Shown here piece by piece: positions 1 through 64,000 of a stretch of DNA of 64,000 nt. Made by a program: the position numbers and the translations under genes. Source of the stretch: Liolophura sinensis. Its lineage: Eukaryota > Mollusca > Polyplacophora > Chitonida > Chitonidae. The DNA lies in NCBI RefSeq assembly GCF_032854445.1, contig NC_088307.1, positions 24,685,953 to 24,749,952 on the forward strand, written 5' to 3'. The stretch's first letter is position 1. Every line of letters begins with the position of its first letter. The notes below the pieces were generated by a model. The model was not told the DNA's origin. It worked only from the letters and a program-made list of their open reading frames with translations, and did no database searches.

Positions 1-320
1 TGGCTAGAGACAACCCACTGGCAGGTCCAAGGCAAACCACCAGCAGGCCAGAGGCAAACCACCAGCAGGCCAGAGGCAAACCACCAGCAGGCCAGAGGCA
101 AACCACTGACAGGATAGAGACAAACCACCATTTAACGAGAGGCAAACCACCAGCAGGCCAGAGGAAAACCACCAGCAGGCCAGAGGCAAACCACTGTCTA
201 GCAAGAGGCAAACCACTGTCTAGCGAGATGCAAACCACTGGCAGGCCAGAGGCAAATCACTGGCAAGCCAGAGGCAAACCACTGTCTCGCCAGAGGCAAA
301 TCACTGTCTAACCAGAGGCA
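1..320. repeat. 22-bp minisatellite
   Basis: About 14 copies of a 22-base unit of the type GAGGCAAACCACCAGCAGGC CA, running off the left edge of the window. Variants read CACTGTCTAGCGAGAGGCAAAC. Long open frames here are products of the periodicity, not genes. Confidence 0.9.
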
Positions 321-3282
321 CAATATCTAGCTTGCACTGTATGTATAGTACTCTGCACACTTCTCCATTTGGCAACCATTTGAATGAAGTTCCAAAAAAT
401 GACCTGAGCACTGTTAAGAGCTGTATTTACCGAGCCTTTTCAAACAGCAACTGTTCATGAATATCAGAGGTGATGGGTGCATCACTGCCCCCTGAAGGAG
501 GCAACATCACTTCTTACATGTTTTTAGCCAATAGCAACCTTTTATACTAACCGTTAACTTTCCAACATAGTTCTGAGGGTACTAAGTTTAGTGCTCCTTG
601 CCCAAGAAACAAAAAAAAAAAATTCTACTGACTTCTTGACAGGTAAACAAAAGATGAAAAATAATAATAATAAAAGAAAGAATACCCTATTTGACATTTT
701 TTACTTTCATGACCTACAGGATTTATAACCATCTCCTGATATAATTGCAGAATGTCATGCGACAGTCACTAACTGAACACCCTGGTATGTCAATCAATAA
801 TTCCTTCTATCTTTACACAATGCCGTTGTACAGCTCAACAAAACTTTGTTTATAATATATACAAAAATATGACATCTATTATGACAATTAAAATATACAG
901 ACAAATGAGGAGTAACACAATCTTTTGGTTTGTCCATAAAACTTTACGGGGTATACCGGTCTGTATAGGCCATCTGATCTACAGGAAGAGGATGAAAAGG
1001 TAAGCCAGAAAATAAATAACCTAATGAGAAACAAGCCCACTTGTAAGAAAAAAAAATGCAAATAATTTAAAATACATCTTTGCTGCGGGTCAGGTGAATG
1101 CTGGGGGTTACTACGTTCACCTGCAACATTTTGCTTATGTCTGGATTATCACCATATTTTCCCATCTTTTCATTTGTCCATAAATGCTTTCATTTTAACA
1201 TGAAAAAGCCTTCAAAGACAATGACATGCAACTTAATTCAAAAAGTTTCATTTGATCAAGACAGCACAAAATTTTTCACTACACAAAACTAGTGGTTTAC
1301 TAGGGGGCTTTTTTTGCCAGATTTAACAAAAAACAATTAATGAAACAAAAGATAATGTTAACTTAGATACTTGATTGGCATGTGTATGTTATAACCTGTA
1401 CATCTACTATTCCAGCCACCATAGTGTTACATGTGCATCATTTCCCCTCACTGTCATTTCTTTATGCTTTTCTAAACAAAATCTAAATGGTCAATTTCAA
1501 CCACTCATTGATAATCAATGTTGTCCTATCTCTACACATACCCTTCTATGTTTATATCGCTTAATTATGTTTCCACTGTTTGGCAACTGGAATAAGCTTA
1601 GAGACATCTAGTACCATCTTTGCTGCTCCATCTGTATGTGTTTATATTTTTACACAATGTGTTTATATTTTTACACAATGTGTTTTGACTCCCAGGCACA
1701 CTCCCAGGTGTTTCTCTTGATACACTAAACGTGCTTACAGCTTCAGACAATGTGCTTACAATAAAACCACAAAACTGCTCAATCTACAGCTCCATAAAAC
1801 AACATTAGCATAATAATGACCACATGTACAGCCCACTTCACACTCTACACATATATGTATGTACACATAACACAGGACTTCACATTGATCTAAGAGCTGG
1901 CCTCTTGCACTTTTTTTTCAGATATAAACGTATCAAAGAACAAAACGTGTATGTTTATGCACATACATATACAATGTGACGTTTTTTGGAACCATCTCAG
2001 ACAATTTGCACACAGCAGTCTGTACCCACAATCTGCGCATTCCACATTCATCAGAGAATTAAAAGGTCTTTCAATTCATGAACTGCGCCTTGAATTCACA
2101 TTGACTTCCTGGAAATTGTGGAGCTGACAACCAGGCTTTCCAAATCATACACACATGTGCAAAGCTTTTTCGTCGTTCAAGAAATTCCCCTGGCTTCAAA
2201 TGTTGCATGCTCAACATCTAGCTATAACATGTCAACTTAACCGACCTGGCACTTACAGTATTCGAATTCATGGAACTCAAATTCTGTGTTCACTTTGACA
2301 GACATGCTTCCAAAAATATCACAAAATAGAACTGACACACAGCTTTCTTATGTACAATTTACATGTTAATCATTACCTAGTCTTGTGCAAAAAGTATTGT
2401 ATTCTTGCACTGACACATTGACAAAGTGCTAGTTTACCCACTACAGTACTGTGCATATGAAGTCTATTGCAACACAAAAAAAACAGCATCAATTTACATC
2501 TATTTACTACAACTAAGTGTCTATTGCACAGAACTGTTAACTCTATGGCAAACATTTTTTTTATAAAGTTATCATTAACACAAGTGGGAAACTCCGAGAA
2601 TTTTAAAAATTTCGATAAAGTTTGAGTCGCACAAAAAAAAACATCTTACAGCTGTCAATCGATTTAAATGCACTACTTGGCTGAGTCATCGTATTTTTAA
2701 AACCATCCATATTTTCTATTTTTGAACAAACTTTCTCCCAGCTGGGTAAGATTTAAACAAAACAAAAAAAAAAAGAGTAGCACAGTTATAGACATTGTTT
2801 ACATGCTATATGATTACACGGGAAGTTTAAAACATATTTACATTTACCAGTTAATAGTATACATGTATGTAGCCAAGTGAGTTAGGAAGAAACTTTTGAA
2901 GCATTAGTTTCTTCACTTTCTCAGAAAGTTATTATTTAAGAAAACACTGGAATGGAGATCACAAGTACCTACAGTATACATCGTAATAACGTTATTAATA
3001 GTTGCATAAAAAATTATGACGCTGACAAAATTTCTCCCACTTCCTCATGAATATTCAATTAGGAAAAAAATTGTCTAAGGCTATAGAAATGTTTGGTCAC
3101 ATGACTGGTCAGATGATCTGAGCATTCTCTAAACACGTGACACAAATGCTATTTAACATAATATTATATCATGACTTCCAGCATCACCACGGCAACTGCA
3201 TTGCTATACATAAACATGTTTTTTTTCTTCCACAATTGGATCCCGTTGTTTAAGTATCTCCCTCTGTAGTTGACTTCTATTG
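321..3282. other. 3' UTR of dynamin and flanking sequence
   Basis: Contains no exon or recognisable gene on either strand. The part next to 3283 must be dynamin 3' UTR, but where the transcript ends is not visible. AT-rich with several short A and T runs; short open frames show no family likeness. Confidence 0.5.
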
Positions 3283-3361
3283 TTACTGAGGTCGGGAGGG
3301 CACAAGTGGCGGTCTGTCAGGGATCCGAGGAGGAACATTGGGCGCATTGCTGTTTGGCCTT
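3283..3361 (-). CDS. DNM1: Dynamin exon 20: C-terminus and stop
   Basis: 79 bases, acceptor TTTTGCAG|A, reading [20 protein letters not shown] then PSRPQ and TAA at 3285-3283. The proline-rich composition and PSRP motif continue exon 19 in the correct phase. The 3' UTR follows below 3283; no clear AATAAA signal was found on this strand. Confidence 0.9.
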
Positions 3362-6300
3362 CTGCAAAAGAGATAAACACCCGTTATTCAGGTAAAGTAA
3401 ATGCGATAATGAGCGTTCTTTAATTGTCCATCAAATCCTGAAGATGTGCCCTCACTTTGCTCAGCATGTGAAACAGTTACCAGCCGATAATTATTGCCTT
3501 CTTCGGAAAAGCCTGGAATGTCAAGAGAGTTACATTATGTGCAATAAATAATTGAAATGTAAAGCACAGAAGTTACACAAAACGTAACTTGTTTATAGGC
3601 TTCTCCAGCTGTAACAGAAGAATGTGGCAGTTTTGCTGTGGAAGTCACAACTTTGTCCCTTTAACAATTTTTTACATTTGTTCTAACAATGTACGTAGAA
3701 AAGACATGGCTAGTCTTTTTCTTTATATAAGTTACAACTTTGTGATGGTCTCCTTTCATTTCCATATCATAAAATGTAATAAGTTTAAACAACACCATCA
3801 AATGCCAGACCAATCAGCTGTAACCATCATATTGTCATGAAAAGGTCTGTCAGCAACCAGCAGATGGTCGTGGGTTTCCCCCGGGCTTTGCCCAGTCTCC
3901 TTCCACCATAATGATGGCAACCGATGAGTGAAATATTCTTGAGTAGTGCGTAAAACACTAATCAATAAATAAATAAATAAATAAATACTGTGATCAACTT
4001 AACATTTATTTCATTGGTGTTGTACACTGCAATCAAGAACACTTCACTTCTGGCAGCCAGAATTATGGTGGGAGGAAATCGAGCAGAGCTCCAGGAAAAC
4101 TCATAACCATCCGCAGGTTTCTGGAAGACTTTTTTTTAAATACGGCTGAAATAAGCCATCCAGAGCTAGACTTGAACTCCTTGCTACAGCATTAGTGAGA
4201 AGTTCTGGAGTCTCTGTGCTGCACTAGGCATGCTAACCATTCAGCCAAGGAGACCTCTAGGCATTTTACTTTAGTTCTTGCAGAACTACTTGTGGTAGTT
4301 CTTGTATCTTTTCACACAAGAAATGAAACCTACACCTAAGTCTCATTGCAAGGTTATAGTCTTAGAAAATGGAATATCTGGATGAAAATTTTAAGTAAAA
4401 TCAGTATACCACCAAACAGGTTTCAATGAATAAACATAATGTATGTACTGCAAATCTTCAACCTTTTCAACCACCAAAGCACTTTTTTTCCAATAGAATT
4501 TAAATGTACAATTATTATCAAAATGATGCGAAAATGATTTTGTGTCACTGAAGATGCAAGCTTCACAAAACTGTGAAATTTATTTCCCTTCACCCCTTAC
4601 TTATCTCAGAATGTTTCAAAATATTGGTGGCAGAGGCAGTTGAAACGGTTGAAGAATTTGGATACATCTCTCTCTCATTGCAAGGGTACAGTGTGACAAG
4701 AGTGATATACCTGTATTTGGATGTAAATTCTTAGTGAAATCAGTACAATACCATGGGCTTCAACGTATAAATATATGCATTTGTATCCAAACCAAGAGAT
4801 ACAAAATTTGAAACCTTTGGAGGCAAACTTTTGCAATGTGAACTTTGTTGGAAAATTCGGGGCAAATGTTTGTGACTGCACTATGCTGATCATCTGTTGT
4901 AATGATGAGCATTGTAACAAGGTAGACGTGCACTGGACATAAACAACTTCTGTTGTCTTGTTTTTTCAAATGCAAAATCAACCTATTTCCTGGAACCTGT
5001 CAGAATACGAAAGATTATTTTTACGAGAAAATATTTTTTTCGCGCATGTATATCTATTCTGTAATACTGTTCACCCTTATTGTATGAAATGGCGAGAAAA
5101 GTCGAGCTCAAAAGATACAGTACAGGAGCATGGTGGCTAGCGTTTCCAAATCCCACAACCTCGTAAAGAGCAAAGCATATGCAAGGATAATGCCTCTAAG
5201 ACAAATGTTACTACTCTTTTAGTACAGTTTATTTGTATATTAAGAGGAAAGCCAGAATCAGAAGGTAAGACAGTTAAGGTTAGAAATTCATGAGTAACCA
5301 TCTATAAAACAAGCATTCTGTAAGCACTGCTGCTGGAATAAGTGGTATGCCCATGTACCTTATAAACATAAAGCAGAAACTCTCACAGGGGTGACATGAA
5401 AAAAGGGAGTTTAAAAAATGAAGCCTTTTGTAACTCTTAATGGCAGAGCCACATAGTTATTTTCAACTGGCTAAAGAGCAGTAATTTCATGATTGCTGAT
5501 TAATTTATTACTTCACTGTCTATAGCTGTGATAAATATTTTTCTTGTACATAGAGTCAGGTTTATGGTTAGAGGAAATCTAAGAACCAGAGGATAAACCA
5601 AAACCCTATGTCCAAGTATCCAACAAACCTTCTGACTATAATAAAACTGTTCTTGATAATATTTGTTCTTTGGAGTTATACGCTGTACTCATTATCATGG
5701 CAGAGCCCAGGGCAAACTCATGACCATCCATGGTTACTGGAAGACCTTCCCATGCTCCTGGGTCATTGTGTTGCGCTAGCACGTTAACCACAAGGAAACA
5801 GAGGGTGCTCTGTAGCGAAGATGAGGAAACTGGACACACTGGTCACAAAACTCATTGATATAATCTGCGACTGACCGTACAATAGCTTTAGCACTATTTA
5901 TTCATTAATTTGATTGGTGTTTAATCAAGAATATTTAACTCATACGGCGGCAGCCAGCAATATTGGGGGAGAAAACTGAACAGAGCCAGAGGGAAACACA
6001 CGACCATCATCTACAGGTTGCTGACAGACCTTTTCATGTACGGCCATAGATGAAGCCAACATGAGCTGGACTTGAACTCGCGTGTTAGGCACCAAGTTTT
6101 AGCTCAATGTCACACATGATTTTGCAAATATGAGGGCATTGGGGAATGCCTCTTCACACACATGCAAGTTAAATATTCTTCATAAAAAAACACCCATAAT
6201 TTCTTACAAACATTAATCAATCGAAAAGAAACTCTAATCTAATTGAAAATCTTCATGATTTCAAATCTAGGTATTTCACTTTCAAAAGTGTGAAGTCAGA

Positions 6301-9300
6301 AATGACGATCATCTCATGTTTACGTTGGCGTTTTAATACCATTCTCAAGAATTTCTCGCTTATGCTATGGTAGTCAGATGAGTGACCAGCGTATAAAACA
6401 GCTGACCTTTGGCATGCCACTGATTAACTTTCCTAAATGTACAGATTTACCAATCATACAAGCAGAAGACAATTAATCTTCAAACATGTAAGATTGAACA
6501 AATGGCAGAATGACAATAATATCAGAGGATACATATGAATTAAAAACCCAGAGAATGCCATGCAGAACTATCTACTACGTATATACACAATGAGTTAGAC
6601 GAGATACACTCAGTCAGTATTAGATCACAAAGCTTACAGCAAAGAAGACCAAATAATTCAGCATTCACAACACACTATACAATGTTACCATGGTTACAGG
6701 CTACGTGTACATGCAAATGCTACGCCAAAGCCTTGAAACAAAAGTGATAAAACTGAAATCAGACCATAACCCTTTTTGTAACCTGGTTAAAGATAAAGTC
6801 ACTGATGTGGGATGTTCGAGGGAAGATCAGCGAACAAAAAATGAAAAATGTAGGATCGGGACCACCTACAGTATAAACACTCATTTACAAAGATCTCTGG
6901 AAATAGCTGACTGTTTCTGGAGAACATATAGGCACAACACGACGGACTACTTTGTTTTCCTAAAACAATTTACATTTATGTAAAATATCTGTTAAATTTT
7001 GGACTGGCTGGGGAGCAGTGTGACAAAATCCCCAACAAACGGAGACTGGGCATGTGGAAAGTTTGATATCAGTTCTGAGACCCTTACTTCAAGGCTTCAC
7101 ACCAAACTAGAGGGAAGGCATCCGGAGCATAAAGCGAACCAAATGGCAATGAGTAACAATGGCTGCAAATTTCCACATTCACATACTTAGGTATTGTTGG
7201 TGACCCGGTGAATTGTTGTCTAACGTAACTCTTTGTGTAGTTTGTGGCTGCGTTTGCCGCAGCGTGTCCAGCGGCTTGACCGGCGCTAGACTGAGCGAAC
7301 CGTTTGGCGATTTCCTGAGACTGACGGCTGTTCACCGGTAAGCTGCCCACTCGGGTAAGATTTTGGCTCATGGAGTCGGACATATCGTAGCCTGATTTAT
7401 TCCACCCAGCCCTAATCACAATGGGAATAGTGGAGGAGTCAAGATGCAGAAGGGTAATCAAGTCACAGCATTCACAACAACAACAACAACAACCACACAC
7501 AACCATTTACAGCCCTATCTTAGCAAAGTTAAAAAAGAACCAACACTGACTGAAACAATCTGTATAAGATGAATCATCCCGTGATAGGCGAAAGAAAAAA
7601 ATTTAGCCAATAAGAATCAAATAATCCACACATACAATAAAAAAAAAAACGTAAACAGCAATTTTAACACTAACACATTCTTATCAGAAATAACAATGCA
7701 TACAATGAATCTGAAGAATTTGCCCATAAAATTCAGAGCCATTCTCAAACATATTCAGCACTGAGCTTTAAATCAAACAACTAAATTGAAGCACACAAGA
7801 CTTAGGATCACACAAATCTGAATAGTTCACCCACAATACCCAGATGTGACGTGCTACAGAAGTTCCCCTGTTAGCCCACTAATTATTAGTATTGCTGGAC
7901 AACTAGCCCATACAGTACGAACTAACTAAACCAAGACCTAACCATAAAAGATTATTTTGTGGTCAGCGTAAGAGGTCACAGGTCAACCTACATGTAAAAC
8001 ATGTCAGTGCGGTACAGAGCAATAAAATGACTATACTGATCTCGAGGGATCCAAGATTATATGGTAAATTCCAGGTGTGCTAGTGTGCCTTTTTTCCATA
8101 GGGCTGAAACAACAAACTTTGGTTGCGGAGCTGTGGATTGCAGGGTGCTAGGGGAAAAAGCTTAAGTTAGACTTAAGACTTAAGTCTCATTTATGCATTC
8201 AGGTGCCAATTCCACACAGCCACTTGTGCACAGTTAACTTTAAACGTGATTTTGATGCATATACTGGATGCTTTAACTACAACATTCGGCCCCTGAATGT
8301 CTTTGAGAATTAGAAGATGAAGAGTACACACAATACGAACAAACATCACACCGTGTACTCACGTTGGAATAAGTGGCTGAGGCAGAGGCGCTGCCGGTGC
8401 TGGCCTAAGAGGTACATGTGGTGCAGGGCGAGATGGCACTGAGGGGCCTCCTCCAGGGCGATTTGGAGGCGGGGGAGGAGGCCGAGACCGTGACAAACCT
8501 GGTGAAGGTGGTCGGCTGTGGGAAGAAGAGAAACACAGTCAAGACATGTGAAGCAGAAGTTCCTTGTACTTGTATTATACTTATATCTTTTACTATATCA
8601 AGGTGTGTCATATACATGTTCAGGTAAAAGACAAACAAAACAATTTCCCCCTATGTACTAAACAAATGTCAAGAGACCTTTGAAATAACAACTCTTATTC
8701 ATGACTTCAAGATGCGTAGCGACGACTGGCTGACAGACTTCCGTTTAATGCAAAAAAAGGGCCATTTCCAAAGAATTTGTTTTCTTTTTTTACAGTCAGA
8801 GCATATGCAGAACAGGTTTGATGCACATACATGCATCTTAAGGCTGAGAAGGCATTCACGTTTTTATTTGTTCAATAGAATTTACACCCTATACCTCTGA
8901 CATATTTACCTGATAATCATCTTACTGTTCAAGAGAATAGATCTAACTCCATCAAAGACACAGTTGTAACTGTTGTTACTAACAATAATGTTCTCATTTA
9001 AAGGATTTCCACAAAGCCATTTCTGACTTAAGTCAAAATATAAAATACTATTATTTCGTAGCTTATTTTACAGAGATCCAAATATTAAGCACCTCATAAA
9101 ATTTTACATTAGGACAACAGATGCCAAAATTTCAACTTCCAGTACCAAAAAGGCATTCTGACAGGGTTTTTCTATTTTGACTGAGTCAGAAGTAGCTTTG
9201 TGGGACCAGCCCCTGATATGAAGATGACCATTACAAGCAGGAAGTGGATACAACAGACGTCACACGCGGATGGCCCTGGGTTTTCCTCATCCTCTGCCCG

Positions 9301-12300
9301 CCTTCCTCCCACAGTCATGTTGGCCTCCGTCGTATGAAAACTTCTCGACTATGGCATAAAACACCTAGTACTCTAACTGACCATAAATTTTGTCCATGAC
9401 TAACTTGCCCATTTTTCCTGATTTTGAGAGTTCTATTGATTTTAGAACGGTGTTTTCAGGTTTGCTTGGAACATGGGATGATATTCTACTGGAAAATTGT
9501 GAGTTTCAGCACCAAAAATAATATTTTATGACATTTATTTGCCTCTAAAAATGCACTGCTGTGGTCAAAATTTGTGGTCACTTGGGTTAAATAGAGAAAT
9601 AAACACAAAGAGAAGTCACGATTCTCACCCGTTGTAAGAAGAGCTGTCCACCGTGAGCCAGTCATCATTGACTGGGGGTGGCATGGGGGTAGACACTGTT
9701 GATGTTGACACCTCTGATATAATGCTCAGAGCCTCCTTTGTGGCGTGGTACATCCTTAACAGCTCTTCTCGACGGCTAGCTTCTTCTGCAGACTCCTCCA
9801 TCATGGAATTCTGGGATGGGGAAGAATGCAACAGTCTTTGTACATTTGAAGAGGTTTTAGAATCTCTAACAGCTTGAGGCAGAAATTTCCAGACATAAAT
9901 TTGCACATAAGTGGAGATGACTTTAAAGTGATAGTTACCTGGTCACCCTGCGAGTACAGATGTGCCAACAGTTCTGCATGAATAAACTCTTTGATCTGAA
10001 AGACAAAATTCACAGATGTTTCAATAATCGCATGACATGTCACATATTTAATGGACACCACAGTCAACTCTTTTCAAGTAAATGCCCTGCGTAAATTTTG
10101 ACATCTGGTACTACAAGATTCAGTATTCATTAAAACGTTATATTTAATAACCCAGACTACCAACTAAGACATTCACATAAAAAAATCCAGAAAACGGATA
10201 ATGAACAAAAGCATTCCAACATATTCCTCAGTGCAAATCAAGCAATTACAAAACAGTCTGAACATAAGAATATACATCTATGTATCCCAGTATCTGCATC
10301 ACAGAATTCAACAAAAAACATGTTATTCAAAGGGAGTAAATTCAGACTCACGTCATTGACAATGAGGTGCATGATGACCTTGGGCACAAGGTCACGCTGC
10401 GTTTTGTTGATGATCTTCATGTAAGAATCGACCAAATTGCGGATTGTCTCTACCTGACGCTCTAGCTGAGGGTCCATTGAACCCAGGTCTTCCGATCTCT
10501 AAAAGTGCCAATACCAGCTTATTTAATAATGTAAAAAACACAGATTTTGCTGCCCTCTTTCTACTCAGACAAAAACTGTCAATAAACACGTGATTTTTCA
10601 AAACATTTCATCTTCAAACGCTGCTGTCTGGTGTTAAAATTCCATAAAATGTATTTGATTTACAAGAAAACAATTTGATACATAGAATGGAGAATGGACA
10701 TGATTTGCAAACATCTATTTATTTATTCATCTGGTAGCAGATTAATACCACGTTTGAGACGTTATACTTTCGCTGGTATGACAGCAACCAGATTTATGGG
10801 TGGAGAAGACCGTACAAAAAGCAAAGAAATCAAATAATTGGTAACCACAAATCCCAGATGAGGTAAACATTCAACTACTGTAGTCCAGGAAAATTATTCT
10901 TTATACGTGATGAAACACAGCATATTGAGTATTTCTAGACCATGCAGTCACGTCTAATAAATGCAGCGACGTTTACTTGCATTGGTTGATTTCTTCATTT
11001 ATTTATTTATTTGATTGGTGATTTATGCCGTACTCAAGAATATTTCACTTATACAACGCTGGCCAGCATTATGGGAGGAAACTAGGCAGAGCTTGGGGAA
11101 AACCCACAGCCAACCGCAGACCTTCCCACGTATCCTGGAAATGAAGTCACAACCTCACTGGTGAGAGGCTTCTGGGTCATTGTGCCACGCAGGGGTGCTA
11201 TCCATTTTAGCCACGGAGGCCCCGTGCACTGTTTAAATGTGTTTGTATTTTAACTGTGATAGCTACACAGCATTTTGAGTAATTCTAAACCAGTGACTTA
11301 TAATAAAAGTAGCATCCAAGCATTTTTTTAAATGTAATTCTGCTCAAGAAATGGTTCTAGAGGGCATGTAATTTGCTACTATAATTAAGCATTTACATGA
11401 ACAGTTAGATTAATACCCTGAGGTAATCTGACAAAAAGGCGTACTTCATCAGTTGCATTTGATTCTTTGCCAACCATCACACTGTCTTTGCTGCTCTAGT
11501 TTTACTCTCCATGCTGCAAGTCTAATATATTATGTTCTTCAGCTAGAAAGTCCTTACACTATCACTGTCTTCCTGTGATCTGTCTGGATAGACTCCTGCT
11601 CGTAGGAAGGAGGCTTTCCAACTGTCCACTTCCTCCTGACTGTCAGCGGACAGCTCAAGCTGCTTGTAGTCCTTATACACATTTCTACAGAGGAAAAATG
11701 GCATTCAATCAGACAGGTGCTCCAATGTTCACAGAAACAGCATAGAATTTTGAAAGAATTGTGGAAACATTTTATATGGTAGAATTATGTTTTAAATAAA
11801 CAAGGAAATCCTCTTTCATAGGATTTATGGAAATTCTTTTTCATAGGACTTATGGAAATCCTTTTTCATAGGACTTATGGAAATATGGATGACTTTAAAA
11901 ACAGTGAAATATAAAAATTGGGTATAAAATCAAGGAAACATGGAATTGTAGTAGACAGAGAAATATTAATCTGATACCTAGAAGAATGGAAATCGTATAG
12001 AATTGTTATTATGTTAATGAAAATGACTAAAACAAATGAATTTCTGTCAGCTATATACAAAAACTGGTAAAAAAAAATTTTTTTGAACTGTATAAAAATA
12101 TGGAAATACATGTATAAAAATTGACCTTAAAGATGTGTTAATTGTGAAATGTACACAGACGTATGCTGTTCATAGGACCAAAAACTTTCCATCTTGGATA
12201 AGACACCTGCAGGTAGATCACTTTTGCAAAGCTATTCTTGACTTTAATGAGGGAAATATCAATTCTTGGAATCAAATTTAAAAAAAAAATGCAATATGTG

Positions 12301-15300
12301 TAAGGATTTGAAAAACCAAATCCTAAACCAAGCATTGTAACTGAAGATTTACATTTTTCACAGACATCGGATCAGGAAAATTATTTCGAAATGTTAGAGC
12401 CAACACAGACACAGTATTTCAATGCTATCATGTGCATCAGGATAGAATTCTGTAGCTGAATTAAATTCTGAGCTCTACATGCAGATTTTTGCACCAACAA
12501 GTACATGTAGCCAATGAAATCACTCCCTGTTGCAGTATTAATTTTTCTTTGTTGCTCTATTTTTTTTATTGTTCCCATGATTCAAGAGAAGGAAAGTGGG
12601 GCTCAAGTTAATAGGGAAGGATAATAGCCATTAGTCTTCTACAGCCTTGGATTCTAATTAACAAGTGGTTTCCGCATGAATTAATGCCTATTTAACACTG
12701 AATTACGAGACAGTCTCCCTTGAATAAATCTTCACTGTGGAGGTAGAAAAACATTTTCAGTTCTGAAATCATGTCCAGCAGGTAACCTGTAATACACCCA
12801 AAACAAATCGTTTTGAAAATATGGAAGATGGGGAGTAAAATATTTTAACATAAAATTATACATTGAACTGCCAAAGAAAGAAAGCAGAAATCGTTAAGGT
12901 TAGCATTGGGATCAGTTACATGAAGTATTGGACCCAAACTGTACAATTAGCAGATAGCCAAAACAAGAATGTATCAACAGATACTTCGTAACTTTTAGAT
13001 TCATGTTATTAGATCATTAAATCCAACCTATAGAAACCACTTGTTTTGAAAGTCTGAACACTTAAATAAAACCTTAAAATTAAAATTCATGCAAACACAT
13101 ACAGCTTGAAAGCAAAAAAAAAAAAAAAAAAAAAAAAATGGAGAGAAACGTAAAAGACACTGTCTTTAAAACAGTGTGGGGCCACCACATAAAATCTGCC
13201 ATCAAATTTAAGCAACAGGAGTTGATAAATTTGTTTGAAATTATGTCAGATAATTTTCTGGTAATTTCATGATGTGAGCTGATCTGCAAGATTTTGTTAT
13301 ATTTGTAGACTTTGGTGTTTTACACACTAATTAAGGGTATTTTAGTTGTAATACAACTATCAGGTTTGTGTGGGGTAGAACCTTCGGTAACCCATGTTAC
13401 ACTACAGCCAATCCAGCAGCAGGTCAATTGGAAGGGGACAAATCTTGGGAAAAGGGGACAGCTCTTGAGAAGGGGGACATCGTCTGGGGAAGGGGACAGG
13501 TCTTGGGAAGGAGACAGGTCATGGGAAGGGGACATGGTCTGGGAAAGGGGGACATAGTCTAGGGAAGGGGACAGGTCTTGGGAAGGAGACAGTTCTTGGG
13601 AAGGGGACATGGTCTGGGAAATGAGGACAGGTCTTGGGAAAGGGGACATGGTCTGTGAAAGGGGACAGATCTTGGGAAGGGATAGGGCCTTGGGAAGGGG
13701 ACAGATCTTGGGAAGGGAACAGATCTTGGGAAGGGATTGGGTCTTGGGAAGGGGACAGGTCTTGGAAAGGAGAGAGATCTTGGGAAGGGATAGGGTCTTG
13801 GGAAGGGATTGGGTCTTGGAAAGGGGAGAGATCTTGGGAAAGGGGAGAGATCTTGGGAAAGGGGAGAGATCTTGGGAAGGGATGGAGTCTTGGAAAGGGA
13901 TGGGGTCTTGGGAAGGGGACAGGTCTTGGAAACGGAACAGGGCTTGGGAAGGGATGGGGTTTTGGGAAGGGGACAGGAAAGAAACAAGAAGATCAAGAAG
14001 TTTACGTCTTGAAGGTCTTAATCTTGCCCAATATCAAAAGGACAGCTTATTAATTTTTTGCATCATCTATTGATTATATTTATATTCTGTGCTGTTTGGG
14101 TGAATGCTGAATTTTATGGTCATCTGTGTATTGGAAGAAGAAACTTTTGCGCAGTGGGCATACTCCAAAATCTGCAAGCTTGTCACAAGTGTTCATGTCT
14201 TAATACAAGATACCAGCAATGTCTGTCTGGTGTAAGAACACTGATGATCCAGAGAAATGCACCACACCTGGCAAGCTACCTGACAAATATGCTGAGTCAG
14301 CAGAAGCTATTGTCGATCAGGGAATCTTCTGGCCCAACAGCAAGAGACCCTTTTTTCAAACCACATGGCCAGAGAGAACACCTCCCAATGATGATTTGTG
14401 GTCAGAATTTACTGAGATTGAAAATATCACTTTGTAATATCACAAGTTGTGGTCCTGTGAAAGTATGTGCGTATGTAATTATGTACGTACGTACGTATGT
14501 TTTAGGTTTAATGTCGTACTTAACTCGCCAGGAAATGGCTGAATATTGCCAATGTGGCATAAAGCCATAATCATTCATTCGTACTGAACTCATACTACGG
14601 CGATGAATCATTTAGGTTGTAAAAGGGCAAGCCCGTGCTGCTAAAGTGCTGCCGCAACTGAAGTATCATGCTGAAGACATCAGACATGACACCATAAACA
14701 GTCACATTATACTGACATTAGGCCAACCAGTCCAGCTTCCTTGCTCTAACCTATCAGTGCTGGGTGCCAAGCAAGGCAGTACAAGTACCATTTTTGAAGT
14801 CTCTGGTATGACCCGACCTGGGTTGGATCCCAGGTTTCCCGACTTTGAGGTAGACTGTCCTACCATTAGGCCACCGAGAAGATCTCCTGTGAAAGTGGTT
14901 GTATCGACAGGAAAACACAGAAATGAATGTAGGTCTTTTGCACTAAACACTAGTCAAATGTACCTCTCTATATGGAAATGCTAGAAAACTGTTTTTTTGT
15001 TTTTTGTCTCACTATAAATATGTGAGACACGTTCAACAATATTGATCTAATATTGTATGGTGTAGGTGAAAAAAATAAATGTGTTAGTTTGAATAGTTGC
15101 TTAGATTCTTTCATATACATGACAGAAACATTTTCTTATAGAAAGGATATTTTAATCCCAAAACTGTTTTCTCACTCGAGTACAGAAACCGCCAAGAATG
15201 AAAGCTGTTCCGTTCCTTACAGCAATATCGGTGGCCAAGCATCAAGGCCCAATTGAATGTCAAATAAGAAATCATGATGAAAGTAATGCACTGAACTGAT

Positions 15301-18300
15301 TTGCCATGATCGGAAAAATTAAGGTTTGGAAAACATCTGTTTACCAACAGACGCTAACACACAATGACAAATAGCTTTATTCAACTGCTGAAGTACACAG
15401 ACAATGGAATATTCAACACTTTCAACCTTTTACAAACTGTAACAGTATTTACAAAAACAGGCAACATGAAGAAAAAGCATGACAAAAATGGAAAATAATC
15501 CATTAGGTTTGAACCCCACACTACCAGATTTCATATGCAATGCACCACAGCGTCTTGATCGGGCTAGGCCTTGGCGATCATCATCGCACCTGGTTAAGAA
15601 TGTACATTTCAGGTTACTCAACACATGGTGTGCTATCACCTCACTCTAAGTTTCCCATCTGGTTTGTCGGGGCTCAGTTCAGGTTTGACAGCGGGTGAGG
15701 ACAGAGTGCATGTAGCTGGCCAGAAATGTTAGGAGATTATAAAGATACGAAATTTTGGTCTAAACAGTTAGAAGGAATAAGCGGTGTTGTGTGTTGTTTG
15801 TTGAATTTCCTCAATTCAAAGCCATGGTGTATGGTTTCGCAGTTACTTTTCTGTGCGATATCCTAAAGCCCGTCTCTTCCTTACAGGCATGTAAGGTCTA
15901 GACCTGAACAGAAATTGGAAACCGTGATATTTCTTTAACGGTTGAATTTGGCCTAATAAGAGTAACATGTTTTAGGCTCATCGTGACTCAAGGTACATGT
16001 GTGGATAGACATTTTTCACAGGGGTATGGGGGAATGCCGTCAAGATTGTTGACCATTACCCATAAAGGCTTTATGTGCAAACATTGAAAATTGTCTGTTG
16101 ATAGCTGTAGAGAGGAAGGAGAGTTGTTCATTTCTTGGTTTGAGTGAGAGACGGCAACCTATGGGGCAGGTTACCTGCAGCACATGTATAGTAATACACA
16201 GTTACCTACAAAATCTATGTTAAGTGTACCGATTTACTGTAGTAGGGTGGTGTCACTTAATCCATTAGCATGCACCAAAAAGTACATGTCTTGGGCTGCA
16301 ATTTGGTGCAAGTCTCAGATTTGTAGCTTTTGTGGTTCTGGAGTCCCAGGTCACTGAAATTATGTGACTGAAAACAGTTTTTGGCCATATTTAAAAAGTT
16401 ACGAAGATAATCAAAATCCGAAAGCAGATTCAGAATCAACGTTGTTAAATACACCTGAATACATGAAAACATTATCAAACTTCGCTGTCATATGCTTGAC
16501 CAATCACTCTACAAGTATACCAAATTTCAAAAGAATCCGTTCGTTGGTTCTTGAGAAGAAGATTTTTAAAGGTTTTGATCAAAATCCACGATGGCCACCA
16601 TGTCACTTGACCACAGTTAACCAAAAACAGCCAAAATTTGCCTTGTAACCTTGTTCCTAAAATCACCATATTTAAACAACATCCAATAAAAACTTTTCAC
16701 TTTACAGTTCTTAAAGCTTTCAAACAGCTTTCAAAACAACAGAAGAAAAATAAGAAAAAACCGACCGATGTCAATAGGTGTTCCAGCAAAGAGTGCTTGA
16801 CCACCTAATAAAGAACCAGATGAGGTTTAGTTCTTTCTTTTTGTATATTTCATTAAGTAGTTTTACATTTCCAGTTTATAAGCATATGAAATTTACTAAA
16901 ACTTAAAAGAGACAATTCTAAGTAGCTGCAACTGCAAAACTGAAAAAGAAACAAAGAGCACCAAAAAAAAATCAAAAAAAAAAAATCACAGAGGAAAAAT
17001 TTTAACTCAGAAGTAAAATGAATGAGCCACAATACTGAATAGTTAAACAAAAACCATGCATCAAGTGATTTCTGGTGCAACCAATCAGAATGTGTGTTAG
17101 ACTTCAAAGCAAATAAGGAGAGACTGTGACCAATCAAAAAAGATCTTCATGCACAGTGAAGAAAGCAGTCTGTTTTCAGCCAAAACAGCTTAGAAAAAGA
17201 AATGTGCCAATAGAAACAGTTGCGTGGATCTTAAAAGCCTATGTTTTAAACTTAAAAGGATAGCAATTACAAGACACAAAATCAAGTGCAGATTGTGAAT
17301 TTAGGTATCGTATGAAGGAACCAAGATTACATGTCACATCTTGTCCAAATGCATGCAGAGAAACAAATGTTTATTTCTCGACTATCTCGAAATGTCCAAT
17401 TATGCAGGTCAAAACTGGGAAGGGCATGCCAGGTTTTGTTTTTGATAAAAAAAATCTCCAAAGGGAACTTCAAAAAAGGGGAAAATGCGAAGGCTTCTGC
17501 AAGAACATAGCTCATGTGTCCAAGCAGATTTGATCAATAAAGTATGTCAGGTAAACTTCAAAAAGCTTATCCAGAGTGGTAGATAGGTGCACGGTCTTAC
17601 CAAGGCTGGGTCATTCAAGGTCTTACTAGTTCTTAAAGCAGCATCTTTGTCTATATAAGCAGAATCTTGTGACAAACCTTCCTGCCTAATAACGACAGCA
17701 TGGAGGATTTACTGTCTAACAAAAGAGAAATTCATCTTGTACTCGGCAGTCTGCTTAGTTTCAAGTAAAAAAAGTTGTACATAAAGACAGCAACTCCTAA
17801 GAATCGCATTAATAGTTAAAACTATTAGTGTAGATTGTAAGTACATAACAAGTTAGTTTTCAAGCAGAAAGTGATTTATCCCAGTACCTGAAATTTGGGA
17901 TGCTGATAAAATTACCGAGGATAATTTAAGTTGACACCTAAAAATCTAGCTGTTTTACATTACTAAAGGACATTTAAGTTGACACCTAAAAATCTAGCCG
18001 TTTTACACTACTAAAGGCCATTTAAGTTGACACCTGAAAATCTAGCTGTTTTACACTACTAAAGGCCATTTAAGTTGACACCTAAAAATCTAGCTTTTTT
18101 ACATTACTAAAGGCCATCTCCCTGCTACCTTCGCACAGCCTTTGTTTGACTTCTTCAGATACATGTACTAACAAAAGAAGACCTAAAAATCCAGGCATGT
18201 CAACTTGAACACAACAGCAAAATTTTGATTTTATATGAAAGAGGGAATGCTTTATGGCTTTGTAATGCCAGACTCCACATGCATAATAAATCAACACAAA

Positions 18301-21300
18301 GCCATTCCAGAAGATACAAATTATCCCACTGGTCTACTCTTCACAGTCCACTAACCTTACTAGCATGCTTGACAAGCAAGGAAGGCTTCATCCTCAAAGA
18401 TTTGACTAGGAGTTGAATCAAACCAAACCAAAATTCAAATCTGGTTTTTCAGCCACTACACCAAAGTACAATGTCATTTGCGATGCATACATGGAAGCAT
18501 ACAGAATCTTTTTCACAGACTAGAAATCTGTGTACGGGATTTGTCTCTACACTGAACAGGTGTGATAGTATACACTTCAAAATCAAGACATGAAGATAAT
18601 TTCAAACATAAGAAAAGGGTAGTAACTCACAGCAGACAACAGCACCAACCCAGGTGTGAGATGCACGCACAAAGAGTCCAGATATGAGAGAACAACGTGG
18701 AGTCAGTGTGACAAGAATTCAGTCAGGGGTCGGTGAACACACGCAAAATGGCTTACCTAGCTTCTGGATTAAAAAGAGCGAAAAGGTGTTTCGAGGAAAA
18801 AATGCCACCTTCGAGGTCGCGCAACTTTAATCCATCCAGAGGAAGCATGAAACGTTTCTCAGACTCCTGTGCACAGCGAAAGATGAAGCCAAAATCAAAA
18901 AGGGGTGAAAAAAGGAAAAAAAAAACAAAACAGACAGCTTTAGTACACTGTACAGCACAGACAGATAAGAGTGTCTTATAGTGCTGTATTTCAGAACCGG
19001 ACTGCAATCCAATTCTGTTCAGGACAGTGAGAGTTACCTCCCTTGAAATGACGACCTTGTTTATGTTCAACCTTTCTACAGCATAACCAGCTAACACAGT
19101 CCTCCACTACAAGGACTGATACACTGGTCAACTACTGATGATGCTAAAACCTTCAGATACCTAGACACCCCCTAAATATTTGTCTCAGGCAGAAAATAAT
19201 TAACCTTTACTGCAGCTTGCACAAATGCGAAATGTAGATTCGGTGTGATTGGGTTTTCCTGTACATATGTAGTCCGACTAAATGGAGTTTGCATTGATGG
19301 TTTAGGGTGGCTTTTTGACAAGGTTTTGTAATACTGAGAATGTACATGTACTGCAGTGTGATGTTTATGTCTTTGGAGGTTGGGGTTTGGGGGGGGGGGA
19401 GGGGGGGTGTAATGAAAGGATCTTGAGGGGTGGGATAAAGATGTTTATATGGGTTGAAGAGAGCAGGGTTAATTCCTAACAGTCAGTTTAATACTTACCA
19501 TCCATGAACCGTTACATGCACCAACTACCCTCACTTGCTTTGTCAGATTTTGCTAGGCTGAGATTATAACTATATGGTCCTTCCCAGACCAATAAGTGAC
19601 TACCCTATGAAAATTATGATTAAGAACACATGAAGTGCTGTAAATGCAAAATGCTGGGCATCCATATGAAGGAATGTATTAAATCATGCTGTCTTAAAAA
19701 TAGCAAGAAAAGCAGATGACTCGATGGCAAGCTGATGACTCAGTGGCAAGCTGATGACTCAGTGGCAAGCTGATGACTCGATAACACAAGCAGATAACTT
19801 GGTGGCAAGCAGAAATGCAAGCAAGCAAGCGAGTAAAGCATTGCAAAGCAAGTTGTAACGACAATGATAATCAATTATCATGTGATTCTGTGTTTCAGAA
19901 GGTCTTGTTCAATACCTTGAGTCAGGGTTGAAGAGTTTAAATTGGTGCTTCTTAGACATAAAACTTTGTTCCTGGTTATCCCGTAATTTAAGCCCGTCGA
20001 GAGGTAGCATGTAGCGTTTTTCTCGCTCCTAAAAAAAAGTAGCAAAAAACCAAACAGGCCATACAGATACACATGCAGCAAACAAAACACTCAGATGCGC
20101 AAATACATGGGCTAAAATGCTTATTGTGTACTTTGGTGCGTTGCCATCTAACAACAACACATTTACACTTCTCGGAAACTCGCTTGTGTAACAGGTAACG
20201 AGTCTCAAATTGTGCAATCATCTGTACCCTTTGGGACCATTTTGTTTTCCAACCATTTTCGTTACACATCGCATGTATTCCAGGATAAATAACTAAGAAT
20301 GTGTAGCTACAGATTTATACAAGAACATCTGGCTCACACATCAATAGGCCTCCTCAGAGTTACCTCCCTTATCCCAAGCCAGCAGCTTCAGGTGTGGTGT
20401 ACCACAACATTAGTTTTTAAGGCATGAAAACACGAGAAGCTATTATCTCCGAAAAGCTTAACAATTACATAAGGTTTATCCTGGTTTATCCTCATGCTTT
20501 CCAAATCATTTTACAAAATTTATATCTGTCTTGTAGGTCTTAAACCGACTTACGCACAGTTGGCTTCAAAACTCATTATTAGCCGTTTTTCAGGTTTTCA
20601 GACATGCTAACTCACACCTAAATGTGCCAATTAAATGGGAGAGTGTCACCTCCAGGGAGGTAATCTGGTGCGGTCCTACTGAACTGGCTCAGACTCCACA
20701 GTCATCTCCTGAGCTTAATACTAGAAAACAATGAGGATCCACTATTTTGGGCCTTCAAAGTTTCACAATTCACATGTAGCAGCAGGCTGCCATCCAGTTA
20801 GTAATGCAATGTTGTCTCCTCCCCTCCCCCCCCCCCCCCATCCCATCCCATAAAAAACAACCATAAAACAACTGTAGATATGCATCTACTGAAATTCCAC
20901 CTCTGGGATGACCCTACATCTTATGATTGTGGCTATTTTATTTTAGAATTAATTGTTAACAAACATAACCCATATACACCAGAAAATTGTCTTTGTGTAA
21001 GCAACACGTTTTAGAACAAAGAATAAAATAAAAAAAAAATTTAAAAAAAACTTTTAGGAAATAATTTGATCTAAATGTGCTGGTATATAAATGCAATATT
21101 TCTTAGGTTTATGGTTTAATTCTGTGATTTTTAAAGTAGCTTTTGAAGCATATACAAAAACTTTTCATGATGTGTGCTTGTGGGGGCTTAAAAACTACAT
21201 TCGTACTTTTCAAACCCTACTTGGTCATGCCTTGTTTTAATTCTAGTTTTTGTTATTTTCATTTTTCTTCATTTTTTGTTTATGTCCCTATAAATATCAT

Positions 21301-24300
21301 GGAATATATGTACAAATATATACATATATAATATGCTCAATATACTTTTGCAAATTAAGTAAAGGAAAATCAAAGGTGTCAACAAGAAGCAGAGAAAATT
21401 GTGTTATTATTTATTAGATTGATACATATTTAATGTCTTGGTTAGTGTTACGTTTATGCTTTGATTAAGACGATGTTGCTGAAGCAAACTATGATAATTG
21501 TATGCTATATGTAAGATGGTCATTAAAAAGCACATGATAAACAATAACCCAGAAACCTTATCCGAGAGAGTAAAAAGCCTGACCCTGGAAAAACTGAAAA
21601 CTCAACCCAACACCATGTGTACAGGATGTGATGAGTGGAGATGTCTATAAAGGGAGATAACTCAAAAGCCATCACCTTGTACACACAAACTAATAAAAAT
21701 CATGTGGCCATAAGCAATAATGTACACAGCAGTATGCCAAGCCAGCTGAAAACCCATGCACATTTAATATTTCACTCTGTGGTTAATGTTTCAATACAGG
21801 AGTTACCTCACCATGACATGGGAACTCTTTCCAATTTAAAGGTAAAAACAGTACGCCAATTTAGTCGAGAGAAGCTTGTCAAGACTGATCAACTTGTCAA
21901 TAGGGTTTGTCGACGAAAATCCAACATGTTAAAACAAATGAAGTGAAGACTTCAAGAAATCAAAAAGCAGTCTGAAATGCGGTTCTGTAGGTCAGTGACA
22001 AAGAATAAGCTTCTGAAGAAATTCTGATAATTACTTATGTTTCACTGTTTCTACCTTTAAATTAGTTGTAAGCAGCCCAAGCCCAAGGCATCACAAGGGA
22101 GATAACCCATGTACCCATTCAAATTTTAATGGCTGATTTTAGAGCCATGCGGAAAGTCTCTTGTTAGTGATGTTAATAAGCTTGTGTTTACCAAGGTCAC
22201 GCATCCTTCCATAGAAACAGAAGAATGCTTAAACCTTAGGTACAAAGATATTTTGACAGCATTTTTTTAACCAGACATGACAACTTCATGCACCAAATCC
22301 AAGGCTTTGAGAGATGACATTCCACCCATATTAAGGGGACACAACTCTGTCGACTGTAATAAAGGGAGGGAATTAGCAATCCAAACTTAAAGGAAGCTGT
22401 GTGAAAAGGCAATCAGTTGTTAAAGACTAAATCAATACTTGCCAAAAAAAAAAAAAAAAAAAATTGCTGCATAAAACATTGCAGTGACTAGAAAAAATCT
22501 AGAATGTACAAGAGGTTTTGTGTTCTTTCCTCCATGAATAAACCTGTAATACAATGTCATGAATGAATCTATGGATGACAAAAGGTACCTATTATCAGTG
22601 TTAATCAAAGCAAAGGTTGGTCTCCGAGAGAATATTCCTGTCTCCATATCCCGGATTTTCAAGCAGTCTAGAGGAAGCAAATATTTCTTGTCCTTCTCCT
22701 GAAATTCAAGCGGGAGTGTTGAGACGAGATCAGAAAACACTAGTTTAATGGCCAAGCCTAACTAAAAATATGACATGCTAACAGCCAATACTAAATTGGG
22801 ATCAAAAAGAATTTATGAAATTTAATTATGCTATTATTCCAAGCTGGCTTAAGAGTTGTCCTTCCACTGAAATTCAAGCGTCAATGTTGAGCAGTGATCC
22901 AAAAATACTAGTTTCGTAGCAAAGCCTTAATTTTCTTGTGAGTCATTTTAACAGACAATACTAAATCTTTACCAAAAAGGCACTTAAGAAAATTAAGTAA
23001 GCTATTATTCCAAGCTGACTTAAGGGTTAGCTTTTTAAAGTTAAGAGCAAAAAACAAAAAATAAATAACACCAGACATGATAACATACGTTTTGGGTGAA
23101 AAAAGCTTTTCTGTTTTTCAGAAGTTTATACAGTGCTTAAGAACTGTATCCCTTTTCCTATGGCTGTACACATAAAATTATTACAAACTACTTGTAGCAA
23201 TATTTACACATAAATGATCATATTTTTTCCTTTCATTGGAAAATTCTGACAATTTCCACGGAAAATTTATTTACATCATTGTGCTTGAAATCCACTGTGG
23301 GTGTGTTAGTTTTTCTTGACTGCCACTAGTGAGACAGCGGCATGTTAAACGTTATGAGGCAAAAACATAAACTGCTCATAAGAGTAATTCTAACGATAAG
23401 GAAAGAAAATCTTCTAATCAGAGTAATTCTAATGATAAGGAAAGAAAATCTTCTAATCAGAGTAATTCTAACGATAAGGAAAGAAAATCTTCTAATCAGA
23501 GTAATTCTAATGATAAGGAAAGAAAATCTTCTAATCAGAGTAATTCTAACGATACGGAAAGAAAATCTTCTAATCAGAGTAATTCTAATGATAAGGAAAG
23601 AAAATCTTCTAATCAGAGTAATTCTAACGATACGGAAAGAAAATCTTCTAATCAGAGTAATTCTAATGATAAGGAAAGAAAATCTTCTAATCAGAGTAAT
23701 TCTAATGATAAGGAAAGAAAATCTTCTAATCAGAGTAATTCTAACGATAAGGAAAGAAAATCTTCTAATCAGAGTAATTCTAACGATAAGGAAAGAAAAT
23801 CTTCTGATCAGAGTAATTCTAACGATAAGGAAAGAAAATCTTCTGATCAGAGTAATTCTAACGATAAGGAAAGAAAATCTTCTAATCAGAGTAATTCTAA
23901 CGATAAGGAAAGAAAATCTTCTAATCAGAGTAATTCTAACAATAAAGGAAAGAAAATCTTCTAATCAGAGTAATTCTAACGATAAGGAATTACCCTGATG
24001 AACAGATTATGTTTCTGCCTCATGACATTTAACATGCCGCTGTGTCACTGGTTGGGGACAAGAAAAACTAAAACATGCCACCTAATCATGAAGAAAGACT
24101 GAAATTTCAATTGTTTTTCCTGAAAAATTTATAGTCAAATTAAGGTTATGTTATAGAAAATGTAAAGTAAAATTTCACTTTTTTGCATTTTTCCCAAAAG
24201 GCGTTTATGTATGAATGATAAGCTGATCGATCACTTGTATCTGCGGCTAAAAGTTTATATTTTACACGTCTGTTTTTTTTTTTCCTAAATTGTTAAGAAA

Positions 24301-27300
24301 TTTTAGACTAAATGAGGATATGGAGCCATGTCATTAAGTTTAGGAGGAACACTGCAACAAAAACACAAAAAAATGCCCACACACACATACACACTTTGTC
24401 CTGCACAGTTGCTTTGTTACACAATTCACAAGCTTTTGGGGAATACTATTTGTCAAATTGTGATCAATGATTTCTGCACTATTTCTATTTGGAACACCAA
24501 ATCAAATACATGAAAATCACACCCAGTGTTGGGTGACACCAAATATGACACCTAATTAAGCTGTCACATCAGGTCGACGCCAAACATGACACTGTGACTT
24601 GCTATAGTACTTCATAGTACCAAGCATTAAGTATGAAACTGTATCCAGCAGTGACCTTAACAATCAATAGTACGCCATGCCACTTCGTAATATTAGATTT
24701 TGAGTGGCATTTTGTAAGAATATACATAAATCACAATGAAATACTGATATTCATTTTTACCAAAGCACCAAAAAATATGTTTAAGTTTAAAGCAATTTAA
24801 ACACATGATAAGGTATGAATAATTAAAAAAAAAAAAAAAGCTCAATAGAAATAATTCTGACTTCTACAAAACTATTTTGGGAAATAGCTGCATCAAATTT
24901 TATCATGACTATAAATTTAATTAAAATTTAATTATAAATTTAACCTTAATTTAACATAATAATAACGTAATCAGAATATTTCCGGTGAAATATGAAAATA
25001 TACACTGAACAAAAATATAAACGCACGAACAAATATTTTCTGTTATTTATATGTCACAAAATATAGTACATATCCCAAAAGAATGGGACATATTTCTGAA
25101 CAATTCAGCTTTAATTTGCGAGCATTGCAATCAATTCTCAAGCAATAGCCCTGCAGTAATGGCAGGAAGAGGACAATGGGGGTCAATGGGTCAAGTTTAC
25201 AGACGTCAGTAACGCGTGTGACCACCATTGGCCTCGCGTAGAGCTGTCCACCGGCGACGCATGGTCATCACCAAGTTGTCAATTGTGGGCTGGGGGGATG
25301 TTGTCCCAGTCCTCCTGGAGTGCCACTCGCATTTGGCGAATGTTCTGGGGAACTGGAACCCGGTGGCGGACACGCCTATCCAGAACATCCCAGAGGTGTT
25401 CAATGGGTGACATGTCTGGTGAATACGGCGGCCAGTTGAGGACAGGAATATCCTCCTCCTCAAGGAAGTCCCTGCATATGCTGGAAGTGTGTGGGCGGGC
25501 GTTGTCGTGTTGGAAAGTCAAATGATGGAGCACCACAAAGGGCGCAACAATAGGTCTAAGGTTTTCATCTCGGTAACGTTGTGCATTAAGGTTGCCGTCG
25601 ATGAAATGCAGACGTGTGCGCTGTCCATGACAAATGCCTGCCCACACCATGACACTTCCGCCACCGTAAGCCACCCGTCGCAGGACATTAGCGTCAGCAT
25701 ACCCCTCACCAGCACGGCGCCAAACCCGAACTCTGCCATCAGCATGGTGCAGCTGGAAGCGAGATTCGTCACTAAAGGAGCACAGTCCTCCAACGAGCAA
25801 GTGTCCAGCGCACATGAATATTGGCCCAGTCCAGTCGTGTCCGACGTCGGGCTACCGTTAGGTCGATGCCCTGGTGTGGTCGACGTGACCGGAGATGAGC
25901 CTCCCGCAGCCGGTTCCTGACTGTCTGGGCTGAAATCTGCCTGTTGTGAAGACCGACAGTCTCATCAGCAGTTCTGGTTTGCTGGGCGGGGTCCGATCAC
26001 GCAGGTGTTGGAGCCGCATGTGCTAGTCTTGTGAGGGCGTGGTCACACGTGGCCGGCGTGGCATGTCGGCATGTGGCACAAATCCACACTTTGGGGTGGC
26101 CTTTTACTGAGCAAGCTGTAAGGAATGTCTGCGTGTTGCTCACGCACACTGACCATCGCACTGTCACGCCCCATTGGTCACATGGGTTGACTTTTTTCAG
26201 CATATGAGTATACCCACTCAGAATGGTCAATTGCAATGGGACCACTTGTGTTGTGCAACACGAAAGGACCTATTAAACAAATATATCACTGGTTTGACCA
26301 TTTCCAAATAATGGTCAGTTTGACTTGGATATATAGGTTGGTGCGTTTATATTTTTGTTTCAGTTTAGTTCAATTCCCATCATAAATTGCAATTCTGCTT
26401 TGTCCCATTTTAGCATAAAACATTTTCAGCCTAGTCCATTACATAAACTTCAACTTTTGCCTTTTTTTTTGTCATACATATTAATTCACCACAATGTTTT
26501 TCTTACCTCCTCATCCTTGAACCAGGAGAGCGTCTCTGCAGTCAGCACAAACCAGAAGTCCTTTTGACCCTCCCTTCATGAAGCTGATATTATGTAAAGT
26601 TAACCAGCCTTTACGAATCACCTGCAGGCACATAGGAACAAGGTTATGGTCAAGTAAGCACAGTAAACAACATGCTGCTGGTGAGCACTTTCTTATGTTA
26701 ACCCTATGCAGCTACCAGAGGTTGCTTTAACACATGATATGACAGAAAATTACACCAGATAAAAGTAAAAACAAAACATGAGGTACATATCTATCAAACG
26801 CATAGTGACTTTACTATAAATATTCGACCTTTTTCAACCCCTAAAGCACGTCTTTCAGTGGAATTCATGCATACAACTATTATGTTAATCAAGCTAAAAA
26901 TTATTTAATGTATTTATGTCACAAAATATTCAAGCTGCATAAAGCTGTGCAAATTATTTCTGCACAGCCATAGTTTACTCAGAATGTTCATAAAAAATAA
27001 TGGACAGCACTGGCTGTTGAAAAGGTTGAGGCATAAGGGTGAAGACTTCACGACTAGAATTAAATGTGTTGCTACTGAAATCTAAAAATTTGTACACTGA
27101 TTCTTTACTGCAGAACAATGAACCGACCACAATTCGAGTTCAATCCTGTTCTGAATTTGGCTTTTTAAGCACCTGTAATTGATGACTTGAGTTGTAAGTT
27201 AATCAATAAATACGAGCCTTAGGCCCTCGCGTCATGAAGTGATTACCAGCATCCTGACTGTAACTACTGTGACTGTACATAAACACATCAAAGATTTACA

Positions 27301-30300
27301 AAACTGAAAATCTTCAATCTTTTCAACGACTTCAGAACTTTTTTGAAGTGGAATTTACGCTTAAAATTATTATGAAAATGACTTGTTCCAGCCATTAAAG
27401 ATGCAAGCTTCATAAAACTGCAAATTATTTCTCTACACTCCATTGTTCATAATTAGGGAATGTTGCCATGGTAGTTACAAACAACTTAGTTCATCACCAC
27501 TTGTTGGAAATGGGACATAATTATCAATAATTATCAATAATTATCAATAATTATTTTGGTATAAATAAGTTATAGAGAGATGATATACATGTACCACAGA
27601 ACACCATCTTTGATCCTACAAATTATTTTTTCAAAGAGACTATTTCAGAGATGCCATACCTGATTCCCGACTTTTCTTTTGTTGTGCTTTCTGACTTTTG
27701 TTGGGCACTGTTGAAAAAAAAACAAAAAAAAACAAAATCAGAATCAAATTCAAATATGGTCCACATCAGAATTCTATTGTATCATTCACTAAAAAAAAAA
27801 AAAAAAAAAGAAAAAAAAGGGTTCAAAAATCAATATTCTTGTACAAGTAATATTTTGAAATAATTTTCAACATGTCAACAAGCCCCCAGACAACGCCAGC
27901 TTATAATTTGAGCTTTTTTCACGTGCATTTAAGAGGAACCCCTGATGAAACTTACTTGGCGAATCCAATGAAATCTTCATGGTTTGTGTTCATGTACGCC
28001 AGTTGGACCTCCACCAGCAATAAAATCTGCTCTTTTGTACACTGTTCCCGCTCTCTAATACGCGTGTTCACAATACGCTCTGTTTCTTCTCGTAACCGTG
28101 GGTAACGATTCATCTGGGGAAAGAAAAACATGGAATATGGTTAAACTGCAGTAGGAAGTTTCAACCTCAATAAATTTTTTTGTGAAGAAAAAAAAACTTT
28201 ATTTATTTATCTATTTGATTGGTGTTTTACGCCCTACTCAAGAATATTTCACTTATACGACGGCGACCAGTATTATGGTGGGAGGAAATCGGGTAGAGCC
28301 CAAGGGAGACCCACGACCATCTGCAGGTTGCTGAGAAACCTTCCCACCTATGGCTTTATTTCAGTGTCTACAGTAACTGCATATTTAAAAAATAAAGGTT
28401 AGCTTTTTGCGGGAAAATTACTTAGTTACACGCAATGAATCATGGGGTACACTTAGGCAAATCTGAGAGTGGAACGCGCCCACCCCCAAAAAAGGGACAC
28501 ACAAACGGTTTGAAGATGAGAAAGCAGCTGCTCAAGTCTGCACCATAACACAGCAGATTGTCAAACAACAGGGTAAAGTGCTTATAAACAATGTATAATT
28601 AAGTTGCACTTATAATCTAACATGTCCCATTAGACTCCACAACATGCTTTACTGCTCTAAAAATCACTAGATTGAAAACTGATGAATGATTTGTGATATG
28701 TTATAAATAACTCCAACAACTATTTTTTTTTCCTTAAAATTTTGGTCAGAGTTATTGCAGTCAGCATGCAGAGTTCAAGAAAACTACATATTGCCATTTA
28801 CAGGACAAACATTAAGCTCATCTATATTAAACACACAGCTTTATTGGTCTGAGATTCGTGACTAAGTGACATCTCATTAAATCAGTGAGGCATTACAAAA
28901 ACACTAATTTGTTTAGAGGTAATAATTTGATTGGTGAATCCAAGATTTTTTCACTTGTCCAGTTCACGGGATAAGGAAACTGGATATGCTGGAGTGCCCT
29001 GTGTAAATCAACTGCCCTGTGTAAATCAACTGTCTTTCACTAAGAACCTGACAAACCTCTTGACAAAAAAGTTACAGCCAAACAAGCAAGAACTGAATTT
29101 GAGCATGTACATCACCTGAAGTGAGAATCATGCTTAGGTTGAACTTAAAGGCTACCAAAGAGTTTAGCCTGATGCATGAGGTGCAAAGTCGTGGATTTTG
29201 TAATTCACGGTGATTAATATACACACAGAGCATCAAGAATGGAACATTTCCCTCAAAGTCACTGTGCTTTAAATGGACACAAAACCTCAGTTCAATACAT
29301 GCATCACTTTCTGAGATGTCACTGCAGACACTGATTCCAATACATAATACACTAAGACAAAAATTTTGTAATTTTAATTCAACGATGGAACACTCCGCTG
29401 CTACTGCGCTCTACATACATGCAAAGCCTGTGCTCAACACATGCAGTACTTTCTAAGACACCACTCCTAACATTTTGTTTAACTTTGCATTCACTCCTAC
29501 TGAACAATGACGTCGACGCTAGGGGACTGACATAAGCTACGCTACGTATAAGCTACGTATTTTGTATGTATGTCTGTATGCCTGGGGTTAATGTTGTGCT
29601 TAACAATTTTTCAGTCACATGACGATGAGGTGTCATTAGTTGTGTGTACATAAATTGTGTCTTCTTATGGCAGGGCGAGTCCATGCAGTTAAAGTGCTGC
29701 TGCCACTGAAGTATCATGCTGAAGACACCAGACAAGACACTCCACCAGTTACATTATACAACAGGTCAACCAGTTCTGTTTCCCTGCTCTAACTTCCCAG
29801 AGTTGAGCTCCATGCGCCTGTACTTTGTAGCAGCGAGCCAATAAACCAGAGACTAAACTAATTTGAGGAAGAAAAGTCTGTATCTCTTACCTGGTCACTC
29901 ATTTTGCGGACTATGTTTGTGAGTTCCTGTATAACCATGTCGACACACTTCACTGATGGCTCTCGCAATTTGGAAATCTGTTTCTTGACAATTGTCTCAA
30001 AAGCCATGTCTGGTGTGAACAGGCCAGTCCTTATCAAGGGAAGAACAAAAATAGAGATTGTCAGTGATACCATAGAAGTATAAAATCCCCTTTACCATGA
30101 AAGCTAGGAAAACTTACTTGATAAAAAATATGTTACGAATAAGCGATCCATGGACCTGAGAAGACAGGCCATCGAAAAGTCCATATATCAATTCGAAATA
30201 GAGAGGATCTAGTCCATACATGCAATTCTGTAGAATACGAGTCACAGTTTCAGCTGAACTTAGCTGCTGACTTTAACTCCTGGACCACAATCACGGCTTC

Positions 30301-33300
30301 ATGAACAGTTCGCACGTCTCTATGGTTACAATCACTGCATGTCTCTATGGTTACAATCACTGCATGTCTCTCATGGTTACAATCACTGCATGTCTCTTAT
30401 GGTTACAATCACCGCATGTCTCTTATGGTTACAATCACTGCATGTCTCTGGTTACAATCACTGCATGTCCCTATGGTTACAACCACTGCATGTCTCTATG
30501 GTTACAATCACTGCATGTCTCTTATGGTTACAATCACTGCATGTCTCTTATGGTGACAATCACTGCATGTCTCTATGGTTACAATCCCTGCATGTCTCTT
30601 ATGGTTACAATCACTGCATGTCTCTATGGTTACAATCACTGCGTGTCTCTATGGTTACAATCATTGCAAGTCTCTTATGGTTACAATCACTGCATGTCTC
30701 TATGGTTACAATCAATGCATGTCTTGATGCTTACCTGATACCATGAATATTTTTGATAGCAAAACTGATCTCTCGTCGTAATTCCTTTTCATCAAACTCC
30801 ATCTAAAAATAGAAAAAAAAAATTTACTTTCATAATCAATCCTACAGAAAAGTGCTGCTCAGATATTAGGGTCCCAATGAGTTTAGTTTAATATTTCACC
30901 TAATATTTCAAGATATTTAAGAGATTTCTGACAGACATCAGCTCAACACATATACTTCGCTCTCTTTGTTGGTAAGTCAGTCTGTCTGTTGGACAGATAT
31001 TCATTCAAATTTGACATTGTATCATTTACCATGGGTAAATGATAGAAGAGTGGGCTTGAGGGCAAGCTGACATCGATCTTTAGTGGGAAGTCGCAGTTAC
31101 TACAATTATGTTTACAAAAACAATTTTATGTACCTTGACCAGTTCAAATGGGAATCGTTCGTGGAAAATTCTGTTGATTTTGGCCCCTCCGGACAGTTCC
31201 ATGGTGCTGACCTCCGCCCCAGAGCCCTCAATACTCTTCTCGATGTCCACGGCGAAACCCTGCACCATCCTGGCAACAGTGAACACAGATAAAACACTGA
31301 CCAGAGGTCAAAATAACAGGGTGTCCACGTGTCCCAGAGCAACAAAAGTCACATATGTCATAAGAGTTTTTAGTAAACTATTCATGAAAAATTCTAAAAT
31401 ATTTTTCCGTATCAAAAAATCAAAAGTATTTTAATCTGCATATTTGAATTTGTTTGAAAATAGGAGTGACTGACTACCCTTTACAAACCGATTAAATTGG
31501 GACATTAAGTCTCATTGAAGTCAATTTTTCACTGATTTCAAGACACACATTGGTACATGTATAAATGTTACAGTGACTATGGCAGAAATCATACCAAAAT
31601 CAATTTGTTCTTTTTTATTTACATGCATTTCCCTGGGCTAAAACACTCTCACAAAACTTTCGAAGTCAATTTTTGTTAACTTTCTCTCTAACTAATGCCA
31701 CTTTATTTGTATGTTCCATAGTCTAAACAACATAATTACTAAAAAGGTTAACAGAATTTTGATTTATAAAGGTTGCATTTAAAGTAACAAAAAGGACTCA
31801 CTGCATCATGGCTTTGGTCTTGCGCGCGGGATCGTCTGGCCTAAAGTTTTTGTACTCTGCGACATCTTTCTCCATGGACAGGATCTGTGACTGAAGACGG
31901 TTCCTCAATGATGGTAGCGTGTCTCGGATATGATTGGTTAGCTGCTGGTTCAGCACGCGCTGGAGGTACGGGGTTCCCATACGGTCAGCCATGTGTCTGT
32001 CAAGTTAACAACAGGTTGACTGGTTGAGAAACCTTGTCTTTTATTGATTAGTTTAATGTAATACAAGAGTAGTGCAACTCTGAAAAACAAAAGACTCAAC
32101 GATGTATTAAGTCAAATTGAGACTTTCGTTATTTCAGAGTTACACTACCCTTTGTCTAGGGAGTGACAAATATCCGCAAGCTAACCACCTCATCAGACTC
32201 TTGTCAAAATGAATGAATGAATGAATGAATGAATGACCATAGCCCAACGGAAGCATATGTATTATACACATTTCTTGGAATGTTTGTTCTTGCATTCCAG
32301 AGAGGAATGTTTTTTGTTGCACAATGCCAGCATGAGTTTAAGGAGTTGTATACTGACCTGTAGGCCGGATGACTGAGGAAGAACTTTCTCTCTCCTGCTA
32401 AAGCTGCTCGGATATCCTTCTTCCCATCAATGTCCTTCTGACTTCTGTTGACAACCCCAATGTATCCTGAGCAACAAAACAAAAACAAGACACTGGAGAT
32501 AATTTAATCATGTATTTGATAACATACTCAAGAATTTTTCAGTTTATGAGTGGACCAAGCTGGTATGCCTGACTTAAACCACTGACCTTGGGCAAGCTAT
32601 TCGCAAACTTTGCCTTTTGTGATGCACAGATGTGCAGACTATATTGGCAAAGAGGTCTTTAGCGAATATTAGGCTGTGCAAATGGCATCCTAAGATTCTA
32701 CAACTGGTGACGGTCCATAAAGTCCTACAGGGAGAGCAGGGAACAAATTTTCATGTTTAAGACTGGGTTTGAACCCATGCTAGGTGACTCATTGTGATTA
32801 CTTTAATAGGCCAGCAGCTTAACTGTTGAAGCAAAGCCTTTTCCAACAGAACATGGTATACTTGAGAACAAACATCCCAGTAACATAATAGTGTTTGATC
32901 AGTTTATTAAAGACAGCCTTCGGTGGCTTCTGATGTGCCACAGTACAATACTACATTAGAGAACTATGATTGATGAGAACATAAGTTTACAAGCTGTTTG
33001 ATAAAAAAAAACAGAACGAACAAACAAAAACAAACCTCTGCGAAGTGGGAGTAATCTGTTCTCTAAGATGTTACTGGCATCTGTCCCTTCATCCATCAAG
33101 TCCAGCTTTGTGATAACACCAATGGTACGAAGACCTGAAACATGAAGCAAGACTTCATGTATAACCACGTGTAAATGACTTTTCAGCTTTTCTCCACTAA
33201 ATGGTTATTTTACATATATTCTAGCAGTAGGTTATGGGTCTATGGACAAATTAGAATAATTTCTTTCACTTTTGCTTAACATCGTACATTTTTGGTGAAG

Positions 33301-36300
33301 GAAACCAGGGTGTGCTTTCACTGCGCAAGCTTTTCCCATAAATATGGCCTTATGGCACTATACCCTAGACAATGTTTTTTTTCACAAAAAAAAAAAAAGA
33401 TCAAGAAATATGACTTACAAAGCTTTGTGAAAGTGGATCGCTGGAGTTTTATACTGGTTAGCTGTTCAAAAGGCTAGATGTTTCAAATATACAAGCTGTT
33501 AGTACAAATATCCATTGACAAAACATTCAAAAATTTGGTTCAACTAACTGAAACACAGCAAATGACCAATAACTTTAAGACAACCACATTCACACATCAG
33601 TTCACATCACAAGCTCCCAGGCGGGATCTATATGGATTATCATCAATGATGTCTTGATGAACACACTCTCCTTTGTCCCCAGAATGGTGCCTGCATACTT
33701 AAGGTATTTGTCCATTTATTTTACTTATTTGATTGGTGCTGATTGCCGTGCTCAAGAATATTTCACTTATACGACAGTAGCAGCCACTATGGTGGGAGGA
33801 AACCAGACTGAACCCGGGGCAAACCCATGACCATCTGCAGGCTGCTGCAAGACCGTCCCTCGTAAGGATGTAGAGGAAGTCAGCATGAGCTGGACTTGAA
33901 CTCACAGGGACCGCACTGGCGAGAGGTTCCTGAGTCTCAGCCACGGAGGCCCCTCAAATCACCAATAAGTAGAGATAAACAAAATTCACAAATCAGTTCA
34001 CATCACAAGCTCCCAGCTGGGATCTGTATGTATTACTCTGTCAATTTATTCTCGATGAACACATTCTCCACTATTCCCCAGAACGGTGCATGCATTCTGC
34101 AGGTATTTCAGAATATGAATGTCAGTGTTTTAGTTTCACTGTCAAGTTCTTTTTTTGTAAGCTCAGGAAATGTCATTAATTATCCCTTTTGGTCCAGAAA
34201 CTTATATTTTTTCTGAAGGATACCATCCTGCTTTCCAAACAAGCCCCTAAACACCTTTCTAAGACCAGCAGAAAATGCAAAATCCAGCAAACTGTTGAAC
34301 TTAGGTCAGCTACTACATTAACTGTCATGTCCTAAGATGACTGTGACGACGTACCCTGGGGGTCGACCTCCTTGGCTATCTTGAGGGCGTCCGAGTTTGC
34401 CAGATCGGTGTTGGCCGGCGACACGGCCAGGATGAGGCAGTTGTCCTTGCTGATGAACTCCATGATCATACTGCGGATCTGGATCTCAATGTCCGCAGGC
34501 TGGTCCCCGACAGGTACTTTAGTCATCCCAGGTAAGTCAATCAGTGTTAGGTTCAACACTGGCAACAAGACAAAAGATTTTTTTTTTTCAATTTATTATT
34601 CTGATTGATGTTTTACGACACACTCAAAAACATTTCACTTACATGGCAGCAGGAAACCCGTCAGAAATCCAGGACCATCCACAGATTGCTGACAAGACCT
34701 TCCCTCATATGGCCGGAGGGGAAGCCGGCATGAGCTGAACTTGAACTCACAGCAAGCACATTGGTGAGCGGCTCCTCCTTTTATACATAAGAACTGTACA
34801 GTCCATGTACAGATCTTATGGTTTTTGCACTGATTTTGCTTTATATTAGCTGAACTTTGCAGCACACATTAATAGCAATGACATTTAGGATATTTTTTTT
34901 TACATAGTTTAATTTAAGCTAATCTTGTATTAATGTAATCTTGTATTAATGTAATCTAATTCTGGTTTTTATTGTGAAAAAAGCAAGTAATGTTATGTTG
35001 AAAATCACACAGTGCAAAATTCTGTTCTCAAATCTCTATTTTTCTGGAGACAAACACTGTCAACTTCATAGGGAATGCATAAACCATAAACATCTGATGT
35101 ATTAAAGTACAAATTGAAGAAAAAAAGTTGATTCAAATAAGAGATCAATAGCCATTCATTTTCATAATGATCATGTCTAAAATCTCAATCTCTTCTTATC
35201 TCATTTGTAACAGGTCATAGCAAGTACTTTTATTCCATAAACAACGACACGGCAAAAGTTTATTTTGGCGAAAATACACAAATCCTTAATATTAAAAGTC
35301 AATGACATACCATGTGGCGAATATACTCTAAGATTTATTGGAATGTTGGAAATTCCTTTGTTGCCGCCAGTCACCCGATCAGTTTCATCTTCAATTTCCT
35401 TGCGAACCTGATCAAAATCCACAAACTTCTTCCCTTTACAATGAAGGAACTCTGCATATTCTAAAATCAGAAAAAAAACACACTGCTGATATGAGAGAAA
35501 AAAAGAAAATACACTGATTCAAAAATTACAAATATTGTCACCAAGGCCCCACAAACAATAACAGTAAAAGGATCTATGAGGATTCATTAGGTGTGTGTAC
35601 ATATGCTACAGTATGTGTTCTTGTTGCAGGGCGAGTCCATGCCGCCACCACTGAATTATCATGCCGAAGACATCAGACATGACACCCCACCCAGTCACAT
35701 TTTACTGACACAGGGCCAACCAGTCACGTTTCCTCGCTCTAACCTTTCGGTGCTGAGGGCCAAGTGAGGCAGCAGCAAGTACAAATTTTGAAGTCTGTGG
35801 TGTGACATGACCCGGGTTAGATCTTGCGCTCTCTCAACTTCTAGGCGGACTTTCTTATCATTAGGCCACATAAGTGGTCAAAAGACTCATGGCCAGGACT
35901 AGCCAGCGTATTTCACCCACTGACTCTCGTCTTGCTCTCAACATCCATTAATTTCTGAATTATCAAAAACGGATCTGTACTACAGAACATTTGTAAAAAT
36001 GAGGTGAGATACTAATAACACTGTGAAAAAATTTCACCCATTTACATCTGCAACAATATCATGATTATGTAACACAGAGACAAAGATTCCTCATAATACA
36101 TCAGCTCTGAGGCTTGTCACAGTAGGGTGTATACCTTAAAATACCTAAAATTTCGCCCCAATATTTTTTTACACACAAATAAATGTCAGAAACATTAATG
36201 ATATGTGGTGCTAAAACTTCTACTTTCTCTGAAGGATATCATCACACCTTCCAAACAAACCTCAAAACACCTTTTAAAGATCAACGGATCTCACAGAATC

Positions 36301-39300
36301 ACAAAATGTGTGCAACTTAGCCATGGACGAGATTTTTGTACAAGTTGTTAACCACACATGTAGATTTGATACATTGTTGCACAGAAGCTCTGAAGACACT
36401 TTGTTCAATTGATCTAAGGGTGTGCATATGAAATTTAACCTACCTTAGAAAACAGAATCAGGTAGAGAGAGGAGAAAAGAAAAAAACAAAACAAACAAAA
36501 CAAAAAAAAAAATGCCGACAAAGTATTTGTAAATTTCTCACCTGTTCTGGAATAGTTCAGTTGTAAGACGAGAGGTCTCCTGGTCACAATACCTGACCCA
36601 CGTGGCAGAAAGTCTCTGTGAAACAACAAGAGAGATAATCCTTGTATTAAAAATGATTGTGTTTTTATCTGCAACAAACAGGTAGGTTTTTGACGTCCAA
36701 CATGAATACCTTTTAACATGAGCCATTCACTTGAACAAGGGACGTCAATCAAAGACGTCAGCCATTTGCAGATGTTGTAGCTATAATGAATTTGTGCTTG
36801 TTTTAATATCGGATCTTTCGTAAGGTAAGAAATAATATGCACACAAAGTACTGAATTACTTTTTACTTTCACCTGAAAAGAATGCATTTTAGGGCCAAAT
36901 ATAGCCTGTTAATTTGGGCACCCTTTTAGTGAGCTTATTTGGGCTAAAACATGTTCAGAAATTAGGAAACCTTAGTATCTCAGTAATAAATTATTGTCAG
37001 TATTGCTTATAAATTTATAGTACTGCTGCTTGAAAAGGTTAAAGGGGCCTCCGTGGCTCAGTCGGTTAGCGCGATAGAGCAGCGTAATGACACAGGAGCC
37101 TCTCACCAATGCGGTCGCTATGAGTTCAAGTCCAGCTCATGCTGGCTTCCTCTCCGGCCGTAAGTGGGAAGGTCTGTCAGCAACCTGCGGATGGTCGTGG
37201 GTTTCCCCTGGGCTGTGCCCCGTTTCCACCCACCATAATGCTGGCCGCTGTCGTATAAGTGAAATATTCTTGAGTACGGCGTAAAACACCAATCAAATAA
37301 ATAAATAAATAAATGAAAAGGTTAAAGAATTGAAGTGCATTCAGTTTACATAAATTTATATTTAGAATTTTTAAGACCATTTTACAAGCTAAATTTATTA
37401 TGTACAATTCCCCATAATTTTGGCCATTTTAGGGGATGTTGTAATGTGGGCGCCTCCATCTTAGGGATATCAAATCACAATATTTTTTTATTTAGCCCTT
37501 AGACAGTTTAAGCTCCAATCTGGGGAAACAAAGTTCACGGCTGTATTTCAGTGTAAATGGCAGGCCTGTAAACCCCTCAAACTGCCTGTTAAAACTTGTT
37601 CCACATTTCATGTGAAAGTCTTAGATTTCAACATTTGGCTACTAATGGAACCATTTTTGTCTGCACATATCATGGTTAATATTTCAGCTACTCATTCAGA
37701 ACGTCTGTGACCAAAACTGATGCTGAGCATATAGTGTGCGTGACTGAGCATGCCTTAAAATGTCAAGATGTTGTGAGGGTACCACTATCAGAGAGTAAAC
37801 ATGAGAAACAACTGACTCAGATCAGAAATAGGCCTTACACAAGATTAAACAAAGAAACACAAAGACGCTTGAATAAGTTCAATACATATATTTTAACAAA
37901 ATAGACAAATAATACAATATTTACAATAAGACAATAATATACAATAAGTGGTTTATGCCCCAACTGCCTGTGAATGTGTAAATTCTTAGGGCGGACTTCT
38001 GAGAGGGTGTGGACAAAGTAATGCACACTGTGTGTTTGGTGTAGGTAGTTACATGTACCCGGTAATATCCGGTTACACAAGGAAATGATCAAGCTTATAT
38101 TTTATACTGTTTAGATGTAAATGTACACCAGCTGCAATTCCCAAATTTTTGTTTATACTGATCTTTTTTTTGTCTACATGTATGTTATTTCCTTCGTATA
38201 CATACCCTGATATAACTGATCATAAATTTCGTCCATGACTAACCTGCTCATTTTTCCTGATCCTAAGAGTTCTATTGATTTTAGAAAGGTGTTTTGAGGT
38301 TTGTTAGAAAATGAAATCATATTCTAAAGGAAAGCTGCAAGTCTTAACACTGAAAATAGTATTTTGTGATATATATTTGCCTCTAAAAATGCACTTTTGT
38401 GGATAAAATTTTAGGTCAATTAGGGTTTATATAACCTACATGTAAATGTTTGAGCAAATGCTCTCTCTCACTATTAAACCTTTCTTACCTGTATCACTAC
38501 ATGAAATGTACATGTCTTATAGTATCAATGTGCAGGGCCATATCTAGAGACGTCATTGTTGCGAAAAACACCTGGCCCCTTACATTGTTGGGCGCCCAAG
38601 CTATCAAGCTGTATTAAAGCTAATAAATATCCAATAAATATGATAGATGTAGTTCGTCAACAAAAAGTTCATCTTTTCACACAAATTTCTTTCATTCACA
38701 CACTTAACATCCCTCAGATAGCACCATTTTGAGATGCATTTTACAAAATTTCTTCACGCAAGCAATGTGTCAGCTTTAAAATTTGGATTAGAACCATCAA
38801 TTTTGTCCTAGATATGACCTTACAGTATGTCTTGTTCCAGGGTCTACATAAATTAAAAAGCATCAACTCGTGCACATGTCAACATGCTGCATGTATCAGT
38901 TGTCCATGTATACACCTCCATGTATTAGCAATCTTGATTCAAGGGGAGATAACAGTATGTGTACATCAGACATAGAGGAATTATTCAGCAAAGATAAGTG
39001 AATAATCTACATGTACATGAATGTTACACATGTACACACACACACACACACACACCTGTCCTTAAATGCTACACCTGTTTACATCAGCACAGCTCACTTA
39101 TCAACAATTGTCATCTGAGGTGGAGATAAAATAAACTCTTTATAGAATACAGAGAAGGGAACTCCATCAAGACATGGTTTTATGGAAAATAAAGTTAAGA
39201 AAGTTATGCCAATAAAAATCTTTTTTTTTCCATTTTTGATGCATATTTTATATTTCAGAATAAACCCTCTCTTTTATGCATGTTTTTCATCAATGTTGGA

Positions 39301-42300
39301 AATTTTGGGAACTGATGTTACTTATGAAGTTATGGGAATGCACTACCAGCTTAGCACCTTCCTCATACTGACTATTTCCGCACAGAATAATTTTGACAGC
39401 CATCACCACTGACGCCATCACTGCAGGCAACTTAACTTCCAGGCTGATCTCAAGGGGCCTTAGGGAGGTTTGAGATTTTTTTTTTTTACTGTAATATGTT
39501 ATTAAACATGATAACCTTTATAAAATTAAGAAATAAGATTAAATATTTCATGTATCCTTTAGTGACTTTGCATATTTATCTAAATGTATATATATCCTTC
39601 AGTGTAATGCAGATGTTCTGTATACAAAAGGGGGGAGGGGGATAACATACTGACAGAGTTACTGATATTACATGTATATATGCTTCAGTGTAATACAGAT
39701 GTTCTGTATACAAAAGGGTAAGTCATAATATACTGACAATTACTGATATTGCATGTATATATACTTCAGTGTAATGCAGATGTTCTGTATACAAAAGTGG
39801 GAAGGGATAACATACTGATAGAGTTACTCATATTACATGTATATATGCTTCAGTGTAATACAGATGTTCTGTATACAAAAGGGGGAGGGATAAAATACTC
39901 ATAGAGTTACTGATATTACATGTATATATCCTTCAGTGTAATACAGATGTTCTGTATACAAAAGGGGGGGAGGGGGATAACATACTGATAGAGTTACTGA
40001 TATTACATGTATATATACTTCAGTGTAATACAGATGTCCTGTATACAAAAGGGGGAACGGATAATATACCGACAGTTACTGATATTACATGTGCATACAC
40101 TTCAGTGTAATGCAGATGTTCTGTATACAAAAGGGGGAAGGGATAATATACTGATAGAGTTACTGATATTACATGTATATATCCTTCAGTGTAATACAGA
40201 TGCTCTGTATACAAAAGGGGGGAGGGATAAAATACTCATAGAGTTACTGATATTACATGTATATATACTTCAGTGTAATACAGATGTTCTGTATACAAAA
40301 GGGGGGAGGGGGATAACATACTGATAGAGTTACTGATATTACATGTATATATACTTCAGTGTAATACAGATGTCCTGTATACAAAAGGGGGAACGGGTAA
40401 TATACCGACAGTTACTGATATTACATGTGCATACACTTCAGTGTAATGCAGATGTTCTGTATACAAAAGGGGGAAGGGATAATATACTGATAGAGTTACT
40501 GATATTACATGTATATATCCTTCAGTGTAATGCAAATTTTCTGTATACAAAAGGGGGAAGGGATAATATACTGATAGAGTTATTGATATTACATGTATAT
40601 ATCCTTCAGTGTAATGCAGATTTTCTGTATACAAAAGGGGGAAGGGATAATATACTGATAGAGTTACTGATATTACATGTATATATCCTTCAGTGTAATA
40701 CAGATTTTCTGTATACAAAAGGGGGAAGGGATAACATACTGATAGAGTTACTGATATTACATGTATATATCCTTCAGTGTAATGCAGATGTTCTGTATAC
40801 AAAAGGGAGAAGGGATAAAATACTGATAGAGTTACAGACATTACATGTATTTCATCATTTACCATCAGTAAAGGGTGGGAGAAAACATAAAAATGACATT
40901 AAGTTTAGATGAAAGAGTGCGAAAAGTTATTCCAAAATGTGGTCTTCAATAGTTTTTTTTTTTATTTTTCCTCAAAGAGAAAAAAGGCACTTGAAAATAA
41001 TTTGTGTATGGTGCGTATTTGTGACCACCTTTCAGTATTTATAGTCTTTGTTTAATAATGTCATAAAAGAGGATGTAACACAGGTTTAATAAATACTTTT
41101 GCAATAGTATTTGTTCTTTTCAGCTAATAAATGTATTAAACCTAAATTTGGATCATATTTATATTTTTATTATGTTCATAAATATTATCATAATTTAGGT
41201 TAAATGCATATGTTTCAATATAAACAACAAATTTACATTCAAATAAATTTATTAGACAAGCATCACATCCTTATTTAGAACATTATTATGCAACAATGAT
41301 AAATACCAAAAAGTCTCAAATACCCACCATACAAAAATATTTTCAAAAATCCAAAAAAATATTGAAGCCCATATTTGCAAATAAGTTTTGACACTCTTTC
41401 ATCTAATTTTGGTATCATTTTCATGTTTTTCTTCTTTAAAGTTGCTTTATGTATGATAAGTAATCTACAAGAATATTTACTAAAATTACTTACGTAAAAA
41501 AAACTTAGGGAATTTCCCTCTGAAAACCACATTTAGCCTTCAAATTAATTTTCAAGTTAATTAATATACAGATTTGCAATGCACACGTGTGTTTGATAAT
41601 ATCAGACCAGCCACAGCCCCCTGGGTTATAAAGAAAAAGCAGCAAAACAAAGATTAAATGCTGATTTTGGTTATAAAAATTTTTAGGGGGTTGGGTGGTT
41701 TTCATAGGGTTTTGATTTATGCCTGAGTAGGTTCTCATTTCTACAGGATGATGTACTTTCCATTCTCTAGGAGGCTGTACATAGGATCACAGTACGTGTA
41801 CTGCATACATGTGATTATGTGAACACGTGTAATTAGTTTGTCTGCATGCTCTCAGTATAAAGACATGCATGATTGACAGGTTATGACATGTGCACAAACC
41901 ATGTCTGCATGTTCATTTGTGCCTGGACGATTTATCAGCACCACAATCAAAGCCCACAATGTTATCTACATGTACATGCATGAGTACTTTCTGCTCTCAA
42001 GAAGATATATACATAAATTTTACAGTGTAACTGGGAACTCTATTTTTATACTATAAAGCACAATTGTACATGTACATGTAGATCTCGCCTGGAATCTTGA
42101 TACATGCATTTAACATGTTCATGAACAGCTACATGTAAATATTAAAAATTGGTGGGACTGGGATTTGAACTCTTATCTAGTTAAGGCAGCAATGGGGGCC
42201 TTTTCTGCTCTTAAGAAAATCCAGAATCAAATCGTTAAACTGTTCCTGGGACAAAGAATATGACAGCCTGGTAAAAATGAGTGCGTGAGAGTGAGTTAGT

Positions 42301-45300
42301 GCTTGGGGTTTAATGTCATACTTAACAATTTTTCAGTCATATGACAATGAAGGAATCCTTAGAGTGCATGTGCGTGTAATGTGCCGCCTTGTTGCAGGAT
42401 GGATTTCCACTGCTATTTTATCTTGTGCTGCTTCACTGAGACAATTTAACGAAGGCAAGTAAGTTGCCCGCCCAAGCCATTATACTGATACGGGCCCCTT
42501 CATGCTGAACGCCAAGCGAGGAAGTTAAGGTCCTAGGTGTGACTTGACCCAGGACTGGCCCTGGATCCACCGTTGTAAGAATGAGAAAATACTAGTCTAC
42601 CACACTACAAGCCGGACATAGATGTATTGTACTATTAGCTACATTGTTACTATGTGATAGTATGAGGAAATATATGGGGCCACAATGCATTGTAACGTAC
42701 AGCACAAGCCATGCACAACAAGCATGACTAAATGATCCTCACTGACAGGTTACTATGGTTATGGTGGGATTTATCTCTGTGTTTAATACAACAGCAAACA
42801 GTAAACAAACATTGATTCCATTCAAAACAGATCAGACAGCAAGAAACGTAAACAACAAGAAAGACTGATGACAGTTACATGTACTTCCAAAACACACACC
42901 CAGTCGAAGAAAGAGCTAAGCACCAAGTGTTGGGGTATCCCTATTTCCTCCACTGGGCCACCCTTAATATTCCGGCACCAGATTTCAGCTAGCGACTTGC
43001 ACTGCCAAAGGTAATCAATATACAAAGCGTATTGATTTCTATCTCATGTTTGTGAATGCTGGAATGACCCGAACCAGTGCCTGGCACACAGTCCGCGCAC
43101 AAACGCCAGCTAAATTGGTCAATTTAAGAGTTACACTGATATGTACATAATGTACATACAACTGGCAGGTATGAGCATTCAAACAGGAGCTAACTTATAG
43201 ACAGATGTATATACACGCATGTCAGTCTTAAATATTGGTCACAATAACGCATACCATAAATGACCTAAAATTTTGCTCCCTAAGAGTACATTATTACAGG
43301 CAATTTTACCATAAATGACATAAAATTCTGTCCAGTAAAAGTGTATTTTTGGAGGCAAATAAATGCTACGATATATTACTTTAAAACTTCTTCCAGTAGA
43401 ACATCATCCTATATACACCGTGCATCTTCCACACAAACCTCAAAACACCTTTGTGAGATGAATAAAACTATCAGAATTGCCACTGGGCTATTAAAATGAG
43501 CAAACTTAGTCCTGAGTGAAATTTTAGGTCATTTGCAGAGATTAACTCAGCTCGCCTCACTTAAATCAATTTTTCATTCACTCATTAAATACTACTCTTC
43601 ATAGTCATTTTTCTTTTTTTAAATTTTCAAATAACCTTACTCGGGCCACTTGCACAAAGGGGTTGATAATAAATCACTAAGATCTTGATCGTAGCCTTAG
43701 CTTACTATCAGGTCGACCCAGTTGTAAATATTTAGAATCCCCCAAAATTAATGTTTAACTCGGTTTGCAAAGATATACACTGTAATCGTCTCAAAAACAT
43801 GTTACAAGCATATTTTCAAAAGTTGTTGTTGTTAACTGCTGAATCATTATGATGTAGAACTCTTTGGAAAGTGAAGGCAAGAAAGTTACTGACCGGTAAT
43901 TTGTTCATTTACATAGACCACCTTTATGTTCAAGTCAAATTTGGCCTGCAATCTTGAATGCAATTTGAAAATTTACAATTGCCTTATTATTCCTTTGTGT
44001 AAGAAGAGCAACTGATTTTTTTACAATTAACTCTGAACTTAATTGTAGGTTCTTCAATCGATTGTAGCCACGATCTCTTGGTGCAGGTGCACCCTGGTCT
44101 AGAGCCTGTTTTGGCTCCTCTGTAGCACAGCTGATATTTTTTTTAATACAGCACAGAGCCTGGTAATATTTCCCATAGAATATTTCACATGACTGAAACT
44201 CAATAATCCCAGTCTTTCTTTCTTGTGAAACAAAAAAAGTTTACAGTGGTTTTGTACTGGAACATATTTAACAAGAGAGATTCCCAACAAAGGAGATTGT
44301 GAGAGGAGAATCTCTAACACCAATGTCTGCATGCGTGTCTGAGCCTAAATGTCTGATGGAAACATATCAATGATACTGAAGCTGGAGCCAATACCATAAA
44401 ATTTAAATGTATGTCCTCAGTGTTTTGTGAAACGTCTGTAGATTTGGTTACATAGCCATGTTAGTAGAGAAACCAGTGACAAATTGTAAGTTGTAGGTGC
44501 TTCAGTAAAGCGGCCAGTGCAGGCACAGTGGCTGAAAGTTTTTATTTACCAACGCAGAAAGCGTTTACCAACGCTAAACTGTCCAGCCTTCCCCGTGTAA
44601 CTGTCACTTCGGTGAGATAATTTCACACTATACAGTTTGTTGATACATATTGTTATTTTGGGTGGTTAGTCGCTCTTGCATATATATGTTCAACCCACTG
44701 CTTAACCATTGACAATGTAGGTTATGAAGCAGCACATGGACCTATTGCTTGGAGCGTGAAAACGGGTTTAATACTATAACAGTATTCCATACTTTTTAAC
44801 CTTTAGATACATGTATGGTGACTTGAAAAGTGTGGGAAAACAAAAAAAAGGAAGAGCCCTAGAAAAACACATCCCATATAAAGGCTACAACATTAGGGAA
44901 TGGGTAAATGAATAGAGACAGGGCCCTTGGGAAACACACAACCCTTCTGTCCCCCTCAGGAACACATAGCAAGCTAAACAAACTAGCATTGGTACATACA
45001 TGTACATAGATGTGCTACTGTCAACAAATGAGACCTTAGAACAAACCCATTCATAACCCTGTTCATCAAGTGCAGGACAAGTTCTTATTATTTTCAGGAA
45101 TAATAGGCCCAGGAAGTTTAGTTTGGAGTCAAATGCAACCAATTTTTGTATTTACCAGAAGCAACTCAAAAATTATGAATTTCTTTTGGTGATATAATGT
45201 CCCTTTAATAACATTGCAGAAACAACAATGAAGAAACTATTGTTTTTAGGTTTCTTCATTATTAGCTTCAGTGTCCTAATTCTGCTAATTTTCAGGACAG

Positions 45301-47240
45301 ATGTTAGTAGTGTTGAAAGTAAAATATTACACTTCTTTACCAGCCTTTTGGAAAGGTAACAATACGAGTATGTTGTCCATTAGATTGACTAACCATCTTC
45401 ATACTGACCTCATTTTAAAAAATGTACATTAACATGTATAAGGGATGGTGCACACCTAAATATAAATGACCACATCTAAATATAAATGACCACTCCTAAA
45501 CATCCTTGGTCCTGTATTTTATGTTGCCATGTCGCAATAAGACTGTCTGAAGTAAGGTAAACACTAAATTTAAGCCCTCTGTAGTTTCATAGTACTTAAC
45601 AAACTCACATGTCCACGACGCATTGCATACACCAAAAATCCAGAAAAAAAACATGGATAACCAAGCAGGTGCCTCATGAAAGCTTCAAGCATGGGCTGGA
45701 ACCTTTAAAATTGTGTTTTCTCGCTCGACTGACTGGGCAAATTGTTCTTTCTAGCCTACATCCATGATGACTGATGAAATCATCGTTAAAGTTGTCATTT
45801 AAGACCACCTTTATGTTTCAGTCAAGACTAGATCTTTTCTTGTTAGGTTGACTTCCTTGTCTTCTGGCATGCGAATCCAATATTTAAGTACACCCGACTC
45901 GCCATCACATCACAAAGTTATTTTCACGAGCAAGAAGGGATTATTTCTGTGGATTTACACACTAAAAGTGCCTTGCGGAAAGGGCCTACCATGTTTTTGA
46001 ATTCAATCATTAAACACTGAGGCAGGTAAATATTAGAAATTCCTGAAAATAGGCCTCAACACTTAATTTAATTGAACTAGTAACTCAAATGATCATTTTC
46101 AGCCCTTGCTATGTCTATTTCATGGTGAAAACTACAAGAATATTATGATGACGAATGATTACTACATAAACCTAATTTGAAAACTCAAATTTATGTCAGT
46201 ACTCCATAAATCTGTCATAAGTTTCTCACTACCTCAACATTTGGAGGGGCCTCCGTGGCCTAGTCGGTTAAAGCGCTAGCGCAGCGTAATGACCCAGGAG
46301 TCTCTCACCAATGCGGTCGCTGTGAGTTCAAGTCCAGCTCATGCTGGCGGCCGTACGTGAGAAGGTCTGCCAGCAACCTGCGGATGGTCGTGGGTTTCCC
46401 CCGGGCTCTGCCCGATTTCCACCCACCATAATGCTGGCCGCCGTTGTATAAGTGAAATATTCTTAAGTACGGCGTAAAACACCAATCAAAAAAAAAATCA
46501 ACATTTGGATTGAGTCACATTTAAAACATCAATCTCTGTTTGCTTTTCAATAACAAAATCAGAGTAAAATCACATCAATTGCTGTAAATGTCTATCAGAA
46601 AAAAGCAGACCAATAGAAATACAAACTGCTTAACAACCTAAACAGATAAGAGGTAATTTGATACATTTAAATGGAATAAATAATAATAATAATAAGTAAA
46701 TGTAGGCCTATACATATTTCTTTCAAACCCGAAACATATATTCTATATTCAGCGAATCAATTACCTCTGATCAATACATAGTAGCACATGACAGTGAAAA
46801 CATCCGCATGTGTCGTAATCCATAGATTGGATCTGTGTCTACAGAACGTACGCCCCCCTAACCGATAATCGAACAACAAATTGTCCAACCTATTCTAAAC
46901 AATACAGTAGTAGCTACAACCCCTGTGCTAACGCCCAAACAAAGCATTCCTGATGACACTCAAATAATTAGTCAAATGAACAGGCACTGGTCCATCAAAT
47001 GTTGACACTGTTTTTGACAGCAATCCACCGGGGAAAATGCGGAAGACGATAAAATATCAAATCATCAACGACTTACCTGCCGACAAAATTCTCCAGCACC
47101 GAACTCTTGCCGGCACTTTGGCTGCCCACGACGGCGATTTGCGGTAGATCGAGGGAAATCGGCACACCGAGTGAAGCAAAGGCATCCTGCAGCTTGTTGA
47201 CTACAGGAATCAGCTGCTCCATTCCCATATTACCCGACAT
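3283..47240 (-). CDS. DNM1: Dynamin (large GTPase, classical DNM1/2/3 type), 20 coding exons
   Basis: Membrane-fission GTPase that assembles as a helix on the necks of endocytic vesicles and severs them on GTP hydrolysis. Joined exons, 5' to 3': 47240-47077, 36615-36542, 35460-35311, 34558-34355, 33134-33036, 32466-32358, 31996-31802, 31269-31134, 30802-30735, 30029-29891, 28113-27956, 27707-27660, 26621-26507, one of three alternative exons, 11684-11558, 10498-10352, 9995-9939, 9810-9629, 8515-8363, 3361-3283. All junctions are GT-AG with matching phases, except that exon 12 is one base short and exon 13 one base long. Predicted length is about 837 aa, against about 860 for human DNM1. Order: GTPase (about 1-300), stalk, PH (about 513-625), GED (about 635-750), proline-rich tail. 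All G motifs are intact (GSQSAGKSS 39-47, T66, DLPG 137-140, TKLD 206-209). The PH and proline-rich tail distinguish it from the mitochondrial DNM1L type. It is probably the single invertebrate orthologue of DNM1-3, so the symbol is approximate. Confidence 0.96.
3842..3990 (+). mobile_element. SINE-A, 5'-truncated
   Basis: Body and tail only: GTCGTGGGTTTCCCCCGGGC, GTGAAATATTCTTGAGTA, and (AAAT)n tail. Confidence 0.85.
4008..4257 (-). mobile_element. SINE-A, diverged, near full length
   Basis: On the minus strand, from a GAGGTCTCCTTGGCTGAATG-like head (A box TGGCTGAATGG) to the CACCAATGAAATAAATG tail. Confidence 0.8.
4452..4659. mobile_element. MITE-A copy
   Basis: About 208 bases with terminal inverted repeats AAATCTTCAACCTTTTCAAC and GTTGAAACGGTTGAAGAATT. 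Noncoding. Confidence 0.7.
5700..5802 (-). mobile_element. SINE-A fragment
   Basis: Minus-strand body with an internal deletion; recognisable by the CTAGCGCAACACAATGACCC and CCATGGATGGTCATGAG equivalents. Confidence 0.6.
5899..6088 (-). mobile_element. SINE-A, 5'-truncated
   Basis: Minus strand; the tail half is recognisable as TGATTGGTGTTTAATCAAGA and CATGAGCTGGACTTGAACTC on the plus strand. Confidence 0.8.
7084..7411 (-). CDS. Possible alternative C-terminal exon of dynamin
   Basis: An open frame of 108 codons behind a plausible pyrimidine-rich acceptor (ending GTGATTAG|G at 7412). Its phase matches the end of exon 19 (and of exon 18). It reads [20 protein letters not shown] then [20 protein letters not shown] and an alanine-rich stretch [16 protein letters not shown], with a stop at 7086-7084. 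Codon use looks coding to about 7195, where a possible donor (CCTAA|GTATGT) also occurs. I do not recognise the peptide from any dynamin. It could also be part of an unrelated gene or a chance frame. Confidence 0.4.
8363..8515 (-). CDS. DNM1: Dynamin exon 19: proline-rich domain
   Basis: 153 bases encoding about 50 residues rich in proline and arginine: [20 protein letters not shown] then [20 protein letters not shown]. Such PxxP and PSRP motifs bind SH3 domains of amphiphysin, endophilin and intersectin in known dynamins. Acceptor is CCCACAG|C and donor is CCAAC|GTGAGT. Confidence 0.9.
9255..9364 (+). mobile_element. SINE-A fragment, diverged
   Basis: GGTTTTCCTCATCCTCTGCC and TCGTCGTATGAAA...GGCATAAAACACC-like ending mark the 3' half, in dynamin intron 18. 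Confidence 0.65.
9380..9590 (+). mobile_element. MITE-B copy
   Basis: Shares ACCATAAATTTTGTCCATGA, GAGTTCTATTGATTTTAGAA and TTTGCCTCTAAAAATGCAC with the copy at 38207. Noncoding. Confidence 0.7.
9629..9810 (-). CDS. DNM1: Dynamin exon 18: end of GED and start of proline-rich tail
   Basis: 182 bases beginning [20 protein letters not shown]. It passes through [20 protein letters not shown] and MPPPVNDDW, the typical GED end, and stops at YNG. Acceptor is CCCCATCCCAG|AAT and donor is AACGG|GTGAG. Confidence 0.94.
9939..9995 (-). CDS. DNM1: Dynamin exon 17: GTPase effector domain
   Basis: 57 bases encoding [19 protein letters not shown], a GED stalk helix. Acceptor is TTTCAG|ATC and donor is CCAG|GTAACT. 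Both ends are in phase 0. Confidence 0.93.
10352..10498 (-). CDS. DNM1: Dynamin exon 16: start of GTPase effector domain
   Basis: 147 bases, 49 codons. It opens [20 protein letters not shown] and ends [31 protein letters not shown] is the hallmark start of the GED, whose helix packs on the GTPase domain and stimulates hydrolysis. Donor is GAC|GTGAGT. Confidence 0.94.
10994..11224 (-). mobile_element. SINE-A, near full length
   Basis: Minus strand, from GGGGCCTCCGTGGCTAAAAT head to the CAATCAAATAAATAAATAAA tail, in intron 15. Confidence 0.85.
11558..11684 (-). CDS. DNM1: Dynamin exon 15: end of PH domain
   Basis: 127 bases beginning [20 protein letters not shown] and continuing [20 protein letters not shown]. 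This is the last PH strand and C-terminal helix. Acceptor is CTGTAG|A and donor is AGT|GTAAGG. It needs an upstream exon ending in phase 2, which all three exon 14 copies supply. Confidence 0.93.
11804..11882. repeat. 25-bp tandem repeat, three copies
   Basis: Three copies of GGAAATCCTTTTTCATAGGA CTTAT, 25 bases apart. Confidence 0.85.
13430..13979. repeat. 18-bp G-rich minisatellite
   Basis: About 30 copies of the unit GGGGACAGGTCTTGGGAA and variants. The plus strand carries dense GGGG and GGG tracts. Open frames in all reading frames here reflect the period (a multiple of three). Confidence 0.95.
14058..14437 (+). pseudogene. Plus-strand frames resembling a small secreted protein, interrupted
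   Basis: One frame opens [17 protein letters not shown], a good signal peptide, followed by a cysteine-rich stretch ([19 protein letters not shown]). It gives way near 14219 to a second frame with [20 protein letters not shown] and ending at 14437. The two frames join only by a frameshift or an unseen intron; GTAAGA occurs at 14231. I do not recognise the protein. It lies inside a dynamin intron on the opposite strand. It may be a decayed gene, an exon pair or chance. Confidence 0.25.
14490..14882 (-). mobile_element. SINE-B-related repeat
   Basis: In plus orientation it reads TTTAGGTTTAATGTCGTACT ... CATGCTGAAGACATCAGACA ... GGGTTGGATCCCAGG (reverse of a B box) ... CCATTAGGCCACCGAG. The tRNA-like head is at the right end, so the element lies on the minus strand. 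Confidence 0.7.
17923..18116. repeat. 48-bp tandem repeat, four copies
   Basis: Units contain TTTAAGTTGACACCTAAAAA, TCTAGCTGTTTTACA and CTACTAAAGG, spaced exactly 48 bases apart. Confidence 0.9.
18757..18866 (-). CDS. DNM1: Dynamin alternative exon 14a (PH domain)
   Basis: 110 bases, acceptor GCACAG|GAG, donor GCTAG|GTAAGC. It reads [20 protein letters not shown] then [16 protein letters not shown]. It is the copy closest to vertebrate and insect dynamins (compare FMSSKHIFALFN in human DNM1), so it is probably the default form. It lies nearest to exon 15, still 7 kb away. Confidence 0.9.
19715..19812. repeat. 19-bp tandem repeat
   Basis: Four to five copies of GATGACTCAGTGGCAAGCT, decaying at the right end, in the intron between exons 14b and 14a. 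Confidence 0.85.
19916..20028 (-). CDS. DNM1: Dynamin alternative exon 14b (PH domain)
   Basis: 113 bases, one codon longer than its sisters. Acceptor is TTTTTTTAG|GAG and donor is TCAAG|GTATTG. It reads [20 protein letters not shown] then [17 protein letters not shown]. The loop [15 protein letters not shown] is more basic than the equivalent in the other copies. Phases are identical to 14a and 14c. Confidence 0.86.
22589..22698 (-). CDS. DNM1: Dynamin alternative exon 14c (PH domain)
   Basis: 110 bases, acceptor TTTCAG|GAG, donor AATAG|GTACC. It starts [20 protein letters not shown] and continues [16 protein letters not shown]. It is the first of three copies met in transcription order. 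It has diverged at several PH positions (DC for [22 protein letters not shown]) but keeps the fold pattern and phases (0 in, 2 out). The sequence just upstream of its acceptor is tandemly duplicated. Confidence 0.85.
22699..23035. repeat. Tandem duplication (about 168 bp) beside dynamin exon 14c
   Basis: The intron sequence upstream of the exon 14c acceptor (22699-22867) is followed by a diverged second copy (22868-23035). Both contain TGAAATTCAAGCG, an ACTAGTTT word, CAATACTAAAT and GCTATTATTCCAAGCTG. The second copy keeps the acceptor-like TTTCAG but no exon. Confidence 0.75.
23306..24071. mobile_element. Foldback element with internal 39-bp minisatellite
   Basis: Imperfect inverted arms of about 80 bases. 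The left arm begins TTAGTTTTTCTTG and contains GACAGCGGCATGTTAAACG; the right arm contains CATTTAACATGCCGCTGTGT and ends CAAGAAAAACTAA. The 39-base array lies between them. No coding capacity, so nonautonomous. The arrangement resembles short-TIR elements with internal satellites known from bivalves. No certain target-site duplication was seen. Confidence 0.75.
23380..23990. repeat. 39-bp minisatellite
   Basis: About 16 copies of a 39-base unit containing GAGTAATTCTAACGATAAGG and AAAGAAAATCTTCTAATCA. Because 39 is a multiple of three, it gives a 218-codon open frame of a 13-residue repeat ([12 protein letters not shown] type). This is not a real protein gene. Copies differ at few sites (AACGATA/AATGATA). 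Confidence 0.95.
25003..26365 (-). mobile_element. Tc1/mariner DNA transposon
   Basis: 1.36 kb element inside the intron between exons 13 and 14c. Left end CACTGAACAAAAATATAAAC and right end (reverse complement) AACTGAAACAAAAATATAAA form inverted repeats of about 27 bases. TA dinucleotides flank both ends (25001-25002, 26366-26367), as in Tc1 insertions. It encodes a transposase on the minus strand. Confidence 0.9.
25206..26050 (-). pseudogene. Broken Tc1-type transposase (DD34E)
   Basis: The catalytic core is open from 25815 to 25279 and shows the DDE residues: SDESRF, HDNARPH and [11 protein letters not shown], with 34 residues between the second D and the E. The N-terminal part ([17 protein letters not shown], about 25955-25840) lies in another frame. 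A one-base insertion separates it from the SDE motif, and a stop lies further upstream. The C-terminal end (TIDNLV...GGHTRY) is also shifted near 25285. At least two frameshifts plus a stop make it inactive. Confidence 0.85.
26507..26621 (-). CDS. DNM1: Dynamin exon 13: first half of PH domain, one base too long
   Basis: 115 bases starting [20 protein letters not shown], then [18 protein letters not shown] only if one G is removed from AAAAGGAC. It covers the first PH strands and the first variable loop (MKGGS). Acceptor is CTGCAG|GTG and donor is GAGGAG|GTAAGA. The extra base offsets the base missing in exon 12 in total length, but the two do not rescue each other because a stop appears between them. 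Confidence 0.82.
26825..27036. mobile_element. MITE-A copy
   Basis: Same ends (CGACCTTTTTCAACCCC / GTTGAAAAGGTTGAGG) and shared interior (GCAAATTATTTCTGCACAGC), in dynamin intron 12. Confidence 0.68.
27308..27462. mobile_element. MITE-A copy, right end lost
   Basis: Starts AATCTTCAATCTTTTCAACG and shares AAGATGCAAGCTTCATAAAA with the 4452 copy. Confidence 0.65.
27517..27555. repeat. 10-bp AT-rich tandem repeat
   Basis: About four copies of TTATCAATAA. Confidence 0.8.
27660..27707 (-). CDS. DNM1: Dynamin exon 12: linker into PH domain, one base short
   Basis: 48 bases between TTCAACAG| and CAG|GTATGG. Entered in the frame of exon 11 it reads [15 protein letters not shown], a normal dynamin linker. 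The conserved end GNQ, which joins to VIRKGW of exon 13, is in another frame. One base is missing, most simply in the GGG run. Read as it stands, the next codon after the junction is TGA. Confidence 0.8.
27956..28113 (-). CDS. DNM1: Dynamin exon 11: end of stalk
   Basis: 158 bases beginning [20 protein letters not shown] and ending [13 protein letters not shown]. Donor is GCCAA|GTAAGT. The frame is open throughout and the exon ends in phase 2. Confidence 0.93.
28198..28354 (-). mobile_element. SINE-A, 5'-truncated
   Basis: Minus strand; TTGATTGGTGTTTTACGCCC and TTCACTTATACGACGGCGAC are diagnostic on the plus strand. Confidence 0.85.
29563..29815 (-). mobile_element. SINE-B-related repeat, head missing
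   Basis: Shares GGTTAATGTTGTGCTTAACA, CATGACGATGAGGTGTCATT and AGTATCATGCTGAAGACACC with the copies at 14490 and 48571. Confidence 0.7.
29891..30029 (-). CDS. DNM1: Dynamin exon 10: stalk
   Basis: 139 bases beginning [20 protein letters not shown] and ending IVRKMSDQ before CAG|GTAAGA. It corresponds to the segment that vertebrate DNM1 and DNM2 duplicate as alternative exons 10a and 10b. I found only one copy here. Confidence 0.93.
30317..30726. repeat. 25-bp minisatellite in dynamin intron 9
   Basis: About 16 copies of ATGGTTACAATCACTGCATG TCTCT, some with one or two extra bases. It ends only 8 bases from the exon 9 donor side at 30734. Confidence 0.95.
30735..30802 (-). CDS. DNM1: Dynamin exon 9: stalk
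   Basis: 68 bases. It encodes [20 protein letters not shown] and ends in a split arginine codon. Acceptor is TTTTTAG|ATG and donor is ATCAG|GTAAGC. The following intron holds the 25-bp minisatellite. Confidence 0.93.
31134..31269 (-). CDS. DNM1: Dynamin exon 8: stalk
   Basis: 136 bases. It encodes [20 protein letters not shown] and ends [19 protein letters not shown], a conserved stalk segment. Donor is CAAG|GTACAT. Confidence 0.94.
31802..31996 (-). CDS. DNM1: Dynamin exon 7: start of stalk
   Basis: 195 bases beginning [19 protein letters not shown], with [16 protein letters not shown] near the end. This is the end of the G domain and the first stalk helices. Donor is ATGCA|GTGAGT. Confidence 0.94.
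32205..32236. repeat. Tetranucleotide microsatellite (ATGA)n
   Basis: Uninterrupted AATG/ATGA run in dynamin intron 6. Confidence 0.9.
32358..32466 (-). CDS. DNM1: Dynamin exon 6: G5 region
   Basis: 109 bases. It encodes [18 protein letters not shown] and ends [14 protein letters not shown] is the G5 loop, so this exon completes the nucleotide pocket. Acceptor is GCTCAG|GA and donor is ACAG|GTCAGT. Confidence 0.94.
33036..33134 (-). CDS. DNM1: Dynamin exon 5: G4 motif (TKLD)
   Basis: 99 bases, residues 198-231. It contains [15 protein letters not shown], the guanine-specificity motif, and ends LLPLRRG. Acceptor is TTTCAG|GT and donor is AGAG|GTTTGT. Confidence 0.94.
33715..33954 (-). mobile_element. 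SINE-A, near full length
   Basis: Minus strand, from GAGGGGCCTCCGTGGCTGAG to the tail at 33715, in dynamin intron 4. Confidence 0.85.
34163..34300 (-). mobile_element. MITE-B fragment
   Basis: TCTGAAGGATACCATCCTGC and CCTAAACACCTTTCTAAGAC match the 36124 copy. Confidence 0.55.
34355..34558 (-). CDS. DNM1: Dynamin exon 4: switch II (DLPG)
   Basis: 204 bases, residues 130-197. It carries [14 protein letters not shown] (switch II, G3 motif) and ends [14 protein letters not shown]. Acceptor is TTGCCAG|TG and donor is CAGG|GTACGT. Confidence 0.94.
34592..34775 (-). mobile_element. SINE-A, diverged
   Basis: Minus strand in dynamin intron 3, ending about 34 bases from the start of exon 4. The body has a deletion. 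Confidence 0.75.
35311..35460 (-). CDS. DNM1: Dynamin exon 3: GTPase domain
   Basis: 150 bases, residues 80-129. It begins [13 protein letters not shown] and ends INLRVYSPH before donor CATG|GTATGT. The sequence is close to animal dynamins throughout, including ETDRVTG and NKGIS. Confidence 0.93.
35578..35873 (-). mobile_element. SINE-B-related repeat, tail missing
   Basis: Shares GCAGGGCGAGTCCATGC, CATCAGACATGACACCCCAC and ATTAGGCCAC, in dynamin intron 2. Confidence 0.7.
36124..36345 (-). mobile_element. MITE-B copy
   Basis: Minus orientation: CCTAAAATTTCGCCCC at one end, then GAAGGATATCATCACACCTT, CCAAACAAACCTCAAAACAC and GGACGAGATTTTTG. Confidence 0.65.
36542..36615 (-). CDS. DNM1: Dynamin exon 2: switch I
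   Basis: 74 bases coding for [19 protein letters not shown] and the start of the following loop. It carries the switch I threonine T66 that coordinates magnesium. Acceptor is CACAG|A and donor is ACAG|GTGAG. Confidence 0.93.
37045..37313 (+). mobile_element. SINE-A, full-length with target-site duplication
   Basis: tRNA-derived head with A box (TGGCTCAGTCGG) and B box (GAGTTCAAGTCC), conserved body, and an AATAAATAAATAAAT tail. It is flanked by a 14-base duplication TGAAAAGGTTAAAG (37031-37044 and 37314-37327), the mark of LINE-driven insertion. It landed in the end of a MITE-A copy. Confidence 0.92.
38207..38425 (+). mobile_element. MITE-B copy
   Basis: Shares CATAAATTTCGTCCATGACT, GTTCTATTGATTTTAGAAAG and TTGCCTCTAAAAATGCAC with 9380, and ends AAAATTTTAGGTCAATT. 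Confidence 0.72.
39590..40848. repeat. 83-84-bp satellite in dynamin intron 1
   Basis: About 15 head-to-tail copies. The unit contains CTTCAGTGTAATACAGATGT, CTGTATACAAAAGGGGG, GATAACATACTGATAGAGTT and ACTGATATTACATGTATATA. It creates long open frames on both strands that are not genes. Confidence 0.95.
42293..42580 (-). mobile_element. SINE-B copy
   Basis: Reverse complement of the 55807 copy over most of its length: GGGTTTAATGTCATACTTAA at the tail and GGCAAGTAAGTTGCCCGCCC in the body. Confidence 0.75.
43258..43534 (-). mobile_element. MITE-B copy with visible inverted ends
   Basis: Ends AAATGACCTAAAATTTTGC and GAAATTTTAGGTCATTT are inverted repeats. The interior has CCAGTAGAACATCATCCTAT and ACAAACCTCAAAACACCTTT. 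The left end is partly duplicated. Confidence 0.75.
46246..46497 (+). mobile_element. SINE-A, full-length with target-site duplication
   Basis: Same family as 37045. It starts AGGGGCCTCCGTGGCCTAGT-like and ends in a short A run after CACCAATC. It is flanked by TCAACATTTGGA on both sides (46234-46245, 46498-46509). Confidence 0.92.
47077..47240 (-). CDS. DNM1: Dynamin exon 1: start codon and P-loop
   Basis: Encodes residues 1-54 plus two bases of R55. It begins [20 protein letters not shown] and contains the P-loop GSQSAGKSS with catalytic-site lysine K45 (K44 in human). The ATG is the first in frame and has a good context (AAAATG). The donor is CAG|GTAAGT. Intron 1 after it is about 10.5 kb, as is usual for a first intron. 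Confidence 0.95.
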
Positions 47241-48149
47241 TTTGACTGGTTTCGTTAACACTCTCTACATCCAAATTCAGAATTTCGACATTATGGCCGT
47301 CACATTGGTCAACTGCGCATGACCGTCGTCCCCTACGATGATGAAAATGTCATTGAATGCAAAATGCCTCGGGTTAAAAGCAATGAGTTAGCATGAAATT
47401 ATTTTGTAGAACATAGATTTGAAGTTTCTATCAGTTCTCATCCAACAACATTGCATTGATCAAGAAATACATATCTGTAGCGTTGTAAGCGGCTGATGTG
47501 ATGAGAGGGTCCCAAGGATGGGGACCTTTCCTTGACATTATCCAACAGGGCAAGAGCGTTCAATTAGCTCAAACAGTTCAACTGGAATATGGCAAAAATT
47601 ATACGAAACGATTCATACATTAGTTGCTTGAATGGCTGACCTATCGTCAGGCGCGAGATTATTTATTTCTTAATTTTTTTTTGTCATGCCACATTTATCC
47701 TCTGACCTGTCAACACACATACAGTGATCGTCATTTCATGAGTCAGAGTGGTATGTCTTGTCATCTCGCTGAAAATAGGTTTCTCGTAGTACTTCTTAAA
47801 ATATATCGGTTAATTGTTCAGTGTCTGTTTATTGCATGCTGTGTCTGACCTGATCAAAGCGCGGACCAAACGACACATCTATGCTATGTTTTTTTTTTCG
47901 TGTGTGTGTGTGTGTGTTTTTTTTTTGTTTCCCGGTCAAGCTGTTATGTATTTCGTGACCTTCCCCGGCTAACAATGATTTCTTTAATTATAAATACATC
48001 CCAGCTTAAAAGCACAAGTCTTAATAGGCGTAACCTCTTTTATATTTTCTTTGTTTCTTTTCTCTTCTTTAAGAGTTTGATTTAACAATCACAAGAACTG
48101 TCTTCTAAACATTCGTGCCCACTCACTCATTTGCCTTTTAATAGAGGTA

Positions 48150-48293
48150 TCAGTTGCCTATAGTGGCTAACGTGCAAGTGCAGCAGAAATGACCCTGGAG
48201 TCCAACATCCATGCTGTCGTTGTGAGTTCAAGTCCAATTTATGCTGACTTCCTCGCTGGTGGTATGGATGTAAACACCGATCAAATAAATAAA
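48150..48293 (+). mobile_element. SINE-A with internal deletion
   Basis: Head with B box GAGTTCAAGTCC, then a direct jump to the CACCGATCAAATAAATAAAT tail. Confidence 0.8.
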
Positions 48294-48570
48294 TATAACA
48301 TACTGGCATAAACTATACATACCGGCTTATTATACAACGAATAAAATCTTCGGTATTTTTTTTAGGCCCGTGAATTGTTGTCGATGTTCAGAAGTACCAT
48401 TGTAATCTATGTGTATATGTATAACTAGATCGAGTGATCATAGTACCGGTATTCAGATAATTGTAATAAATATATTTGGAGGGAAGTGCGCTTTACAAAA
48501 CAGCTTAAGTGTCAGTATTATATATTTACATGAACCGTCACGAAAACAGCTGGTTATTTTAAAGTATATG

Positions 48571-48893
48571 TATGAATGGATGAATGCTTGGGGTATAACG
48601 TCGTACTTATGACGACGAGGAGTCATTAGGCCTGTGCACATATTGTGTCTTCTTGTGGCAGGGCAAGTTTTTGCGGCCAAAATGCTGCCACCACCGAAGT
48701 GTCATGCAGAAGACACTAGACATGACACCCCACCCAGTCACGTCATACTAATGCCGGGCCAACTAGTCACGTTTCCTGGCTCTAACCTGTCAGTGCTCAG
48801 CTTCATCCGAGTCATTGGTGTGAACCGACCCGGGTTTTATCCCGGGGTCACCGGACTTCGAGGTGACGCTCTAACCATTATAACAACGAAGCG
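48571..48893 (-). mobile_element. SINE-B-related repeat
   Basis: Shares the CAGAAGACACTAGACATGAC, CACCCCACCCAGTCACGT and ACCCGGGTTTTATCCCGGGG blocks with the copies at 14490 and 35578. Confidence 0.72.
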
Positions 48894-48932
48894 GTTTAAA
48901 GTATATATCTAAGCAGATGTAAACTCAGCTTT

Positions 48933-49110
48933 AGATTTATTTATTTGTATATTTGATTCGTGTTTTACCTCGTACTCAAAAATATTTCACTCATACGACG
49001 GCGGCCAGAATTATTGTGGGTGGGGGGGGGGTTCTCGGGGGGGTGGGGGGGGGGTGGCCTGACAGAGCCCGGAGGAAACCCACAGCCATCTGCAGGTTTC
49101 TTACAGACCG
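48933..49110 (-). mobile_element. SINE-A, 5'-truncated, with G-run expansion
   Basis: Minus-strand copy whose GTGGGAGGAAA site has expanded into long G runs at 49019-49055. Confidence 0.8.
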
Positions 49111-49611
49111 GATTTTGGAATACCACACACTCATATAAATAGCTTGAAAAACGCCTTCTGGCAAGACGTTAAAGTACATGTATTTCATATGTTGATATCT
49201 TTATAAAGGCTGATGAACAATTAACTTGCAGTAATTTTATTCAAAGACGATTATACATACATCCTGCATAGATAGATATATATAGATATATATATATATG
49301 TATATGTCAACTGAATGATTACATTTATTGTTGTATGTTGCCGAGAAATGGTAAAATTACGTCTACAGCAGTCTAAGAACCAATAGCTTAAACACGGGGC
49401 ATTAATTTATATATAGAGAGACGGCCTCTGAAGTTTCCTCTAATAGTGTACTGGGATAATGGACATTTGGAATTTAATATAGACATACCGTAGACTATAC
49501 CCTTTATGTATTTAGATTAGAGAAGAGCTATATACCAATATTGTAATTAAAGAAGTTAGTCCTATATGTGTAGGCCTACCAGGGTTTTACTATTTTTTTT
49601 TTTTTTTTTTG

Positions 49612-49912
49612 CCATTTTCGCTATTCAGATCAAATGTGCTTTATTTAACAAGTATAGCTCAAATTATCAATATTCAGAACCTGCATTGTTTATAGTGTTA
49701 AAATCATTCTAAAGTTTGAAAACGTTATAGTGCGACCTGCGCTTTATAAATTTTAGAAAGTTTATCAAGTCTACCAAGTTTAACGGTAACACCTGCTTAG
49801 TCGAGACTTTCATTTTGTGAAAGGTAATTATATTGGTTATTCTCAGGTAATAGCCAAAATTCAACAGATTTACGCTGATCGATTTTTTGCCAGAAATCTC
49901 AAGTAGGGGCCT
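49612..49912. mobile_element. MITE-D relative, diverged
   Basis: Shares AAAATCATTCTAAAGTTTGA, GCGACCTGC and GATTTTTTGCCAGAAATCTC with 62094-62413. The left inverted end is not clear. Confidence 0.5.
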
Positions 49913-50125
49913 ATAGCGCGTTAATTTACATAAAAACAGGCCTGTCGGAAAGGCCTATCACATTTGTTATTGTATTTTTTAACATGAGTGGTCTTCGGTC
50001 TGTCTTATAATTTTAATGAATAGAAACTTCACTCACATTCAGCCAAACATTCATATTTTCTGATATTATAGGCCTATATAACATGTTTACCACATGCATT
50101 TCGCACTGGCGATATATATACATAT

Positions 50126-50277
50126 ATCTTAGGTCACAAGTTCCAAATACTTACATTTTATTTTATACCATGATTTTCACATATATAGGCCTTACACATG
50201 TACATAGGGAACTGCTGGGCATGTGAAAATAATGGTATTAAATAAAATTTAAGTATTTGGAACTTGTGACCTAAGAT
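50126..50277. mobile_element. Palindromic hairpin element (MITE-C)
   Basis: Two arms of about 58 bases pair almost perfectly: ATCTTAGGTCACAAGTTCCA AATACTTA... and its complement ending TATTTGGAACTTGTGACCTA AGAT. A 30-base loop contains GGCCTTACACATGTAC. It lies about 236 bases upstream of the ODAD3 ATG. Confidence 0.85.
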
Positions 50278-50512
50278 TTTACATTCTCTTGTTCATGAAA
50301 GGAATCGCGTTCAAGCCTGCCCTCCAGTCATATTGCTGAGCTGGTATTTAGAGTTGTCGTTCTTTGACAATGAGCTCTCTCACGCGCATGACTGCGGCAC
50401 GCGGGCACCTTGGCGACGGCATTCACATACACACACACCATTTTCTTCATAAACCTTGGCTGAAGGTATCCATTATATCTCTTGATTTCTGAGTGCAAGC
50501 AACAAAGCCACG

Positions 50513-50591
50513 ATGCCGGGACACGGGAAACTTTCGCATCGCCCGATTACGGAGCAGATAGATGAGTTGAAATCAAAGATGGCCCTTCTAG
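50513..50591 (+). CDS. ODAD3: ODAD3 exon 1
   Basis: Start ATG in the context CACGATGCC. It encodes MPGHGKLSHRPITEQIDELK then SKMALLG, ending CTAG|GTAAGC. It is shorter than the human N-terminus. The heptad QIDELKSKMALLEG matches the human VAELHKKIQLLEG. Confidence 0.92.
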
Positions 50592-53500
50592 GTAAGCGAA
50601 AATTAAGTTGTTGTAGTTCTACAGCTGTCAATACTACAACAACAGCAACGATAGCAACAGGAGAGACATGCATTATACTTGAAACAAGGGTAAAAATATG
50701 AAGAAGGTAGGAGTGATTTAGTTCAGACAACGCTAGACAAATGAGTGAATGACCATTGACAATGACTGTGTCTAAAGGACTACGTGTATATCCGCCCGTT
50801 TCTATGCCTAGGCTATGTGTAAACGGTAAAGACCTCAATACTTTAGTGTCAAGACTTGTAGGTCTTAAAAGCAAGGCCAGATTGTAAGTATCGAGATAGA
50901 CGGACTTACTTTCTGACATTGTGAAAAAAAATTCATTATATTACAGCGGCTGTTATTAGAGTTTGGGAAGATAACACGGAAGCACTGGTTTTCTGTCGTT
51001 TCCAATTTTGCCTGGTGTGACGTCGTAAAAGAACACTAGACGTCACCATCGATGTATAACCACACAATACTCATACTCTTAAATGTGCAAGACGCCATTC
51101 CAGCATAACTGCCTTACTCGACGTCATGTCTGCCAGATTCATTGTCACATGAGAAATATATTGACATCAAATGAGGAAAATTTTACAGAAACTGCCGAAG
51201 ATTTTGTTTTTGAGTACTCTTTACTTATAGGGGTTAAATAGAGTTGTTCATCGTAAAAATCGTGGGGTATCCTTCATCTCATTTTAATATTTCTGCCTGG
51301 CCTCACTTGGGGCTGAAATTAGGATGTACATTTGTAACAAAAGACTGATCGCATATGTAGACTAGTGCACTTACCACGTAACTAACAGTTTATTTCACTT
51401 TAGATTCATATTCTGTAACATAAATTAAACTTCCTCAAATCTCAACTTTTTCTGTGCCCAGCCTCCTGTCATAGTAGGGAAGTTGATGATATGAAAGTGA
51501 GGCTCTAGTCTAGACTAGTACCTCTAGTCGGATCTAACTACAAAAAAAAAAAACAGCCTTTTTTAAAGCAACTAACTTTCTGAAAAAGTGGCTAAGGGTA
51601 TAGAAAATTATTTTGCTTACCGTGATTGGGCCTTTGTGTTATTACCTAGGAATAGTTTCAAATATAATCGTAAAAAAAAAAAAGATTAGATCAGAGTGAC
51701 ATTGTTGTTCCAGCACGTTACATAAGATAATTCTATTCTGAGTGATACCAGCAATGTTTTTTGAGAGGAGTAAACTATAATTTTGAATGGGTGTGAGAGT
51801 GTTTTTCAAGCAGAAAGGCATTACATAACCAGCAACAACAAAGAAAAAGATCACATGGTCAGGAACAGGTAGAGGCCTTTAGCACTCGGCCTCAGATACA
51901 GGTGGGGCTAGAAAAGGTAGATTTGACAAGGTACTGAAATAGCACATTAAACCAATGCTGAATGTACACTCAATTCAAGTTTTGAACCTATAATTAAAGT
52001 AAGATTAGTTAATTGGCCATATGGCTTATTTATTATTATTTATCACTGGGCCTATCTGAGCCGGCAGACTTCCGGGCAACCACCATTTTACTCTCATCTA
52101 CAGGCTGTACTCATGAAGGCATGGAGGTGAAAATATTGTCTAAACTACATAGGTGTTTATAAATTTATTTATTTGATTGGTGTTCTGCATCATACTCTGG
52201 AATATTTCACTTATACGACAACAGCCAATATAATGCTAGAAGGAAAATGGGTAAAACCCGGCAGAAATCCATGACCATCCGCAGGTTGCTGCAGACCTTC
52301 CTGCATGCGGCCGGAGAGGAAGCCAGCATGACCTTGGGCAATAATAAAAACTTTGCATCTACATCAAGGCAACATAAATTGAAAACTACACTTTTTTGAC
52401 ATTAACAATTTCCACATGCTGTGCACATAACATTTCAGATTATTATCAGGCACAGTTCTCAGACAACCTTCTGTTGTTTTTCTTTCTCTTATACATTTCC
52501 ATGTTATCTTTCACCTGGCGGGCTGCTAACCATTGCCATACCTAGGCAAATGAAATTCCTGGGTGTGCACGTGCTGGAATGATTTAGTTCTCCAAAATTC
52601 CAACATAAAACATCAATCAGATAAATTTGTATCCTAATTCCTTAATCTTTTGCACACATGAAAGAGTGCAATTTATGCACATTTATAATTTGTTTTTGGG
52701 TACAAAACTACATTGGTTGGATTGGCCATTTTCAGGACTTCACAAAAAGTATAATTTTACCAGTCAACAAAAGAAAATATCTTTAGAATATGAATGGATA
52801 AACACCTTGCACAGATGTGAAAAGTTGAAAAATTACTATAAACATCATTTTCAACTAATGATAAAAAGAATGAATGACCTTAATAGTCACTTTTTTTCTT
52901 TTCCAGAGGGTGACAGAAAGGCTTACTATGAGACGTCTCAGTATGCGATGAAGAAGAACAGAGATAATATCCAAGAAATGAGAAAAGAATGCAAGGCTTT
53001 AAGACAGAAACTCAGTGATTCATTATCAGTGAGTGGAATTTCCAGTTCATGACTGACTGAGTTTTACATAAAGTTTTTGGTGTGCTTTTTTTCACCAAAG
53101 TAGAAAATGAGAATTAAAATGATGTACATGTACCTGATCCATTTACACCTATTTTTTTGGCATTGTAATGTGAAATTGTGCGTCTAATGCACATACAGAA
53201 TATATAAACAAACTGTATAATTTCACTTTTAGCATCTTTAAAACAGACTTTTTTTGTCAAAGGTCACACAAATTTTTAAAATTTTGAAACATTTTTAACG
53301 TATAATATGTTTTTCCCTTGATGTTGCCAGCAAGATGAACATGTCATTAATAAGGCTTTTCGAGACAAACCTGTGGAGAGAGCCTCCCTGAAAAACAAAT
53401 CAGGTCGGGTAAGTACCAGTCAGAGGTCCATCGGCACTTCCAGTCAGGTGGTTGTCTCCCCCTGAAAGTGACAACCATGGTTTCTTTATTTTGACCACAA

Positions 53501-56500
53501 GAAGTCAATGATATAAACAGTTTAAGGGTTGAATGAATTATAAAAACTTTATTGAATGGCTGCAAAGAGTGAAGTTTGGTTACTAATATTTGCAATATAA
53601 AAGTATTTATTGCATAACTATGTTATTAATGCTGAATTCATAAGAACAGTAAGTTGATTTTTATCGTGGCAGGATATGTGTGAACTCACAGATGGTTTTG
53701 AGTCAGTTTTAATTAGCAAGTTTGAAATATAAACCAGTGAAGATGGTTTGGGTATGGGTAAAGAAAGATGGGTTCCCCCCTAAATCTTCTGTAAATCTTT
53801 TCAACCACCAGAGCACTCGTATCAGTGGAGTTTATGCTTAAAATTATTAATGATTTAATTAAAATTTTTGTGAAAATTTTTCATTGGCGTCCTTATTTTT
53901 CTTCTTTATACAGTTTTCTCAGAATATAGTTCAAAATAGTGGTTGCGGAGATTGAAGAATTAGGGCACCTTCAAAGCAAACGCCTTTCTAAAATACAGTA
54001 AGCCAAAATTATAGAATAAGCAAAATGTGTAATTAGGTTATGGACAAAATTTTAGGTCATTCAAGTGCTATTTATTCACATGCTTGAGAAAATAATGAAT
54101 AAAAAAAGTTCCTAGTTAATGTTAAACCGCCTACTTTGAGACATACACGAATACTTTATGTTAGTGTTTCTTTACCTTAAAATAAGTTTGACATCAGTCA
54201 TCCATGTTGAACGTATGTTTTATACCAAACTAATTCGGTGTTGTATATTCAGGATGCAATTACAGTGATGGATCACAAAGTCTGTGACACACTCAAACAT
54301 TTGAACGCGCTGAAGCATCAGACAGCGACCAAACAGAAGAAACTGGAACAGCTTCAGACACAGTACAACCAGATGGTGAAAGACGCATCGGAAGCTGTTG
54401 CTACTGACAACGGCGAGAGTGAGGATGCTCAGGTGATTGTTTTCTTCTATATTTATTTTTTTTATTTATTTATTTTTTTTATTGTTTCACTGATTTATTA
54501 AGGTTTATGATATTATTTAAAAAAGAAAATTCATTCTTGTGTAACCGGAAAAATACTTATCAGGAATAATTAAGTAATAATTAAGAAAAAAAAAATTATT
54601 TTTATCCTCATGCGTGTAGATGAAAATTTTTTGAGTACTGCAAAAAACACTAATCAAATAAACAAATTTGTCAACCAAGTTCTTACCTGATTGATTTGTC
54701 TACATTTACAGAAGATGAGATACCTGGAGAACAACTATGACAAAGCCAGGCTGAAGAATCATGAAGCAAAGCACCTGAACAGAATCTACCTGCAGATCAA
54801 AGCCAAGTTACAAGGGGTGAGTCATGGGTCTGAGGTGGTGAAATCAACCAATGAGAAATTGTATTCTAGAAAAAATTCCACATTAAGCCACACAGATTGT
54901 TTAATCAGTTTCCACTTATGAACGTAGCCATTACTGTATCAGTGAAAAGTTCTCAAATATATTACAACGAAATAAATAAATTAGAATCGTGCCGTCTATT
55001 TGTAATTATTATCATGTTTTTTCTGTGACGTGAATTTCAGGAAGCAATGACTTTCAACAATACGCTCAATACCATGGAGGCTGAGATTGGCCGATGCCAA
55101 CAGGAGCTCAAAGATCTAAAGGCTATGAACAACGATGCTCAGATATCTAAGGAATCTGCTCAAGTTGAGCTCAGGAAGCATGAGGAGCTGGTGTACAGTG
55201 AGAGGAAGAAGCGCGAGATTGAACTGCAGAAGATGAAGAAGGAGGCAGAAGAAAAGAAAATGCAACACGAAAGAATCGAAAAGAGAATTGTGAGTATATG
55301 GATTTCTGTCTGTCTATTTTAATAAGAATATCCCGTCAAGTGAAATGTGAGACATTGTAACTTTAAAAGCGAATTATACTCAGAAAAACAGTAAGATACA
55401 AAGTTCTGCATGCTTGTCATGAGATCTTGCACCATTCAATTAGAAATAAAGCAACCTAATAGACGTAGTATATGATGACATACATAAGGTTTGAAAAAGT
55501 TTAAAAGTTCTACTTCCTGTTTCATCAGAGTTTTTATAGATGCTGTTTGACTCTGTTTAAGGTTTAGAAAAGTTAGTGCTAAAACTTCATGTGTGGTGAC
55601 ATGATCTTGCATTATACCTTACAGGCACAGAGAGGCTCCTTGCAACAAGACGACATTGCTCCTGGAGAGAAACAAATGGTAACAGGAGAAGACAACCAGC
55701 AGAAAATCACCACCTACGAAGAGGCTTTTAAGCAAATCAAGGAGGCCACAGGTGTCTCTGATACACAGGTGCGCTCACATTAGATTCACTCCAACACCAT
55801 TCACCTGCCCCAGTGGCTCAGTTGGTAGAGCGTCTTCTTCGGGGGCTGTAGATCCAGGCTCAATCCTGGGTCAGATCACGCCTAAAACCTTGAAAGAGGA
55901 AGTTGTATCTTCCTGGCTTAGCATTCAGCATTAAGGGAGGTGCAACGACTGGTTGACCCATATCAGTATAATGGCTTGGGCGAGGCGGCTTACTTGCCTA
56001 AGTAAGTCGTCTCATTGTAGCAGCACTAGATAGAAGAGTAGTGGAAATCTGTTGCAACAAGGAGGCATATTACATACACTCTAAGGACTCCTTCCACGTC
56101 ATATTACTGAACAGTTGTTAAGTACGATGTTAAACCCAAAGCATTCACTCACTCAAACAGCATTGATTAATAGACCATTACTGTGCTGGTCCTAAAACTG
56201 GCCCATACTAAGAGGTGGCAATTTGTCTGTCAGAAACAGAGTTAACTACAGTGAACTGAAAGTGGGTAAATTTATTTATTTATTTATTTGATTGGTGTTT
56301 AACGCCCTACTCAAGAATATTTCACTTATACGACGGCGGCCAGCATTATGGTGGGCGGAAACCAGGTGGAGCCCGGAGGAAACCCATGACAACCCGCATG
56401 TTGCTGACAAACCTTCCCTTGTACGGCCAGAGAGGAAGCCAGCATGAGCTTGAGAAAGTGGGTAAATGGGTTCACCATCAAAGGTAACAGATCAGCACTG

Positions 56501-59500
56501 AGTGTCAAGCCATTTTGTCTATTTTCGACAAACATGCTTGTTTGATCTTGTTTTGGAAGTTTACAGAGCTAGTATATTCTAACATCTCAGAGGAGTAGAG
56601 GACATGTTTTACATCTAGAATGCTTGTTTATATATGTATTTATTTGCCCCCCAGGAAGTGGTGATGAGATTTGAGAACCAAGGGGAGACAACCCAGCACC
56701 TGGAGGAGCTGAAGAAGGATGGAGAGAAGCAGATCGTCCGTATGAGAGAAGAGAAGGAGAGGTTACAGCAGGAGTTTGAGGACATGAAGTACTCGGGAGA
56801 GGCTAAGCTGTCAAGGTTTGTCTAAATTAGTCATCAGTTTAAAGTTGACATGTGGTAATAATTTTATGTTTGGAGGTCAGAAAAAATGGATCTGCTTTAT
56901 CGAAGCCACTGGCATTTAGCTCTTAACTGGCATAGCAACGTATTCTGTACAGATGCAAAGTGCGTTTGACTAAGGACTATATGTATTTTAATTTAACACT
57001 AATTATGCTTATAAAACTGACCCATGATCTAAAAAGGGGATTTAGTTAGAATGGCACAACAAAAACCTTTGCTGTCAGTGAAGTCAACTAACTTAAAGTT
57101 ATGAACAAAAAAGCTTGTGAAACATTTTATGTGTACAAATACAATATGCTACTTCAACAGTAGATATAAAATTTACATTTCTATCTCCAGTGGCCAGAGA
57201 GCTCTTGAGGACTTTGAAGTTCACTTGTCAAAGGAGGAGGAAAGACGTGACCAGGCAGACTTTAAACTGCGGAGAGCAAGTAAAGTGTTGGTGTCTGTGA
57301 AGGCTGGTGTGGAACACCTGGCAGAGAAACTGCAGCACCTCAAAGCTGTGAGTGAAGAGTTTTTGGCAGATATTCTGTTGTTTGAATAAGGAGAGCCCCA
57401 ACTACTGACAGTTTTCTTAAAGTGTGTTCTGGCTTTATTTAGTAGTGTTATGGTTGAACTATACTCTTCTAAACCTGGGCTTAACTGTGTTTAGACTTAA
57501 GGTAAATGTAGCTTAGAATTTAACTGCTGTAGTGTAAAAAACTAAAAATTCATTTTAAAAGAAAATATACATATGTTAAACAACTGTTAATAAAAAAAGA
57601 ACCGATAGCTATTTCGACTGTGATGGTTCAGTTCAGATTGTGGACAGGTACTTTCTATTTGGCAAGTGAAAGTATTCTTGATCATGGCAAACCACATTGA
57701 AATAAATAATGTTAAAAACAAAATAACAACATGCCCCCAAATGAGTTCTTATAGCTACATGCTTTGCAAAAGATTCTCCTCAAATCACAAAGAAATTTTG
57801 ATTTCATTATAATGTGATAACAGATCTTATTAGACCTGAATATATGAGAAAACAATCATTATTCCAGTAATGGTCAGTCTGTCATTTAGTTGCCGTGTGT
57901 GTATGTTTCAGACGAAAGGTCACATGCCCACTGCTCAGATTTCACCCACGTCTGATGAATATGTCCTGGATCAGCTGTCAACGTGCGAGGAAAAACTCCT
58001 CAAGTTGTTAGAAGAAATGGACGGCAAAGATTTGAGTGAAGTTCTCAAGCAGATGGAGGACGAAGAGGTGAGTGTCTTCTGCTCTCATAGGGAAACCGAC
58101 TTTCTGAATACGGAGGGCAATGTATGAATACTGTATCTGTGGAAAACAAGGGCAATAACTCTTGACACACAGATGTGGCCCGGCAAAACCTGCATGATGC
58201 TCAAATCAAAATAATGTTATAATGGGTATTCTGCTCAAAAAAATTGGAAGGATGAGATTAAAGGATATTGGTTTGTGTTGGGATCAGGCTGTTTTTGCGA
58301 AGGCCATCATATACACCCTTTAAATGTGAGTTAAGGGTCTGGGGGGGAGGGGGGGACTGGGGCTTCTTAGGCAGTAAGCTGTAAACAATGCTTTTTCGTG
58401 TAGTCTCTCATGAAAGTTGCTTCCACCAGTGTAACATGTACTTATCACTGTAGAAAGTTGCCAAAGGTGAATGGTTTATCCTGGGTACTCCGCTGTCCTC
58501 CGCCCAAAAAGTACTAGTCACCGTTGTGCAAATAAAAAAATTCCTGAGCCGGGACTTCCACCTTCACGTACAAGATATCTCATGTTCATTGAAGACCACT
58601 TGTCTTCTGCCAGTATGGTTTGCATATACGTGGATCTTGTGTGGGAAAGGTTGTCAGGGACTTTCCAGAGATCGGTGGTTTACCCTGACCACTCTGCTTT
58701 TCTCCATTCAAAAAAAATATTGTCAGTGAAAAAGTCGAGAGTTTGGTGTTCAGCCAAAAAATGAATAAATAAAACAACTAAATTTCAGTTGAAATGCATG
58801 TCATGATATAAAAAATGACTTCTGCTATAGAGAGTAAACCCAGAGCATCGATGACAGTGTGATAATTGACAAATGGTCACACATAGCCCGTGAAATACGG
58901 CCTCTTGTCAGTTTTTCTCAGTGTTTTATTCTCTTCGTTGACACCTGCTTTATCACTGTTTCAGTTCCATGCAAGCATTGAAGGGAAGCTGCCAACGTTC
59001 AATACAAGAATCAAACTCCCCCAGACACAGAAAGACAACGTTTATGATGGTGAGTGATTTGACTTACAGCATTGGACTTCCATTTTACAACAAAAACTAC
59101 ATCAGTTTGTTGACATTTGTGCTGTCTCGAGAAGACTTTTATTAATTTTTTTTTTATTTCATGAAGGGGGAGGGACTGTGGCCAAGTATTAAAGATGCTT
59201 GTTTTTCAATCACTAGAGGTGTTAGTTTGCCAGACTTAACTGTTTTCTAAGCCTAGAACGTATAGATGACAAAGCCCTGGTAGATGTGTAGTGCCAAATC
59301 AGTTATATTTTACGGTTGCCCTCAGCTATGCCTTTGCTTTGTGTTAAGATGGAACATCTCCTGAATGTCTGGTAACTTCCTCTTTATTGTGCTCCATTTT
59401 TAGTGATTGAATCATTTCTCTTCTGTTTTAAATGCAAACTCAGATGATGTTTACGGTGAGTTTCTAAAAGGTTTTATATTGTATTGCTGTACGATTTAAG

Positions 59501-60857
59501 CTAAAACTACAAGCCAACTTTTTACAAAATGATGTTATAATTTATTTTGATCTGTATGCAAATCCCACTGGCAGTAGATTAGCCTCTGAAGCAGAAATAT
59601 TTCTCACAAAAATAACAAATTATTATCATACAAAACAAAAATTTGCACAGTCAGGCCAGTACGTAGAGTGCTTTAGCAAATCATAGGCCAACACTGTTTC
59701 TGAGCAATGTAAATACATGCATGTGTTGGCACCCCATCACAAAGCCAGATAGTATTAAGTCCATATTTATTCTACCATGGTATCTAGTACTATCAAGATG
59801 CTGTGACACATGCACTGTATGTGGCTCTAACCGAGCGTTTGTAATAAGCCAGACAGTGCTAGTGAGTGTGCATAAATATGCGTGCACAGAATGGGTCATA
59901 TGGGTAAAAAGAAAAACATATGGTCATTTAAGCCTGTGCTAGAACATTGCAGACTTTGACAGTGATCTAGGTTTCAGCTTAGTTCTTGTCTTTTGAGTGT
60001 ATTTTTTCGATCTCAAACTCTACCTTGATCCATGTAAATGCCCAGGATATTATATAGTTTTATAACGTAGTGACACATGCCGTTGGTTCACCCCAAAAGC
60101 CTGTATGTGTCATTCGTACTGGAAGCAAATATTTGTCTTCAGTAATCATGTCCAACATAAGTCAGTATCGTCATGGAAACAGGGATGGCTTTGTTTGTTT
60201 CTGCTTTATGTTTTACTTTAACTTTTGTGAACTCTACGCCATGAAAAATCTGTGACTGTACAAGGGGCTATATCAATCTGTCTGTAGCTGTTTATACCAT
60301 TGTCTTGATTCTTCTCGGTCTTTTTTTGACTGCTGTACTCTACCCTACATAGAAGGTAACCCTGGTTCTATTTTATCAAGATCAATCACATTTTCAGTTG
60401 TTTCATCTTCTAACCTGAGAGGGGCCTCCGTTGCGGCAGTGGTTAACACGCCAACACGGCGCCATGACCCAGGAGCCTTTTCACAATGCAGCCGCTGTGA
60501 GGTCAAGTCCAGCTCATACTGGCTCCCTCTCTGGCCATACGTGGGAAGTCTGGCAGCAACCTGTAGATGGTCATGGGTTTTCCCCGGACTCTGTCCAGTT
60601 ACCACTCATCATCATGGTGACCGCCATCATATATATGACATATATGATACTGATATAAGACAGTAATATTCGAGTGTGTACCCAGTTACACTCCTATTTA
60701 ACACCTCCTCTGTACTTTGCTTATTGCAGATGAAGACGAGAGTGGAGAAGATGACACAGATGTCCCAACACGAAATACCATCAAGAAACAGTCACAGTTT
60801 ATCATTGATGCCAAGACCAAGCGACGAACCACACGCAAGAAGAAGAAAGTCAAATAA
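50513..60857 (+). CDS. ODAD3: ODAD3 / CCDC151, outer dynein arm docking complex subunit
   Basis: Coiled-coil protein that in other animals is needed to attach outer dynein arms to ciliary doublet microtubules. Joined exons: 50513-50591, 52907-53028, 53331-53408, 54253-54432, 54712-54816, 55041-55289, 55625-55768, 56655-56815, 57191-57347, 57912-58067, 58965-59049, 59444-59455, 60730-60857. All are GT-AG with matching phases, giving 551 aa (human about 595). Recognisable blocks against human CCDC151 are EGDRKAYYETSQ (27-38), KNHEAKHLNRIYLQIKAKL, EERKK-like SERKKREIELQKMKKEAEEK, EKERLQQEFEDMKYSGEAKL and LPTFNTRIKLP. Long charged heptad stretches run from about residue 90 to 425. The tail is acidic then lysine and arginine rich. 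The product should be present only in ciliated cells or sperm. Confidence 0.95.
50592..52906. other. ODAD3 intron 1
   Basis: 2.3 kb, holding a SINE-A copy at 52157-52333 and short A and T runs. No exon was seen. Open frames on the minus strand at 50473-50919 are antisense to exon 1 and show no family likeness. Confidence 0.5.
52157..52333 (-). mobile_element. SINE-A, 5'-truncated
   Basis: Minus strand in ODAD3 intron 1; TTGATTGGTGTTCTGCATCA and GAATATTTCACTTATACGAC mark it. Confidence 0.82.
52907..53028 (+). CDS. ODAD3: ODAD3 exon 2
   Basis: 122 bases. It encodes GDRKAYYETSQYAMKKNRDN then IQEMRKECKALRQKLSDSLS, the most conserved N-terminal block. Acceptor is TTTTCCAG|AG and donor is TCA|GTGAGT. 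Confidence 0.94.
53331..53408 (+). CDS. ODAD3: ODAD3 exon 3
   Basis: 78 bases in phase 0, reading QDEHVINKAFRDKPVERASL then KNKSGR. Acceptor is TTGCCAG|CAA and donor is CGG|GTAAGT. Confidence 0.9.
53792..53963. mobile_element. MITE-A copy in ODAD3 intron 3
   Basis: Starts TAAATCTTTTCAACCACCAG and ends GGTTGCGGAGATTGAAGAAT. Confidence 0.65.
54253..54432 (+). CDS. ODAD3: ODAD3 exon 4
   Basis: 180 bases, 60 codons. It begins DAITVMDHKVCDTLKHLNAL and includes KQKKLEQLQTQYNQMVKDA, a coiled coil matching human residues of the form RQRRLEELQLQHS. Donor is CAG|GTGATT. Confidence 0.93.
54620..54665 (+). mobile_element. SINE-A tail fragment
   Basis: Only the last 45 bases remain: TTGAGTACTGCAAAAAACAC TAATCAAATAAAC. 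Confidence 0.6.
54712..54816 (+). CDS. ODAD3: ODAD3 exon 5
   Basis: 105 bases reading KMRYLENNYDKARLKNHEAK then HLNRIYLQIKAKLQG. Acceptor is TTTACAG|AAG and donor is GGG|GTGAGT. It aligns to the human block [20 protein letters not shown]. Confidence 0.94.
55041..55289 (+). CDS. ODAD3: ODAD3 exon 6
   Basis: The longest exon, 249 bases and 83 codons, begins EAMTFNNTLNTMEAEIGRCQ. It contains YSERKKREIELQKMKKEAEE followed by KKMQHERIEKRI, a continuous charged coiled coil. Donor is ATT|GTGAGT. Confidence 0.94.
55625..55768 (+). CDS. ODAD3: ODAD3 exon 7
   Basis: 144 bases in phase 0, ending ITTYEEAFKQIKEATGVSDT Q. This matches the human MEVIFGKVKDATGTDET segment. Acceptor is CCTTACAG|GCA and donor is CAG|GTGCGC. 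A SINE sits 40 bases into the next intron. Confidence 0.93.
55807..56157 (+). mobile_element. SINE-B, full length with tRNA-like head
   Basis: Head GCCCCAGTGGCTCAGTTGGT with A box TGGCTCAGTTGG and B box GGCTCAATCC. The body contains CAGTATAATGGCTTGGGCGA, and the tail GATGTTAAACCCAAAGCATT is followed by CACTCACTC. The head looks like a tRNA but has no convincing cloverleaf acceptor pairing. The copy at 42293 is the reverse complement of this family. Confidence 0.8.
56269..56452 (-). mobile_element. SINE-A, 5'-truncated, little diverged
   Basis: Minus strand in ODAD3 intron 7; CGACGGCGGCCAGCATTATG and the (AAAT)n tail are close to consensus. Confidence 0.88.
56655..56815 (+). CDS. ODAD3: ODAD3 exon 8
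   Basis: 161 bases. It encodes EVVMRFENQGETTQHLEELK then REEKERLQQEFEDMKYSGEA, the best conserved block of the family. Acceptor is CCCCCCAG|GAA and donor is TCAAG|GTTTGT, phase 2. Confidence 0.95.
57191..57347 (+). CDS. ODAD3: ODAD3 exon 9
   Basis: 157 bases reading GQRALEDFEVHLSKEEERRD then SVKAGVEHLAEKLQHLKA. It matches the human [20 protein letters not shown] region. Acceptor is ATCTCCAG|T and donor is GCT|GTGAGT. Confidence 0.93.
57912..58067 (+). CDS. ODAD3: ODAD3 exon 10
   Basis: 156 bases, 52 codons. It contains SDEYVLDQLSTCEEKLLKLL then EEMDGKDLSEVLKQMEDEE. It aligns to the human DNYVPNLLGLVEEKLLKLQ block. Acceptor is TGTTTCAG|ACG and donor is GAG|GTGAGT. Confidence 0.93.
58965..59049 (+). 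CDS. ODAD3: ODAD3 exon 11
   Basis: 85 bases reading FHASIEGKLPTFNTRIKLPQ then TQKDNVYD. It matches the human [20 protein letters not shown]. Donor is GATG|GTGAGT, leaving phase 1. Confidence 0.93.
59444..59455 (+). CDS. ODAD3: ODAD3 12-base microexon (exon 12)
   Basis: A 12-base segment ATGATGTTTACG flanked by AAACTCAG| and |GTGAGTTT. Inserted after exon 11 it adds D-D-V-Y in frame and keeps phase 1. Skipping it also keeps the frame, so it can be a cassette. Only the perfect splice sites and phase support it. The peptide repeats NVYD DVYD, so exon duplication is possible. Confidence 0.6.
60420..60673 (+). mobile_element. SINE-A, full head, diverged tail
   Basis: Begins GAGGGGCCTCCGTTGCGGCA, B box GAGGTCAAGTCC, and decays after the CACCATAATG site. 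It ends about 55 bases before ODAD3 exon 13. Confidence 0.82.
60730..60857 (+). CDS. ODAD3: ODAD3 exon 13: acidic then basic C-terminus
   Basis: 128 bases. It reads DEDESGEDDTDVPTRNTIKK then a basic end RRTTRKKKKVK and TAA at 60855-60857. Human CCDC151 also ends with an acidic DEESEEED run and a basic HKKHRRSRRS tail. Acceptor is TTATTGCAG|AT. Confidence 0.93.
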
Positions 60858-61225
60858 ATGATCGACTGAGCACAGACATATACATAGTACCAGTGACTGT
60901 AGTTTATGTAAATATTCATGTCTCTGTCAGTTCCCATCATAATGAATGATGTGGATAGCAATATATGATATATAGCTCATATTTCATGTACTTATACATT
61001 TCGTGCTTTCGTGACTGTTACATGAATGATAGTGTGATTTAGGTTCATCAGCCAACCACCTTTGAGCTTTGCTCATTCTATTACTATTCTAAATCACTTT
61101 CAGCTCAGCTTGATAAAGTTAATGTGAAGATGGGTAAAAAATTTACATATATGTTTGCTGTGTATATTCAAACTTATTTGATAAGGACATAAGAAATCTG
61201 TGATAACATATTTTAGAATGAATGT

Positions 61226-61253
61226 TTTTTTTTTTTTTTTTTTTTTTTTTTTG
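61226..61253. repeat. ODAD3: Poly-T tract in ODAD3 3' UTR
   Basis: Run of about 27 T residues; in the transcript it is a U-rich tract. Confidence 0.9.
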
Positions 61254-62028
61254 TTACAACTGGAATGGAACATCCCTGTAGTAATATACTGGCATGGGTG
61301 ATGGCTTTATGTTTGATTTAGAACTAGTCTGATACCTTGGGGAAATGAGTGCCCAGTTATACTTATGTATGTAATAACCGTTACGTAATGTATGTGTATA
61401 TACAAATTATTATTTTAACCATTTCCTAAGCAAAAGTGTGCTAGCAGTGAACAATTCAGTATGTAGGCTGTATATGACTTATATGAGGAATATCTGTTGA
61501 TTTTACAGTACATGTGTGTGTGCGACATACTCACAAACAATGTCTGAGTGGAGACAAGCCATACCATGTCTGCAGTGACTGTAATCTAATAACATTCACT
61601 GCCGGTGTGCCTACAATTGCAACTGTTTGAACAATATTTTTTATTCCTTTCACGTGTATGTGTTCAGATAGTTTGTATAATAACTCACCACTTAAGCAGC
61701 AACACCTTGAAAACCCAGTGAAGTCCTATACTGTTCAGAAAAAGTCTTGTCCTCCTTACTGCATTGTGACAAGTGCTTCTGTCCTGATCTGGTCGTTGTT
61801 GGGAATTTTAATGCAGTACCTGCCCCAAAGTGTTTGTTGTTAATGTTTCTCCTGTTTGATCCATACATATCTCTACTTGTCTACTTACAGTATATACGTA
61901 CATACATGTACAGTTGTATATGTAGCTATCAGAAAGGTGTTTATCAGGCACTCGTTAGCTCGATAGAAATAGCTTTGTAGGAAGGTTTAACAATACATGT
62001 AATTTTACAGTGTATGTGTTAAAAATGT

Positions 62029-62034
62029 AATAAA
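62029..62034 (+). promoter_or_regulatory. ODAD3: Candidate polyadenylation signal of ODAD3
   Basis: AATAAA about 1.17 kb after the stop codon. A second AATAAA lies at 62486-62491, beyond an apparent MITE. Either could end the transcript; nothing in the sequence decides between them. Confidence 0.4.
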
Positions 62035-62093
62035 ACACAAGGCACAAAGTTACCTTGATGACATTGCTTTGTGGATAGGTTTAAAGAGGATCT

Positions 62094-62413
62094 ACCGGAG
62101 ATTTTTGTCAAAAAATCCATACTTGCTAAAATCCAATCAAATTTCCCCTATTTATCAAGAACAGCACAAATTATTGCCTTTCAGTAAATATCAGACTCAC
62201 ACCTGCCCTATTTACAGTGTTGAAATGATTTTAGAGTTTGACAAAATTGTCATGAGACCTGCTTGGGTTCTTCATATTCAGTTTTGAATGATAACACATG
62301 CACAGACCAGGAGGACATTTTGTGACAGGTAATTCTTTGGGCTAATATTCTAAAATAATACTAAACTTCATTTGGATTTGAGCTGATTGATTTTTGCCAA
62401 AATCTCCGTAATA
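62094..62413. mobile_element. MITE-D copy
   Basis: Inverted ends CCGGAGATTTTTGTCAAAAA and GATTTTTGCCAAAATCTCCG. A diverged relative at 49612-49912 shares the central GTTTGA(C)AAA...GACCTGC block. Confidence 0.65.
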
Positions 62414-62485
62414 GCCTCAGTTTAACTCTTCACCTGAGACTTCATGTCCTCCATCATCTAAAGCAAAGTGTCTCGTGTGTGTTTT

Positions 62486-62491
62486 AATAAA
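62486..62491 (+). promoter_or_regulatory. ODAD3: Second candidate polyadenylation signal of ODAD3
   Basis: AATAAA in the context TTTTAATAAAAATG, 1.6 kb after the stop codon and followed by GT-rich sequence. It is an alternative to the signal at 62029. Confidence 0.3.
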
Positions 62492-62790
62492 AATGTCATC
62501 GTAAACTTATACCTTCAGTTCCTTTGTTTAAAAATTTTACCTGTATTTGTCTAAAGTCTGGCAGTGCGCACCTGTATATGAATTACAGTGTGTGTTCACA
62601 ATTGTTGAGAAATCTGGGGCTGTTTTGTTAAATTGATCACAAATTTTTCACTGACTGTTAAACTAAATCATTCACTCATTATACTGCTGTTGTGTTCCCA
62701 TTTTAACATTTTACCATCGTATAAGAAAATTGTCAAACGCTGCTCTCTTTTGCTGTTAAAGGCTTTAATGGAATACTTGTGTGACTAGGT

Positions 62791-63042
62791 AGAGGCCTCC
62801 GTGACCTAGTAGTTAGTGTGGTTAGCATGCTAGCGCAGTACAATGACCCGTAGCTGTGAGTTCAAGTCCATCGCATGCAGGTTTCCTCTCCAATCATTCG
62901 TGGGAAAATCTGTCGACAACTTGCGAATGGTCGTTGGTTTCCCAGGGGCTCTTCCCGCTTTCGTCCCACCAAAATGTTGTCTGCCGTCGTGTAGAAGAAA
63001 AATTCTTGAGCACGGCGTAAAACACCAATCAAATGAATCAAA
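62791..63042 (+). mobile_element. SINE-A, near full length
   Basis: Begins AGAGGCCTCCGTGACCTAGT, has B box GAGTTCAAGTCC, and ends CACCAATCAAATGAATCAAA. Confidence 0.85.
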
Positions 63043-63193
63043 TCCAAAGCAACACGTTGTTGAGTCAATTTCACGTAATTAATTTCTCTTCAGAATTACA
63101 ATGTAATAAACCAGTGCTCATTAGAAAAAGAACGGATTGGCGACTTTCTCAACACTACATTGTATTAGCATTTCACATACGGAATTACTTACC

Positions 63194-63410
63194 GACAGCA
63201 TGGCGTAGTGGTTAGAATGTCTGCCTAGTAAACAGTAGACCCGGAGTTCTATTCCGAAATGAGTCATTCCTAAGACTTTACCATCAGTAATCTTGGCATT
63301 TCCTCGTATAACGTTCATAGTGAGAAAAACAGACCAAATACTGGTCGTTCCAGTGAGGCAGCGCTGTACATGTCTAGAGTACTGCCTCACTGGGGCTCCA
63401 TCGTTTTGTC
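63194..63410 (+). mobile_element. Third tRNA-headed repeat (possible SINE)
   Basis: Head GACAGCATGGCGTAGTGGTT with A box TGGCGTAGTGG and B box GAGTTCTATTCC. The body differs from SINE-A and SINE-B. Single copy in the window, so the family is inferred only from the head. Confidence 0.5.
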
Positions 63411-64000
63411 TGAAAGGCTTCTAGAAGGTGCATGGACAAAGACAGCCATCCTCTGTAAGCTGTAATTAAGTCCTGCACATTTTGGCTCGAAGTTAGTTAC
63501 CCGATCACTTCCATACCTTACATGTGTGCACTTTGCTTCCATACAAGGCAAATACAGTCGAAAAACACATAGGGTCATTTGCAAAACATTTACTCAAACA
63601 TTACAAGTGTGGATAAACTGAATACATGGAGGGTAGCCGTTTCTAGAATCCACTGATCCAAATAAAGGCATTCGTGGCGTCAGCTGGAAACATCAAATGG
63701 GATATACGGCGTTCACTGGAAACTATTACTTTAGTCAAAAACGCCTTCAATAGTTCTTTCTAATCACTCTTATACAGGTATCATAATGTCCTGGTATAGC
63801 AAAGTGTGTATGTGGTAAACTGATACATCACAAAATGAAATTCCCATCCACCATTACGATAGAGCCCTGTATGTACTCGGTATTCTAACGTTTTTAACTT
63901 TGTGGCAGAAAACTTGCATGGAACAGTTGCTTATGGTTGTGTATCAAAGGGCAAATACTGATTTGAGTTTTGCTATCGGATAAATTGTGACGAAGATCGT

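Follow-up and report, generated by a model that had tools for sequence, protein, structure and literature searches.

We analysed a window of 64,000 nt from the mollusc Liolophura sinensis (contig NC_088307.1, 24,685,953 to 24,749,952); all positions below are window coordinates. Its minus strand carries a classical dynamin gene, the one such gene found in the genome. Dynamins pinch off membrane vesicles. Three exons of this gene, 14a, 14b and 14c, are diverged tandem copies of one another. The features of the gene are, in the order of the transcript:

47077..47240, minus strand: exon 1, coding part, with the start codon and the P-loop of the G domain
roughly 36615 to 30735, minus strand: exons 2-9, lying between exon 1 and exon 10
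29891..30029, minus strand: stalk exon 10, present in one copy
27660..27707, minus strand: exon 12, donor GTATGG, ending in phase 2
26507..26621, minus strand: exon 13, constitutive, first half of the PH domain, 115 nt, with VL1 and the VL2 motif DEE
22589..22698, minus strand: exon 14a, 110 nt, acceptor TTTCAG, donor TAG/GTACCT (the slash marks the exon end), 36 residues plus AG
19916..20028, minus strand: exon 14b, 113 nt, donor AAG/GTATTG, 37 residues plus AG, one extra codon
18757..18866, minus strand: exon 14c, 110 nt, donor TAG/GTAAGC, 36 residues plus AG
11558..11684, minus strand: exon 15, constitutive, end of the PH domain, entered in phase 2
10352..10498, minus strand: exon 16, start of the GED
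9939..9995, minus strand: exon 17, GED

Typed and joined exons gave clear dynamin domains. The GTPase domain (PF00350) of exons 1-12 reached 190 bits against a cut-off of 27, the middle/stalk domain (PF01031) 347.6 bits and the GED (PF02212) 92 bits; all exons of the G domain, the stalk and the GED that were translated were open. Two proline-rich open stretches further downstream, near 8538 and 3387, are candidates for the proline-rich tail.

The three copies of exon 14, with their lengths of 110, 113 and 110 nt (2 modulo 3), AG/GT borders, phases and peptides, had been described in an earlier note on this DNA and were confirmed to the base. All three have AG/GT borders, enter in phase 0 and leave in phase 2. 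Searches of copy against copy by tblastn yielded E values of 3e-8 to 3e-12, and the peptides matched human DNM1 at 23/36 (14c), 22/36 (14b) and 19/36 (14a) residues. When 18 exon queries were run against the window, second copies turned up only for the three exon-14 queries; the 15 others, which included stalk exon 10 and left out exon 12 and the tail exons, had no second copy in the window, all second matches having E values of at least 0.17. A position-specific scan of both window strands with a cut-off of 20 returned the three known places and no fourth or decayed exon-14 copy. The introns beside the copies shared 29-42 of 100 positions at the best of 13 offsets, a figure without shuffle control. 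The splice sites differed in quality. Donor 14c scored 6.66 bits, while 14a (3.95 bits) and 14b (3.44 bits) were weak; the fraction of minus-strand GT dinucleotides in the window that scored as well was 2.6%, 9% and 12%, respectively. The acceptor of 14b was the most pyrimidine-rich of the three.

The exon covers the middle of the PH domain, corresponding to residues 558-593 of human DNM1, and contains strand beta-4 and the loops that follow it. Spliced PH forms all had dynamin-1 PH chains as best match (14c 1.6e-55, 14b 4.5e-53, 14a 1.5e-52), and with exon 13 read across a frame break (see below) they scored 51.2 (14b), 45.7 (14c) and 45.5 bits (14a) with Pfam PF00169 at a cut-off of 25.1. 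An artificial in-frame skip form fell just under this cut-off with 24.6 bits. In a PF00169 family scan the dynamin PH exons were absent from the list, presumably because the PH domain is split. The DNM2 exon-14 deletion 1652_1659+1delATGAGGAGg is reported to place the exon end after DEE (PMC3776141). The intron position is thus the same as in human DNM2 and makes the copies homologous to DNM2 exon 15.

The loops of the exon had been said to touch phosphoinositide membranes. This is half right. The exon does encode beta-4, whose lysine 562 is reported to be required for PIP2 binding (PMC8563704), and the loops after it; yet VL1, the membrane-inserting loop that carries I533 (PMC9653092), and the VL2 motif DEE are encoded by constitutive exon 13, outside the swapped exon. 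Since residues 561 and 562 are basic in 14a, 14b and 14c, basic PIP2 binding should persist in all three predicted forms. The copies differ at residue 559 (K, R, S), in the loop 575-585 and at the loop edge 591-593, and the net charge of the exon is +1 in 14a, +2 in 14b and -1 in 14c. By these differences the forms would be graded in affinity or lipid preference with 14c as the weakest, and contacts with the membrane or between PH domain and stalk may differ as well. Variable columns made up 12/14 of the loop and 9/22 of the non-loop positions (Fisher p 0.014), a purely descriptive value as the borders were picked after viewing the alignment.

We followed the reading frame through exons 15-17 for all eight inclusion patterns. 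The three patterns with a single copy were open and the other five reached a stop, bearing out the claim that none, two or three copies break the frame. Skipping of all three led to a stop at codon 4 of exon 15, the combination of 14a and 14b to a stop in exon 16 and the other three multiple inclusions to a stop in 14c. That exactly one exon is chosen, as the earlier note had it, is still the best reading of the anatomy, yet the frame rule by itself is an automatic consequence of the duplication of any phase 0-2 exon. Taken together, 14a, 14b and 14c probably form a three-way mutually exclusive PH exon cluster in the one classical dynamin gene found. The spliceosome would join exon 13 to one of 14a, 14b and 14c and then to exon 15, all three copies being spliced in vivo and the choice being regulated by tissue through trans-acting factors. 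Messages with none, two or three copies would shift frame, run into an early stop and should be degraded. In published criteria (PMC5740500), exons count as mutually exclusive when reads span the junctions of every copy and no reads link one copy to another, unless that link shifts the frame.

The DNA of the copies was 54-60% identical, pairwise pS was saturated at 0.77-1.02 and dN was 0.28-0.54. Nevertheless, the pairs kept 17, 19 and 24 of 36 residues compared with neutral means of 8.8-10.9, and among 20,000 neutral simulations 2, 0 and 0 reached these values. With synonymous sites saturated and 17-24/36 residues identical no copy looks dead; by this comparison the protein sequence of the copies is under long constraint. 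Copy-specific changes at codon positions 1, 2 and 3 numbered 9, 4 and 5 in 14a, 5, 2 and 5 in 14b and 0, 1 and 10 in 14c. Exons 14a and 14b changed faster than 14c, and their own changes do not cluster at third codon positions, as would also be seen under relaxed or rapid evolution. A pattern scan of prokaryote genome contigs gave 592 matches and, as expected, no relatives.

In a rival view one copy, most likely 14c, does the work, and at least one of the other two is a decaying old duplicate that is now seldom if ever spliced. Exon 14c is nearest to DNM1 and has the best donor and the cleanest third-position pattern, and the weak donors of 14a and 14b point the same way. On the other hand, a long-dead exon would probably have lost its open frame, its AG/GT borders and its 17-24/36 shared residues, all of which the three copies keep, and the PH domains built from each lie well over the Pfam cut-off. 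We consider a single working copy unlikely. Still less probable is a role of the extra copies mainly as poison exons, where double inclusion or skipping tunes the dynamin level through degraded messages: early stops in 5/8 patterns would suit it, but a conserved PH peptide, which every copy has, is not required of a poison exon.

The irregular part of the gene lies upstream of the copies. In this assembly the reading frame breaks by +1 within exon 13, near 26562-26569; therefore the gene as assembled is closed into all three exons, unless the break comes from an error of assembly or belongs to one allele. Furthermore, the good donor of exon 12 leaves in phase 2 while exon 13 is entered in phase 0, and no DEIL-like microexon reconciling the two was found. 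Frame break and phase mismatch would fit a pseudogene or a misassembly, but this is most improbable given the open G domain, stalk and GED exons with 190, 348 and 92 bits, the failure to find a second dynamin PH locus and the 54-60% DNA identity, which is too low for an assembly duplication. The search for such a locus or a haplotype copy elsewhere in the genome, with the 14c form as query, had returned six scored candidates and none of this kind.

We also looked for RNA structures that might control a mutually exclusive choice. A limited docking-selector scan compared stretches of 2000 nt, one following exon 13 and one preceding exon 15, with 400 nt beside each copy. After exon 13 there were no triple matches with either set of sites. 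Before exon 15 the upstream sites gave one triple match (shuffle mean 0.1, without positional control) and the downstream sites two (none in 20 shuffles), but this latter excess was withdrawn because 9 of 31 window chunks also have at least two. The limited scan found no docking-selector structure above this positional control. Between 11600 and 26700 there were 22 pairs of inverted repeats, two in mobile elements and several of low complexity. One pair of 20 nt with 95% complementarity lies in the 14a-14b intron (21833-22063). Steric exclusion by introns too short for splicing was discarded, with 2560 nt between 14a and 14b and 1049 nt between 14b and 14c.

Among the closest known systems are exons 10a/10b of vertebrate DNM1 and DNM2, which are likewise tandem, diverged and mutually exclusive exons of a classical dynamin; in DNM1, competing RNA structures are said to decide between them (PMC3923563). 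They encode part of the stalk and are two, whereas here the PH domain is affected, the exons are three and exon 10 is single. Fly and worm reportedly lack exons 10a/10b (PMC2916854). Known dynamin splicing had been equated with 10a/10b and the C-terminus, which is incomplete: in DNM2, exons 12b and 13b close to the PH domain are optional as well, and lipid appeared to activate the GTPase more strongly in the 12b form (PMC9652393). These too are alternatively spliced beside the PH domain, but as in-frame optional insertions and not as a choice among homologous exons. In cytohesins, diglycine and triglycine motifs of the PH domain are reported to differ in phosphoinositide selectivity (Klarlund 2000, cited in PMC6948192), the diglycine forms being described as splice variants (PMC6948192); there the selectivity likewise varies, but by a change of one residue in another protein family. 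Protostome muscle myosin heavy chain genes, those of molluscs included, have old mutually exclusive exon clusters that swap functional loops and were mapped across 116 metazoans (PMC3912159). They resemble the present case in swapping loops within one gene, yet in a motor domain and with 116 metazoans compared to one genome here. The titles and abstract starts of the literature matches listed held no three-way PH exon choice, in agreement with the earlier note.

The PH exon cluster would be a further variant beside exon 10a/10b, by which a single gene could yield three dynamins that differ in their targeting. More tentatively, and with some doubt, we suggest that an animal with a single classical dynamin gene gains three dynamins with different membrane-binding faces by the PH exon switch, which may be old in molluscs or lophotrochozoans, may be used in different tissues or on different membranes and may partly replace the three vertebrate genes. 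If true, splicing can diversify the membrane targeting of a fission machine in a genome without paralogues for that role. How much the PH domain of dynamin sets the site and manner of fission is debated, and three natural PH forms of a protein that is the same in all other parts would offer a ready test.

Finally, the intron upstream of 14a contains a tandem duplication of ~160 nt, which creates a second AG 168 nt upstream of the 14a acceptor:

22867..23028, minus strand: 5' copy, ending in the second, decoy-like acceptor AG
22699..22857, minus strand: 3' copy, ending at the 14a acceptor

The local alignment score of the duplication was 121 compared with a maximum of 28 in 200 mononucleotide shuffles.

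A classical dynamin gene occupies the minus strand, running from exon 1 with the start codon and the P-loop at about 47.2 kb of the window to the GED exons, which encode the domain downstream of PH, at about 9.6 kb; two proline-rich stretches follow in the window. Translations of the typed exons scored 190 bits for Dynamin_N, 348 bits for Dynamin_M and 92 bits for GED with Pfam-type domain models. Between exons 13 and 15, which encode the first half and the end of the PH domain, one exon is present in three diverged copies in the transcript order 14a, 14b, 14c. The best reading of the sequence is that these form a real, old-looking, three-way mutually exclusive cluster.

Exons encoding the PH domain (window coordinates)
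26621-26507, minus strand, exon 13, constitutive
22698-22589, minus strand, exon 14a, 110 nt
20028-19916, minus strand, exon 14b, 113 nt
18866-18757, minus strand, exon 14c, 110 nt
11684-11558, minus strand, exon 15, constitutive

Re-extraction returned the coordinates, lengths (110, 113 and 110 nt) and phases of the three exons as given in the earlier note. Each copy is bordered by AG and GT, enters in phase 0, leaves in phase 2 and ends with AG, which the first base of exon 15, an A, completes to an arginine codon. Joined singly to exons 15, 16 and 17 the copies kept the frame open in 3/3 cases. Skipping of all copies led to a stop at codon 4 of exon 15, while 14a+14c, 14b+14c and 14a+14b+14c ran into a stop within 14c and 14a+14b into one within exon 16. 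Because an exon of asymmetric phase was copied, the open frame is limited to single inclusion, a rule which would have existed from the moment of duplication. The claim that exactly one copy must be chosen thus holds for the reading frame; the phase rule enforces exclusivity at the protein level, yet it is no proof of regulated splicing.

The similarity of the copies is beyond chance. In tblastn searches of the window, the exon-14 queries were the 3 of 18 that found a second place, with mutual matches at E 3e-8 to 3e-12; every second match of the other 15 had an E of at least 0.17 (the query set did not extend to exon 12 or the tail exons). A matrix of the three copies and DNM1, run over both strands of the window in all frames, scored at the places of 14a, 14b and 14c only, with no further copy above cut-off. 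For the pairs a-b, a-c and b-c, 17, 19 and 24 of 36 residues and 58, 59 and 65 of 108 bases were identical. Synonymous sites were saturated (pS 0.77, 0.92 and 1.02) with a dN of 0.54, 0.42 and 0.28, and the observed identity was reached in 2, 0 and 0 of 20,000 neutral simulations per pair. Between adjoining introns, the best of 13 offsets gave 29-42 matching bases per 100, a figure without a shuffle baseline. Changes in a lone copy at codon positions 1, 2 and 3 numbered 0, 1 and 10 for 14c, 9, 4 and 5 for 14a, and 5, 2 and 5 for 14b, a count that is biased where third positions are saturated; the pattern of 14a and 14b fits a faster or relaxed protein change. Identity to DNM1 was 19/36 for 14a, 22/36 for 14b and 23/36 for 14c, as compared to 29/38 for exon 13 and 29/35 for exon 15. 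The copies are about as distant from each other as from human, which suggests an old origin of the cluster, though fast change would look alike in a comparison with one genome.

The spliced PH forms with 14a, 14b and 14c matched the dynamin-1 PH chain 3zys with 179.9, 181.7 and 189.4 bits and the Pfam PH model with 45.5, 51.2 and 45.7 bits (cut-off 25.1). An artificial in-frame form lacking exon 14 reached 24.6 bits, marginally under the cut-off. By these scores, all of which include exon 13 read over its frame break, the three forms look foldable.

This break is the main caveat. Exon 13 (115 nt) carries a +1 frame break near 26562-26569 (minus strand). Furthermore, exon 12 ends at its good donor in phase 2 and exon 13 enters in phase 0, a phase mismatch. 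As identified in this assembly, the exons give no continuous reading frame from exon 11 to any exon 14 copy. A spliced dynamin PH query against the genome (609 Mb, 632 contigs) found no second locus at E up to 10, with 6/6 matches inside the window gene, though another could be concealed by runs of N or by withheld stretches. Dynamin-family loci, some as near-neighbour pairs, lie at C1:16.18-16.23 Mb, C10:14.77-14.84 Mb and C10:33.29-33.31 Mb, and were absent from the matches of the PH search. As the genome search gave no further dynamin PH locus and the remaining translated exons have open frames, the break is likeliest a sequencing error, an assembly error or an allele. Such errors are not genome-wide, since eight tandem haemocyanin beta-sandwich matches on one contig have open frames of 429-529 aa. 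These matches also identify the genome as that of a mollusc.

Exon 14 aligns with residues 558-593 of human DNM1, numbered by a reference sequence whose PH part agrees with the PDB chain. The copies are counterparts of DNM2 exon 15, presumably single in human, because the intron position after DEE coincides. Excerpts of one report place the human exon end immediately after DEE by a DNM2 mutation (PMC3776141). When one 14b residue is left out of the alignment, the copies agree in 15 of 36 columns, and six columns (559, 575, 577, 582, 585, 593) differ in all three; residue 559 is K, R and S in 14a, 14b and 14c, whose exon net charges, counted as K and R less D and E, are +1, +2 and -1. The human GFMSSK loop, which we take to be the one sometimes named VL4 and to contact the membrane by F579, reads GIFSRR, SFMSKK and GIFSSK. 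Lysines for PIP2 binding are grouped in VL2 and strand beta-4, where K562E essentially abolished binding, according to excerpts of PMC8563704; in 14a, 14b and 14c, residues 561/562 are K/K, K/R and K/R. I533 of VL1 inserts into the membrane (excerpts of PMC9653092), and VL1 is encoded in constitutive exon 13. Because 561/562 stay basic and VL1 lies in exon 13, the choice of copy preserves the core PIP2 site and the insertion loop, and what varies is the rim. The proposal that the exon covers loops touching phosphoinositide membranes is half right: strand beta-4 and the loops after it are part of the exon, but VL1 and the VL2 motif DEE belong to exon 13. Since the PH domain packs against the stalk in closed dynamin (excerpts of PMC9652393), altered autoinhibition may equally be an effect of the switch.

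How one copy would be selected was approached from the splice sites. Steric exclusion is ruled out by the spacing of 2.6 kb (14a-14b) and 1.0 kb (14b-14c). Docking-selector control by competing RNA structures showed an apparent excess in a limited scan, but this did not stand up to a positional control: 9 of 31 window chunks were equal or better. Donors scored 3.95 (14a), 3.44 (14b) and 6.66 (14c) in a model built from 15 constitutive donors in this gene, which themselves scored 1.96 to 13.03 when left out one at a time; of the three acceptors, that of 14b is the richest in pyrimidine. On the favoured reading, trans-acting factors at weak splice sites would set the choice, with removal of wrongly spliced messages. 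A 160-nt tandem intron duplication (22699-23028, minus strand) reaches the 14a acceptor, with a second acceptor-like AG 168 nt upstream.

In vertebrates, DNM1 and DNM2 messages carry either stalk exon 10a or 10b, as the earlier note had stated, whereas tblastn in the window found one exon 10 in Liolophura. The note had omitted the optional DNM2 exons 12b and 13b (excerpts of PMC9652393). Fly and worm are reported without the 10a/10b choice in excerpts of PMC2916854. Diglycine and triglycine PH forms of cytohesins are reported to differ in lipid selectivity. Molluscs are also known to have old exclusive-exon clusters in myosin heavy chain (PMC3912159). Among the matches listed, mostly outside the subscription literature, no title or abstract start had alternative PH exons in a dynamin; automatic mollusc annotations may already contain such isoforms. 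The three-way cluster is best read as a new variation on known dynamin and exclusive-exon splicing.

Downstream of the GED exons, a 140-aa open frame without Pfam match (7084-7506, minus strand) is possibly an alternative C-terminal exon or the next gene. Three dynamin introns hold large minisatellites at 39589-40850 (84 bp unit), 30312-30724 (25 bp) and 13430-13977 (18 bp), with the 18-bp array situated between 14c and exon 15. The 14a-14b intron contains a 20-nt inverted repeat (21833-21852 / 22044-22063, 95% complementary). The intron preceding 14a carries, at 23302-24075, 15.6 copies of a 39-bp minisatellite enclosed by inverted ends of 89 nt (84% complementary), an arrangement that resembles a non-autonomous mobile element. 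It also has a Tc1/mariner-like element at 25008-26359, in which inverted ends of 29 nt enclose a DDE_3 transposase match on the minus strand (25279-25815; 64.2 bits).
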